Shown here piece after piece: positions 1 through 64,000 of a DNA stretch of 64,000 bases. The position numbers and the translations under genes are program-made. Positions within the stretch are counted from its first letter, which is position 1, and each line of letters begins with the position of its first letter. The DNA is taken from contig CANXME010002509.1 of NCBI GenBank assembly GCA_948144175.1, forward strand, positions 62,001-126,000. The letters run 5' to 3'. The notes under the pieces were generated by a model, which saw nothing but the letters and a program-made list of their open reading frames with translations, searched no databases and had not been told where the DNA came from. The DNA comes from Closterium sp. NIES-65 (taxonomy: Eukaryota > Streptophyta > Zygnematophyceae > Desmidiales > Closteriaceae).

Positions 1-3000
1 GGTGAGTGGTGCAGCAGAGCAGGTGAGTGGTGCGGCAGAGCAGGTGAGTGGTGCAGCAGAGCAGGTGAGTGGTGCGGCAGAGCAGGTGAGTGGTGCAGCA
101 GAGCAGGTGAGTGGTGCGGCAGAGCAGGTGAGTGGTGCGGCAGAGCAGGTGAGTGGTGCAGCAGAGCAGGTGAGTGGTGCGGCAGAGCAGGTGAGTGGTG
201 CGGCAGAGCAGGTGAGTGGTGCGGCAGAGCAGGTGAGTGGTGCGGCAGAGCAGGTGAGTGGTGCGGCAGAGCAGGTGAGTGGTGCGGCAGAGCAGGTGAG
301 TGGTGCGGCAGAGCAGGTGAGTGGTGCGGCAGAGCAGGTGAGTGGTGCGGCAGAGCAGGTGAGTGGTGCGGCAGAGCAGGTGAGTGGTGCGGCAGAGCAG
401 GTGAGTGGTGCGGCAGAGCAGGTGAGTGGTGCGGCAGAGCAGGTGAGTGGTGCGGCAGAGCAGGTGAGTGGTGCGGCAGAGCAGGTGAGTGGTGCGGCAG
501 AGCAGGTGAGTGGTGCGGCAGAGCAGGTGAGTGGTGCAGCAGAGCAGGTGAGTGGTGCGGCAGAGCAGGTGAGTGGTGCGGCAGAGCAGGTGAGTGGTGC
601 GGCAGAGCAGGTGAGTGGTGCGGCAGAGCAGGTGAGTGGTGCGGCAGAGCAGGTGAGTGGTGCGGCAGAGCAGGTGAGTGGTGCGGCAGAGCAGGTGAGT
701 GGTGCGGCAGAGCAGGTGAGTGGTGCAGCAGAGCAGGTGAGTGGTGCAGCAGAGCAGGTGAGTGGTGCAGCAGAGCAGGTGAGTGGTGCGGCAGAGCAGG
801 TGAGTGGTGCAGCAGAGCAGGTGAGTGGTGCGGCAGAGCAGGTGAGTGGTGCGGCAGAGCAGGTGAGTGGTGCGGCAGAGCAGGTGAGTGGTGCGGCAGA
901 GCAGGTGAGTGGTGCGGCAGAGCAGGTGAGTGGTGCGGCAGAGCAGGTGAGTGGTGCGGCAGAGCAGGTGAGTGGTGCGGCAGAGCAGGTGAGTGGTGCG
1001 GCAGAGCAGGTGAGTGGTGCGGCAGAGCAGGTGAGTGGTGCGGCAGAGCAGGTGAGTGGTGCGGCAGAGCAGGTGAGTGGTGCGGCAGAGCAGGTGAGTG
1101 GTGCGGCAGAGCAGGTGAGTGGTGCGGCAGAGCAGGTGAGTGGTGCGGCAGAGCAGGTGAGTGGTGCGGCAGAGCAGGTGAGTGGTGCGGCAGAGCAGGT
1201 GAGTGGTGCAGCAGAGCAGGTGAGTGGTGCGGCAGAGCAGGTGAGTGGTGCGGCAGAGCAGGTGAGTGGTGCGGCAGAGCAGGTGAGTGGTGCGGCAGAG
1301 CAGGTGAGTGGTGCGGCAGAGCAGGTGAGTGGTGCGGCAGAGCAGGTGAGTGGTGCGGCAGAGCAGGTGAGTGGTGCGGCAGAGCAGGTGAGTGGTGCGG
1401 CAGAGCAGGTGAGTGGTGCGGCAGAGCAGGTGAGTGGTGCGGCAGAGCAGGGTGAGTGGTGCGGCAGAGCAGGTGAGTGGTGCGGCAGAGCAGGTGAGTG
1501 GTGCGGCAGAGCAGGTGAGTGGTGCAGCAGAGCAGGTGAGTGGGTGCAGCAGAGCAGGTGAGTGGTGCGCGCCAGAGCAGGTGAGTGGTGCAGGCAGAGC
1601 AGGTGAGTGGTGCGGCAGAGCAGGTGAGTGGTGCGGCAGAGCAGGTGAGTGATGCACCAGAGCAGGTGAGTGGTGCAGCAGAGCAGGTGAGTGGTGCGGC
1701 AGAGCAGGTGAGTGGTGCAGGCAGAGCAGGTGAGGTGGTGCGGCAGAGCAGGTGAGTGGGCGGCAGAGCAGGTGAGTGGTGCAGCAGAGCAGGTGAGTGG
1801 TGCGGCAGAGCAGGTGAGTGGTGCAGCAGAGCAGGTAGTGTTGCAGCAGAGCAGGTGAGTGGTGCGGCAGAGCAGGTGAGTGGTGCGGCAGAGCAGGTGA
1901 GTGGTGCAGGCAGAGCAGGTGAGTGGTGCGGCAGAGCAGGTGAGTGGTGCAGCAGAGCAGGTGAGTGGTGCGGCAGAGCAGGTGAGTGGTGCGGCAGAGC
2001 AGGTGAGTGGTGCAGCAGAGCAGGTGAGTGGTGCGGCAGAGCAGGTGAGTGGTGCGGCAGAGCAGGTGAGTGGTGCGGCAGAGCAGGTGAGTGGTGCAGC
2101 AGAGCAGGTGAGTGGTGCAGCAGAGCAGGTGAGTGGTGCAGCAGAGCAGGTGAGTGGTGCGGCAGAGTAGGTGAGTGGTGCGGCAGAGCAGGTGAGTGGT
2201 GCGGCAGAGCAGGTGAGTGGTGCGGCAGAGCAGGTGAGTGGTGCGGCAGAGCAGGTGAGTGGTGCAGCAGAGCAGGTGAGTGGTGCAGCAGAGCAGGTGA
2301 GTGGTGCGGCAGAGCAGGTGAGTGGTGCAGCAGAGCAGGTGAGTGGTGCGGCAGAGCAGGTGAGTGGTGCAGCAGAGCAGGTGAGTGGTGCAGCAGAGCA
2401 GGTGAGTGGTGCAGCAGAGCAGGTGAGTGGTGCAGCAGAGCAGGTGAGTGGTGCAGCAGAGCAGGTGAGTGGTGCAGCAGAGCAGGTGAGTGGTGCAGCA
2501 GAGCAGGTGAGTGGTGCGGCAGAGCAGGTGAGTGGTGCAGCAGAGCAGGTGAGTGGTGCAGCAGAGCAGGTGAGTGGTGCAGCAGAGCAGGTGAGTGGTG
2601 TAGCAGAGCAGGTGAGTGGTGCGGCAGAGCAGGTGAGTGGTGCGGCAGAGCAGGTGAGTGGTGCAGCAGAGCAGGTGAGTGGTGCAGCAGAGCAGGTGAG
2701 TGGTGCAGCAGAGCAGGTGAGTGGTGCAGCAGAGCAGGTGAGTGGTGCAGCAGAGCAGGTGAGTGGTGCAGCAGAGCAGGTGAGTGGTGCGGCAGAGCAG
2801 GTGAGTGGTGCAGCAGAGCAGGTGAGTGGTGCAGCAGAGCAGGTGAGTGTGCAGCAGAGCAGGTGAGTGGTGCGGCAGAGCAGGTGAGTGTGCAGCAGAG
2901 CAGGTGAGTGGTGCAGCAGAGCAGGTGAGTGGTGCGGCAGAGCAGGTGAGTGGTGCGGCAGAGCAGGTGAGTGGTGCGGCAGAGCAGGTGAGTGGTGCGG

Positions 3001-4305
3001 CAGAGCAGGTGAGTGGTGCGGACAGAGCAGGTGAGTGGTGCGGCAGAGCAGGTGAGTGGTGCAGGCAGAGCAGGTGAGTGGTGCAGCAGAGCAGGTGAGT
3101 GGTGCAGCAGAGCAGGTGAGTGGTGCGGCAGAGCAGGTGAGTGGTGCAGCAGAGCAGGTGAGTGGTGCAGCAGAGCAGGTGAGTGGTGCGGCAGAGCAGG
3201 TGAGTGGTGCGGCAGAGCGGGTGAGTGGTGCGGCCGAGCGGGTGAGTGGTGCGGCAGAGCGGGTGAGTGGTGCGGCAGAGCGGGTGAGTGGTGCGGCAGA
3301 GCGGGTGAGTGGTGCGGCAGAGCGGGTGAGTGGTGCGGCAGAGCGGGTGAGTGGTGCGGCAGAGCGGGTGAGTGGTGCGGCAGAGCGGGTGAGTGGTGCG
3401 GCAGAGCGGGTGAGTGGTGCGGCAGAGCGGGTGAGTGGTGCGGCAAGAGCGGGTGAGTGGTGCGGCAGAGCGGGTGAGTGGTGCGGCAGAGCGGGTGAGT
3501 GGTGCGGCAGAGCGGGTGAGTGGTGCGGCAGAGCGGGTGAGTGGTGCGGCAGAGCGGGTGAGTGGTGCGGCAGAGCGGGTGAGTGGTGCGGCAGAGCGGG
3601 TGAGTGGTGCGGCAGAGCGGGTGATTGGTGCGGCAGAGCGGGTGAGTGGTGCGGCAGAGCGGGGTGAGTGGTGCGGCAGAGCGGGTGAGTGGTGCGGCAG
3701 AGCGGGTGAGTGGTGCGGGCAGAGCGGGTGAGTGGTGCGGCAGAGCGGGTGAGTGGTGCGGCAGAGCGGGTGAGTGGTGCGGCAGAGCGGTGAGTGGTGC
3801 GGCAGAGCGGGTGAGTGGGTGCGGCAGAGCGGGTGAGTGGTGCGGCAGAGCGGGTGAGTGGTGCGGCAGAGCGGGTGAGTGGTGCGGCAGAGCGGGTGAG
3901 TGGTGCGGCAGAGCGGGTGAGTGGTGCGGCAGAGCGGGGGCAGAGCAGGTGAGTGGTGCGGCAGAGCAGGTGAGTGGTGCGGCAGAGCAGGTGAGTGGTG
4001 CGGCAGAGCAGGTGAGTGGTGCAGCAGAGCAGGTGAGTGGTGCAGCAGAGCAGGTGAGTGGTGCGGCAGAGCAGGTGAGTGGTGCGGCAGAGCAGGTGAG
4101 TGGTGCAGCAGAGCAGGTGAGTGGTGCAGCAGAGCAGGTGAGTGGTGCAGCAGAGCAGGTGAGTGGTGCGGCAGAGCAGGTGAGTGGTGCAGCAGAGCAG
4201 GTGAGTGGTGCAGCAGAGCAGGTGAGTGGTGCGGCAGAGCAGGTGAGTGGTGCGGCAGAGCAGGTGAGTGGTGCGGCAGAGCAGGTGAGTGGTGCAGCAG
4301 AGCAG
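1..4305 (+). repeat. 21-bp tandem array A1 (left end outside window)
   Basis: About 205 tandem copies of a 21-bp unit with core GAGCAGGTGAGTGGTGC, completed by four bases GGCA or AGCA. Each unit contains CAGGTGAGT, a perfect 5' splice-site consensus. On + one frame reads the heptad SGAAEQV, a second reads EWCGRAG or EWCSRAG, and the third hits TGA in every unit; all three - frames are open. Units from about 200 to 1400 are almost uniform (GCG at the variable site). Units at 1440-1900, 2850-3080 and 3640-3960 carry single-base indels that shift frame. The array ends at GAGCAG before GGCACGGGG, the same right border as A2 and A3. I do not regard the open frames as genes. Confidence 0.97.
3213..3938 (+). 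repeat. Variant block inside A1 with GAGCGG units
   Basis: About 34 consecutive units have GAGCGG in place of GAGCAG, so the donor-like motif becomes CGGGTGAGT. The block starts and stops sharply and I noticed it in no other array, which suggests one local expansion from a mutated unit. Confidence 0.9.
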
Positions 4306-5093
4306 GGCACGGGGTGTGTGGGTGCTGGACTCGCTGCTGATAGCCTGGTGCTGGTGGTGGGGCGTGACGCCAGTAGCCCTGCTGTAGAGCACATGGGTGA
4401 GGTGACAGGGCATGGGGCGTGCCAGTGTGGTGGTCGAGGTGTGCCAGTAAAGAAAAATCTCCTACACCAACGAAGCAACACAACGAAGGTGTAGACGACA
4501 AGCACGTCCGGAAAAAACCAGTCAAGATGGCTGAGGCTTACAACAAGAAGGGATGCGACGACGAGTATGATATGAAAGAAGAATGCCCCAGAGCAGTAAG
4601 AAAACACCTTTAGATAAGATTTGAATGGAAATGGAGCCTTGAGAGGTGGATAAAACAAAAGGACCAGGCGGGCATTGAACCCCGCTGATCATCTATGATT
4701 GGAGGTTTGTGCTCAGGTCCTGAAAGAAAATCGTTTTTATTGCATGTATAGTTGGTTGTGCAAATCAGCCATTGAGCGTTTCTCTCGTTTGATCAGTAGC
4801 CACGGCCATACAATCGCACATGGGTCGCGGAAAGCGCGAGGCGGAGGGCAATCGGAGCGGTAATGGAGGTCGGGGGAAATCGAAGCGGCACAAGTCGCGA
4901 TACCTGAACGCTGTGAGCCTTTAAACTTATGTCGCGACGCATTAGTCAACATAAACCGCCGGCAGGCGTGTACCAATGTTTTTCTTGGCTGACAGACGAA
5001 TAACGACGATAATCAGCGACAATTCTGCAGGCGCGTTCAGTCGCGTTTCGGTCGCGAGTCGCGGCAGCATCCGTTGCGCGTCGCCGCTGCTAT
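4306..5093. repeat. Duplicated array flank F, copy 1
   Basis: This 788-bp segment directly follows A1 and is nearly identical to 22498-23285, which follows A2. The main divergence is around 4721-4775. Its first 110 bases include GCTGGTGGTGGGGCGTGACG and then CCTGCTGTAGAGCA, a diverged copy of the exon that seeds A3 (24946-25023). It also contains the empty target site (GATAGCCTGGTGCTGG, 4339-4354) used by the large transposon. Short open frames inside it, such as a 34-codon basic one starting at 4820, have no other support. Confidence 0.85.
4661..4720 (-). pseudogene. tRNA-like relic, copy 1
   Basis: On the - strand this starts GGACC and ends GGTCC, which can pair as an acceptor stem. It has GGTTCAATGCC, a good match to the tRNA B-box/T-loop consensus, inside a GC-rich stem. 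At about 60 nt it is too short for a tRNA: the D arm is missing or collapsed and no clean anticodon arm forms. It is best read as a degraded tRNA or SINE-like relic. The sister copy at 22851-22911 keeps a 7-bp acceptor stem. Confidence 0.25.
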
Positions 5094-6574
5094 GATCTTG
5101 GCGGCGTCGCCGCTGTGATCTCCGCGGCGGCGTGCGCTCACCAGCCCGATCCGCCCCACTTCCCGCCCTTCCTCTTCAACCCCTTCCCCCCCCTTTCCTT
5201 TCGTGCCCTCTCCTCCCGCTCGCGCACACACCTCCGTCTTCCCTCCCCCCTTCTCTTCTCCTCCTCCCATCGTGTGCTCCCACGGCGCCGCCTCTCCCCT
5301 CTGGTCCTCAGATCGCCTTGATCACTTAGGTTTACACAGAGCAGATTTTTCCGCTGTCGCCTCTCCCCTCTGGTCCTGATATCGCTTTGAGCACTTGGTC
5401 TTACACAGAGCGGATTTTCCCGCCGTCGCCTCTCTCCTCTGGTCCTCACCCGTCCGGCCCGTGTCGCCCGCTGTCCCCCTTCCCCTCCCCCCACCCCTGC
5501 TGTCCCCCTTCCCCTCCCCCCACCCCCGCCGTCTCTCTTCCCTCCCACATCCCGGCCCACGAATCTCCGTTGCCATGCAACCAAAACCCGAAACTCTTGG
5601 TTGTTGCTCGCTCTCTCCCATGCACCCAAAACCCGAAACCCTTTGTTGTTGCTCGCTCTCTCCCATGCACCCAAAACCCCAACCTCGATCTCCTCTTTCG
5701 AAGTGGCGGCGGGCAGCAGCAGGCAGGGAGCGAGAGTGCAGGTGAAGGATCGATTGTTTCTTCCTTTGCTCCTTCACCCTAAATCCTATGATCCAGAATG
5801 GGGAGAAGGCGGCGCCCAGAATGTATGGCAGCAAGGGGGCTGGCAGGGGGAGGGATTGGAGGTGGTTTGCAACCGTTTCTTACTTCTGCTCCCCCCCCTT
5901 CTGCTCCTCTCCTCCTCTCCCTTCTGTGCCCCCACCTGCTGTTCCTCCTCACCCTTCTCCCCTCCCTCATTTCTCCTCCTCCCCCTTCTCCTCCTCCCCA
6001 TTCTTCTCCTCCCCCCTCTGCTCCTCCGTCTTCTGCTCCTCCCCCCTCTGCTCCTTCTGCTCCGCCCCTCCCCCTCGTGCCCCTCCCCCTTCTGCTCCTC
6101 CCTCTCGTGCGCCTCAGAGTGGAGGGGGAGCGGGCCCCATCGCGAATGGCAACAGGGGGTGGCTGGTGTGGAGTGTGACCAGCAGGGAGAGAGAGTGCGG
6201 GCTTGTTGTTGTTGGAGTCGAAACAAAGTAAATTGTTCCTTTGATCCTCCTCCTTCCCTCTTCGGCGCCTCCCTCTCGTGCGCCTCAGAGTGGAGGGGGA
6301 GCGGGCCCTATCGCGAATGGCAGCAGGGGGTGGCTGGTGTCGAGTGTGACCGGCAGGGAGAGAGAGTGCGGGCGGGAGATTGTGAACGTGCTCGATGAGG
6401 TGAGGCACGAGCACACAGTGAGGGAGAGGAGGGGTGGGGGGGGTGGTAAGAGGTGATCAGGAGATCAGCTTGTGAGGTGACATGCACAGGGGATCAGCTT
6501 GATGAGGTGAGGTGGCAAGGAGGTGAGTGGAGCGCACAGGCAAACGATAGAACCTGGAGGGTAGGTAGATAGAT
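5094..6574. other. Pyrimidine-rich intergenic stretch with local direct repeats
   Basis: No convincing gene is seen. The sequence is strongly C/T-biased on + and built from short duplications: a roughly 65-bp unit in three copies (about 5270-5460, around CTCTCCCCTCTGGTCCT); a roughly 55-bp unit with ACCAAAACCCGAAAC in two to three copies (5578-5690); and a roughly 110-bp unit at 6107-6215 and 6269-6378. The open frames on both strands are proline/serine or glycine/arginine products of the composition. Confidence 0.6.
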
Positions 6575-7070
6575 GACTGGGCAAGCACTGGGGAAAGTGG
6601 TTGTGGAGGGCCTATCTGACTGAGCTGTTTTTGCTTTTCTTCCTTCCATCTCCCCTGCTTGCCCCACACGCCGTTGTGCGGCGGCAAGCTGGTGCCCGTG
6701 AAGGCCCGGGCTGAGGGGGAGGCAAGCACTGGGGAAGGTGGCTGGGGAGGGCTTATCTGACTGAGCTGATGTTGCTTTCTCCTCTGTTCGCCCCACACAC
6801 AGTGGTGTGACAAGCTGGAGGCAGCAAGGCGCAGAGGAACGGGTAGGGTGAGGCAAGCACTGGGGAAGGTGGCTGGGGAGGGCTTTTCTAACTGAGCTGA
6901 TGTTGTTCCTACTCCTTCCATCTCCACTGCTTGCCCCACACACCGTTGAGCGACAATCTGGTGCCCATGAAGGTGCGGGCTGAGGGGGAGGCAAGCACTG
7001 GGGAAGGTGGCTGGGGAGGGCTTATCTGACTGAGATGATGTTGCTTTATCCCTGTTTGCCCCACACACAG
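6575..7070 (+). repeat. Tandem duplicated intron-exon border upstream of THUMPD1-like exon
   Basis: The phrase GCAAGCACTGGGGAA and the GGCTGGGGAGGGCTTATCTG block recur about every 135-140 bp (near 6580, 6725, 6853 and 6990). They alternate with copies of the acceptor region GCCCCACACACAG and the first codons of the exon at 7071. Older copies carry indels and lack a usable frame; only the last, at 7071, is intact. Confidence 0.7.
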
Positions 7071-8943
7071 TGGTGTGACAAGCTGGAGGCTGGCAAGGCG
7101 CAGGGGGAGGGGGAGGGGGAGGCACGGACTGGGGAAGGTGCATCTGCAGGGAAGGCGAAGGGGGGTTCGTCCATCGATGCGCTGCTGGCGAATGAAGTGG
7201 CAGCACTCAAGAAACAGGTGCGTGCGTGTGGAGAGGGGGTTGAGGAAACAGGTGTGTGTGTTTTGCAGCGGCTCACAGGTGCGTGGGATGGGTAGGTGGG
7301 TGCCTTTTCCCTCCTTTCCCCTTGTTGTTCCTTCACCCTCCCCTTATCTCCCTCCCACTCCCTCCCCTCGTATCCCTCCCTCTCCCTGTGTCCCCCAGGC
7401 TCGATTGCAATCGTGACCTCAGGCTACCAGGTGCCCCTGTTTTGAGACGTCTCAGGCTACCAGGTGCCCCTGTTTTGAGACGTCTCAGGCTACCAGGTGC
7501 CCCTGTTTTGAGACGTCTCAGGCTACCAGGTGCCCCTGTTTTGAGACGTCTCAGGCTACCAGGTGCCCCTGTTTTGAGACGTCTCAGGCTACCAGGTGCC
7601 CCTGTTTTGTTCCCCTTGTGCATCCTCGCCTCCTTGTTCCCTCCTTTCTCTTCTCCCTCCCTTCCTTGTGCATGGCCCTCAGCCTCGGTTCATGAGTGTG
7701 TAGTCTGGGTGCAAGGCGCTGCTGTTCGCATAAATGCCCAGCACAAACACCCATCACTTCCCTCTCTCGCAATCCTCTTTTCCCTCCCTCTTCCTCCCCT
7801 TGCCCCTCGTCTTGTCCCTCCCCTTGTCCTCAACGCTCTCACCTGGTGACTTTTGAGTCGACTCAAAAGTCACCTGACTGAACGCTCTCACCTGGTCTCA
7901 CTTCGGGGTGTGGAGTCTCGCTGGCTGCAAGGCGCTGCTGTTTGGACTCTTGCTGGCTGCAAGGCGCCGCTGTTTGCGAGAATGCTAAGTGGAAACCCTT
8001 ATCGCTCCTCCTCTCTCTCCCATCGTCTTTCTCCCTCCCCTTGCCCCTACCGTTTGCCCTCCCCTCGCCCCTCCTGTTCGCCCGCCCCTTGACATCCCTC
8101 AGCCTCGGTTTGTGAGTGTGGAGTCTGGGTGCAAGGCACTGCTGTTTGAGAAAAAACGTTTTTTTTTTTTTCCTTTGTCCCTCGTCTTGTCCCTCCCCTT
8201 CCCTCTCAGCCTCGGTTTGTGAGTGTGGAGTCTAGGTGCAAGGCGCCGCTGTTTCTGAGGATCCATCATCACCCCTCCCTCTCCCTCTCACTCCCCTTTC
8301 TCTGCTCGTCTTTCTCCCTCCCCTTGCCCCTGCTGTTCGCCCTCCCCTCGACATCCCACAGCCTTGGTTTGCGAGTGTGGACTCTGGGTGCAAGGCGCTG
8401 CTGTTCGTGAGAATGCTCAGTGCAATTTCCAATCACGTCTCCTCTCCCTCCGCTCGTCTTTCTCCCTCCACTCGTCTTTCTCCCTCCCCTTGCCCCTACC
8501 ATTCGCCCGCCCCTTGACGTCCCTCAGCCTCGGTTCGTGAGTGTGGAGTCTGGGTGCAAGGCACTGCTGTTCGTGAGGATTAGAGAGGATGCCAGGAAGG
8601 GGGGGAAGGGAGAGAAGGGAGGAAAGCAGTTGGAGGAGGGAGAGGAGAAGGAGGAGGAGGGTGAGAAGGAGGAGGTGGGGAAGACGGAGGAAGGGGAAAA
8701 GGAGGAGGAGAAGGGTGAAGGAGACAAGGAGGGGAAGGAGGGGGATAAGGCCGGGGAAAAGGAGCAGGAGAAAGAGCAGGAGGAAGAGGTTACAGGAGGA
8801 GGAGAGAAGGAACCGGAGAAGGAGGGACAGGGAGGGGAGGGGGAGAAAGGGGAGGCAGGGGGAGAGCAGGGAAGGGTGTCGCCGTGTGAGTTGGCAGAGG
8901 CGGTGCTGCGGCATGCCAAGGCCACCCAGCAGTCAGCCACTCG
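7071..8943 (+). CDS. THUMPD1: THUMPD1/TAN1-like protein, partial (two exons)
   Basis: Two exons read cleanly. Exon 7071-7217 (49 codons, acceptor CACACACAG, donor CAG|GTGCGTG) ends with IDALLANEVAALKKQ. Exon 8528-8943 (acceptor CCCTCAG, donor CG|GTGGGTG, phase 2) starts PRFVSVESGCKALLFVRI and ends SPCELAEAVLRHAKATQQ plus SATR. Joined in phase 0 this follows the order in THUMPD1/TAN1, where an acidic helix precedes the segment RFQSVESGANNVVFIRT and then a helix just before the THUMP core. Family members are adaptors that deliver tRNA to the NAT10/Kre33 acetyltransferase for ac4C formation. A low-complexity Glu/Lys/Gly insertion of roughly 100 residues separates the two conserved parts of the second exon. 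I found neither the first exon nor the THUMP-domain exons, so the gene is partial or broken by the repeats that follow. Identification is from remembered family sequence, not a search. Confidence 0.55.
7418..7612 (+). repeat. 33-bp perfect tandem repeat, six copies
   Basis: The unit begins CAGGCTACCAGGTGCCCC and ends in TTTTGAGACGTCT. Each junction forms the palindrome TGAGACGTCTCA. The copies appear identical, so the expansion is recent. It lies in the intron between the two THUMPD1-like exons. Confidence 0.95.
7683..8416 (+). pseudogene. Decayed tandem copies of the THUMPD1-like exon start
   Basis: The exon start at 8528 is preceded by at least four degraded copies, at 7683-7738, 8103-8157, 8210-8260 and 8361-8416. 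Two shorter scraps of the same phrase (GCTGGCTGCAAGGCG) lie within 7908-7990. The first copy has an in-frame TAG. The others diverge after the LLF codons. Several keep the CAG acceptor, so they could act as decoy acceptors. All lie in the intron of the gene at 7071-8943. Confidence 0.8.
7845..7874. repeat. 30-bp perfect palindrome between 16-bp direct repeats
   Basis: The arms are 15 bp each and meet at GAGTCGACTC. The direct repeat AACGCTCTCACCTGGT lies on both sides (starting 7832 and 7881), partly overlapping the palindrome. There is no coding frame. Confidence 0.9.
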
Positions 8944-9662
8944 GTGGGTGTGGGGTAGTGGGTGTGGGGCAGTGGGTGTGGGGCAGTGGGTGTGGGGCTT
9001 AGTTGGTACTTTACGTTTTTTTGGGTCACGTAAACGTAAACTTACGCTTGAGTTTACCTTTACGTTTTCTTACGCGTAATTTTACGTAAAGTCGCACGGG
9101 CAGGGCAAAAAAAGTTTTTTTGCCCGCGAAACGAAAAAATCTGACTGATATGAGGTGGGAGAGGCTGCTACATGTTTGTGTAGATTTGGGGCATCTGTAA
9201 GTTGATGTAATAATGTGCTAACATGCTTGGGCGTAGAAGAACCAAGCTAGTGATAGATTAGGTGCTTCCCATGCAGCCACTTAGTCCGATGATTTCTTAT
9301 ATTTCCGGGCAGTTAGAACTGTTTCTAGCTGACCGTAAACGTAAAGCCATTTTTAGCCCACGTAAGTAAACGTAAGTTTACTACGTAAAGTCACGTAAAC
9401 GTAAACCACCGTAAACGTACAATACCAACTAAGGTGTGGGGCAGTGGGTGTGGGGCAGTGGGTGTGGGGCAGTGGGTGTGGGGCAGTGGGTGTGGGGCAG
9501 TGGGTGTGGGGCAGTGGGTGTGAGGCAGTGGGTGTGGGGCAGTGGGTGTGGGGCAGTGGGTGTGGGGCAGTGGGAGTGAGGCAGTGGGTGTGGGGCAGTG
9601 GGTGTGGGGCAGTGGGTGTGGGGCAGTGGGTGTGGGGCAGTGGGTGTGGGGCAGTGGGTGTG
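8944..9662 (+). repeat. 14-bp GT-rich minisatellite split by a MITE
   Basis: The unit is GTGGGTGTGGGGCA. Four copies lie left of the MITE (8944-8998) and about sixteen right of it (9433-9662). The array begins at the donor of the second THUMPD1-like exon (CG|GTGGGTG), another case of a repeat growing from a splice donor. Confidence 0.92.
8999..9432. mobile_element. 434-bp MITE-like element nested in the 14-bp repeat
   Basis: The left end is TTAGTTGGTACTTTACGTTT. The right end, read on -, is TTAGTTGGTATTGTACGTTT, an 18/20 match, so terminal inverted repeats are clear. Both ends continue into many CGTAAA and TTTACG motifs, typical of subterminal repeats. It has no open frame of note, lies in otherwise pure minisatellite, and differs sharply in base composition. 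I cannot fix a target-site duplication because the target is itself repetitive. It is probably non-autonomous; the superfamily is unknown. Confidence 0.85.
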
Positions 9663-10615
9663 AGGAAAGCACGTCTCATCACTTCACCCCCCTGCCCTTG
9701 TCACTTCACCCCCCTGCCCTTGTCACTTCACCCCCCTGCCCTTGTCACTTCACCCCCCTGCCCTTGTCACTTCACCCCCCTGCCCTTGTCACTTCACCCC
9801 CCTGCCCTTGTCACTTCACCCCCCTGTGCTGGTCACTTATCCTGCCTACCTGTAGTGAACTTGTGCCAGTTTACTTCTTTCTCCCCCGCTTTGATTCAAT
9901 TCTCACTCTCCCTTCAGTTTCTGTCACTCATTATCCCCTACGTTTGCACCTGCCCTGCCCACCCCTACATACACCACCCCTTACATACACTGCCCTGGCT
10001 CCCACTCTGGTCAACATCTTGACATACGTATTTCAGGAGGAGGGCCCCGGACCACCTGGATCATCTTGATCACATTCCTTGCAACGCTTCTGCTTTGCAG
10101 TGCCCAAGATACCCGAGTACTTCACTGTATGGCACTCCTTCTCACACTCTCCTTCTCACACCCTCCTTCTCTCACTCTCCTTCTCACACTCTCCTTCTGT
10201 GTGCAAATCAAAACAAGCAGCGCATATCGTCTCTCTCATCCCCCCTTGCTCTCCCTTCTGCTCTCCTCTCCCTTCCCCCCTTACTCCCCTCCCCCTCCTC
10301 AGGCGGCAAGGCGACAACATGAGCGTAATCGGAAAGGTGATGGCAGAAAGCTTGCTTGTGATTGGTTAATAAGCAGAAATGGGGTACAAGAGAGGGGGGG
10401 AAAACCCCCATAAAATCCTGAAAAAACCCCCCCACAGCCCCTCCAAGGCCCCCCTAAGGCCCCCCTACCCCCCAATTCTCCTCACAGCCCCTCACAGCCC
10501 CCCTCGAACCGCCCTGGAAATCCCTGGGCATGGCCCATGCATATCTGCTCCCTGTCATATCACATTCCTGCTTCTGCTTCTACTTGGTGCTCCCTATCTA
10601 TCATATCCCTCCCGG

Positions 10616-10660
10616 GCATGGCATGGCATGGCATGGCATGGCATGGCATGGCATGGCATG
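10616..10660 (+). repeat. (GCATG)9 microsatellite
   Basis: Nine perfect copies; D1' has five at 45764-45788, so this locus changed length after the duplication. Confidence 0.95.
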
Positions 10661-12016
10661 GCCAACCAGGGAGGGGCGCACAGCACAGAGAGCCAGGAGC
10701 TCATCCACCACTCCCTCTTCTGTTCTGCTTCTGCTCCCCACTCCCCTCCCTTTTCCCTCACCCCTCCCCGCTTTCTCTGCGCGCCTGCGTATATAATAAC
10801 AAGCACATACATTCACATTCGCTAGGTCATCAAATCTATAAGTCATCTATCACTCTACGCGTCATAGCAAATAGCCTCATGTTGTCGACAGGAGAAAATG
10901 GCACATGCGCTCCCTCCTTGTGCATCTGTTTCTCTCTCTTCTTCTCCCTCATGTCCTGCCCTGCGCATGGCTGAGCAAAAGCAGGTGGCAACGCATCTAC
11001 TCCCTGTTTCCGTTTCTGCCACTCTTTCATATCCCAAACCTGGCCCAAACCAAACCTGCACTCCCCCCATCCCCCTGCACATATAATAACAGGCTCATAC
11101 ATTTATGTTCCTAACGTAATCAGATTCATCAATCCCTACCACTCTACACATTGCAAGCCAAGTGTCTTCGTCTTGGCGACAGGAGGGAAGCTGGCACCTG
11201 CGCAAGGGGAGGGGGGGAGTTGGGGTGGGGGAGAGGGGAAGCGGAGCAAGTGAGCGGGGGGAGCAGGGCAAGTGAGGGGATGGCAGGAGGTGTGAGGGCA
11301 TGGTGGGATGGCAGGTGTGAGGGATATGGCAAGGTGTGCAGTGCATGCTCTGGGGCGACTCACAACGCACCTGATGCTGGTTTGGTGGGCCATGCGGCAT
11401 GGCATGGCGCTGCGCTCCCCCCCCCTGCTTCTGTTTCTCTCCCTTGTTCTCTCTCATGTCCCGCGCATGGATGAACAGGGACGGCCACACAAGCAGCTGG
11501 CAACGCATCTGCTCCCTGTGCAAAGTATCTTCATCTTGGCGACAGGATAAACTGGCACCTGCGCAAGGGGAGGGGAGGAGTTGGGGTGGGGGAGCAGAGC
11601 AAGTGAGCGGGGGGAGCAGGGCAAGTGAGCGGGGGGAGCAGGGCAAGTGAGCGGGGGGAGCACCCTAAACCCCCTTACCCCCTTACCTGGCAGGAAATGA
11701 AAGTCACCATGCAGGGAATGCAAATCCACCTGCCAGGGCATGAACAGGCACCATGCAGGGCATGAGAAGGCACCGTGCAACATGCGAAGGCACCTTGCAG
11801 GGCATGAGAAGGCACCTGGCAGAAGGGGGAAAGTGGGGAAAGAGGGGAGGGGGTGGGTGAGACAAGCTCAAATGGGCAGGCGCTGCACTGGCAGCTGGCA
11901 GAAAGGGGAGGGGAGAGGGTGGTTTGGACGTCTCACAGTTCCCCATGCCCCCTTACACCCCCCCCTTGAGCAAAGAATGCACACAGGAACAACAAACAAG
12001 CAAGCAGAACAAACTA

Positions 12017-12056
12017 AAACAAACAAACAAACAAACAAACAAACAAACAAACAAAC
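12017..12056 (+). repeat. (AAAC)n microsatellite
   Basis: About ten perfect AAAC copies; D1' has fewer at 47121-47150. A (GGGA)n tract lies nearby at 12444-12480 and 47533-47575. Confidence 0.93.
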
Positions 12057-12490
12057 AGGAAATTTTGGGATGGAAAGAGGGGACGGGGTGAGTGAGACCT
12101 CTTCAATCAACATGCGCTGCACTGGCACCTGCTGGAAACGGGAGGACAGAGGGGAGGTGTTGAGTGTGACACCTCAAAACATTATGCCTTGCACTGGCAC
12201 CTGCTGGAAAGGGGAGGAAAATGGCATCATGCAAGGAATGAGAAGGCATCATGCAGGGAACGGCAAGGCACCTTGAGGGAATGAGAAGGCACATGATTTT
12301 TATGTGCCCTAGTACATTGTTTTGCTTTTGTGTTCATACATTCATGCATCGTTCTGGTTCGCTCTTACCACGCGGGCGTGCGCATCAGCCTGCCCCACCC
12401 CGTGCTGCACTGTCACGCCCCACTGGCAGCTGCTGAAACACGGGGAGGGAGGGAGGGAGGGAGGAGAGGGGAGGGGAGGGGAGATGAGGC

Positions 12491-14704
12491 ATTGGTCAAA
12501 TGACTCAAAACAGAGGGGAGAGAGGAGGGGATTGGTCAAATGACTCAAAACAAAGAGGAGAGAGGAGGGAATTGGTTAAATGACTCAAAACAAATAGGAG
12601 AGAGGAGGGGATTGGTCAAATGACTCAAAACAAAGAGGAGAGAGGAGGGGATTGGTCAAATGACTCAAAACAGAGGGGAGAGAGGAGGGGATTGGTCAAA
12701 TGGCTCAAAACAAAGAGGAGAGAGGAGGGGATTGGTCAAATGACTCAAAACAAAGGGGAGAGAGGAGGGGATTGGTGAAATGACTCAAAACAAAGAGGAG
12801 AGAGGAGGGGATTGGTCAAATGGCTCAAAACAGAGGGGAGAGAAGAGGGGATTGGTCAAATGACTCAAAACAGAGGGGAGAGAGGAGGGGATTGTTCAAA
12901 TGATTCAAAACAGAGGGGAGAGAGGAGGGGATTGGTCAAATGACTCAAAACAAAGAGGAGAGAGGAGGGGATTGGTCAAATTACTCAAAACTGAGGGGAG
13001 AGAGGAGGGGATTGGTCAAATGAGTCAAAACAAAGAGGAGAGAGGAGGGGATAGGTGAAATGACTCAAAACAAAGAGAGAGGAGGGGATTGGTCAAATGA
13101 CTCAAAACAAATAGGAGAGAGGAGGGGATTGGTCAAATGACTCAAAACAAAGAGGAGAGAGGAGGGGATTGGTCAAATGGCTCAAAACCGAGGGGAGAGA
13201 AGAGGGGATTGGTCAAATGACTCAAAACAGAGGGGAGAGAGGAGGGGATTAGTCAAATGATTCAAAACAGAGGGGAGAGAGTAGGGGATTGGTCAAATGA
13301 CTCAAAACAAATATGAGAGAGGAGGGGATTGGTCAAATGACTCAAAACAAAGAGGAGAGAGGAGGGGATTGGTCAAATTACTCAAAACTGAGGGGAGAGA
13401 GGAGGGGATTGGTCAAATGAGTCAAAACAGGGGGGAGAGAGGAGGGGATTGGTCAAATGACTCAAAACAAAGAGGAGAGAAGAGGGGATTGGTCAAATTA
13501 CTCAAAACAGAGGGGAAGAGAGGAGGGGATTGGTCAAATGACTCAAAACAAAGAGGAGAGAAGAGGGGATTGGTCAAATTACTCAAAAAAGAGGGGAGAG
13601 AGTAGGGGATTGGTCAAATGACTCAAAACAGGGGGAAGAGAGGAGGGGATTGGTCAAATGTCTCAAAACAAAGAGGAGAGAGGAGGGGATTGGTCAAATG
13701 ACTCAAAACAGAGGGGAGAGAAGAGGGGATTGGTCAAATGACTCAAAACAAAGAGGAGAGAGGAAGGTATTGGTCAAATTACTCAAAACAAAGGGGAGAG
13801 AGGAGGGGATTGGTCAAATGGCTCAAAACAGAGGGGAGAGAAGAGGGGATTGGTCAAATGACTCAGAACAGAGGGGAGATAGGAGGGGATTGGTCAAATG
13901 ATTCAAAACAGAGGGGAGAGAGGAGGGGATTGGTCAAATGACTCAAAACAAAGAGGAGAGAGGGTGGGATTGGTGAAAAGACTCAAAACTGAGGGGAGAG
14001 AGGAGGGGATTGGTCAAATGAGTCAAAACAAAGAGGAGAGAGGAGGGGATAGGTGAAATGACTCAAAACAGAGAGAGAGGAGGGGATTGGTCAAATGACT
14101 CAAAACAAATAGGAGAGAGGAGGGGATTGGTCAAATGACTCAAAACAAAGAGGAGAGAGGAGGGGATTGGTCAAATGACTCAAAACAGAGAGGAGAGAGG
14201 AGGGGATTGGTGAAATGACTCAAAACTGAGGGGAGAGAGGAGGGGATTGGTCAAATGACTCAAAAAAAAGAGGAGAGAGAGGAGGGGATTGGTGAAATGA
14301 CTCGAAACAAAGAGGAGAGAGGAGGGAATTGGTTAAATGACTCAAAAGGAATAGGAGAGATGAGGGGATTGGTCAAATGAATCAAAACAGGGGGAAGAGA
14401 GGAGGGGATTGGTCAAATGACTCAAAACAAAGATGAGAGAGGAGGGGATTGGTCAAATGACTCAAAACAGAGGGGAGAGAGTAGGGGATTGGTCAAATGA
14501 CTCAAAACAGGGGGAAGAGAGGAAGGGATTGGTCAAATGACTCAAAACCAAGAGGAGAGAGGAGGGGATTGGTCAAATGACTCAAAACAGAGGGGAGAGA
14601 CGAGGGGATTGGTCAAATGACTCAAAACAAAGAGGAGAGAGGAGGGGATTGGTCAAATGACTCAAAACAAAGGGGACAGAGGAGGGGATTGGTCGAATGA
14701 CTCA
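12491..14704 (+). repeat. 40-bp minisatellite in D1, about 55 copies
   Basis: The unit has the core TTGGTCAAATGACTCAAAAC followed by a purine tract such as AAAGAGGAGAGAGGAGGGGA. Copies vary by single substitutions and small indels. The array ends by running into GACTCACAACGCACCTG, a phrase that also occurs single-copy at 11360. The purine-rich strand gives short lysine/arginine open frames that I do not consider genes. Confidence 0.96.
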
Positions 14705-16875
14705 CAACGCACCTGGGGCTGGTTTGGTGGGCCATGCGGCATGGCATGGCGCTGCGCTCCCTCCTCCTGCTTCTGTTTCTCTCCCTTGTTCTCTCTCATG
14801 TCCCGCGCATGGATGAACAGGGACGGCCACACAAGCAGCTGGCAACGCATCTGCTCCCTGTGTAAAGTATCTTCATCTTGGCGACAGGAGAAACTGGCAC
14901 CTGCGCAAGGGGAGGGGAGGAGTTGGGGTGGGGGAGCAGAGCAAGTGAGCGGGGGGAGCAGGGAAAGTGAGCGGGGGGAGCACCCTAAACCCCCTTACCC
15001 CCTTACCTGGCAGGAAATGAAAGTCACCATGCAGGGAATGCGAATGCACCTGGCAGGGCATGCCAAGGCACCATGCAGGGCATGAGAATTTACCGGGCAG
15101 GGCATGAGAAGGCACCATGCAGGGCATGGGAAGGCACCTGGCAGAAGGGGGGAAGTGGGGAAAGAGGGGAGGGGGTGGGTGAGACATGCTCAAATGGGCA
15201 AGCGCTGCACTGGTACCTGGCAGAAAGGGGAGGGGAGAGGGTGGCCTGGATGTCTCAACGTTCCCCAGAGCGCCATGAGCAGCGCCGTCGTTGTCGTTGG
15301 CGTGTCAGCGGCATGGCAATCGGCGGCGTGACAGCGGCGTGGCATCGGCGCCCTGAAGCGGAGCTAAACGGAAATCGCCATGTTTGGTGGCAGATTTTGG
15401 ATGCGGAATGCCGCATTGCTGCTGGCTCCTGGATCGGCAGATGACGAGCTTGTGCTGGCTGCAGCATGCCTGCCATGACCATGCACACGTCAGCAGGAAC
15501 AAGGACAAGCAGAAATCGGAACAAACGGAGCTAAGAAGAGGGAATCTACGAAGAAAACGAAATTACTGGAAACAAGACTGAAGATAGCGTGAGTAAGAAT
15601 GCGGGCTTACGAAATACTAATGCCATGGCCCATGGCGGATGGCGATCCAAAAGAGAGGCTGCGCTCTTGAGTAGAATGGCTTGAGATTGAAACGAGATCT
15701 GGAAAAAAAAAAAATAGCAAACGAAATCACGAAAAACGAAACTACGATAGCGTGACTGCGACTAAGAAAGCAGGCTTACGAAATGGTGATGCCATGCCCC
15801 ATGGCGGAGGGCGATCTAGAAGAGAGGCTCGGATGTTGAGTTGAGATAGAGTGGCGGATGATAAGAATCGAGGTCTGAAAAACGGGAGTGGGAGTTAGGT
15901 GAGCGATTGTGAGCCCAGCCCACTCACATCACGTTTCGTGCACTTTCTGGCTTGCTTGGTCCCCCTGAACGAACGTGGGTTCGTGGTGCAAAGTGGATGT
16001 ACTGAAGTAGCGTTCTGCACAGTGCTACGTCGGCAGCGCAGTGACAAAGTCGGAAAGTCGGTTTGGGTGCCCTGCGTATATGCAGTCCGACACTCCGATA
16101 CAGCGAGCGCGACCCAAAGTGAATGTGCCAGCATTTACAGTGACAAATTCGCAGCGCGAATAGGTTTCGCTCGTCAGCTGTGCCCAAAACGAGAACAGCA
16201 AAACAGTATCTTGCAAAACTACAGCTTTCCACATGGCAGTAAACAGAACAGATTTTGCTGATTTACAAGCTACACATGTAAGTTGACAAATATGTTTGTG
16301 TAATCTGGAGCTTATGCATGTAGGTCAACAAATCAATGACAAATTAGCTCTGGGATAATGAGCTGAATATTAAGGAACGTGCGCATCTGCATGCGTATAT
16401 GCATGAATACTCGCATGTCTGGTACCTACCTATTTAACCTAGACGCGCGTAGACATACGTATGCATGCTTACGTATGCCTTCATGCACGTAGTGCGTCAA
16501 CCTACCGTACACACTCGTACGCGACGCATATGTACATAACCGTACATGCACCAACGCGTACGCACTCGTACGAGCGACCATTTTCTTTGCCCGCGCAAAG
16601 AGAGCCGTTGATATCGTCTCGCCGGGGACAATCGCTCTTGCTCGACTGATCGTCAAGTGTGACCGATTTTCGCCATTCAGCACCGTGGTTACGCCAACAG
16701 ATTGATTGGTTGGATGCTGACCGGGACAAGCTTCACTTCCACCATTGGGCTGGGATAAAAAGAGAAAGACACGAAGGGCAGCGAGCGACATAGAGGGAGT
16801 GATGGAGGTGCAAGGAATAGAAAGGGTGTTGAGCCTCAGTTGTTAAGGAGGTTTAGGGGGTGCAGAGATGCCCGA
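14705..16875. other. Right part of D1, no recognisable gene
   Basis: The first 350 bases repeat the sequence at 11360-11700 of the same segment. Two diverged copies of a roughly 90-bp phrase (AGAAAGCAGGCTTACGAAAT and CCATGGCGGA) lie near 15595 and 15770. The stretch 16380-16600 is rich in alternating ACGT, TACG and GCATGC steps. No coding frame holds up, and the open frames present are conserved in D1' only because the whole segment is. Confidence 0.55.
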
Positions 16876-19800
16876 GAGCAGGTGAGTGGTGCAGCAGAGC
16901 AGGTGAGTGGTGCGGCAGAGCAGGTGAGTGGTGCAGCAGAGCAGGTGACTGGTGCGGCAGAGCAGGTGAGTGGTGCAGCAGAGCAGGTGAGTGGTGCGGC
17001 AGAGCAGGTGAGTGGTGCAGCAGAGCAGGTGAGTGGTGCAGCAGAGCAGGTGAGTGGTGCAGCAGAGCAGGTGAGTGGTGCATCAGAGCAGGTGAGTGGT
17101 GCAGAAGAGCAGGTGAGTGGTGCAGCAGAACAGGTGAGTGGTGCAGCAGAGCAGGTGAGTGGTGCAGCAGAGCAGGTGAGTGGTGCGGCAGAGCAGGTGA
17201 GTGGTGCAGCAGAGCAGGTGAGTGGTGCAGCAGAGCAGGTGAGTGGTGCAGCAGAGCAGGTGAGTGGTGCAGAAGAGCAGGTGAGTAGTGCGGCAGAGCA
17301 GGTGAGTGGTGCAGCAGAGCAGGTGAGTGGTGCGGCAGAGCAGGTGAGTGGTGCAGCAGAGCAGGTGAGTGGTGCGGCAGAGCAGGTGAGTGGTGCGGCA
17401 GAGCAGGTGAGTGGTGCAGCAGAGAAGGTGAGTGGTGCGACAGAGCAGGTGAGTGGTGCAGCAGAGCAGGTGAGTGGTGCAGCAGAGCAGGTGAGTGGTG
17501 CGGCAGAGCAGGTGAGTGGTGCAGCAGAGCAGGTGAGTGGTGCGGCAGAGCAGGTGAGTGGTGCGGCAGAGCAGGTGAGTGGTGCGGCAGAGCAGGTGAG
17601 TGGTGCGGCAGAGCAGGTGAGTGGTGCGGCAGAGCAGGTGAGTGGTGCAGCAGAGCAGGTGAGTGGTGCGGCAGAGCAGGTGAGTGGTGCAGCAGAGCAG
17701 GTGAGTGGTGCAGCAGAGCAGGTGAGTGGTGCAGCAGAGCAGGTGAGTGGTGCAGCAGAGCAGGTGAGTGGTGCGGCAGAGCAGGTGAGTGGTGCAGCAG
17801 AGCAGGTGAGTGGTGCAGCAGAGCAGGTGAGTGGTGCGGCAGAGCAGGTGAGTGGTGCGGCAGAGCAGGTGAGTGGTGCAGCAGAGCAGGTGAGTGGTGC
17901 GGCAGAGCAGGTGAGTGGTGCGGCAGAGCAGGTGAGTGGTGCAGCAGAGCAGGTGAGTGGTGCAGCAGAGCAGGTGAGTGGTGCAGCAGAGCAGGTGAGT
18001 GGTGCGGCAGAGCAGGTGAGTGGTGCAGCAGAGCAGGTGAGTGGTGCGGCAGAGCAGGTGAGTGGTGCGGCAGAGCAGGTGAGTGGTGCAGCAGAGCAGG
18101 TGAGTGGTGCAGCAGAGCAAGTGAGTGGTGCAGCAGAGCAGGTGAGTGGTGCGGCAGAGCAGGTGAGTGGTGCAGCAGAGCAGGTGAGTGGTGCGGCAGA
18201 GCAGGTGAGTGGTGCGGCAGAGCAGGTGAGTGGTGCAGCAGAGCAGGTGAGTGGTGCAGCAGAGCAGGTGAGTGGTGCAGCAGAGCAGGTGAGTGGTGCA
18301 GCAGAGCAGGTGAGTGGTGCGGCAGAGCAGGTGAGTGGTGCAGCAGAGCAGGTGAGTGGTGCGGCAGAGCAGGTGAGTGGTGCAGCAGAGCAGGTGAGTG
18401 GAGCGGCAGAGCAGGTGAGTGGTGCGGCAGAGCAGGTGAGTGGTGCAGCAGAGCAGGTGAGTGGTGCGGCAGAGCAGGTGAGTGGTGCAGCAGAGCAGGT
18501 GAGTGGTGCAGCAGAGCAGGTGAGTGGTGCGGCAGAGCAGGTGAGTGGTGCAGCAGAGCAGGTGAGTGGTGCGGCAGAGCAGGTGAGTCGTGCGGCAGAG
18601 CAGGTGAGTGGTGCGGCAGAGCAGGTGAGTGGTGCGGCAGAGCAGGTGAGTGGTGCAGCAGAGCAGGTGAGTGGTGCGGCAGAGCAGGTGAGTGGTGCGG
18701 CAGAGCAGGTGAGTGGTGCAGCAGAGCAGGTGAGTGGTGCGGCAGAGCAGGTGAGTGGTGCGGCAGAGCAGGTGAGTGGTGCAGCAGAGCAGGTGAGTGG
18801 TGCAGCAGAGCAGGTGAGTGGTGCAGCAGAGCAGGTGAGTGGTGCAGCAGAGCAGGTGAGTGGTGCGGCAGAGCAGGTGAGTGGTGCAGCAGAGCAGGTG
18901 AGTGGTGCAGCAGAGCAGGTGAGTGGTGCGGCAGAGCAGGTGAGTGGTGCGGCAGAGCAGGTGAGTGGTGCAGCAGAGCAGGTGAGTGGTGCGGCAGAGC
19001 AGGTGAGTGGTGCGGCAGAGCAGGTGAGTGGTGCGGCAGAGCAGGTGAGTGGTGCGGCAGAGCAGGTGAGTGGTGCGGCAGAGCAGGTGAGTGGTGCGGC
19101 AGAGCAGGTGAGTGGTGCGGCAGAGCAGGTGAGTGGTGCGGCAGAGCAGGTGAGTGGTGCGGCAGAGCAGGTGAGTGGTGCGGCAGAGCAGGTGAGTGGT
19201 GCGGCAGAGCAGGTGAGTGGTGCGGCAGAGCAGGTGAGTGGTGCGGCAGAGCAGGTGAGTGGTGCGGCAGAGCAGGTGAGTGGTGCGGCAGAGCAGGTGA
19301 GTGGTGCGGCAGAGCAGGTGAGTGGTGCGGCAGAGCAGGTGAGTGGTGCAGCAGAGCAGGTGAGTGGTGCGGCAGAGCAGGTGAGTGGTGCAGCAGAGCA
19401 GGTGAGTGGTGCAGTGCAGCAGAGCAGGTGAGTGGTGCGGCAGAGCAGGTGAGTGGTGCAGCAGAGCAGGTGAGTGGTGCGGCAGAGCAGGTGAGTGGTG
19501 CAGGCAGAGCAGGTGAGTGGTGCAGCAGAGCAGGTGAGTGGTGCGGCAGAGCAGGTGAGTGGTGCAGCAGAGCAGGTGAGTGGTGCAGGCAGAGCAGGTG
19601 AGTGGTGCGGCAGAGCAGGTGAGTGGTGCGGCAGAGCAGGTGAGTGGTGCGGCAGACAAGGCGGGAGTTCCGGCAGAGCAGGTGAGTGGTGCGGCAGAGC
19701 AGGTGAGTGGTGCAGGCAGAGCAGGTGAGTGGTGCGCAGAGCAGGTGAGTGGTGCGGCAGAGCAGGTGAGTGGTGCGGCAGAGCAGGTGAGTGGTGCGGC

Positions 19801-22497
19801 AGAGCAGGTGAAGTGGTGCGGCAGAGCAGGTGAGTGGTGCGGCAGAGCAGTGTGAGTGGTGCGGCAGAGCAGGTGAGTGGTGCGGCAGAGCAGGTGAGTG
19901 GTGCGGCAGAGCAGGTGAGTGGTGCGGCAGAGCAGGTGAGTGGTGCGGCAGAGCAGGTGAGTGGTGCGGCAGAGCAGGTGAGTGGTGCGGCAGAGCAGGT
20001 GAGTGGTGCTGGCAGAGCAGGTGAGTGGTGCGGCAGAGCAGGTGAGTGGTGCGGCAGAGCAGGTGAGTGGTGCGGCAGAGCAGGTGAGTGGTGCGGCAGA
20101 GCAGAGTGAGTGGTGCGGCAGAGCAGGTGAGTGGTGCGGCAGAGCAGGTGAGTGGTGCGGCAGAGCAGGTGAGTGGTGCGGCAGAGCAGGTGAGTGGTGC
20201 GGCAGAGCAGGTGAGTGGTGCGGCAGAGCAGGTGAGTGGTGCGCAGAGCAGGTGAGGGTGCGGCAGAGCAGGTGAGTGGTGCGGCAGAGCAGGTGAGTGG
20301 TGCGGCAGAGCAGGTGAGTGGTGCGGCAGAGCAGGTGAGTGGTGCGGAAGAGCAGGTGAGTGGTGCGGCAGAGCAGGTGAGTGGTGCGGCAGAGCAGGTG
20401 AGTGGTGCGGCAGAGCAGGTGAGTGGTGCGGCAGAGCAGGTGAGTGGTGCGGCAGAGCAGGTGAGTGGTGCGCAGAGCAGGTGAGTGGTGCGGCAGAGCA
20501 GGTGAGTGGTGCGGCAGAGCAGGTGAGTGGTGCGGCAGAGCAGGTGAGTGGTGCGGCAGAGCAGGTGAGTGGTGCGGCAGAGCAGGTGAGTGGTGCGGCA
20601 GAGCAGGTGAGTGGTGCGGCAGAGCAGGTGAGTGGTGCGGCAGAGCAGGTGAGTGGTGCGGCAGAGCAGGTGAGTGGTGCGGCAGAGCAGGTGAGTGGTG
20701 CGGGAGAGCAGGTGAGTGGTGCGGCAGAGCAGGTGAGTGGTGCGGCAGAGCAGGTGAGTGGTGCGGCAGAGCAGGTGAGTGGTGCGGCAGAGCAGGTGAG
20801 TGGTGCGGCAGAGCAGGTGAGTGGTGCGGCAGAGCAGGTGAGTGGTGCGGCAGAGCAGGTGAGTGGTGCGGCAGAGCAGGTGAGTGGTGCGGCAGAGCAG
20901 GTGAGTGGTGCGGCAGAGCAGGTGAGTTGGTGCGGCAGAGCAGGTGAGTGGTGCGGCAGAGCAGGTGAGTGGTGCGGCAGAGCAGGTGAGTGGTGCGGCA
21001 GAGCAGGTGAGTGGTGCGGCAGAGCAGGTGAGTGGTGCGGCAGAGCAGGTGAGTGGTGCGGCAGAGCAGGTGAGTGGTGCGGCAGAGCAGGTGAGTGGTG
21101 CGGCAGAGCAGGTGAGTGGTGCGGCAGAGCAGGTGAGTGGTGCGGCAGAGCAGGTGAGTGGTGCGGCAGAGCAGGTGAGTGGTGCGGCAGAGCAGGTGAG
21201 TGGTGCGGCAGAGCAGGTGAGTGGTGCGGCAGAGCAGGTGAGTGGTGCGGCAGAGCAGGTGAGTGGTGCGGCAGAGCAGGTGAGTGGTGCGGCAGAGCAG
21301 GTGAGTGGTGCGGCAGAGCAGGTGAGTGGTGCGGCAGAGCAGGTGAGTGGTGCGGCAGAGCAGGTGAGTGGTGCGGCAGAGCAGGTGAGTGGTGCGGCAG
21401 AGCAGGTGAGTGGTGCGGCAGAGCAGGTGAGTGGTGCGGCAGAGCAGGTGAGTGGTGCGGCAGAGCAGGTGAGTGGTGCGGCAGAGCAGGTGAGTGGTGC
21501 GGCAGAGCAGGTGAGTGGTGCGGCAGAGCAGGTGAGTGGTGCGGCAGAGCAGGTGAGTGGTGCGGCAGAGCAGGTGAGTGGTGCGGCAGAGCAGGTGAGT
21601 GGTGCGGCAGAGCAGGTGAGTGGTGCGGCAGAGCAGGTGAGTGGTGCGGCAGAGCAGGTGAGTGGTGCGGCAGAGCAGGTGAGTGGTGCGGCAGAGCAGG
21701 TGAGTGGTGCGGCAGAGCAGGTGAGTGGTGCGGCAGAGCAGGTGAGTGGTGCGGCAGAGCAGGTGAGTGGTGCGGCAGAGCAGGTGAGTGGTGCGGCAGA
21801 GCAGGTGAGTGGTGCGGCAGAGAAGGTGAGTGGTGCGGCAGAGCAGGTGAGTGGTGCGGCAGAGCAGGTGAGTGGTGCGGCAGAGCAGGTGAGTGGTGCG
21901 GCAGAGCAGGTGAGTGGTGCGGCAGAGCAGGTGAGTGGTGCGGCAGAGCAGGTGAGTGGTGCGGCAGAGCAGGTGAGTGGTGCGGCAGAGCAGGTGAGTG
22001 GTGCGGCAGAGCAGGTGAGTGGTGCGGCAGAGCAGGTGAGTGGTGCGGCAGAGCAGGTGAGTGGTGCGGCAGAGCAGGTGAGTGGTGCGGCAGAGCAGGT
22101 GAGTGGTGCGGCAGAGCAGGTGAGTGGTGCGGCAGAGCAGGTGAGTGGTGCGGCAGAGCAGGTGAGTGGTGCGGCAGAGCAGGTGAGTGGTGCGGCAGAG
22201 CAGGTGAGTGGTGCGGCAGAGCAGGTGAGTGGTGCGGCAGAGCAGGTGAGTGGTGCGGCAGAGCAGGTGAGTGGTGCGGCAGAGCAGGTGAGTGGTGCGG
22301 CAGAGCAGGTGAGTGGTGCGGCAGAGCAGGTGAGTGGTGCGGCAGAGCAGGTGAGTGGTGCGGCAGAGCAGGTGAGTGGTGCGGCAGAGCAGGTGAGTGG
22401 TGCAGCAGAGCAGGTGAGTGGTGCAGCAGAGCAGGTGAGTGGTGCAGCAGAGCAGGTGAGTGGTGCAGCAGAGCAGTTGAGTGGTGCAGCAGAGCAG
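16876..22497 (+). repeat. 21-bp tandem array A2
   Basis: About 268 units. The left border is TGCCCGAGAGCAG|GTGAGT, the same as A4; the right border GAGCAG|GGCACGGGG is the same as A1. The left third mixes GCG and GCA units and holds rare variants (GTGACTGG at 16946, CATCAG at 17081, GTGAGTAGTG at 17281, GAGCAAGTGAG near 18116). Indels cluster at 19415-20480. From 20482 to about 22400 the units are almost identical. The - strand open frame of 2009 codons across it is an artefact of the repeat. Confidence 0.97.
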
Positions 22498-23285
22498 GGC
22501 ACGGGGTGTGTGGGTGCTGGACTCGCTGCTGATAGCCTGGTGCTGGTGGTGGGGCGTGACGCCAGTAGCCCTGCTGTAGAGCACATGGGTGAGGTGACAG
22601 GGCATGGGGCGTGCCAGTGTGGTGGTCGAGGTGTGCCAGTAAAGAAAAATCTCCTACACCAACGAAGCAACACAACGAAGGTGTAGACGACAAGCACGTC
22701 CGGTAAAAACCAGTCAAGATGGCTGAGGCTTACAACAAGAAGGGATGCGACGACGAGTATGATATGAAAGAAGAGTGCCCCAGAGCAGTAAGAAAACACC
22801 TTTAGATAAGATTTGAATGGAAACGGAGCCTTGAGGTGGATAAAACAAAAGGACCAGGCGGGCATTGAACCCCGCTAATCTTCTATGATTAGAGGTTTGT
22901 GCTACTGGTCCTGCGAAGACATTGTTTAGGTAAATTATATTGTTTGTTGTAAAAATCAGACATTGAGCGTTTACCTCGTTTGATCGGTAGCCATGGCCAT
23001 ACAATCGCACATGGGTCGCGGAAAGCGCGAGGCGGAGGGCAATCGGAGCGGTAATGGAGGTCGGGGGAAATCGAAGCGGCACAAGTCGCGATACCTGAAC
23101 GCTGTGAGCCTTTAAACTTATGTCGTGACGCATTAGTCAACATAAACCGCCGGCAGGCGTGTACCAATGTTTTTCTTGGCTGACAGACGAATAACGACGA
23201 TAATCAGCGACAATTCTGCAGGCGCGTTCAGTCGCGTTTCGGTCGCGAGTCGCAGCAGCATCCGTTGCGCGTCGCCGCTGCTATG
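22498..23285. repeat. Duplicated array flank F, copy 2
   Basis: Partner of 4306-5093. It again begins with the diverged exon-like phrase and the intact (empty) transposon target (GATAGCCTGGTGCTGG, 22531-22546). After 23285 it runs into the 5' region of a possible gene at 23493, whereas copy 1 runs into unrelated sequence. Confidence 0.88.
22851..22911 (-). pseudogene. tRNA-like relic, copy 2
   Basis: On - it starts GGACCAG and ends CTGGTCC, a perfect 7-bp acceptor stem. It holds the B-box match GGTTCAATGCC between GCGGG and CCCGC, and an inner CTAATC/GATTAG stem in the anticodon-arm position. At 61 nt it lacks a normal D arm and has an abnormal anticodon loop. A fragment of the same phrase (GGACCAGGCGGGTATCGCCC) recurs at 23345. 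It could be a tRNA-derived SINE head. Confidence 0.3.
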
Positions 23286-23492
23286 AAGCATCATGGAGGA
23301 CGCAGAGCCGCTGCGCGCGCTCTCCGCCCACATCGCGTAAAAACGGACCAGGCGGGTATCGCCCTTAGATAGTTTCCCGCAGCTTTCCGCTCTATCGCCG
23401 CGTTCCTTCTGTCCCTAGTCCCTCCCCGCGCTGCGCGCGCTCTCCGTCCACAGCGCGTGACGCGGACCGTACTTGTCTCCCGCCGAGTAGCC

Positions 23493-23750
23493 ATGGAGGA
23501 CGCAGAGGCGCGCCGCTCTCGCCTGCGCAGCATGCGCGAGTCCGCGGCGAAGCAGCAGGCGGCGTCCCCCGGCGCGCCCACGCCTTCCGCCGCCCTCTCC
23601 GCACTCCCCTCCCCCGACTTCTCTCCGCCGCTTATCCGTACGCATCCGCGCGTGCGCCATCCGGGGAAGGCGGACCTGGGGGAGGTAGATATGCTAGACG
23701 GCCAGCAGGAGCAGCCACCACAGGCTCGGGGAATTTCTCACAGGCCTCAT
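23493..23750 (+). CDS. Possible first exon of an unidentified nuclear gene
   Basis: An ATG in good context (GCCATGGAG) opens a GC-rich frame starting MEDAEARRSRLRSMRESAAK, then Ala/Pro/Ser-rich, up to a possible donor CAT|GTAAAT at 23751 (86 codons, phase 0). A charged MED..RR.RL..MR start is reminiscent of a family of plant proteins of unknown function, but I cannot confirm it. About 200 bp upstream, at 23293, a partial duplicate (ATGGAGGACGCAGAG) opens a 15-codon frame that stops. No second exon was identified. It could be a truncated gene cut by the adjacent duplication. Confidence 0.35.
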
Positions 23751-23779
23751 GTAAATATCTTCAAAGCTCTAGCGTGTTT

Positions 23780-24646
23780 GTCTTAAAGCCCTATCATTCT
23801 CAGCTTCCGAGGTACTTGATCTACCCTACTCCCCAGCACCACGAGTGTCAAGTGCTGCCGTTTATGACTCCCAAGTCATCTCTCCATCATTTCTCCCAAG
23901 TCATTTCTCCAGCATTTCCCTCGCAGCATCCGGACTCAAGCAGACGCCATCACTGCATGTGACATGCTGCGCGCTGCAGGGCCCAGGAAGGTATGCGAGG
24001 CTACAGGGGAGGAAGAACAGTGGGTAGTAGGTAGGTGAGGGGGACTTTCTGGAATCTCAATACTGTTTCGAACAAACGTGTGGCGGTGGATTAGCCTGCT
24101 GCTTGATGCTGCGGGTCCCAGAAAGGTATTCTGCACGGCTAGGGCCTAGAGGGGACGAAGAACTGTGGGGCAAGAACTTTCGGGAAACTCAAATTGTCTC
24201 AAGTGTTTTGAATGTAAGTATGATGGTGAATTGGGATGGTTTTGCATGCTCTAGGGCCCATAAAGGTATCACATTGCGTGGGGTTCAGGTCATCTAAACC
24301 TCATGGGGGGTGGGGGTGGGATGGGGGGGGAAGGAGCAGGGGGAGTGGGGGACGGGAGGGGGAGAGAGAAGGGCACACCTGCTGAGGACGGCATGGTGGG
24401 CGTGCTGACGTCATGGTTTGCTTGCTTGCTGGCGCTCTGGCGCTGCTGCGAGAGGGGAAGGATAATCCTCGAGTTTCCCTGCTGAATTGATTTACCAGCA
24501 AGCAACAGCTCCTCGTAATTCATCAGGTGAGGCACGAGGAGTGGAGGGAGTGTACTTGCTTTGCTTTGAGGAGGAAGGGAGGGTGAAGAGACACCTCTTT
24601 CAACTCCACTCAACCGCTGTCACGTAACCCACGACACTCCCATCAG
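23780..24646. other. Diverged tandem repeats, no clear gene
   Basis: Three old copies of a roughly 145-bp unit, marked by GGGCCCAGGAAGGTATG (23970), GGGTCCCAGAAAGGTATTCT (24113) and GGGCCCATAAAGGTATC (24255), are followed by a G-rich tract. Each copy keeps AAGGTAT, a donor-like motif, so they may be copies of an exon border. No frame is conserved. Confidence 0.5.
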
Positions 24647-24860
24647 GTGGAGATCACGAGCATGGAGGTGGTGGTGGTGGAGGGGAGATGTCCCATGAAG
24701 CATCGCCGCCTCTCTTAAGCCCGCTCAACCCCTGTCAACTGCTTTCAACCCCCCCAAAATATTGTAAACACCCCAAAACACTCCCGTAATGTGGTGATCA
24801 CGAGCATGGAGGTGGATGGATGGCCGGTTGCTGGGGTGGAGTGGTCCTTGCAGCAACACC
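24647..24860 (+). pseudogene. Two degraded copies of the 26-codon exon
   Basis: The exon start at 24946 (GTGGTGATCACGAGCATGGA) is preceded by related copies at 24647 (acceptor CATCAG kept, body diverged into GGT repeats) and 24791 (acceptor AG mutated to AT, small indel). All three are preceded by copies of a CTCAAC/TTTCAACC-rich intron tail. Confidence 0.75.
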
Positions 24861-24945
24861 CCTCTTAAACCTGCTCAAACCCCTTCAACCACTTTCAACT
24901 GCTATCAACCAACCCCTTTCAACTGTTTTCAACCACTCCCATCAG

Positions 24946-25023
24946 GTGGTGATCACGAGCATGGAGGTGGATGGCCAGTTGCTGGTGGTGGGTAGCGACG
25001 CCAGCAGCCCTGCTGTAGAGCAG
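24946..25023 (+). CDS. 26-codon internal exon at the left edge of A3
   Basis: Acceptor CTCCCATCAG and donor CAG|GTGGGT enclose 78 bp in one open phase-0 frame: VVITSMEVDGQLLVVGSD then ASSPAVEQ. The pattern I-T-S-x5-G-x-L-L-V-x-G-S-D resembles one WD40 blade, but a single blade is not enough to name the gene. No neighbouring exon was joined. The final GAGCAG and the donor supply the sequence that the 21-bp array repeats. Confidence 0.45.
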
Positions 25024-25524
25024 GTGGGTGCAGCAGAGCAGGTGAGTGGTGCAGCAGGGCAGGTGAGTGGTGCAGCAGAGCAGGTGAGTGGTGCAGCAGA
25101 GCAGGTGAGTGGTGCAGCAGAGCAGGTGAGTGGTGCAGCAGAGCAGGTGAGTGGTGCAGCAGAGCAGGTGAGTGGTGCAGCAGAGCAGGTGAGTGGTGCA
25201 GCAGAGCATGTGAGTGGTGCAGCAGAGCAGGTGAGTGGTGCAGCAGAGCAGGTGAGTGGTGCAGCAGAGCAGGTGAGTGGTGCAGCAGAGCAGGTGAGTG
25301 GTGCAGCAGAGCAGGTGAGTGGTGCGGCAGAGCAGGTGAGTGGTGCAGCAGAGCAGGTGAGTGGTGCAGCAGAGCAGGTGAGTGGTGCAGCAGAGCAGGT
25401 GAGTGGTGCAGCAGAGCAGGTGAGTGGTGCAGCAGAGCAGGTGAGTGGTGCAGCAGAGCAGGTGAGTGGTGCAGCAGAGCAGGTGAGTGGTGCAGCAGAG
25501 CAGGTGAGTGGTGCAGCAGAGCAG
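25024..25524 (+). repeat. 21-bp tandem array A3, about 24 copies
   Basis: The array starts at the donor of the exon at 24946-25023. The first unit is 18 bp (GTGGGTGCAGCAGAGCAG) and all later ones are the regular 21 bp, nearly all of the GCA type. It ends with the standard GAGCAG|GGCACGGGG border and is the only short array here, perhaps close to the ancestral state. Confidence 0.97.
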
Positions 25525-25565
25525 GGCACGGGGTGTGTGGGTGCTGGACTCGCTGCTGATAGCCT

Positions 25566-25577
25566 CGTCACAAAAAT
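25566..25577 (+). repeat. Left terminal inverted repeat
   Basis: CGTCACAAAAAT directly follows the target triplet CCT and the F-flank sequence GCTGCTGATAG. Confidence 0.85.
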
Positions 25578-26115
25578 CATATGACCAGAAACCTATTGTA
25601 AAAAGTTGTGGTGAAGTATTTTCAAATGCTTTTAAAACGTAGGGGCCAAAACGCTTTTCGGTGAAAGTATAAACATTTTTTCGAATGCTTTGTCGAATGC
25701 TTTGCAGGTGATGACATGTTTGTATTACCTTCAGATTAGGGTCTGTCTGAGTTTCTTCGGAGATGTATAAGACTTCGTTCGGAGAGTTCAGGGAGATTAC
25801 TTTCCACTCATATACTCTTTAGCAGAGCTTAGGACCAAAGTTCAAGAAGATTGTATATGAACCTTTATCAAGTGATTCTCGTTGTTTGATGGAAGGTCTA
25901 TTAGCCATTCTTAGGTGTACACGCACATCATGAATGCATTGCTCAATGATTATTAATCTCATTACAGAGTTGGCTTGGCACACAAAACAGCTGCCTAAAC
26001 ACGCGTTGCGTAGTCCTGCTAGGGTGGATTAATCTGCACCATCCTCCTACCTACTTCGCAAGCCATCATCGGATGCAGCCCCGCCCCATCTCTCCAGCTC
26101 TTGGCCTAGAGAGTT
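25578..26115. other. Left subterminal region of the transposon
   Basis: AT-richer than the surroundings, with no gene. It holds short direct motifs shared with the right end: TCGAATGCTTT at 25681 and 25693 (TCGAATGTTTT at 44764), plus AAACATTT and CAAATGCTTTT forms. Repeated subterminal motifs are the usual transposase-binding arrangement in EnSpm-like elements. The function here is inferred. Confidence 0.5.
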
Positions 26116-27036
26116 CTTGACTACAGATACTGCTCCATCTAATGCTAACCTGCACGGCTACACACTTCCTGTCTCCTCTCTTGCTTATACTCCTGTCCCC
26201 TTGCTGTCTCCACGCTGCTGCCCCCTATGCGGTCTCCTCTCATGCCTGCTCCTGCTGCTCCACATTGGGCCTCTCCTGGAACTCCCCTCTTACCTCCCGG
26301 CCTCCCCCCCCTGATGCTACTCATGCTGCCTCCACTGCTCCTCCACTACTGCCTCACATGCTGCCTCCACTGCTCCTCCGCCACCCAGGCAACCTGCAAA
26401 ACGGTCGCATATTAAATATGCACTCCTCCCCTACTGCCACGGGATGTTGCCTCCCCCCTGCTGCCATTCAATGTTGCCTCCCAAGCTGCCTCCCTTTGTT
26501 GTCTCCCCTGCTGCCATTCTAGTTGCCTCCCCTACCGCCTCCCTTTGTTGCCTCCCCTGCCCCTTTGTTGCCTCCCCTGCTGCCATTCTATGTTGCCTCC
26601 CATGCTGCCTCTCTCTGTTGTCTCGCCTGCTGCCATTCTATGTTGCCTCCCCTACTCCCTCTCTCTGTTGCCTACCCTGCTGCTATTTAATGTTGCCTCC
26701 CCTGCTGCCTCCCTTTGTTGCCTCCCCTGCTGCCATTCTATGTTGCCTCCCGTGGTGCCTTTCTCTGTTGCCTCCCCTGCTGTCATTCTATGTTGCCTTC
26801 CCTGCTCCCTCTCCCTGTTGCCTCCCGTGGTGCCTTTCTATGTTGCCTCCCCTGCTGCCTTTCCTTGTTGACTCTCGGCTTCTTACCCTTGTTGCCTATC
26901 CTGATGCCTTTCCTTTATCCATACCCGTTAAACGCCCCTGCTCTCCCCGTTAACCGATACCCTCCTGCCTCACCCGATGCCTCTCCAACTTCCTCCACTG
27001 CCACCCGTCCTGCTTGCCCCCTTGTCTGCCTGCACA
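26116..27036. repeat. TGTTGCCTCCCCTGCTGCC-type minisatellite downstream of the minus gene
   Basis: From about 26440 to 26880, irregular copies of TGTTGCCTCCCCTGCTGCC and CATTCTATGTTGCC alternate. No gene is seen. On - this lies 3' of the gene ending at 27037, so it is probably its 3' flank or untranslated region. Confidence 0.6.
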
Positions 27037-30000
27037 TCACTTTCCCCTCCTGCCACCCATGTTTTTGCCTCTCTTGTGCCTTCTGCTCCCTCTCAACTCC
27101 TTCCCCCCCTGCTCATCATCCTCCTCTTCCTCTTCCTCCTCTTCATCCTCCTCCTCATCCTCCTCATCCTCATCCTCCTCCTCCTCTTCCTCCTCTTCCT
27201 CCTCTTGCTCCTCCTCCTCTTGCTCCTCCTCCTCCTCCTCCTTCTCACTGAAATCCTCTTGCTCCTCCTCCTCCTCCTCCTCCTCCTCCTCCTCCTCCTC
27301 CTCGTTATCAGCCTGAGCCGTCCCCCGGAACGCCTGAAACCCGGACTCATGTACATAGAGCCCACGCGTGCCCCACTTGAAGCCCTGCAACTCTGCGTTG
27401 TACACGGGGGTGTGGCGTGTAAAGTGATCCCTTACAATCCTCCGCACCCCCCGAGTCAAACTCCTCATCCATCTAGTGTTTTTCTTGTGGGAGTTCGGCA
27501 GGTTCATGTCGGTCTCCTTGAAGCGCGCCAAGCCTTGATCAATCTGAAACGGGTTTGGATTACAGGGACCAGCAGCAAGGCAGAGTTGCATGTTACCGGT
27601 GTTAGCCCCCAAGGGTCCCAAGTCGTTCACGTGCAATAGAAAAGATTGAGCATTAGGGCAAGTACATGTGATTTACAAAACCAGTCTCACCACCATGAGT
27701 GACCAGGCTATGTGGTACGTCTTTAGGGCCAGCCTGCGCCCAACAGCGTAATCCCGAAATGATGCCTTCACCGCATCCACAAACCGGGCGTTGGCAAAAG
27801 GGAGCCCGGATCTGTCGTTCCCCCACGAGCTGACCCGCTCATTCCCTCCTACAAGGAGGCACAACCATGTGGGGAAGCACGGGGTATGTTTTATCATCAA
27901 GTAGTGGGGCAGGCAGTGTTTGGAGGTATGTTTGGGCATCGTAAGAAGGGGCAGGCCGGGCAGAGGGGTTTGGGTGAGGATCCTGTGGTGGGGCAGGCAG
28001 GGCAGAGGGGTTCGGGTTTAGGATCCTGAGGTGGGGCAGGCAGGGCAGAGGGGTTTGGGTGAGGATCCTGAGGTGGGGCAGGCAGGGCAGAGGGGTTTGG
28101 GTTTAGGGTCCTGAGGTGGGGCAGGCAGGGCAGAGGGGTTTGGGTGAGGATCCTGAGGTGGGGCAGGCAGGGCAGAGGGGTTTGGGTTTAGGATCCTGAG
28201 GTGGGGCAGGCAGGGCAGATGGGTTTGGGTGAGGATCCTGAGGTGGGGCAGGCAGGGCAGAGGGGTTTGGGTTTAGGATCCTGAGGTGGGGCAGGCAGGG
28301 CAGAGGGGTTTGTGTTTAGGATCCTGAGGTGGGGCAGGCAGGGCAGAGGGGTTTGGGTGAGGATCCTGAGGTGGGGCAGGCAGGGCAGAGGGGTTTGGGT
28401 TTAGGATCCTGAGGTGGGGCAGGCAGGGCAGAGGGGCTGGGGGTTAGGGTCCAAGTAGTGGGGCAGGCAGGACAGAGGGGTTTGGGTGAGGATCCTGAGG
28501 TGGGGCAGGCAGGGCAGAGGGGTTTGGGTTTAGGGTCCTGAGGTGGGGCAGGCAGGGCAGAGGGGTTTGGGTGAGGATCCTGAGGTGGGGCAGGCAGGGC
28601 AGAGGGGTTTGGGTTTAGGATCCTGAGGTGGGGCAGGCAGGGCAGAGGGGTTTGGGTTTAGGATCCTGAGGTGGGGCAGGCAGGGCAGAGGGGTTTGGGT
28701 GAGGATCCTGAGGTGGGGCAGGCAGGGCAGAGGGGTTTGAGTGAGGATCCTGAGGTGGGGCAGGCAGGGCAGAGGGGTTTGAGTGAGGATCCTGAGGTGG
28801 GGCAGGCAGGGCAGAGGGGTTGGGGTTTAGGATCCTGAGGTGGGGCAGGCAGGGCAGAGGGGTTTGGGTGAGGATCCTGAGGTGGGGCAGGCAGGGCAGA
28901 GGGGTTTGGGTGAGGATCCTGAGGTGGGGCAGGCAGGGCAGAGGGGTTTGGGTTTAGGATCCTGAGGTGGGGCAGGCAGGGCAGAGGGGTTTGAGTGAGG
29001 ATCCTGAGGTGGGGCAGGCAGGGCAGAGGGGTTTGGGTGAGGATCCTGAGGTGGGGCAGGCAGGGCAGAAGAGTTTGGGTTTACGATCCTGAGGTGGGGC
29101 AGGCAGGGCAGAGGGGTTTGGGCGAGGAACCTGCGGTGGGGAATGCAGGGCAGACGGGTTTGTGACCATGACATGATGGGGCCAGGTTTAGGAAATAAAA
29201 GTGCTATCTGAAAAGACAAAGGGAATGAGCAACGCGACGAAACCAACGTAGTTGCAGCGGGATAGCTGATTGTCAAGACTCACTCGGTTTGTATTTTCGC
29301 CACAACCTCCACTTCCTCTTCGTGCTCAGCTTGATCTGCGATGCACGCAGTCCCTCCACCTTCACTCCAAACTTCTCGAGCACACCGCGCTTGACTTGAA
29401 ATCCCCGTTCATTCTTCCATGCTGTCCACACACGTTTAAAGACGGCAACGACGTTCTGATCCTTCATTGTCTCTTTCAGCTGCATGTAAGAAATGATGTG
29501 GGTCTCACTGATGACGCCATACAGAACCTGTAGTCGCTGGTCAAATGATGGGTACCAGTCAACCGCATGGTCCGGCGCTTCCATGCACATCCGGTCCCGC
29601 GCCTCAACAAAATGAAGCTACAATGGACGGGATGGTAGGGCAAGAAGAAATCAGTGGCGAGGGGCAAGCATATCAAATGTGGGGCAGGCAGAGGGGGTTA
29701 TAATTAACAACCATGACAATGTGGGGCTGGCAAGGGGGTTACGAATGAGCAAGAACAGACGTAGTGCAGGCAGAGGGGGTTTGGAACGACATGCTGGACA
29801 ATGTGGGGCTAGCAAGGGGGGTTAACATGAGCATGAATAGCAAGATGCTAGCAGGGGGTTACGAATGAGCATGAAAGCAACGCAGAGTGCCCCTCACACT
29901 CACCCTCAGTTTCTCGAGAGTGGGCATTCCATGCCTGCGCCGAATGGGCTGGCCCTCTGTCGGGGTGCTCTCATCAGCTACCTCGGGACTGAGGCCCCCA

Positions 30001-32200
30001 GATGATGGGTCGCTCGCCAAAGGTGCCAGAGGAGGAACTTGGGAAGGGGGTCCGCGGTTTTTGACGCCATTGCAAGCTGGTTTTGCCTTGAGGGTTGCTA
30101 GTTCGCTGTTTGCTAGCTCAAGCTCTCGCGTGAGCTGCTCCACCGTCTTGGGGCGAGCCGGATTGAGACGACCAGATGCACCGGGCGTGCACATGCTCTC
30201 ACCCCTCCCCTCGTTCGTGTGTGGATCCCTTTTCCAGGTGTAGTCGTCGCCCCTTTCGTCACGTTCATCGTACGGAGAGCCAGCCATAACTCCGCCACAA
30301 TCACCCAATGTGTTTGCCCACATCCCACCTGCCACACCGTCGTTTGCTGCTGCGGCCGTTGGGTCAGCGTACCGTTTGGGCTTAAAGTCGTCTTTATCAA
30401 GATCCGGTGAATCCCGTGTCTCGAGACGCTTCGCAAGTGGGTCTTTTCCCTCCTTGTTATGACGCCATGACCCTGTAGGCAACGGGTCTGCTCCTTTCCC
30501 AGCATTTAGTGATGGCCCTCTGAGAGCAGCATAAGGGTCCTCGCGATCGTCACGCCTCCTTCGGGTCTGGTCTTTACGATCAAGATATCCAGTAGGAGCA
30601 GCAGTTGCTTTCACTCCCATCTCCGCATAGAATTCAGGCTCGGGCTTCACTTTGGGGCGCACACGGACAACCTGGGAAACCACACGCCGGCGACCGTTGT
30701 TGCCATGCGATTTCCCACGACTGTCGCGCCCCTTACGGCCCTTGTCCCGACCCTTGTCACGGTTCCTCTTAGGAATGCCCTTCTTGGCCTTCCGATCACG
30801 CCCCTTTCTCTTGGGACGCACCTCATCCGCCTCCTCGCTTTCCGGCTCCAGATCTTGGTCCTCACTCTCCTCCTCCTCCTCCTCCTCCTCCTCCTCCTCC
30901 TCGTCCCCATATTCGCTGCCAGATGAACTACCAGATTCCCCGTCGCTGGATCCCTCCTCGGAACCGGACGACGATCTGGGTGAAGCGTACCGTTTCCGTC
31001 CCTGGCGAGCCTTCCTCATTTTTCTGTCGTGACCGCCCGTGTCAACCACCTTGCGCCGCTTGTACGTGACTTCAGCCCCTCGTCCCTTACGCCCCCCATC
31101 ACTGTCGCCCTTAGTGCTTACAGCCCCTCGTCCCTTACGCTCCCTATCACTGTCGCCCTTAGTGCTTACAGCCCCTCGTCCCTTACGCTCCCCATCACTG
31201 TCGCCCTTAGTGCTTACAGCCCCTCGTCCCTTACGCTCCCCATCACTGTCGCCCTTAGCGCCTACAGCCCCTCGTCCCTTACGCTCCCCATCACTGTCGC
31301 CCTTAGCGCCTACAGCCCCTCGTCCCTTGCGCTCCCCATCACTGTCGCCCTTATCGCCTACAGCCCCTCGTCCCTTACGCTCCCCATCACTGTCGCCCTT
31401 AGCGCCTACAGCCCCTCGTCCCTTACGCTCCCCATCACTGTCGCCCTTAGCGCCTACAGCCCCTCGTCCCTTGCGCTCCCCATCACTGTCGCCCTTAGCG
31501 CCTACAGCCCCTCGTCCCTTGCGCTCCCCATCACTGTCGCCCTTAGCGCCTACAGCCCCTCGTCCCTTACCCTCCCCGTCTTTGGCAGGCCCAGACTGTA
31601 GCACGTCGTCGCCACCGGCCAATGCCACCTTATCCTGACGATGGAAAGAACTGCCCCTCTCCACCGCACTCCTCCCCTTCCTGCGCTTTGCTCTCGGACG
31701 GCAGTGACCCTTCTCTTCTGACCCGGCTGTGAAAAGCATAAAAAGAGAAAAATGAGTAGTCACATGTGACGTAAGCGGGATACGCGGTAACAACCTATAG
31801 GCATCCCAGAAATTACGCAAGGAGCCATATAATTGCTGGTGGGATCCGGTGAACACGTACCTTTCTGGCCTATTTTGGGGTTGCATTCTTCCAACTTCTT
31901 GATACGCCGTTCCCTCCGTTTCGGGGGCGATGAAATAGCCTTGTTTGCGTATGACTCCACATCGCCGTCACGGCTGGAGTCGTTTTCAGATGAAGAATCG
32001 CCCCCTGATTTGCTGTCGTTGCAAGCTTTGGACGGATGTCTCCTACGATACTCGTTGACGACTTGGGCCGTTTTCTCTGGTGTGACTACCTCCATATATC
32101 TCTTCTCATCTGGCGATTTGGTAGAACTAGGCAACTCAACAACCCCTACTTGCGCATTAAGGGTTTGAGCTTGAACTGTTGGATCTAGGTTCACACCCAT
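27037..32200 (-). CDS. Unrecognised 5-exon transposon gene; basic repeats, acidic tail
   Basis: Exons on -: 32200-31861, 31726-29904, 29617-29284, 27848-27691 and 27543-27037. All introns are GT-AG (donors GTACGT, GTGAGT, GTGAGT, GTGAGA) and phases 1, 0, 1, 0 close, giving about 1053 residues. Order: a Ser/Asp/Lys-rich N-terminus; about ten 16-residue repeats GRGAVGAKGDSDGERK; acidic and Arg/Lys-rich tracts; a short coiled-coil-like LTRELELANSELATLKA; then a more regular C-terminal part with WYPSFDQRLQVLYGV, KRKWRLWRKYK and HKKNTRWMRSLTRGVRR; then a Glu tail. I recognise no family. The last three exons look globular, the first two disordered. By position it is an element-encoded accessory protein, like the DNA-binding second product of EnSpm elements; that is inference. 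The start could instead be at 32263, but a GTGAGT at 32246 suggests splicing there. Confidence 0.65.
27947..29160 (-). repeat. 42-bp minisatellite in intron 3 of the minus gene, about 29 copies
   Basis: The unit is GAGGATCCTGAGGTGGGGCA, GGCAGGGCAGAGGGGTTTGG, GT; some copies have GTTTAGGATCC instead. It lies entirely between the donor at 29283 and the acceptor at 27849. On - it reads through as Pro/Cys-rich 14-residue repeats; the flanking splice sites and phase closure argue that this is intron. Confidence 0.9.
31072..31570 (-). repeat. 48-bp coding minisatellite, about ten copies
   Basis: Encodes GRGAVGAKGDSDGERK on -. The copies differ by few, mostly silent or Ala/Ser/Thr changes, and length stays a multiple of 48, so frame is kept as expected for a coding repeat. 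Confidence 0.85.
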
Positions 32201-32263
32201 GACGGGCGTGTTACGGAAGTTAGGAATTAGATAGTGACTTGACTCACCAGTGGATACTAGCAT

Positions 32264-33780
32264 TAAATGTCAGTTGGTTGCTGAGGTCCGAGTACCAGAC
32301 ACGGTGGTGGAGCAGGTGTACGTGATCCAACCACCACGTATGAGCAGCACCAGGCTGATGAGGGTTTGAACATGCGGTTTAGAGAAGCACGATGGTCCTT
32401 CGACATCCACCGCCTCTCCAGAGCACAGGTACATGGGCTGTTACTGTAGATGGGAAGAAGCTAGACGGTCACGGTCACAGGTAATGACGCTTTGGCCAGG
32501 TTTCCAGAAACTGCACTCGTGTTCGCGCCACTGACTGTATGGTCCGTTGGATACCTACGGCGCGCTGCTGATTGTTTTGCCGCTAAGTGCGAAAGGGACG
32601 GCCTATGATAAATAAACCAGCGGCAACGAGTGAGAGTTTGAACTGCCCGACTCCCTCGTGTTGCTGAATTACAGGCAACGCGACAGGTGCCGCACGTATA
32701 TTATCACAATAGTCACGTACCATGCCCGATGAGCAGCTGCGACTACTCATCGAACTACACGAGAGAGGGAAGGTGGGCTCGTGGTCGCACAACGTCGTGC
32801 AGCCACGTACAACAGGTCGACACAGCGTGATTGTGCAAGGGAACACCTGAAATCGCGGCGACGTGAGTCGCCGCACAGCGATTGCGACACGGTCGCAACG
32901 GCTCAGTGGTGTGATGAGCGCAGGTGTCGTAGGCGTGGGGTGTGAGGCGCATCCGAATTTCCAGCGCGTATAAACGCCTAGTCTCGCTATGCTACAGTAT
33001 TGGCATGTACTACCCTGTTCGAAATTGGGTGTATAATCGTCATGGAAATCCGCTCAATTGGTTCATAGAGTCCAGTCCTGCCTTTATATTCCATGGGGAC
33101 ACACTGGTTTTTAACTGTAAGGAAATTCCCTTTTCCTTACTTCGCGTCCCTGCTCAACGCGTACATCACTGTAGCACCTCAGTCAGCACCGTTACCACTC
33201 GCGACCATCGCATCATTCATCATCCCGCCCTTTTCGCACATCGCATCCCGACCTCACGGCTCGGCTGGTAACCCGCGCTCCGGGCCTACGCTTCGACACT
33301 TTCCCAACCTCAGTCCCAGGCTCGTCGCGCGACAACCACAGTCCAGTACCGTTACCACTATTGTTTCGCTATATAATCCTTCGCTCATGCCTTCGCTCAT
33401 TGTACTCTTGCTTCGATAGTGCAATTCTCGTTCGTTCACTCAATTGCACACGTAACATTAACAAATAACCAACACAAATATGTAGGATGCACACAGTGAT
33501 GTCGTTAATCGATTAAAATCTCTGCTCTATGCACCGTAGCTTAAATTTTGAACAGCCAAGCAATCCTGTCAAATTCACCGTTACAGTTTACTATGGGTTG
33601 TGATTATCTTCATGTATAGACGTGTGATTTTCATTACTGAAGAATAGCATGAAGACACGTGGTAACATGCAGCTGAGACAGTTGTTGATCTCCCTGGCAA
33701 AACAGCACATGCAAGCCAGTTGCCTTTTGCAAAGCTAGTCACTGGGACAAGGTCAATGTACTATGGCTGAGTGCAATGAC
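32264..33780. other. Intergenic stretch inside the transposon
   Basis: No convincing gene, repeat array or RNA was seen on either strand. Base composition is balanced. On - the stretch lies upstream of the unrecognised gene, so its promoter is expected near 32264-32500. Confidence 0.4.
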
Positions 33781-33784
33781 CAAG

Positions 33785-34130
33785 TCCACTTTCCATTATG
33801 TGCACCTCTCCGTAATCTGCACCTCTACAACCTCTGCAACTCTTTGTTCACTACCTCACCCAGTCCACTGCACCTCTCCATTCGCTAAACCTCTCCCTTC
33901 CCTGCACCTCTCCGTTCCCTGCACCTCTCCGTTCTCTGCCCCTCTCCTCCGTCCTCTGCACCTCTCCGTCCGCTGCACCTCTCCGTTCTTTGCACCTCTC
34001 CATTCTCTGCACCTCTCCGTTCTCTGCACCTCTCCGTTCTCTGCACCTCTCCGTCCTCTACACCTCTCGTTTCTCTGCACCTCTCCGTTCTCAGCACCTC
34101 TCCGTCCTCTACACCTCCTTGTTCTCTATC
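33785..34130 (+). repeat. 17-18-bp pyrimidine minisatellite
   Basis: Irregular copies of CACCTCTCCGTTCTCTG, about eighteen in all. No coding support. Confidence 0.8.
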
Positions 34131-34228
34131 CAGTTGGTCCACAAGACCACATTCGCCGGACATTATTCATCTGCCATATCTCCTGCCCGTTTATCCATAC
34201 TTTATCGACAAGTTCATCCCACTGACAG

Positions 34229-34314
34229 GCTGCCTAAGAAACCAAGGTGTATACAAGGAGGAGGTAGCGAGGCTTAACAAGAGAGTTGACTGCTGGGTCA
34301 TCATCAATAACAAG
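34229..34314 (+). CDS. Possible orphan exon on +
   Basis: An acceptor-like CATCCCACTGACAG and a donor AAG|GTGCGC enclose 86 bp open in one phase, reading CLRNQGVYKEEVARLNKRVD then CWVIINNK. No partner exon was found and the downstream sequence is repeat. It might belong to an unseen + gene or be chance. Confidence 0.2.
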
Positions 34315-34324
34315 GTGCGCCTCT

Positions 34325-34780
34325 CATACCGACATCACGTGCCGCAAGTGCCACACATGCCTCACATGCCTCACGTGCCTCACACGCCTCACATGAATAC
34401 ATGCCACCACGATACCTCACCCGATGCCACACATGCCACTCATGCCTCACGTGCCTCACATGCCTCACGTGCCTCAGATTTATCACGTGCCTCACATGCC
34501 ACACGTGCCTCACGGGAGTCACCTGAGCTCCGCCTCCCATGCCTCGTATGCCTCACATGCATCACATGTCAGCACAATGCCCCACATGCCACTCATGCCT
34601 CACGTGCCTCGCATGCCTCACGTGCCTCACATGTCCCGTCGTGCATCATGTTCCTCACATGAGCTCTGCCTCTCATGCCTCGTATACCTCGTATGCCTCA
34701 CATGCCGGCTCGATGCATCACATGCCTCAAACACCTCACACGCCATTCATGCCCCACGTGCTTCACATGCCTCCTCTTCC
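34325..34780 (+). repeat. 9-bp CACATGCCT/CACGTGCCT repeat
   Basis: Long run of CCTCACATG and CCTCACGTG words, many of which create CACGTG (E-box/G-box core) and CATG. It lies just 3' of the Ulp1 gene on -. A (TCC)n tract follows at 34766-34870 and supplies the Glu-rich tail codons of that gene. Confidence 0.85.
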
Positions 34781-34815
34781 TCCTCCTCCACCTCTTCCTC
34801 CTACTCCTCCTCCAC

Positions 34816-35953
34816 CTACTCCACTACATCCGCCTGCACCTTCTCATCCTCCTCATCCACCTCCTCCTCCTGGTTTCGAGGTTGGTTCAACGCATTTTCG
34901 AGGAAGAAGACAGACCACTTCTTCAGGTCGCGAAGGTACTGACGGCGCCACTTACTCGGTGTACCAACAAGCTTACACGCACCCAGGTTATGGAACTTGT
35001 TTTCAACAAGTGTGTGCATCACGCGCATCGTGAACACACCGCAGTCATTCTCATTAGTCTGCGACGGAATCTGTCAACACACATTCGCACATGCACGTGG
35101 CTGTCAAAAGGTGGGTCGTTGATTGAGAGCTGGCATTTAAGACAACGGGATCAGAGGTCACCTTGACGACGCGCAGAGGGATGCTCGCAGCCCAAGCATC
35201 TGCGTCCGAATCAAGGATCCAAGTTGAGACCCTCATAACCTCGTTTCTTAAGTACCTGAATGACGGAGCACAAATGGAAGATTAGAGATCGGGCTTCTAC
35301 GATAGAATGCACACCCATGACGTCCTCTGACAGTACCTTCGCAAAGGCGCGTCCACGGATTCGTGGGATCCGTACGAATCCGCATGCCAGAGAACGCAGG
35401 TCATGGGTATGTTCTCATCTGGTTTGGGGATTATCTCAATGACGACCAAGCTCCAATGATACCTACAACAAGCGATGAGCGAGTATCTGTCAGAAATAGT
35501 CGTTGATCAAAATTATGACTGGAATTCAAGCGATTGACACCCACTCGCTGTTGATCGGGACGAGAATATAGTTGTAGTCGAATATCCCCAGCCCAAAAAG
35601 ATGGGCGTTACCCCGCTTCGCAATGTCCCTTCCAGCGTAGTTCCAGAAGTAGGATCCACTGTACAGCCACATCTTGTTGTCGCGACTGTGCTCATATTGA
35701 AGCATCCTGTGGTTGTTGAAACATAACGCATTATAAGCGTCTTAGACCTACAAAGTAGTCCTACTCTGGCTTCTCACGAAATTAAACTCATAACTCACAC
35801 TCCCAGCCAGTCGATGACGATTCCGGTCACCCATTCTCCGGGTTTAAGCTTATTAGCGTGTTCCTCACTGACGTCTAGCCACGCTCCGCCAAATGGGAAA
35901 GGCATTGAAATCGGGTGAAAGGGAAAATCACAAGCTGCATCTCGTGAAGCCAT
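34816..35953 (-). CDS. Ulp1/SENP-type (C48) cysteine peptidase of the transposon
   Basis: Exons on -: 35953-35799, 35706-35545, 35462-35337, 35255-35162 and 35070-34816. Phases 2, 2, 2, 0 close and give 263 residues. The fold runs in order: WLDVSEEHANKLKPGEWVTG (entry helix, residue 25 on), VIDWLGVMLQYEH, then ILVPINSE-YHWSLVVIE with catalytic His108, HADSYGSH with Asp134, and IPSQTNENDCGVF with oxyanion-hole Gln183 and nucleophile Cys189. The Gln-Cys spacing of six is that of Ulp1. All four catalytic residues are present, so an active SUMO or ubiquitin-like protease is expected. The C-terminus is a Glu-rich tail partly made by a TCC repeat. The ATG at 35953 has a good context and an upstream stop; further 5' exons cannot be excluded. 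Ulp1-type peptidases are known passengers of several DNA transposon groups. It is divergently placed to the transposase. Confidence 0.88.
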
Positions 35954-36896
35954 GGAATGGAATCACCTACGAGCTGGCGGTACTGGAGATTCAGATCGTC
36001 ATGCAACGGAGTGTGTTCTGGCTGCTGGTGCTATCCCTGGAACTGTGTGAGCTCTCTGGTGTATGGGGGGTTGAAGAGGCATCGCCCAATGATGTGGTTC
36101 CGCAACACAGTTTCGACACCCACGTTTCGGTGCTGCCTTTGGGTCCGTCAGATTCCAAATGACGTGGACTGACATGAACGCGGATGGTTGCTAACGCTTG
36201 ATTGCCTCCCTTCACTAGTGACTGATTCTGATTCTCGCTGGTCTGGAATGCCCAGTCAGCTGTGGTCCAAGAATTGTGCGCTCCAATGTTTCCGGAATTA
36301 GCTCGAGAAACACGTAGATCCAGCACGATGAGACTCTTTTCAACGGTCGGATTTTTGAGACGAAATGCAGTTTGGTCGATTAGGGTTCATCACCCTGCCT
36401 GGGCTTGAGCAACACATGACGTAATCATACGTGATTGGTTGGAATTTTAGGGTTGTCAGAATCACTTCCGGGTTTGGTGTTTCGCCACCCACCACGTCAA
36501 CCCTGCACACTCGACATCCAGTATGCTGTAGTGTCCAGATATTTTTAGGTGTCTAGGGAGTTGCGGAACACTATTAACCCCACGGTGACTGTCTTCGCAC
36601 ACCACACGGTTACCTTCGTGATCCGCTAAACATCAAATTTTCATACCGTGGAGCTGCTCATTCGCCTTTGCAATGCGGGGTGGAGTAGGTTCTCACGCTA
36701 AGTAACATATTTCTTGTGAACCCTTTTCATTTCCAGAGCCAGCCCGGGTATGTTTGTTGGGACAGATTCCCTCCATCCATGACATGCTGCTGGACGTAGA
36801 TTTCAATGTTGACACCATCTCGACAGTAATACGTTGGTGCTATATCTCATGAAAGGCACAAGCTCCCTACGTAACTCACAACATCACGTTTGAAAA
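35954..36896. promoter_or_regulatory. Divergent intergenic region between peptidase and transposase genes
   Basis: The 943 bp lie between two start codons on opposite strands, so a shared or paired promoter is expected. I see no clear TATA box or repeat. A - frame at 35991-36326 is open but lacks recognisable content and might hold an upstream exon of the peptidase gene. Confidence 0.4.
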
Positions 36897-39800
36897 ATGA
36901 AGGGTCAAAAGTGCGACAGTGGCGATGTCTTCTTCTGCTATCAGACCCTTCGAAGCCACCAATCCAATGGCGATAAGTGCAAGCTGACGCAGAAGAGAAA
37001 GTTGCGTTTAAAACAGTCGAGCCAGAAGCATAAAAAGCTTGGAGCCGCTTCGGATTCCGTCCCCGTTTTGCTGCCTGCACCGCTTCCCCGACCCAATCTG
37101 CAGTTACCATTGACGGAAACCGCTTACAGAGTAGTTCCCATCTCAGAAAAACCTGGACAGTCTGCTGAGGCGCCTTGCGAAAGTACCCTTGAGGTGGTAT
37201 CGGATGACGATGAAGAGCCCGTTGATCTTAAGGCTGAAGTATGCATTCTGGCACGGAAACACGGGCTTACGAATGGGGCCATAACTGACCTTATAGATAT
37301 CTTCAGGATCCCGGGCATTAGTGTTGAACAGTTAGAAGGCTGGACGACTTACAGGGACCTTGAGAAGTACGAAAGCAGCTTCGAGTTGGGGCCGGAGCAT
37401 TCTTGGCAAGTGGCTGAGATCCCTGTGGATCATGAAGTGGGATTCCTCACCTTCAGATTTCGCAATATTAACGTGGTGTGTCTCACGCTGTTCTCTCTGT
37501 TTGTGTTACTCGCCCAAGTTAATTCTGCCGCACCCCTCACCAGTCGCGTATCTTAGTCAACAACTCATTGAATGGCATCTACCTTACGAACCAATGAAAC
37601 AATGCTCTTTCCGATCTGCAGTTGGCACAGGTGATGTTCAAGAAGATGTCCGCAGTACGCGGATTCATCATCAAGCCGAAGGAGTGGAAGGTGGAGGGTG
37701 AAAGACGCTACAGCACGCCTGGCAATACTGACTGGATGCTTAACGCGTGGGTTAGTGAGCATCTAAAGCTCGAAGTCATTGACCTCTGTCGCCCCTCGCT
37801 CTTGATCTCGGTCCTCCCCCCCTTGCTCTCAGACCTCCGCCCGATCGCCGGGTTTGTACTCTGATCTCCGCCGTTTGCTCACTGGAATCCGCCCGTTTCA
37901 CTCAGACCTATCGCCCTTTTCTCTCTTAGATCCGCCGTTTGATCGCTCATCTCCGCCATGTGATCGCTCATCCCCGCCATTTGCTCTCTGATCTACACGG
38001 TTTGCTCGCTGATCTCCGCCCTTTCCTCTCTCCTTTCTCCGCACTTTGCTCGCTGATCTCCGCCGTTTGCTCACGGACTCTCCGCCCCTTGCTCGCTCAT
38101 CTCCGCCGTTTGCTCTCTGATCTACGCCGTTGCTCGCTGATCCGCCCTTTGCCCTATGATCTCCCGCCCTTTCCTCTCTCTGATCTCAAGCCCTTCCTCT
38201 CTCTGATCCTCCTCCTCTTTCCTCTCTCTGATCACCGCCCTTTTTCTCTCTCCGATCTCCAGCACTTTGCTCGCTCATCTCAGCCCTTTGCCCTCTAGTC
38301 TCCCGCCCTTTGCCCCATGATCTCCGCCCTTTCCCCTCTGATCTCCGCACTTTGCTCGTTGATCTCCCCCCTGCGCTTTCAGGTCTCCGCCCATTTCTGT
38401 CTGATCTCCCGCAATTTGCCCTCTATCTCCCGCCCTTTCCTCTGTGATCTCCGCGGTTTGCACGCTGAAATCCTCCCGTTTCACTCCGACCCCTCGCCCT
38501 TATCCCTCTTAGCTCCGTCATTTGCTCTCTGACCTTCGCCCTTTGCTCTCTGATCTCCGTGTTTAGCCCTCTGATCTCTCCCGCCCTTTACAGGACCGCG
38601 TCCGTAAGGTCGGTGCAATCGTGTTGGCGATCATCCTCTATTCGGATCAAACCAACCTGTCCTACAATGGTAGGCAATCAGCACACCCCTTCGTGTTGTC
38701 ATTCGGTAACACACCGGAATGGGCGCGTTGGTTGGAAGGCGGCACCGAGCTGTTGGGGCTCTTCCCTAACATCCCCTCCGACCTGAAGCCAGAGGAGAAG
38801 ATTAGGGTGTTCCAACTGGCGGCGGAATACATGCTACAGCCTCTGAAGTCTCTTTCCAAGCTCCGCGGGTACGCTGCCCTTAAAGTTCTTCTACAAACGT
38901 GAAAAGATGTCATAGCTTCGTAGAGTCTCCTTGCCATGTATTGCATCAGTGGTTATTTGGAGTGCACATTCTGGTCCCGTTACGCCCGACCCCTTTAAAC
39001 ATTGCTTTCGTGCTCTCAGTCCTGATTTCCTCACCCCAAAGCCACCAACATGGCATGATTTCATGTTTGGTCGCGCAGCGGGGGCTTGAAGGTGGAGGAC
39101 AGCAACGGGGTTGAGTACGTGGCCATCCCGCTGCTGTACTCAGTCGTGAACGACCATCCAGAGTCCAACAAGGTTTCGTGCACCATGTCATGTAGCTCCT
39201 TCCGACCTTGCTCCATCTGCATGGTCACGAGAGATAATCTTCGCGACGTGGATGACGAGATCGTTCCACGTACCGTCCGAGATCAAAAAGCTGTGTACAA
39301 GAAAATGGAGGGAGCGGAAACCAAGAAGGAACTGAACCGTCTGAAGAAGAAGTATTCGACCCACTTCGTTAAGGTACCGCTATTGATTGTGTGCGTACGT
39401 TTGTATGGTTCCGTGGTACCATGGTCCCACCCCCGTTCACCTTCCCATGCAATTGGTTGTAAGATCAGTTTCTCCCCTGCCCACTTCTCCTTTGTGCATC
39501 GCGAGCTCACAAACACCCCCTCCAACTAAACTCCCGTCCCCCTCCCTCTTAGGCTGGAGGTGGACACCTCGCCGTGTACCACCCTTGCTGTCCAAGGGTG
39601 AGTCTGTCCACGTGAGTCATTCCTGGCCCCCTTTCCCACCCTGATCCTTCAGGCCCCCTTTTTCTCGTTCCCCTCCCCTTTGCTGCCAGTCCTTGCTGTG
39701 GGATTGGGAGTTCTCCAAAACCTCGTGGGGCAACACGTATCTCGCCCAAACACCCGACATCATGCACATTATCGAGGCAGGGCTCTGGCTTCATGCAATG

Positions 39801-40616
39801 AGGTGCCTCGTGAAGAAATTGAAACCCTCAGAACGGAAGATACTTCTCGAGTAAGTTTCCCTTACACCACTGTGGGGCGCGGGTCATAAGGGCAAGAGAG
39901 AGGAGCATCGAGGGGGAACCAGAGGCAGAGAGAGGGAAAGAGGGGCAACGAGAGGGAATATGGCACCAAGAGAGAGCGGGAGAGGGGCAGAGAGAGGGAA
40001 TTCGGGGCATATATATGGAAAGATGGGCAGCCAGAGGGAAAGATGGGCAGAGGGATGGATGGAGGGGCAGATATAAGTACTTGCGGGGCAAAGAGAAGGC
40101 AGGAGGGGCAGAGTGTAGTGACTTCGGGGCAGAGTGAGAGAAGGAAGGGCGTGAAGAGGGAATGAGGGGCAAATAGAGGGGGAGAGTGGGGCAGAGAGAG
40201 GGGTAGTGGGGCAGCGAGAGGTATGCTGGGGCAGAGAGAGGGTAGGAGGGGCAGATGGATGGAAGGATGGGCAAATAGAAGTGACTTCGGGGCGGAGTGA
40301 GAGAAGGCGGGGCGTGAGAGAAGGCGGGGCGTGAGAGAAGGCGGGGCGTGAGAGAAGGCGGGGCGTGACCGAAGGCGGGGCGTGACCGAAGGCGGGGCGT
40401 GAGAGAAGGCGGGGCGTGACAGAAGGCGGGGCGTGAGAGAAGGCGGGGCGTGAGAGAAGGCGGGGCGTGAGAGAAGGCGGGGCGTGAGAGAAGGCGGGGC
40501 GTGAGAGACGGCGGGGCGTGAGAGAAGGCGGGGCGTGAGAGAAGGCGGGGCGTGAGAGAAGGCGGGGCGATGGAGGGGTAGCGTGGTGGAATGCCGGGCG
40601 GAGAGCATGCAGGAGG

Positions 40617-40650
<34 letters not shown>

Positions 40651-43600
40651 CGAGGCAGAGAGAGAGGGTGGGGCGTGATGAGGGAATGAGTGTCAGAGGA
40701 AGGTGCATGTGGGGCAAAGAGAGGGAAAGTGGGGCAGAGAAAGGGACAGTGGGGAAGAGAGAAGGAATTTGGGGCTGAGAGACCGAAGGAGGGGCGGAGA
40801 GAGGGAAGGAGGGGCGGAGAGAGGTGAGAGCGGGGCATAGGGAAGTGGGCATAGAGAGGGAAACAGACTCCGCGAAGGAGGAATGCAGGGTAGAGGGAGG
40901 GTAAGAGACGAAGCCAAGAAGGAATGCGCGGTAGAGAGAGGGATAGCGACGGAGTGAAGGAGGGTCATAACGAGGGAAGGAGGGTCAGAGAGAGGTGAAT
41001 GCGGGGCATAGAGAAGTGAACTCGGGGCATAGGGAGGGCAGGAGAGGAATGAAGGGGGAAATTTGGGAATAGAGAAAGGGAGATTGGGGCAGAGAGAGGG
41101 CAAGTGGGTAAGAGTGAGGCAAATTGGGGCAGAGAAAGGGAACGAGGGGCGGAGCGAGGTGATCATGTGGCAGAGAGTGGGAACGAGGGTCAGAGAGAGG
41201 AAGGGTGGGGCATAGAGTATGGGAGAGAGGGGCAGAGGGGGGGAAAGTGAGGCAGTGAGAGAGAAAGTGGGGAGATGAGGGTGCGATTGGATGCACCTAA
41301 CTACTCCCCCCCCCCCTTCACCCGTCCCTTGCTCGCCCGCCTGCCCCCCTCCCTCCCCCTTCCCCCCCTGCCCCACACCCCCATAACCGATACCCTGATT
41401 GCATCCCGTACGTGCAGACGCTACAAGATCATCAAGGCAGTGACCCCTGCATCTTTGCTGAGGCTCCCATCCGCGTGGGCGTACTTCACCACGACGGCCT
41501 GCTTCTCGGCGTCGGAGCACCGTGCCATGATGCAAGTGCTGCCCCTCATTATTGACCTCCCCAAGCGCGCCGATATTCGACATGCCATCACGCTCATGTC
41601 GGACTGGTACAAGGAGTTCATCCGGGCTGAGTATCACACTGATGAATCTCTCGAGCGCATGGAGGAGGTCTCCTGCGAGTAAGTCTAGTGTGAATGGATG
41701 TGCGTTCCTTGCGCAGAGGGAAAGAGGGACAGAGCGAGGATCGAGGGGCTGAAAGAGGGACTAAGGGGCCGTGTGTGGGAAATGGGGGCTGAGAAACGGG
41801 GACAGCGGGCAAAGTTTGTGAAAGAAGGGCAAAGAGAGAGAAAGAATGGAAAAGAGAGGGAAAGAGGGCAGAGTGAGGGAACGAGGGGCCGAAAGAGGGG
41901 AAAGGGGGGGCAGAGATAGGGAAGGATGGATGAGAGAGGGATAGAGGGGCTGAGAGAGGGAACGAGGGGCTGAGAGAGGGAACAAGGGGCTGAGAGAGGG
42001 AACGAGGGGCTGAGAGAGGGAACGAGGGGCTGAGAGAGGGAACGAGGGGCTGAGATAGGGAACGAGGGGCTGAGAGAGGGTACGAGGGGCTGAGAGAGGG
42101 AACGAGGGGCTGAGAGAGGGAACGAGGGGCTGAGAGAGGGAACGAGGGGCTGAGATAGGGAACGAGGGGCTGAGAGAGGGAACGAGGGGCTGAGATAGGG
42201 AACGAGGGGCTGAGATAGGGAACGAGGGGCTGAGAGAGGGAACGAGGGGCTGAGAGAGGGAACGAGGGGCTGAGAGAGGGAACGAGGGGCTGAGAGAGGG
42301 AACGAGGGGCTGAGAGAGGGAATGAGGGGCTGAGAGAGGCATCGAGGGGCTGAGAGAGGCAACGAGGGGCTGAGAGAGGCAACGAGGGGCATAGAGAGAA
42401 GAGGAGGGGCACAGAGTGAGGGAATGGAGGGGCAATTAGAAGGAAGGAGGGGATGAGAGAGGGGGGGGGGGAGGATATGAGAGGAGGGGGGAGGGGATGA
42501 AAAAAGGCGGAAAGGCATGAGAGAGGGGAGGAGGGGATGTGAGAGGGTATGAGGCACAGTAAACCCCTCCATACCACCCCACTGCGCCAACCCCGTATCT
42601 TCCAATCCTCCATAACACATTCCATACAGGATGGTCGATGCGCTTGTTCTAGCGTTCGACAACCAGAAGTCGAAGTGGTTTATTGTGAAGGTACATCTTG
42701 TATCGCACCTGCCACCGACGATCCGCGCACGCGGATTGCCACAGGAGTACTCGTCGAACCGGTACGAGCAATCCCACAAGACAACAGTAAAGCGCCCATC
42801 TCGGGGCACCAACTGGAAGGGTGTGGAAGATAGGATTGTGAAGAAGCATGTCGAGCAAGCTGTTGTTCGACAGCTGTCTCGGGCTGCCGGCGGGGACAAA
42901 ACCTACGAGACAGCCATGAAGGAGGTGAGACTGAATACAACCCAAAGCCGTTTCAATCCACCACTTGTCCCCCCTTGCTCCAACCGCCGACTACCCTCCA
43001 TGACCTCCTGTTTTAAAGCTAAACCTTGCCTATCCTCTTGAGCCCCGCTGGCCCTTACCCGACTACCATAAACTTATGACATCCCGTTCTGCACTCCCAT
43101 GCTCCCCCACGGGGCCTCACATGGATGTTTAACCCGTTGCCCCCTCTTGTCATCTCTTAAATGCCCCCAGATGCTTCCCCATTAGTCCACCCACCAACCT
43201 TCGTCTTGCTGCCCCTCTTGACATCCCGTTCTGCCCCCACATGCTTCCCCACTTGTCCACCCACCGACCTTCCTCCTGCTGCCCCTCTTTGCTTCCCGTT
43301 CTGTCGCCTACATGCTTCCCCACTTGTCCACCGACCAACCATCTTCTTGCTGCCCCTCTTGACATCCCATTCTGCCCCCACATGCTCCCCCACTTGTCCA
43401 CCCACCAAGTGTCCTCGTGCTGCCCCCCTTGACATCCCGTTCTGCTCTCAAAAGATCCCCCGCTTGTCCACCCATGAACCTAAACCCTCCTGCTATACCC
43501 CTCGCCCACTCGAACTTCCCACCCTTGCTCCACCACTGGCTAAACCATCCAGCCCATCTTTGTAATTCGTTGAGCCCCCCCCCCCGCTTGGCACTTGTCC

Positions 43601-44517
43601 CCCTATTCACATGCCTACTGTTGCTGCCCCCTCTGACCTCTCGTACTGCCCCCTATTCCCACCCACTCGTCCCTAATCACTGCTCCCTCCTCCTGTTGTC
43701 CCCATTGCACTTCAATTGCTGCCTTGTTATGCCGCCATGTAAACCATGCATCCATCACCTTCCTACCCAGGCTTGCACGCTTGGGCGCCAAGTGATGACA
43801 AAGACACACAAGAAGATGACCGTGGGGAACATCCTCGATGATGTATTCAGGAGCTACGTCCTCCTTCACGGAGATGAAGCGATGGGCGCCCTGAAGAAGC
43901 GGCTGACCATGGAGGGAATCCGCGAACAAGTGCTCAGTGTGAGAATCATAAGATTGCCCCCTGCAATGCAGACCTGCCACTACCATCCTGTTAAACGCAA
44001 GCAGTCTTAGACCAGTTGTAATGGGAAAACCCAGCCATGGAAACCCGTTGTATCAACGCACCACTTAGCAACTCATCCTTGAGAAATCTAACACGACCCT
44101 TCCATTGTTTTGTTGCGTTCCATGTTTGTTTACTCGCAGGTGCACACAGCCATGGCAATCCCACCGCACGACAGAATGGAGTGGACCGAGAAGGGGCAGT
44201 TTGTCAAAGCAAGCCCTGCTGAGAGGCACTTTTCAGATGTGGCCATAAACCCATCTGGCAAAGGGGCCAACTGGTACGGCCGTTGCTTGATGCTGTTCCA
44301 TTACGTGAAAGATGGCGTGGCAAAAAAGGCCGCCTACATAGAGTACTACACGGAGGATCGGCGCATCTGCCGCTACACAGGCTGCAAGCGACTGCTGCCC
44401 ACGAAGGGCACTTACAACTATGCAGTTGTAGATGCAGATTGCATTCTTAGCATCGTGCATGTCGTCCCATGCTGCAAAGACCCTGATGTGAAGCTCCTCA
44501 ATAGGTTCATCTGGTAA
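36897..44517 (+). CDS. Plavaka-type transposase, ten exons
   Basis: Exons: 36897-37475, 37622-37750, 38594-38868, 39079-39373, 39553-39597, 39690-39850, 41418-41678, 42630-42924, 43771-43938 and 44140-44517. All borders are GT-AG, all phases agree, and there are 861 residues plus TAA. Landmarks: partial zinc-finger start (C6, F12, L18, H21, C27); ILYSDQTNLS with Asp254 and HPFVLSFGNTPEWAR; IPLLYSVVNDHPES with Asp353, then C-x2-C at 372/375; HPCCP; DIMHIIEAGLWLHAMRCLV (464 on); FSASEHRAMMQVLPLII (524 on); VKVHLVSHLPPTIRARG with EYSSNRYEQSHK (601-632); C-terminal LLNRFIW. This succession (YSD.T, D..E, zinc knuckle, MH..E.G, E-x-RAM, K.H...H, E..H) is that of Plavaka transposases, an RNase H-fold DDE family related to EnSpm/CACTA. 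Assigning Asp254 and Asp353 as catalytic is inference. An exon upstream of the ATG is possible. Confidence 0.85.
37790..38590 (+). repeat. Pyrimidine minisatellite in transposase intron 2
   Basis: Degenerate 19-20-bp copies of TTGCTCTCTGATCTCCGCC fill almost the whole intron (37751-38593). Confidence 0.85.
39890..41280 (+). repeat. Purine minisatellites in transposase intron 6
   Basis: Irregular GAGGGGCAGAGAGAGGGAA-like copies flank a regular 17-bp array GAGAAGGCGGGGCGTGA (about 40300-40570, some 16 copies). A (GA)n tract lies at 40622-40650. The - strand reading frames here are Ser/Pro-rich artefacts. Confidence 0.88.
41930..42400 (+). repeat. 20-bp purine minisatellite in transposase intron 7
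   Basis: About 23 copies of GAACGAGGGGCTGAGAGAGG, very uniform, inside the intron 41679-42629. The composition is the same as in intron 6 but the unit length differs. Confidence 0.92.
43150..43450 (+). repeat. 68-70-bp repeat in transposase intron 8
   Basis: Four to five copies containing CATGCTTCCCCACTTGTCCA and CTTGACATCCCGTTCTGCC, inside the intron 42925-43770. Confidence 0.88.
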
Positions 44518-44786
44518 TGCCTTCAAAATTGCGACTGTTTTTCTAGACTATAACATCGTATAATTGTGATACTCCTATTCATGAAGCCTTATGTATTGTC
44601 TCAACAAACAACATTTGACACATCAACCATCAAAACATTGGTAATCCATTACTAAAACATCAACAAAACATTTGGGTAGTACAAAATGATATCCGAATGA
44701 TATGTAGATGATTTCTGAAAGATTGTCAAACGTTTTTTAAACCCTTGGTAACAAACCAAACGGTCGAATGTTTTCTAGACACACAC
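44518..44786. other. Right subterminal region of the transposon
   Basis: AT-rich and without a gene. It repeats AAAACATT, CAAACGTTTTTT and TCGAATGTTTT, words shared with the left end in either orientation, as expected for transposase-binding subterminal repeats. It also holds the 3' end of the transposase transcript. Confidence 0.5.
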
Positions 44787-44798
44787 ATTTTTGTGATG
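44787..44798 (-). repeat. Right terminal inverted repeat
   Basis: Reads CATCACAAAAAT on -, followed outward by the target triplet GCT and the F-flank sequence GGTGCTGGTGGTGGGG. Confidence 0.85.
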
Positions 44799-45119
44799 GC
44801 TGGTGCTGGTGGTGGGGAGTGACGCCAGCAGCCGTGCAGCAGGGGAAGCGAGTGAGGTGGCAGGTCATGAGGGTGTTGGTCTGGTGTTGAGGTGTGGTTT
44901 GAGATGACTCCTGAACATGCTGCTTGTGCTGCTGGTGGGTAGTGACGCCAGTAGCCCTGCTGCAGAGGATGTGTGTGAGAGGGCATGGGGGTGTTGGTCT
45001 AGTGCTTGATTTGATGTGTGGTGTGAGGATGGGGCAGGTTTCACACAACAGGTCGGCGCATGAGGCATGCCGTGTCGGTGAGTGTTAGTAGGTCAGCAAT
45101 GGGCCCTTGTTTTGACCTT
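44799..45119. other. Diverged F-type flank right of the transposon
   Basis: It contains two copies, about 130 bp apart (44802 and 44932), of the phrase GCTGGTGGTGGGGAGTGACG or its GGGTAGTGACG variant, and two copies of GAGGGTGTTGGTCTGGTG. It is the continuation of the locus interrupted at 25565, and it abuts D1' at 45120. Confidence 0.7.
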
Positions 45120-48100
45120 GGAAAGCAGGTCTCATCACTTTACCCCCCTGCCCTTGTCACTTCACCCCCTTGCCCTTGTCACTTCACCCCCCTGTGCTGG
45201 TCACTTATCCTGCCTACCTGTAGTGAACTTGTGCCAGTTTTCTTCTTTCTCCCCCTGTTTGATTCAATTTTCACTCTCCCTTCAGTTTCTGTCACTCATT
45301 ATCCCCTACGTTTGCACCTGCCCTGCCCACCCCTACATACACCACCCCTTACATACACTGCCCTGGCTCCCACTCTGGTCAACATCTTGACATACGTATT
45401 TCAGGAGGACGGCCCCGGACCACCTGGATCATCTAGATCCCCCTCCCTCTGGCGGCAAGGCGAAAACATGAGCGTAATCGGAAGGGTGATGGCAGAAAGC
45501 TTGCTTGTGATTGATTAATAAGCAGAGATGGGGTACAAGAGAGGGGAAAAGCCCCCTAAAATCCTGAAAAAAACCCCCCCACAGCCCCCCTAAGGCCCCC
45601 CTAAGGCCCCCCTACCCCCCAATTCTCCTCACAGCCCCTCACAGCCCCCCTCGAACCGCCCTAGAAATCCCTGGGCATGACCCACGCATATCTGCTCCCT
45701 GTCATATCACATTCCTGCTTCTGCTTCTACTTTGTGCTTCCTATCTATCATATCCCTCCCGGACATGGCATGGCATGGCATGGCATGGCCAACCAGGGAG
45801 GGGCGCACAGCACAGAGAGCCAGGAGCGCATCCACCACTCCCTCTTCTGTTCTGCTTCTGCTCCCCACTCCCCTCCCTTTTCCCTCGCCCCTCCCCCCTT
45901 TCTCTGCCCGCCTGCGTATATAATAACAAGCACATACATTCATATTCGCTAGGTCATCAAATCTATAAGTCATCTATCACTCTACGCGTCGTAGCAAATA
46001 GCCTCATGTTGTCGACAGGAGAAAATGGCACATGCGCTCCCTCCTTGTGCGTCTGTTTCTCTCTCTTCTTCTCCCTCATGTCATGCCCTGCGCATGGCTG
46101 AACACAAGCAGGTGGCAACGCATCTACTCCCTGTTTCCGTTTCTGCCACTCTTTCATATCCCAAACCTGGCCCAAACCAAACCTGCACTCCCCCCCTCCC
46201 CCTGCATATATACTAACAAGCACATACATTTATGTTCCTAACGTAATCAGATTCATCAATCCCTACCACTCTACACATTGCAAGCCAAGTGTCTTCGTCT
46301 TGGCGACAGGAGGGAAGCTGGCACCTGCGCAAGGGGAGGGGGGGAGTTGGGGTTGGGGAGAGGGGAAGCGGAGCAAGTGAGCGGGGGGAGCAGGGCAAGT
46401 GAGGGGATGGCAGGAGGTGTGAGGGCATGGTGGGATGGCAGGTGTGAGGGATATGGCAAGGTGTGCAGTGCATGCTCTGGGGCGACTCACAACGCACCTG
46501 ATGCTGGTTTGGTGGGCCATGCGGCATGGCATGGCGCTGCGCTCCCTCCCCCTGCTTCTGTTTCTCTCCCTTGTTCTCTCTCATGTCCCGCGCATGGATG
46601 ATGAGGGACGGCCACACAAGCAGCTGGCAACGCATCTGCTCCCTGTGCAAAGTATCTTCATCTTGGCGACAGGAGAAACTGGCACCTGCGCAAGGGGAGG
46701 GGAGGAGTTGGGGTGGGGGAGCAGAGCAAGTGAGCGGGGGGAGCAGGGCAAGTGAGCGGGGGGAGCACCCTAAACCCCCTTACCCCCTTACCTGGCAGGA
46801 AATGAAAGTCACCATGCAGGGAATGCAAATCCACCTGCCAGGGCATGAACAGGCACCATGCAGGGCATGAGAAGGCACCGTGCAACACGCGAAGGCACCT
46901 TGCAGGGCATGAGAAGGCACCTGGAAGAAGGGGGAAAGTGGGGAAAGAGGGGAGGGGGTGGGTGAGACAGGCTCAAATGGGCAGGCGCTGCACTGGCAGC
47001 TGGCAGAAAGGGGAGGGGAGAGGGTGGCTTGGACGTCTCACAGTTCCCCATGCCCCCTTACACCCCCCCCTTGAGCAAAGAATGCACACAGGAACAACAA
47101 ACAAGCAAGCAAAACAAACTAAAACAAACAAACAAACAAACAAACAAACAGGAAATTTTGGGATGGAAAGAGGGGACGGGGTGAGTGAGACCTCTTCAAT
47201 CAACATGCGCTGCACTGGCACCTGCTGGAAACGGGAGGACAGAGGGGAGGTGTTGAGTGTGACACCTCAAAACATTATGCCTTGCACTGGCACCTGCTGG
47301 AAAGGGGAGGAAAATGGCATCATGCAAGGAATGAGAAGGCATCATGCAGGGAACGGCAAGGCACCTTGAGGGAATGAGAAGGCACATGATTTTTATGTGC
47401 CCTAGTACATTGTTTTGCTTTTGTGTTCATACATTCATGCATCGTTCTGGTTCGCTCTTACCACGTGGGCGTGCGCGTCAGCCTGCCCCACCCCGTGCTC
47501 CACTGTCACGCCCCGCTGGCAACTGCTGAAACACGGGGAGGGAGGGAGGGAGGGAGGGAGGGAGGGAGGAGAGGGGAGGGGAGGGGAGATGAGGCATTGG
47601 TCAAATGACTCAAAACAGAGGGGAGAGAGGAGGGGATTGGTCAAATGACTCAAAACAAAGAGGAGAGAGGAGGGAATTGGTTAAATGAGTCAAAACGAAT
47701 AGGAGAGAGGAGGGGATTGGTCAAATGACTCAAAACAAAGAGGAGAGAGGAGGGGATTGGTCAAATGACTCAAAACAGAGGGGAGAGAGGAGGGGATTGG
47801 TCAAATGGCTCAAAACAAAGAGGAGAGAGGAGGGGATTGGTCAAATGACTCAAAACAAAGGGTAGAGAGGAGGGGATTGGTGAAATGACTCAAAACAAAG
47901 AGGAGAGAGAAGGATTGGTCAAATGGCTCAAAACAGAGGGGAGAGAAAAGGGGATTGGTCAAATGACTCAAAACAGAGGGGAGAGAGAGGAGGGGATTGG
48001 TCAAATGATTCAAAACAGAGGGGAGAGAGGAGGGGATTGGTCAAATGACTAAAAACAAAGAGGAGAGAGGAGGGGATTGGTCAAATTACTCAAAACTGAG

Positions 48101-51100
48101 GGGAGAGAGGAGGGGATTGGTCAAATGAGTCAAAACAAAGAGGAGAGAGGAGGGGATAGGTGAAATGACTCAAAACAAAGAGAGAGGAGGGGATTGGTCC
48201 AATGACTCAAAACAAATAGGAGAGAGGAGGGGATTGGTCAAATGACTCAAAACAAAGAGGAGAGAGGAGGGGATTGGTCAAATGGCTCAAAACCGAGGGG
48301 AGAGAAGAGGGGATTGGTGAAATGACTCAAAACAGAGGGGAGAGAGGAGGGGATTAGTCAAATGATTCAAAACAGAGGGGAGAGAGGAGGGGATTGGTCA
48401 AATGACTCAAAACAAAGAGGAGAGAGGAGGGGATTGGTCAAATGACTCAAAACAGAGAGGAGAGAGGAGGGGATTGGTCAAATGACTCAAAACAGGGGGA
48501 AGAGAGGAGGGGATTGGTCAAATGACTCAAAACAAAGAGGAGAGAAGAGGGGATTGGTCAAATTGCTCAAAACAGAGGGGAAGAGAGGAGGGGATTGGTC
48601 AAATGACTCAAAACAAAGAGGAGAGAGGAGGGGATTGGTCGAATGACTCAAAACAGAGGGGAGAGAGGAGGGGATTGGTCAAATGACTCAAAACAAAGAG
48701 GAGAGAGGAAGGTATTGGTCAAATTACTCAAAACAAAGGGGAGAGAGGAGGGGATTGGTCAAATGGCTCAAAACAGAGGGGAAAGAAGAGGGGATTGGTC
48801 AAATGACTCAGAACGGAGGGGAGATAGGAGGGGATTGGTCAAATGATTCAAAACAGAGGGGAGAGAGGAGGGGATTGGTCAAATGACTCAAAACAAAGAG
48901 GAGAGAGGAGGGGATTGGTGAAAAGACTCAAAACTGAGAAGAGAGAGGAGGGGATTGGTCAAATGAGTCAAAACAAAGAGGAGAGAGGAGGGGATAGGTG
49001 AAATGACTCAAAACAGAGAGAGAGGAGGGGATTGGTCAAATGACTCAAAACAGAGAAGAGAGAGGAGGGGATTGGTCAAATGACTCAAAACAAAGAGGAG
49101 AGAGGAGGGGATTGGTCAAATGACTCAAAACTGAGGGGAGAGAGGAGGGGATTGGTCAAATGACTCAAAACAAAGAGGAGAGAGAGGAGGGGATTGGTGA
49201 AATGACTCGAAACAAAGAGAAGAGAGGAGGGAATTGGTTAAATGACTCAAAACGAATAGGAGAGATGAGGGGATTGGTCAAATGACTCAAAACAGAGGGG
49301 AGAGAGTAGGGGATTGGTCAAATGACTCAAAACAGGGGGAAGAGAGGAGGGGATTGGTCAAATGACTCAAAACAAAGAGGAGAGAGGAGGGGATTGGTCA
49401 AATGACTCAAAACAGAGGGGAGAGAGTAGGGGATTGGTCAAATGACTCAAAACAGGGGGAAGAGAGGAGGGGATTCGTCAAATGACTCAAAACCAAAAGG
49501 AGAGAGGAGGGGATTGGTCAATGACTCAAAACAGAGGGGAGAGAGGAGGGGATTGGTCAAATGGCTCAAAACAAAGAGGAGAGAGGAGGGGATTGGTCAA
49601 ATGACTCAAAACAAAGGGGACAGAGGAGGGGATTGGTCAAATGACTCACAACGCACCCGGGGCTGGTTTGGTGGGCCATGCGGCATGGCATGGCGCTGCG
49701 CTCCCTCCTCCTGCTTCTGTTTCTCTCCCTTGTTCTCTCTCATGTCCCGCGCATGGATGAACAGGGACGGCCACACAAGCAGCTGGCAACGCATCTGCTC
49801 CCTGTGCAAAGTATCTTCATCTTGGCGACATGAGAAACTGGCACCTGCGCAAGGGGAGGGGAGGAGTTGGGGTGGGGGAGCAGAGCAAGTGAGCGGGGGG
49901 AGCAGGGCAAGTGAGCGGGGGGAGCACCCTAAACCCCCTTACCCCCTTACCTGGCAGGAAATGAAAGGCACCATGCAGGGAATGCGAATGCACCTGGCAG
50001 GGCATGCCAAGGCACCATGCAGGGCATGAGAATTTACCGGGCAGGGCATGAGAAGGCACCATGCAGGGCATGGGAAGGCACCTGGCAGAAGGGGGGAAGT
50101 GGGGAAAGAGGGGAGGGGGTGGGTGAGACATGCTCAAATGGGCAAGCGCTGCACTGGTACCTGGCAGAAAGGGGAGGGGAGAGGGTGGCCTGGATGTCTC
50201 AACGTTCCCCAGAGCGCCATGAGCAGCGCCGTCGTTGTCGTTGGCGTGTCAGCGGCATGGCAATCGGCGGCGTGACAGCGGCGTGGCATCGGCGCCCTGA
50301 AGCGGAGCTAAACGGAAATCGCCATGTTTGGTGGCAGATTTTGGATGTGGAATGCCGCATTGCTGCTGGCTCCTAGAACGGCAGATGACGAGCTTGTGCT
50401 GGCTGCAGCGTGCCTGCCATGACCATGCACACGTCAGCAGGAACAAGGACAAGCAGAAATCGGAACAAACGGAGCTAAGAAGAGGGAATCTACGAAGAAA
50501 ACGAAATTACTGGAAACAAGACTGAAGATAGCGTGAGTAAGAAAGCGGGCTTACGAAATACTAATGCCATGGCCCATGGCGGATGGCGATCCAAAAGAGA
50601 GGCTGCGCTCTTGAGTAGAATGGCTTGAGATTGAAACGAGATCTGGAAAAAAAAAAAATAGCAAACGAAATCACGAAAAACGAAACTACGATAGCGTGAC
50701 TGCGACTAAGAAAGCAGGCTTACGAAATGGTGATGCCATGCCCCATGGCGGAGGGTGATCTAGAAGAGAGGCTCGGATGTTGAGTTGAGATAGAGTGGCG
50801 GATGATAAGAATCGAGGTCTGAAAAACGGGAGTGGGAGTTAGGTGAGCGATTGTGAGCCCAGCCCACTCACATCACGTTTCGTGCACCTTCTGGCTTGCT
50901 TGGTCCCCCTGAACGAACGTGGGTTCGTGGTGCAAAGTGGATGTACTGAAGTAGCGTTCTGCACAGTGCTACGTCGGCAGTGCAGTGACAAAGTCGGAAA
51001 GTCGGTTTGGGTGCCCTGCGTATATGCAGTCCGACACTCCGATACAGCGAGTGCGACCCAAAGTGAATGTGCCAGCATTTACAGTGACAAATTCGCAGCG

Positions 51101-51819
51101 CGAATAGGTTTCGCTCGTCAGCTGTGCCCAAAACGAGAACAGCAAAACAGTATCTTGCAAAACTACAGCTTTCCACATGGCAGTAAACAGAATTGATTTT
51201 GCTGATTTACAAGCTACACATGTTAGTTGACAAATCTATTTGTGTAATCTGGAGCTTATGCATGTAGGTCAACAAATCAATGACAAATTAGCTCTGGAAT
51301 AATGAGCTGAATATTAAGGAACGTGCGCATCTGCATGCGTATACGCATGAAAACTCGCATGTCTGGTACCTACCTGTTTAACCTAGATGCGCGTAGACAT
51401 ACGTATGCATGCGTACGTATGCCTTCATGCACGTAGTGCGTCTACCTACCGTACACACTCGTACGCGACGCATATGTACATAACCGTACATGCACCAACG
51501 CGTACGCACTCGTACGACCGACCTTTTTCTTTGCCCGCGCAAAGAGAGCCGTTGATATCGTCTCGCCGGGGACAATCTCTCTTGCTCGACTGATCGTCAA
51601 GTGTGACCGATTTTCGCCATTCAGCACCGTGGTTACGCCAACAGATTGATTGGTTGGATGCTGACCGGGACAAGCTTCACTTCCACCATTGGGCTGGGAT
51701 AGAAAGAGAGAGACACGAAGGGCAGCGAGCGACATAGAGGGAGTGATGGAGGTGCAAGGAAGAGAAAGGGTGTTGAGCCTCAGTTGTTAAGGAGGTTTAG
51801 GGGGTGCAGAGATGCCCGA
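45120..51819. repeat. Segmental duplication D1' (partner 9664-16875)
   Basis: Same order and orientation as D1 and mostly identical base for base, with scattered substitutions and shorter microsatellites. It lacks the roughly 230-bp block at 10070-10300 of D1. No gene is recognised. It leads into array A4 with the same border as D1 into A2. Confidence 0.93.
47596..49648 (+). repeat. 40-bp minisatellite in D1', about 51 copies
   Basis: Counterpart of 12491-14704. Long runs of units follow the same variant order in both copies, with a few units gained or lost, so most of the array predates the segmental duplication. Confidence 0.95.
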
Positions 51820-54800
51820 GAGCAGGTGAGTGGTGCAGCAGAGCAGGTGAGTGGTGCAGCAGAGCAGGTGAGTGGTGCAGCAGAGCAGGTGAGTGGTGCA
51901 GCAGAGCAGGTGAGTGGTGCAGCAGAGCAGGTGAGTGGTGCAGCAGAGCAGGTGAGTGGTGCGGCAGAGCAGGTGAGTGGTGCAGCAGAGCAGGTGAGTG
52001 GTGCGGCAGAGCAGGTGAGTGGTGCGGCAGAGCAGGTGAGTGGTGCAGCAGAGCAGGTGAGTGGTTCGACAGAGCAGGTGAGTGGTGCAGCAGAGCAGGT
52101 GAGTGGTGCAGCAGAGCAGGTGAGTGGTGCGGCAGAGCAGGTGAGTGGTGCGGCAGAGCAGGTGAGTGGTGCGGCAGAGCAGGTGAGTGGTGCGGCAGAG
52201 CAGGTGAGTGGTGCAGCAGAGCAGGTGAGTGGTGCGGCAGAGCAGGTGAGTGGTGCAGCAGAGCAGGTGAGTGGTGCGGCAGAGCAGGTGAGTGGTGCGG
52301 CAGAGCAGGTGAGTGGTGCGGCAGAGCAGGTGAGTGGTGCGGCAGAGCAGGTGAGTGGTGCGGCAGAGCAGGTGAGTGGTGCGACAGAGCAGGTGAGTGG
52401 TGCGGCAGAGCAGGTGAGTGGTGCAGCAGAGCAGGTGAGTGGTGCGGCAGAGCAGGTGAGTGGTGCAGCAGAGCAGGTGAGTGGTGCGGCAGAGCAGGTG
52501 AGTGGTTCGGCAGAGCAGGTGAGTGGTGCGGCAGAGCAGGTGAGTGGTGCGGCAGAGCAGGTGAGTGGTGCGGAAGAGCAGGTGAGTGGTGCAGCAGAGC
52601 AGGTGAGTGGTGCGGCAGAGCAGGTGAGTGGTGCAGCAGAGCAGGTGAGTGGTGCAGCAGAGCAGGTGAGTGGTGCAGCAGAGCAGGTGAGTGGTGCGGC
52701 AGAGCAGGTGAGTGGTGCGGCAGATCAGGTGAGTGGTGCAGCAGAGCAGGTGAGTGGTGCAGCAGAGCAGGTGAGTGGTGCAGCAGAGCAGGTGAGTGGT
52801 GCAGCAGAGCAGGTGAGTGGTGCAGCAGAGCAGGTGAGTGGTGCAGCAGAGCAGGTGAGTGGTGCAGCAGAGCAGGTGAGTGGTGCAGCAGAGCAGGTGA
52901 GTGGTGCAGCAGAGCAGGTGAGTGGTGCGGCAGAGCAGGTGAGTGGTGCGGCAGAGCAGGTGAGTGGTGCAGCAGAGCAGGTGAGTGGTGCAGCAGAGCA
53001 GGTGAGTGGTGCGGCAGAGCAGGTGAGTGGTGCGGGGTGCGGCAGAGCAGGTGAGTGGTGCGGCAGAGCAGGTGAGTGGTGCGGCAGAGCAGGTGAGTGG
53101 TGCAGCAGAGCAGGTGAGTGGTGCGGCAGAGCAGGTGAGTGGTGCGGCAGAGCAGGTGAGTGGTGCAGCAGAGCAGGTGAGTGGTGCGGCAGAGCAGGTG
53201 AGTGGTGCGGCAGAGCAGGTGAGTGGTGCGGCAGAGCAGGTGAGTGGTGCGGCAGAGCAGGTGAGTGGTGCAGCAGAGCAGGTCAGTGGTGCAGCAGAGC
53301 AGGTGAGTGGTGCGGCAGAGCAGGTGAGTGGTGCAGCAGAGCAGGTGAGTGGTGCGGCAGAGCAGGTGAGTGGTGCGGCAGAGCAGGTGAGTGGTGCAGC
53401 AGAGCAGGTGAGTGGTGCGGCAGAGCAGGTGAGTGGTGCGGCAGAGCAGGTGAGTGGTGCGGCAGAGCAGGTGAGTGGTGCGGCAGAGCAGGTGAGTGGT
53501 GCGGCAGAGCAGGTGAGTGGTGCGGCAGAGCAGGTGAGTGGTGCAGCAGAGCAGGTGAGTGGTGCGGCAGAGCACGTGGGTGGTGCGGCAGAGCAGGTGA
53601 GTGGTGCGGCAGAGCAGGTGAGTGGTGCGGCAGAGCAGGTGGGTGGTGCGGCAGAGCAGGTGAGTGGTGCAGCAGAGCAGGTGAGTGGTGCAGCAGAGCA
53701 GGTGAGTGGTGCAGCAGAGCAGGTGAGTGGTGCAGCAGAGCAGGTGAGTGGTGCAGCAGAGCAGGTGAGTGGTGCAGCAGAGCAGGTGAGTGGTGCGGCA
53801 GAGCAGGTGAGTGGTGCGGCAGAGCAGTTGAGTGGTGCGGCAGAGCAGGTGAGTGGTGCGGCAGAGCAGGTGGGTGGTGCGGCAGAGCAGGTGAGTGGTG
53901 CGGCAGAGCAGGTGAGTGGTGCGGCAGAGCAGGTGAGTGGTGCGGCAGAGCAGGTGAGTGGTGCGGCAGAGCAGGTGAGTGGTGCAGCAGAGCAGGTGAG
54001 TGGTGCGGCAGAGCAGGTGAGTGGTGCGGCAGAGCAGGTGAGTGGTGCGGCAGAGCAGGTGAGTGGTGCAGCAGAGCAGGTGAGTGGTGCAGCAGAGCAG
54101 GTGAGTGGTGCAGCAGAGCAGGTGAGTGGTGCGGCAGAGCAGGTGAGTGGTGCGGCAGAGCAGGTGAGTGGTGCAGCAGAGCAGGTGAGTGGTGCAGCAG
54201 AGCAGGTGAGTGGTGCGGCAGAGCAGGTGAGTGGTGCGGCAGAGCAGGTGAGTGGTGCGGCAGAGCAGGTGAGTGGTGCGGCAGAGCAGGTGAGTGGTGC
54301 AGCAGAGCAGGTGAGTGGTGCGGCAGAGCAGGTGAGTGGTGCGGCAGAGCAGGTGAGTGGTGCGGCAGAGCAGGTGAGTGGTGCGGCAGAGCAGGTGAGT
54401 GGTGCGGCAGAGAAGGTGAGTGGTGCGGCAGAGCAGGTGAGTGGTGCGGCAGAGCAGGTGAGTGGTGCGGCAGAGCAGGTGAGTGGTGCGGCAGAGCAGG
54501 TGAGTGGTGCGGCAGAGCAGGTGAGTGGTGCGGCAGAGCAGGTGAGTGGTGCGGCAGAGCAGGTGAGTGGTGCGGCAGAGCAGGTGAGTGGTGCGGCAGA
54601 GCAGGTGAGTGGTGCGGCAGAGCAGGTGAGTGGTGCGGCAGAGCAGGTGAGTGGTGCGGCAGAGCAGGTGAGTGGTGCGGCAGAGCAGGTGAGTGGTGCG
54701 GCAGAGCAGGTGAGTGGTGCGGCAGAGCAGGTGAGTGGTGCGGCAGAGCAGGTGAGTGGTGCGGCAGAGCAGGTGAGTGGTGCGGCAGAGCAGGTGAGTG

Positions 54801-57473
54801 GTGCGGCAGAGCAGGTGAGTGGTGCGGCAGAGCAGGTGAGTGGTGCGGCAGAGCAGGTGAGTGGTGCGGCAGAGCAGGTGAGTGGTGCGGCAGAGCAGGT
54901 GAGTGGTGCGGCAGAGCAGGTGAGTGTGCGGCAGAGCAGGTGAGTGGTGCGGCAGAGCAGGTGAGTGGTGCGGCAGAGCAGGTGAGTGGTGCGGCAGAGC
55001 AGGTGAGTGGTGCGGCAGAGCAGGTGAGTGGTGCGGCAGAGCAGGTGAGTGGTGCGGCAGAGCAGGTGAGTGGTGCGGCAGAGCAGGTGAGTGGTGCGGC
55101 AGAGCAGGTGAGTGGTGCGGCAGAGCAGGTGAGTGGTGCGGCAGAGCAGGTGAGTGGTGCGGCAGAGCAGGTGAGTGGTGCGGCAGAGCAGGTGAGTGGT
55201 GCAGGCAGAGCAGGTGAGTGGTGCAGCAGAGCAGGTGAGTGGTGCAGCAGAGCAGGTGAGTGGTGCGGCAGAGCAGGTGAGTGGTGCGGCAGAGCAGGTG
55301 AGTGGTGCAGCAGAGCAGGTGAGTGGTGCAGCAGAGCAGGTGAGTGGTGCGGCAGAGCAGGTGAGTGGTGCGGCAGAGCAGGTGAGTGGTGCGGCAGAGC
55401 AGGTGAGTGGTGCGGCAGAGCAGGTGAGTGGTGCGGCAGAGCAGGTGAGGGGCAGGCAGTGAGTGGTGCAGCAGAGCAGGTGAGTGGTGCGGCAGAGCAG
55501 GTGAGTGGTGCGGCAGAGCAGGTGAGTGGTGCGGCAGAGCAGGTGAGTAGTGCGGCAGAGCAGGTGAGTGGTGCAGCAGAGCAGGTGAGTGGTGCGGCAG
55601 AGCAGGTGAGTGGTGCAGCAGAGCAGCTGAGTGGTGCGGCAGAGCAGGTGAGTGGTGCAGCAGAGCAGGTGAGTGGTGCGGCAGAGCAGGTGAGTGGTGC
55701 GGCAGAGCAGGTGAGTGGTGCGGCAGAGCAGGTGAGTGGTGCAGCAGAGCAGGTGAGTGGTGCGGCAGAGCAGGTGAGTTGTGCGGCAGAGCAGGTGAGT
55801 GGTGCGGCAGAGCAGGTGAGTGGTGCGGCAGAGCAGGTGAGTGGTGCAGCAGAGCTGGTGAGTGGTGCAGCAGAGCAGGTGAGTGGTGTGGCAGAGCAGG
55901 TGAGTGGTGCGGCAGAGCAGGTGAGTGGTGCGGCAGAGCAGGTGAGTGGTGCGGCAGAGCAGGTGAGTGGTGTGGCAGAGCTGGTGAGTGGTGCGGCAGA
56001 GCAGGTGAGTGGTGCGGCAGAGCAGGTGAGTGGTGCGGCAGAGCAGGTGAGTGGTGCGGCAGAGCAGGTGAGTGGTGCGGCAGAGCAGGTGAGTGGTGCG
56101 GCAGAGCAGGTGAGTGGTGCGGCAGAGCAGGTGAGTGGTGCGGCAGAGCAGGTGAGTGGTGCGGCAGAGCAGGTGAGTGGTGCGGCAGAGCAGGTGAGTG
56201 GTTCGGCAGAGCAGGTGAGTGGTGCGGCAGAGCAGGTGAGTGGTGCGGCAGAGCAGGTGAGTGGTGCAGCAGAGCAGGTGAGTGGTGCGGCAGAGCAGGT
56301 GACTGGTGCGGCAGAGCAGGTGAGTGGTGCGGCAGAGCAGGTGAGTGGTGCGGCAGAGCAGGTGAGTGGTGCGGCAGAGCAGGTGAGTGGTGCGGCAGAG
56401 CAGGTGAGTGGTGCGGCAGAGCAGGTGAGTGGTGCGGCAGAGCAGGTGAGTGGTGCGGCAGAGCAGGTGAGTGGTGCGGCAGAGCAGGTGAGTGGTGCGG
56501 CAGAGCAGGTGAGTGGTGCGGCAGAGCAGGTGAGTGGTGCGGCAGAGCAGGTGAGTGGTGCGGCAGAGCAGGTGAGTGGTGCGGCAGAGCAGGTGAGTGG
56601 TGCGGCAGAGCAGGTGAGTGGTGCGGCAGAGCAGGTGAGTGGTGCGGCAGAGCAGGTGAGTGGTGCGGCAGAGCAGGTGAGTGGTGCGGCAGAGCAGGTG
56701 AGTGGTGCGGCAGAGCAGGTGAGTGGTGCGGCAGAGCAGGTGAGTGGTGCGGCAGAGCAGGTGAGTGGTGCGGCAGAGCAGGTGAGTGGTGCGGCAGAGC
56801 AGGTGAGTGGTGCGGCAGAGCAGGTGAGTGGTGCGGCAGAGCAGGTGAGTGGTGCGGCAGAGCAGGTGAGTGGTGCGGCAGAGCAGGTGAGTGGTGCGGC
56901 AGAGCAGGTGAGTGGTGCGGCAGAGCAGGTGAGTGGTGCGGCAGAGCAGGTGAGTGGTGCGGCAGAGCAGGTGAGTGGTGCGGCAGAGCAGGTGAGTGGT
57001 GCGGCAGAGCAGGTGAGTGGTGCGGCAGAGCAGGTGAGTGATGCGGCAGAGCAGGTGAGTGGTGCGGCAGAGCAGGTGAGTGGTGCGGCAGAGCAGGTGA
57101 GTGGTGCGGCAGAGCAGGTGAGTGGTGCGGCAGAGCAGGTGAGTGGTGCGGCAGAGCAGGTGAGTGGTGCGGCAGAGCAGGTGAGTGGTGCGGCAGAGCA
57201 GGTGAGTGGTGCGGCAGAGCAGGTGAGTGGTGCGGCAGAGCAGGTGAGTGGTGCGGCAGAGCAGGTGAGTGGTGCGGCAGAGCAGGTGAGTGGTGCGGCA
57301 GAGCAGGTGAGTGGTGCGGCAGAGCAGGTGAGTGGTGCGGCAGAGCAGGTGAGTGGTGCGGCAGAGCAGGTGAGTGGTGCGGCAGAGCAGGTGAGTGGTG
57401 CAGCAGAGCAGGTGAGTGGTGCGGCAGAGCAGGTGAGTGGTGCAGCAGAGCAGGTGAGTTGTGCGGCAGAGCA
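51820..57473 (+). repeat. 21-bp tandem array A4
   Basis: About 269 units with the same left border as A2. The right border differs: GTGAGTTGTGCGGCAGAGCA then TCACATGGCAGC. The left two thirds mix GCG and GCA units and hold rare variants (GTGGGTGG units at 53577, 53640 and 53870; GAGAAGGTG at 54412). The right third, 56300-57380, is nearly uniform. Irregular junctions occur at 53036, 54925, 55203 and 55450. The + open frame of 1938 codons results from the repeat. Confidence 0.97.
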
Positions 57474-57654
57474 TCACATGGCAGCATTGCTGCTTGGATG
57501 GTCTCATGTAATCCGTTGCCGCATGGCAAGCATCTCATTGCGTCTCAGTCCTACATTCGAACCCACATGCCATCCCACATGGAGGGAACAGGAGATTTGA
57601 TGACAGCATTGCTGCTTGGATGGTCACATGTGAGTGGGGCAGTTGCAGCACGGT
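57474..57654. other. Short unique spacer after A4
   Basis: Contains a direct repeat ACAGCATTGCTGCTTGGATGG or close variant at 57480 and 57603 and no gene. Confidence 0.6.
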
Positions 57655-57990
57655 GCTGCATCTCACAGTGCTGGTTACATTTCACAGTGCTGGTTACATT
57701 TCACAGTGCTGGTTACATTTCACAGTGCTGGTTACATCTCACAGTGCTAGTTACATTTCACAGTGCTGGTTACATCTCACAGTGCTGGTTACATCTCACA
57801 GTGCTGGTTACATCTCACAGTGCTGGTAACATCTCACAGTGCTGGTTACATCTCACAGTGCTGGTTACATCTGACAGTGCTGGTTACATCTCACAGTGCA
57901 GTGCTGGTTACATCTGATAGTGCTGGTTACATCTCACAGTGCTGGTTACATCTCACAGTGCTGGTTACATCTCACTCTTCTGGTTACATT
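57655..57990 (+). repeat. 19-bp repeat, about 17 copies
   Basis: Unit TCACAGTGCTGGTTACATC (or ...ATT), very uniform. One copy is interrupted by a duplicated CAGTG at 57895. Confidence 0.94.
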
Positions 57991-58291
57991 GAGTCATTGA
58001 CTCAATCTGCTCCTCATTCTCTCAGCTCCTCTCCTTCCATTCTCTCCCTCACACACTTTCCTTTCCCCCCTCTCTCCCTCTTTCCCTCCCTCCTTCCCTC
58101 CCTCTCTCCCTCTTTCCCTCCCTCCTTCCCTACATTGACTCAATCTGCTCCTTATTCTCTCAGCTCCTCTCCTTCCATTCTCTCCCTCACACACCTTCCA
58201 TCCTCCCTCTCTCCCTCTTTCCCTCCCTCCTTCCCTCCCTCTCTCCCTCTTTCCCTCCCTCCTTCCCTCCCTCTCTCCCTCCTTTCATCAG
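57991..58291. repeat. Pyrimidine tract with a 130-bp duplication
   Basis: TTGACTCAATCTGCTCC... up to CTCCCTCACACAC occurs at about 57995 and 58135, each followed by CCCTCTTTCCCTCCCTCCTT repeats. It may be intron ending in the acceptor at 58289-58291. Confidence 0.7.
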
Positions 58292-58345
58292 AAGTATCCT
58301 CACGACTTGGCTAGAGCAGCGGAGCTAGCAGTGGCATCCCTACAG
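58292..58345 (+). CDS. Possible 18-codon exon before A5
   Basis: Acceptor CCTTTCATCAG and donor CAG|GTGAGC enclose KYPHDLARAAELAVASLQ in phase 0. Its amphipathic Ala-rich helix pattern is protein-like, but I do not recognise the gene. About 85 bp downstream the phrase CAGCAGAGCTGGCAGTGGCA is a partial copy of the exon, after which A5 begins. Confidence 0.35.
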
Positions 58346-58483
58346 GTGAGCAGCTGCTGTTGCGCCTCGTGCTTGTGTTTGTTGATGCTCTGCTGTGTTT
58401 TCAATGTTTGTCTAGCTTTTCTGTTTCAACAGCAGAGCTGGCAGTGGCACTGGGCTGTCCATGGCTTTGTGTTTAAAAGAGAT

Positions 58484-61400
58484 GTGGTGCAGCAGAGCAG
58501 GTGAGTGGTGCGGCAGAGCAGGTGAGTGGTGCGGCAGAGCAGGTGAGTGGTGCGGCAGAGCAGGTGAGTGGTGCGGCAGAGCAGGTGAGTGGTGCAGCAG
58601 AGCAGGTGAGTGGTGCGGCAGAGCAGGTGAGTGGTGCAGCAGAGCAGGTGAGTGGTGCGACAGAGCAGGTGAGTGGTGCAGCAGAGCAGGTGAGTGGTGC
58701 GGCAGAGCAGGTGAGTGGTGCGGCAGAGCAGGTGAGTGGTGCAGCAGAGCAGGTGAGTGGTGCGACAGAGCAGGTGAGTGGTGCGGCAGAGCAGGTGAGT
58801 GGTGCGGCAGAGCAGGTGAGTGGTGCGGCAGAGCAGGTGAGTGGTGCAGCAGAGCAGGTGAGTGGTGCGGCAGAGCAGGTGAGTGGTGCGGCAGAGCAGG
58901 TGAGTGGTGCAGCAGAGCAGGTGAGTGGTGCGGCAGAGCAGGTGAGTGGTGCGACAGAGCAGGTGAGTGGTGCAGCAGAGCAGGTGAGTGGTGCGGCAGA
59001 GCAGGTGAGTGGTGCGGCAGAGCAGGTGAGTGGTGCGGCAGAGCAGGTGAGTGGTGCGGCAGAGCAGGTGAGTGGTGCGGCAGAGCAGGTGGGTGGTGCG
59101 GCAGAGCAGGTGAGTGGTGCGGCAGAGCAGGTGAGTGGTGCGGCAGAGCAGGTGAGTGGTGCGGCAGAGCAGGTGAGTGGTGCGGCAGAGCAGGTGAGTG
59201 GTGCGGCAGAGCAGGTGAGTGGTGCGGCAGAGCAGGTGAGTGGTGCGGCAGAGCAGGTGAGTGGTGCAGCAGAGCAGGTGAGTGGTGCGGCAGAGCAGGT
59301 GAGTGGTGCGGCAGAGCAGGTGAGTGGTGCGGCAGAGCAGCTGAGTGGTGCGGCAGAGCAGGTGGGTGGTGCGGCAGAGCAGGTGAGTGGTGCGGCAGAG
59401 CAGGTGAGTGGTGCGGCAGAGCAGGTGAGTGGTGCAGCAGAGCAGCTGAGTGGTGCGGCAGAGCAGGTGAGTGGTGCGGCAGAGCAGGTGAGTGGTGCGG
59501 CAGAGCAGGTGAGTGGTGCAGCAGAGCAGGTGAGTGGTGCAGCAGAGCAGGTGAGTGGTGCGGCAGAGCAGGTGAGTGGTGCGGCAGAGCAGGTGAGTGG
59601 TGCGGCAGAGAAGGTGAGTGGTGCGGCAGAGCAGGTGAGTGGTGCGGCAGAGCAGGTGAGTGGTGCGGCAGAGCAGGTGAGTAGTGCGGCAGAGCAGGTG
59701 AGTGGTGCGGCAGAGCAGGTGAGTGGTGCGGCAGAGCAGGTGAGTGGTGCAGCAGAGCAGGTGACTGGTGCGGCAGAGCAGGTGAGTGGTGCAGCAGAGC
59801 AGGTGACTGGTGCGGCAGAGCAGGTGAGTGGTGCAGCAGAGCAGGTGAGTGGTGCAGCAGAGCAGGTGAGTGGTGCAGCAGAGCAGGTGAGTGGTGCAGC
59901 AGAGCAGGTGAGTGGTGCGGCAGAGCAGGTGAGTGGTGCAGCAGAGCAGGTGAGTGGTGCAGCAGAGCAGGTGAGTGGTGCAGCAGAGCAGGTGAGTGGT
60001 GCATCAGAGCAGGTGAGTGGTGCAGCAGAGCAGGTGAGTGGTGCAGCAGAGCAGGTGAGTGGTGCAGCAGAGCAGGTGAGTGGTGCAGCAGAGCAGGTGA
60101 GTGGTGCGGCAGAGCAGGTGAGTGGTGCAGCAGAGCAGGTGAGTGGTGCAGCAGAGCAGGTGAGTGGTGCAGCAGAGCAGGTGAGTGGTGCAGCAGAGCA
60201 GGTGAGTAGTGCGGCAGAGCAGGTGAGTGGTGCAGCAGAGCAGGTGAGTGGTGCGGCAGAGCAGGTGAGTGGTGCAGCAGAGCAGGTGAGTGGTGCGGCA
60301 GAGCAGGTGAGTGGTGCGGCAGAGCAGGTGAGTGGTGCAGCAGAGCAGGTGAGTGGTGCGGCAGAGCAGGTGAGTGGTGCAGCAGAGCAGGTGAGTGGTG
60401 CAGCAGAGCAGGTGAGTGGTGCGGCAGAGCAGGTGAGTGGTGCAGCAGAGCAGGTGAGTGGTGCGGCAGAGCAGGTGAGTGGTGCGGCAGAGCAGGTGAG
60501 TGGTGCGGCAGAGCAGGTGAGTGGTGCGGCAGAGCAGGTGAGTGGTGCGGCAGAGCAGATGAGTGGTGCGGCAGAGCAGGTGAGTGGTGCGGCAGAGCAG
60601 GTGAGTGGTGCGGCAGAGCAGGTGAGTGGTGGGCAGAGCAGGTGAGTGGTGCGGCAGAGCAGGTGAGTGGTGCGGCAGAGCAGGTGAGTGGTGCGGCAGA
60701 GCAGGTGAGTGGTGCGGCAGAGCAGGTGAGTGGTGCAGGCAGAGCAGGTGAGTGGTGCAGCAGAGCAGGTGAGTGGTGCAGCAGAGCAGGTGAGTGGTGC
60801 AGCAGAGCAGGTGAGTGGTGCAGCAGAGCAGGTGAGTGGTGCAGCAGAGCAGGTGAGTGGTGCAGGCAGAGCAGGTGAGTGGTGCAGCAGAGCAGGTGAG
60901 TGGTAGCGGCAGAGCAGGTGAGTGGATGCAGCAGAGCAGGTGAGTGGTGCAGCAGAGCAGGTGAGTGGTGCAGCAGAGCAGGTGAGTGGTGCGGCAGAGC
61001 AGGTGAGTGGTGCAGCAGAGCAGGTGAGTGGATGCGGCAGAGCAGGTGAGTGGTGCAGCAGAGCAGGTGAGTGGTGCAGCAGAGCAGGGTGGAGTGGTGG
61101 CAGCAGAGCAGGTGAGTGGTGCAGCAGAGCAGGTGAGTGGTGCAGCAGAGCAGGTGAGTGGTGCAGCAGAGCAGGTGAGTGGTGCAGCAGAGCAGGTGAG
61201 TGGTGCGGCAGAGCAGGTGAGTGGTGCAGCAGAGCAGGTGAGTGGTGCGGCAGAGCAGGTGAGTGGTGCAGCAGAGCAGGTGAGTGGTGCAGCAGAGCAG
61301 GTGAGTGGTGCAGCAGAGCAGGTGAGTGGTGCGGCAGAGCAGGTGAGTGGTGCAGCAGAGCAGGTGAGTGGAGCGGCAGAGCAGGTGAGTGGTGCGGCAG

Positions 61401-64000
61401 AGCAGGTGAGTGGTGCAGCAGAGCAGGTGAGTGGTGCGGCAGAGCAGGTGAGTGGTGCAGCAGAGCAGGTGAGTGGTGCGGCAGAGCAGGTGAGTGGTGC
61501 AGCAGAGCAGGTGAGTGGTGCAGCAGAGCAGGTGAGTGGTGCGGCAGAGCAGGTGAGTGGTGCAGCAGAGCAGGTGAGTGGTGCGGCAGAGCAGGTGAGT
61601 GGTGCGGCAGAGCAGGTGAGTGGTGTCGGCAGAGCAGGTGAGTGGTGCGGCAGAGCAGTGTGAGTGGGTGCAGCAGAGCAGGTGAGTGGTGCAGCAGAGC
61701 AGGTGAGTGGTGCAGCAGAGCAGGTGAGTGGTGCGGCAGAGCAGGTGAGTGGTGCAGCAGAGCAGGTGAGTGGTGCAGCAGAGCAGGTGAGTGGTGCGGC
61801 AGAGCAGGTGAGTGGTGCGGCAGAGCAGGTGAGTGGTGCAGCAGAGCAGGTGAGTGGTGCGGCAGAGCAGGTGAGTGGTGCGGCAGAGCAGGTGAGTGGT
61901 GCAGCAGAGCAGGTGAGTGGTGCAGCAGAGCAGGTGAGTGGTGCAGCAGAGCAGGTGAGTGGTGCGGCAGAGCAGGTGAGTGGTGCAGCAGAGCAGGTGA
62001 GTGGTGCGGCAGAGCAGGTGAGTGGTGCGGCAGAGCAGGTGAGTGGTGCAGCAGAGCAGGTGAGTGGTGCAGCAGAGCAAGTGAGTGGTGCAGCAGAGCA
62101 GGTGAGTGGTGCGGCAGAGCAGGTGAGTGGTGCAGCAGAGCAGGTGAGTGGTGCGGCAGAGCAGGTGAGTGGTGCGGCAGAGCAGGTGAGTGGTGCAGCA
62201 GAGCAGGTGAGTGGTGCAGCAGAGCAGGTGAGTGGTGCAGCAGAGCAGGTGAGTGGTGCAGCAGAGCAGGTGAGTGGTGCGGCAGAGCAGGTGAGTGGTG
62301 CAGCAGAGCAGGTGAGTGGTGCGGCAGAGCAGGTGAGTGGTGCAGCAGAGCAGGTGAGTGGGCGGCAGAGCAGGTGAGTGGTGCAGCAGAGCAGGTGAGT
62401 GGTGCAGCAGAGCAGGTGAGTGGTGCGGCAGAGCAGGTGAGTGGTGCAGCAGAGCAGGTGAGTGGTGCAGGCAGAGCAGGTGAGTGGTGCAGCAGAGCAG
62501 GTGAGTGGTGCAGCAGAGCAGGTGAGTGGTGCGGCAGAGCAGGTGAGTGGTGCGCAGCAGGTGAGTGGTGCAGCAGAGCAGGTGAGTGGTGCGGCAGAGC
62601 AGGTGAGTGGTGCGGCAGAGCAGGTGAGTGGTGCGGCAGAGCAGGTGAGTGGTGCGGCAGAGCAGGTGAGTGGTGCAGCAGAGCAGGTGAGTGGTGCGGC
62701 AGAGCAGGTGAGTGGTGCGGCAGAGCAGGTGAGTGGTGCAGCAGAGCAGGTGAGTGGTGCGGCAGAGAAGGTGAGTGGTGCGGCAGAGCAGGTGAGTGGT
62801 GCAGCAGAGCAAGGTGAGTGGTGCAGCAGAGCAGGTGAGTGGTGCAGCAGAGCAGGTGAGTGGTGCAGCAGAGTAGGTGAGTGGTGCGGCAGCGCAGGTG
62901 AGTGGTGCAGCAGAGCAGGTGAGTGGTGCAGCAGAGCAGGTGAGTGGTGCGGCCAGAGCAGGTGAGTGGTGCGGCAGAGCAGGTGAGTGGTGCAGCAGAG
63001 CAGGTGAGTGGTGCGGCAGAGCAGGTGAGTGGTGCGGCAGAGCAGGTGAGTGGTGCAGCAGGAGCAGGTGAGTGGTGCGGCAGAGCAGGTGAGTGGTGCG
63101 GCAGAGCAGGTGATGTGGTGCAGCAGAGCAGGTGAGTGGTGCGGCAGAGCAGGTGAGTGGTGCGGCAGAGCAGGTGTAGTGGTGCAGCAGAGCAGGGTGA
63201 GTGGTGCGGCAGAGCAGCGTGAGTGGTGCGGCAGAGCAGGTGAGTTGGGGGGGTGCGGCAGAGCAGGTGAGTGGTGCGGCAGAGCAGGTGAGTGGTGCGG
63301 CAGAGCAGGTGAGTGGTGCGGCAGAGCAGGTGAGTGGTGCGGCAGAGCAGGTGAGTGGTGCGGCAGAGCAGTGCAGTGGTGCGGCAGAGCAGGTGAGTGG
63401 TGCGAGCAGAGCAGGTGAGTGGTGGCGTGCAGAAGGCAGGTGAGTGGTGCGGCAGAGCAGGTGAGTGGTGCGGCAGAGCAGGTGAGTGGTGCGGCAGAGC
63501 AGGTGAGTGGTGCAGCAGAGCAGGTGAGTGTGCAGAGCAGGGGGGCAGAGCAGGTCGAGTGTGCGCAGAGCAGGTGAGTGGTGCAGCAGAGGCAGGTGAG
63601 TGGTGCGGCCGAGCAGGTGAGTGGTGCGGCAGAGCAGGTGAGTGGTGCGGCAGAGCAGGTGAGTGGTGCGGCAGAGCAGGTGAGTGGTGCGGCAGAGCAG
63701 TGAGTGGTGCGGCAGAGCAGGTGAGTGGTGCGGCAGAGCAGGTGAGTGGAATGGTGCGGCAGAGCAGGTGAGTGGTGCGGCAGAGCAGGTGAGTGGTGCG
63801 GCATAGCGGTGAGTGGTGCAGGCAGAGCAGGTGAGTGGTGCGGCAGAGGCAGGTGAGTGGTGCAGGCAGAGCAGGTGAGTGTGCGGCAGAGCAGGTGAGT
63901 GGTGGCGGCAGAGCAGGTGAGTGGTGCGGCAGAGCAGGGTGAGTGGTGCGGCAGAGCAGGTGAGTGGTGCGGCAGAGCAGGTGAGTGGTGCGGCAGAGCA
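58484..64000 (+). repeat. 21-bp tandem array A5 (right end outside window)
   Basis: About 262 units. The stretch 59760-60210 carries the same rare variants in the same order as the start of A2. Units at 60630-61110, 61620-61670, 62370-62560 and especially 63060-64000 contain many single-base insertions, deletions and odd junctions. The - strand open frames of 1466 and 1266 codons are artefacts. Confidence 0.96.

Follow-up and report, generated by a model that had tools for sequence, protein, structure and literature searches.

Evidence for a complete 19.2-kb transposon in the zygnematophyte Closterium sp. NIES-65, member of a young Plavaka family that carries a Ulp1-like gene

The 64,000-nucleotide stretch of Closterium sp. 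NIES-65 DNA that we have analysed (hereafter the window, corresponding to C2211:62001-126000 of a genome of 874 Mb in 2400 contigs) contains at 25566..44798 an element of 19,233 bp, without assigned strand, which we consider with a probability of about 94% to be a complete member of a young, multicopy, cut-and-paste Plavaka family with ends like those of PlavakaB. We read it in this way because its ends are repeated in the genome, the family shows 2-bp target duplications and true empty counterparts, long copies of it are nearly identical, and its transposase bears the Plavaka domain of Pfam (PF18759) together with the acidic and C(2)C positions of this group. The host belongs to the Zygnematophyceae, within Streptophyta, and so is indeed of the green lineage, as had been surmised in an earlier reading of the bare sequence (hereafter the original prediction).

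The ends of the element recur at many unrelated sites of the genome. Its left terminal inverted repeat, CGTCACAAAAAT (25566..25577, plus strand), and its right one (44787..44798, minus strand, on which it reads CATCACAAAAAT) are each 12 bp long and identical at 11 of 12 positions, as originally predicted, and they form the only exact pair in the window: CRTCACAAAAAT is matched exactly twice, both times at the element ends, and once more with one mismatch, three matches in all where 0.14 would be expected by chance. Across the family the termini are CATCACAAAAAT...ATTTTTGTGATG, hence CATCAC..GTGATG, while the window copy ends in CGTCA..TGATG; the earlier description of a whole, large element with ends other than CACTA is supported. 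Among 28 left ends read, 20 have CATCACAAAAAT and eight the CG form, CGTCACAAAAAT, the latter representing three distinct sites, namely the window copy with five siblings sharing its flank, C321 and C2377. Since the C2377 copy lies between an exact CC duplication, it would seem that elements with the CG end have themselves transposed. On the right side, CATCACAAAAAT was read on the minus strand in all 18 ends found in the 20 stretches examined and in 11 of 11 ends of a second reading. Of the 17 diverged relatives fetched, left and right ends together, 16 have CATCACAAAAAT unchanged. Two diverged right ends lie back to back, about 65 bp apart, near 264927-264992 of G000:C595.

Close to the termini we have tentatively annotated three AATGCTTT motifs on the plus strand (25625..25703, at 25625, 25684 and 25696) and three AAAACATT/AATGTTTT motifs on the minus strand (44632..44774). 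In the common form AATGYTTT the element has no copies besides these six, none of which is more than 170 bp from an end, and six copies are reached in 5 of 1000 shuffles. Diverged relatives retain one copy or more in nine of nine left ends, and none is present in six of eight diverged right ends. The motifs may tentatively be regarded as candidate binding sites for the transposase.

Searching the genome with the first 301 bp of the element returned, among 40 scored matches, at least 28 copies of 100% identity (rounded) over at least 299 of the 301 bp, and the last 300 bp returned, among 41 matches, at least 33 copies of 99-100% identity plus eight of 73-77%; these counts are lower bounds. Within 40 kb of 26 of the 29 listed left ends lies a right end of matching orientation, copies with identical flanks being included in this number, and 24 of these 26 pairs span 18.9-22.8 kb, the two longer ones measuring 27.4 and 34.4 kb. 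Three left ends and seven of the 33 right ends are unpaired. The longest pair, at G000:C1871:1941188-1975613, has its 34.4 kb flanked by CA/CA and perhaps represents an element with something inserted inside it. Other copies with the same ends are therefore present as predicted, the genome having at least 26 paired copies, while the 3-bp duplications predicted to accompany them were seen at none of 20 sites.

These 20 sites are distinct ones in which both ends were read, copies sharing a flank having been merged (C164 with C511:1350728 and C2112 with C863, whose flanks are identical over the 100-1200 bases compared) and the table of duplications compiled by hand. An exact 2-bp duplication surrounds the element in 16 of them, for which the chance is about 2e-16 at 1/16 per site. 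The four sites without it are the window group (CT/GC), the C863 group (AG/GC), C321 (GT/TG) and C1769:2725794 (GT/GG). Further evidence comes from the copy on C1596, the flanks of which, when joined after removal of one AC, are identical to C1769:2908677 and C1769:2186997 at 300 of 300 bases (100%) and 99% identical to a further two places over 298 bases; correspondingly, the filled site aligns with the joined flanks as two halves overlapping by exactly 2 bases. The join leaves open a leucine-rich frame of 99 codons, for which the LRR families of Pfam score under their cut-off. This empty site fixes both the ends of the element and its 2-bp duplication.

What, then, is the CCT/GCT that flanks the window copy and was originally taken for a 3-bp duplication, with the uninterrupted target preserved at two places in the same window? 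The left flank (25027..25565, plus strand) consists of the terminal part of an array of a 21-bp satellite and of a tail, GGCACGGG...GATAGCCT, the final 20 bases of which are identical in six of the 28 left ends read. The two proposed targets (4339..4354 and 22531..22546, plus strand) do carry the 16-bp GATAGCCTGGTGCTGG exactly, and the joined flanks of the element agree with them, save for three extra bases, for no fewer than 58 bases to the left of the join and 18 to its right, before diverging. A simple insertion with a 3-bp duplication into a site still empty at 4339 and 22531 would account for such exact copies and for flanks that differ near the join by just three extra bases over some 76 bp; we nevertheless hold it to be very improbable and have rejected it. 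Besides the lack of 3-bp duplications among the 20 sites, the right flank (44799..45040, plus strand) is the second half-repeat of a host unit, whereas both look-alike sites lie in the first half-repeat, from which the right flank soon diverges (74-76% identity over query positions 1-286).

The genome search with the joined flanks makes the arrangement clear. It gave 71 matches, in which the right flank is 100% identical in eight (the filled sites), 97-99% in 32 and weaker, 74-76%, in 31, and none of the 71 spans query positions 1-300 at high identity. Five of the 32 were fetched as uninterrupted host repeats, and in all five the left flank (50 of 50 bases) continues into the first half-repeat, the right flank following 146-152 bp downstream, in the second half-repeat, with 118-119 of 120 bases identical. 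In the host repeat, then, the two flanks of the window element do not adjoin one another, so that those of this copy are either hybrid or have undergone deletion; what looked like a CCT/GCT duplication reflects the likeness of the half-repeats, and since the right flank belongs to the second of these, the element did not enter at 4339 or 22531. Homologous empty sites with different breakpoints thus exist for the window copy, in five of five host repeats, while the C1596 copy has true empty relatives. Half-repeats, in other words, can mimic an empty site.

How did the element come to lie between two points of the host repeat that are about 150 bp apart? Most likely, recombination between element copies residing in different repeat units would have brought the two flanks together, a flanking deletion being the alternative. 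One form of the latter, in which the transposase itself removed the approximately 150 bp in an adjacent deletion ending at the left terminus, would explain why the missing segment stops exactly at the element; we judge it unlikely, given the other sites that lack a duplication. The right flank of C1769:2725794 is that of C1769:2846766 (99.9% over 1500 bp), while their left flanks are unrelated (257 of 1000 positions alike), which points to an exchange. In the C863 group, the join is spanned by none of 62 matches, and in four uninterrupted places the right-flank sequence occurs 557-562 bp before the left-flank sequence, a reversed order that deletion cannot produce. Both cases fit exchange between element copies better than deletion. 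This second group lacking a duplication comprises G000:C863, C2112, C1984 and C1722, with one common pair of flanks in reversed host order.

The satellite-associated host repeat that carries the element was subsequently amplified. The same insertion with the same flanks as at 25566-44798 of the window is seen on G000:C1788, C1227, C530 and C472, and C1788 has four right ends with the window-type flank within about 105 kb; the recurrence of this flank there and on further contigs indicates that the host repeat was amplified with the element inside. Within the window, 12635-22498 and 47581-57433 (about 9.9 kb each) are 96.7% alike. They take in a 40-bp satellite and the 21-bp satellite GGTGAGTGGTGCGGCAGAGCA together with spacer, and another array extends as far as the window end.

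Turning to the genes, the Plavaka transposase is encoded on the plus strand at 36897..44517 in exons separated by GT-AG introns with closing phases: exons 1-4 at 36897-37475, 37622-37750, 38594-38868 and 39079-39373, a doubtful exon 5 at 39553-39597, exons 6-7 at 39690-39850 and 41418-41678, and exons 8-10 at 42630-42924, 43771-43938 and 44140-44517. The original prediction of three spliced genes, one of them giving an 861-residue product, agrees with the GT-AG introns and closing phases seen in all three genes and can be read as such, except that a protein of 846 residues now appears likelier: the 45-nt exon 5 is missing from both Closterium relatives that span it (P0002 and P0003) and from three other spanning Plavaka frames in the NIES-65 genome, the frame closes without it, and its 15 residues are perhaps false. 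The same exon encodes HLAVYH, which fits the printed H(4)H spacing and is the only place where an H(3-4)H pattern, as described in the pertinent part of the literature, was seen; elsewhere H423 and H452 occur without that spacing, and the pattern was not found in the other Closterium Plavaka frames aligned.

Pfam assigns the transposase to Plavaka (PF18759) with an E value of 4.2e-21 and 75.9 bits against a cut-off of 26.3, no other family being reported at E values up to 1, so that the predicted Plavaka type, related to CMC/EnSpm, is supported by the profile. That the element might instead be of EnSpm/CACTA or KDZ type has in its favour the relatedness of Plavaka transposases to EnSpm, at least as stated in the part of the literature that concerns them, but is highly improbable in view of this exclusive match, of termini (CATCAC..GTGATG) that are neither CACTA nor CAC..GTG and of a 2-bp duplication where 8 bp are printed for Zisupton in the pertinent passage. 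In 846-residue numbering, the window protein shares D254, D353, C372, C375, H423, H514 and R515 with other Closterium Plavaka; the C(2)C motif is C372-x2-C375, between D353 and E513. E513 is present in five of the six rows with a letter at that position, the exception being the L069 row, which has strayed into unrelated sequence, and the SDET of other Closterium Plavaka is SDQT in the window transposase. Relatives 61-76% identical were found in Closterium NIES-67/68, including one of 72% in NIES-68 and one of 70% in NIES-67; two transposase searches returned Closterium proteins exclusively, one of them being a profile search for distant relatives that scored the 7994 candidates with the most words in common and gave six proteins. 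Structure prediction from five sequences had a mean pLDDT of 30.

The second gene (34816..35953, minus strand) has five exons, the start of the first being uncertain, and encodes a Ulp1/SENP-like cysteine protease of 263 residues. It has the C48 peptidase domain PF02902 (5.5e-11) and the motifs HWSLVVI, HADSYGS and QTNENDCGVF, and its alignment with SENP2 (1tgz), at 9.8e-7, covers the HWSLVVI, D and Q..DCG stretches; we take the H, D, Q and C at these positions to be the catalytic residues. The third gene (27037..32263, minus strand) has five predicted exons and a product of 1069 residues that matched no Pfam family. Its best relative, a Closterium sp. NIES-65 protein, is 99% identical over 42% of the 431 residues searched; it starts at a Met just before exon 2 and agrees to the end of that exon before entering the modelled intron. 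A relative from Naga37s-1, 45% identical over 772 aligned positions, runs through the exon joins 2/3 (with five extra residues) and 3/4, both comparison proteins being gene predictions like our exon model. A 42-bp minisatellite at 27948-29162, in an intron of the third gene, appears longer in both other complete copies.

Two of the 26 pairs (C2251 and C511:783432) were read as complete copies besides that of the window. All three frames are open in C2251, and so are the two accompanying ones in C511:783432, where the transposase has a stop at codon 607; the full set is therefore whole in the window copy and in one of the two others, and the element may be autonomous, as was originally suggested. 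Each of these two transposases differs from that of the window by seven codons, all nonsynonymous, and hence purifying selection within the family does not show. For exons 7-10, 20 stretches were examined and six incomplete ones dropped; 13 of the remaining 14, some of which have a common flank, are open and six equal the consensus. Counting the window, 14 distinct codon changes were seen, four of them synonymous (29% vs 23% expected), a proportion such as neutral drift would give following a recent burst.

Whether the protease and the third gene serve the element is a separate question. They could be host genes trapped by chance and without a role in transposition, since transduplicated Ulp1-like domains are reported for plant CACTA and MULE elements in the relevant part of PMC2528002. 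We find this rather doubtful: both genes are open in two of two other complete copies, indels in the third gene preserve its frame, and the third protein has its 45% identical relative in another strain. The transposase itself would probably bind the 12-bp ends, and perhaps also the subterminal AATGYTTT motifs, after which its D, D and E residues would excise the element and insert it with a 2-bp stagger, by analogy with the Plavaka/CMC group; the Ulp1-like protease, we would guess, could deSUMOylate the transposase or silencing proteins, and the third protein might help at the ends or in regulation, which is likewise a guess.

Compared with known systems, the family most resembles PlavakaB of fungi (Agaricomycotina), for which the pertinent part of Kojima (2025; PMC12730594) gives ends of CATCA..TGATG and duplications of 2 or 3 bp. 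It shares such ends (CATCA at 20 of 28 left ends and TGATG at all right ends found, the window copy having CGTCA), the 2-bp duplications and a Plavaka transposase; it differs from PlavakaB as there described in its zygnematophyte host, in its many introns and size of about 19-20 kb and in bearing a Ulp1-like and a third gene instead of TET/JBP, for which no Pfam match was found in the three proteins or in ten further long frames of the element. According to the relevant portion of PMC12633428, the green alga Auxenochlorella has potentially active EnSpm-Plavaka elements, likened to ours by description as cut-and-paste Plavaka of the green lineage. The giant Plavaka repeats of Amoebidium are similarly large and have a transposase accompanied by other genes, but differ in their tandem clusters, intron-poor genes, size of up to 50 kb and many tyrosine recombinases (PMC11244446, in its section on these repeats). 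Plant CACTA elements with ULP1 are also of the CMC group and bear an Ulp1-like domain, the difference being their EnSpm-type transposase, Tnp2 (PMC2528002, same part).

These likenesses weaken the original suggestion of a new lineage should the element prove uncatalogued, as the ends and 2-bp duplications are those described for PlavakaB and Plavaka is already reported, in the portion of the literature cited, from a green alga; what is new is that a zygnematophyte harbours a young family of Plavaka elements bearing a Ulp1-like gene. Our literature search for Plavaka combined with Ulp1 found nothing, subscription journals and Repbase lying outside its scope, so that a catalogued entry is possible; among the matches listed for Closterium transposons (titles and beginnings of abstracts) none concerned Plavaka, nor does Plavaka occur in the main text available for the article on the Closterium genome (PMC10407611). 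On balance, we lean somewhat towards regarding the family as a distinct green-lineage branch of Plavaka, with its own SUMO protease and third conserved gene, that was mobile very recently and was also multiplied passively in a recombining satellite-associated repeat.

In evolutionary terms, a well-bounded and recently active Plavaka family, with defined ends, duplications, empty sites and genes, is thus available in the algal class that is sister to land plants. The host strains are cultured and crossed, and the movement of Plavaka would be open to direct tests, as would the question of why unrelated transposons retain Ulp1-like proteases. Genome-wide, the Plavaka domain is matched at least 133 times, with many of these matches in long open frames; ten such places were fetched and seven aligned, and several of the ten have a C2H2-like N-terminus as judged by eye.
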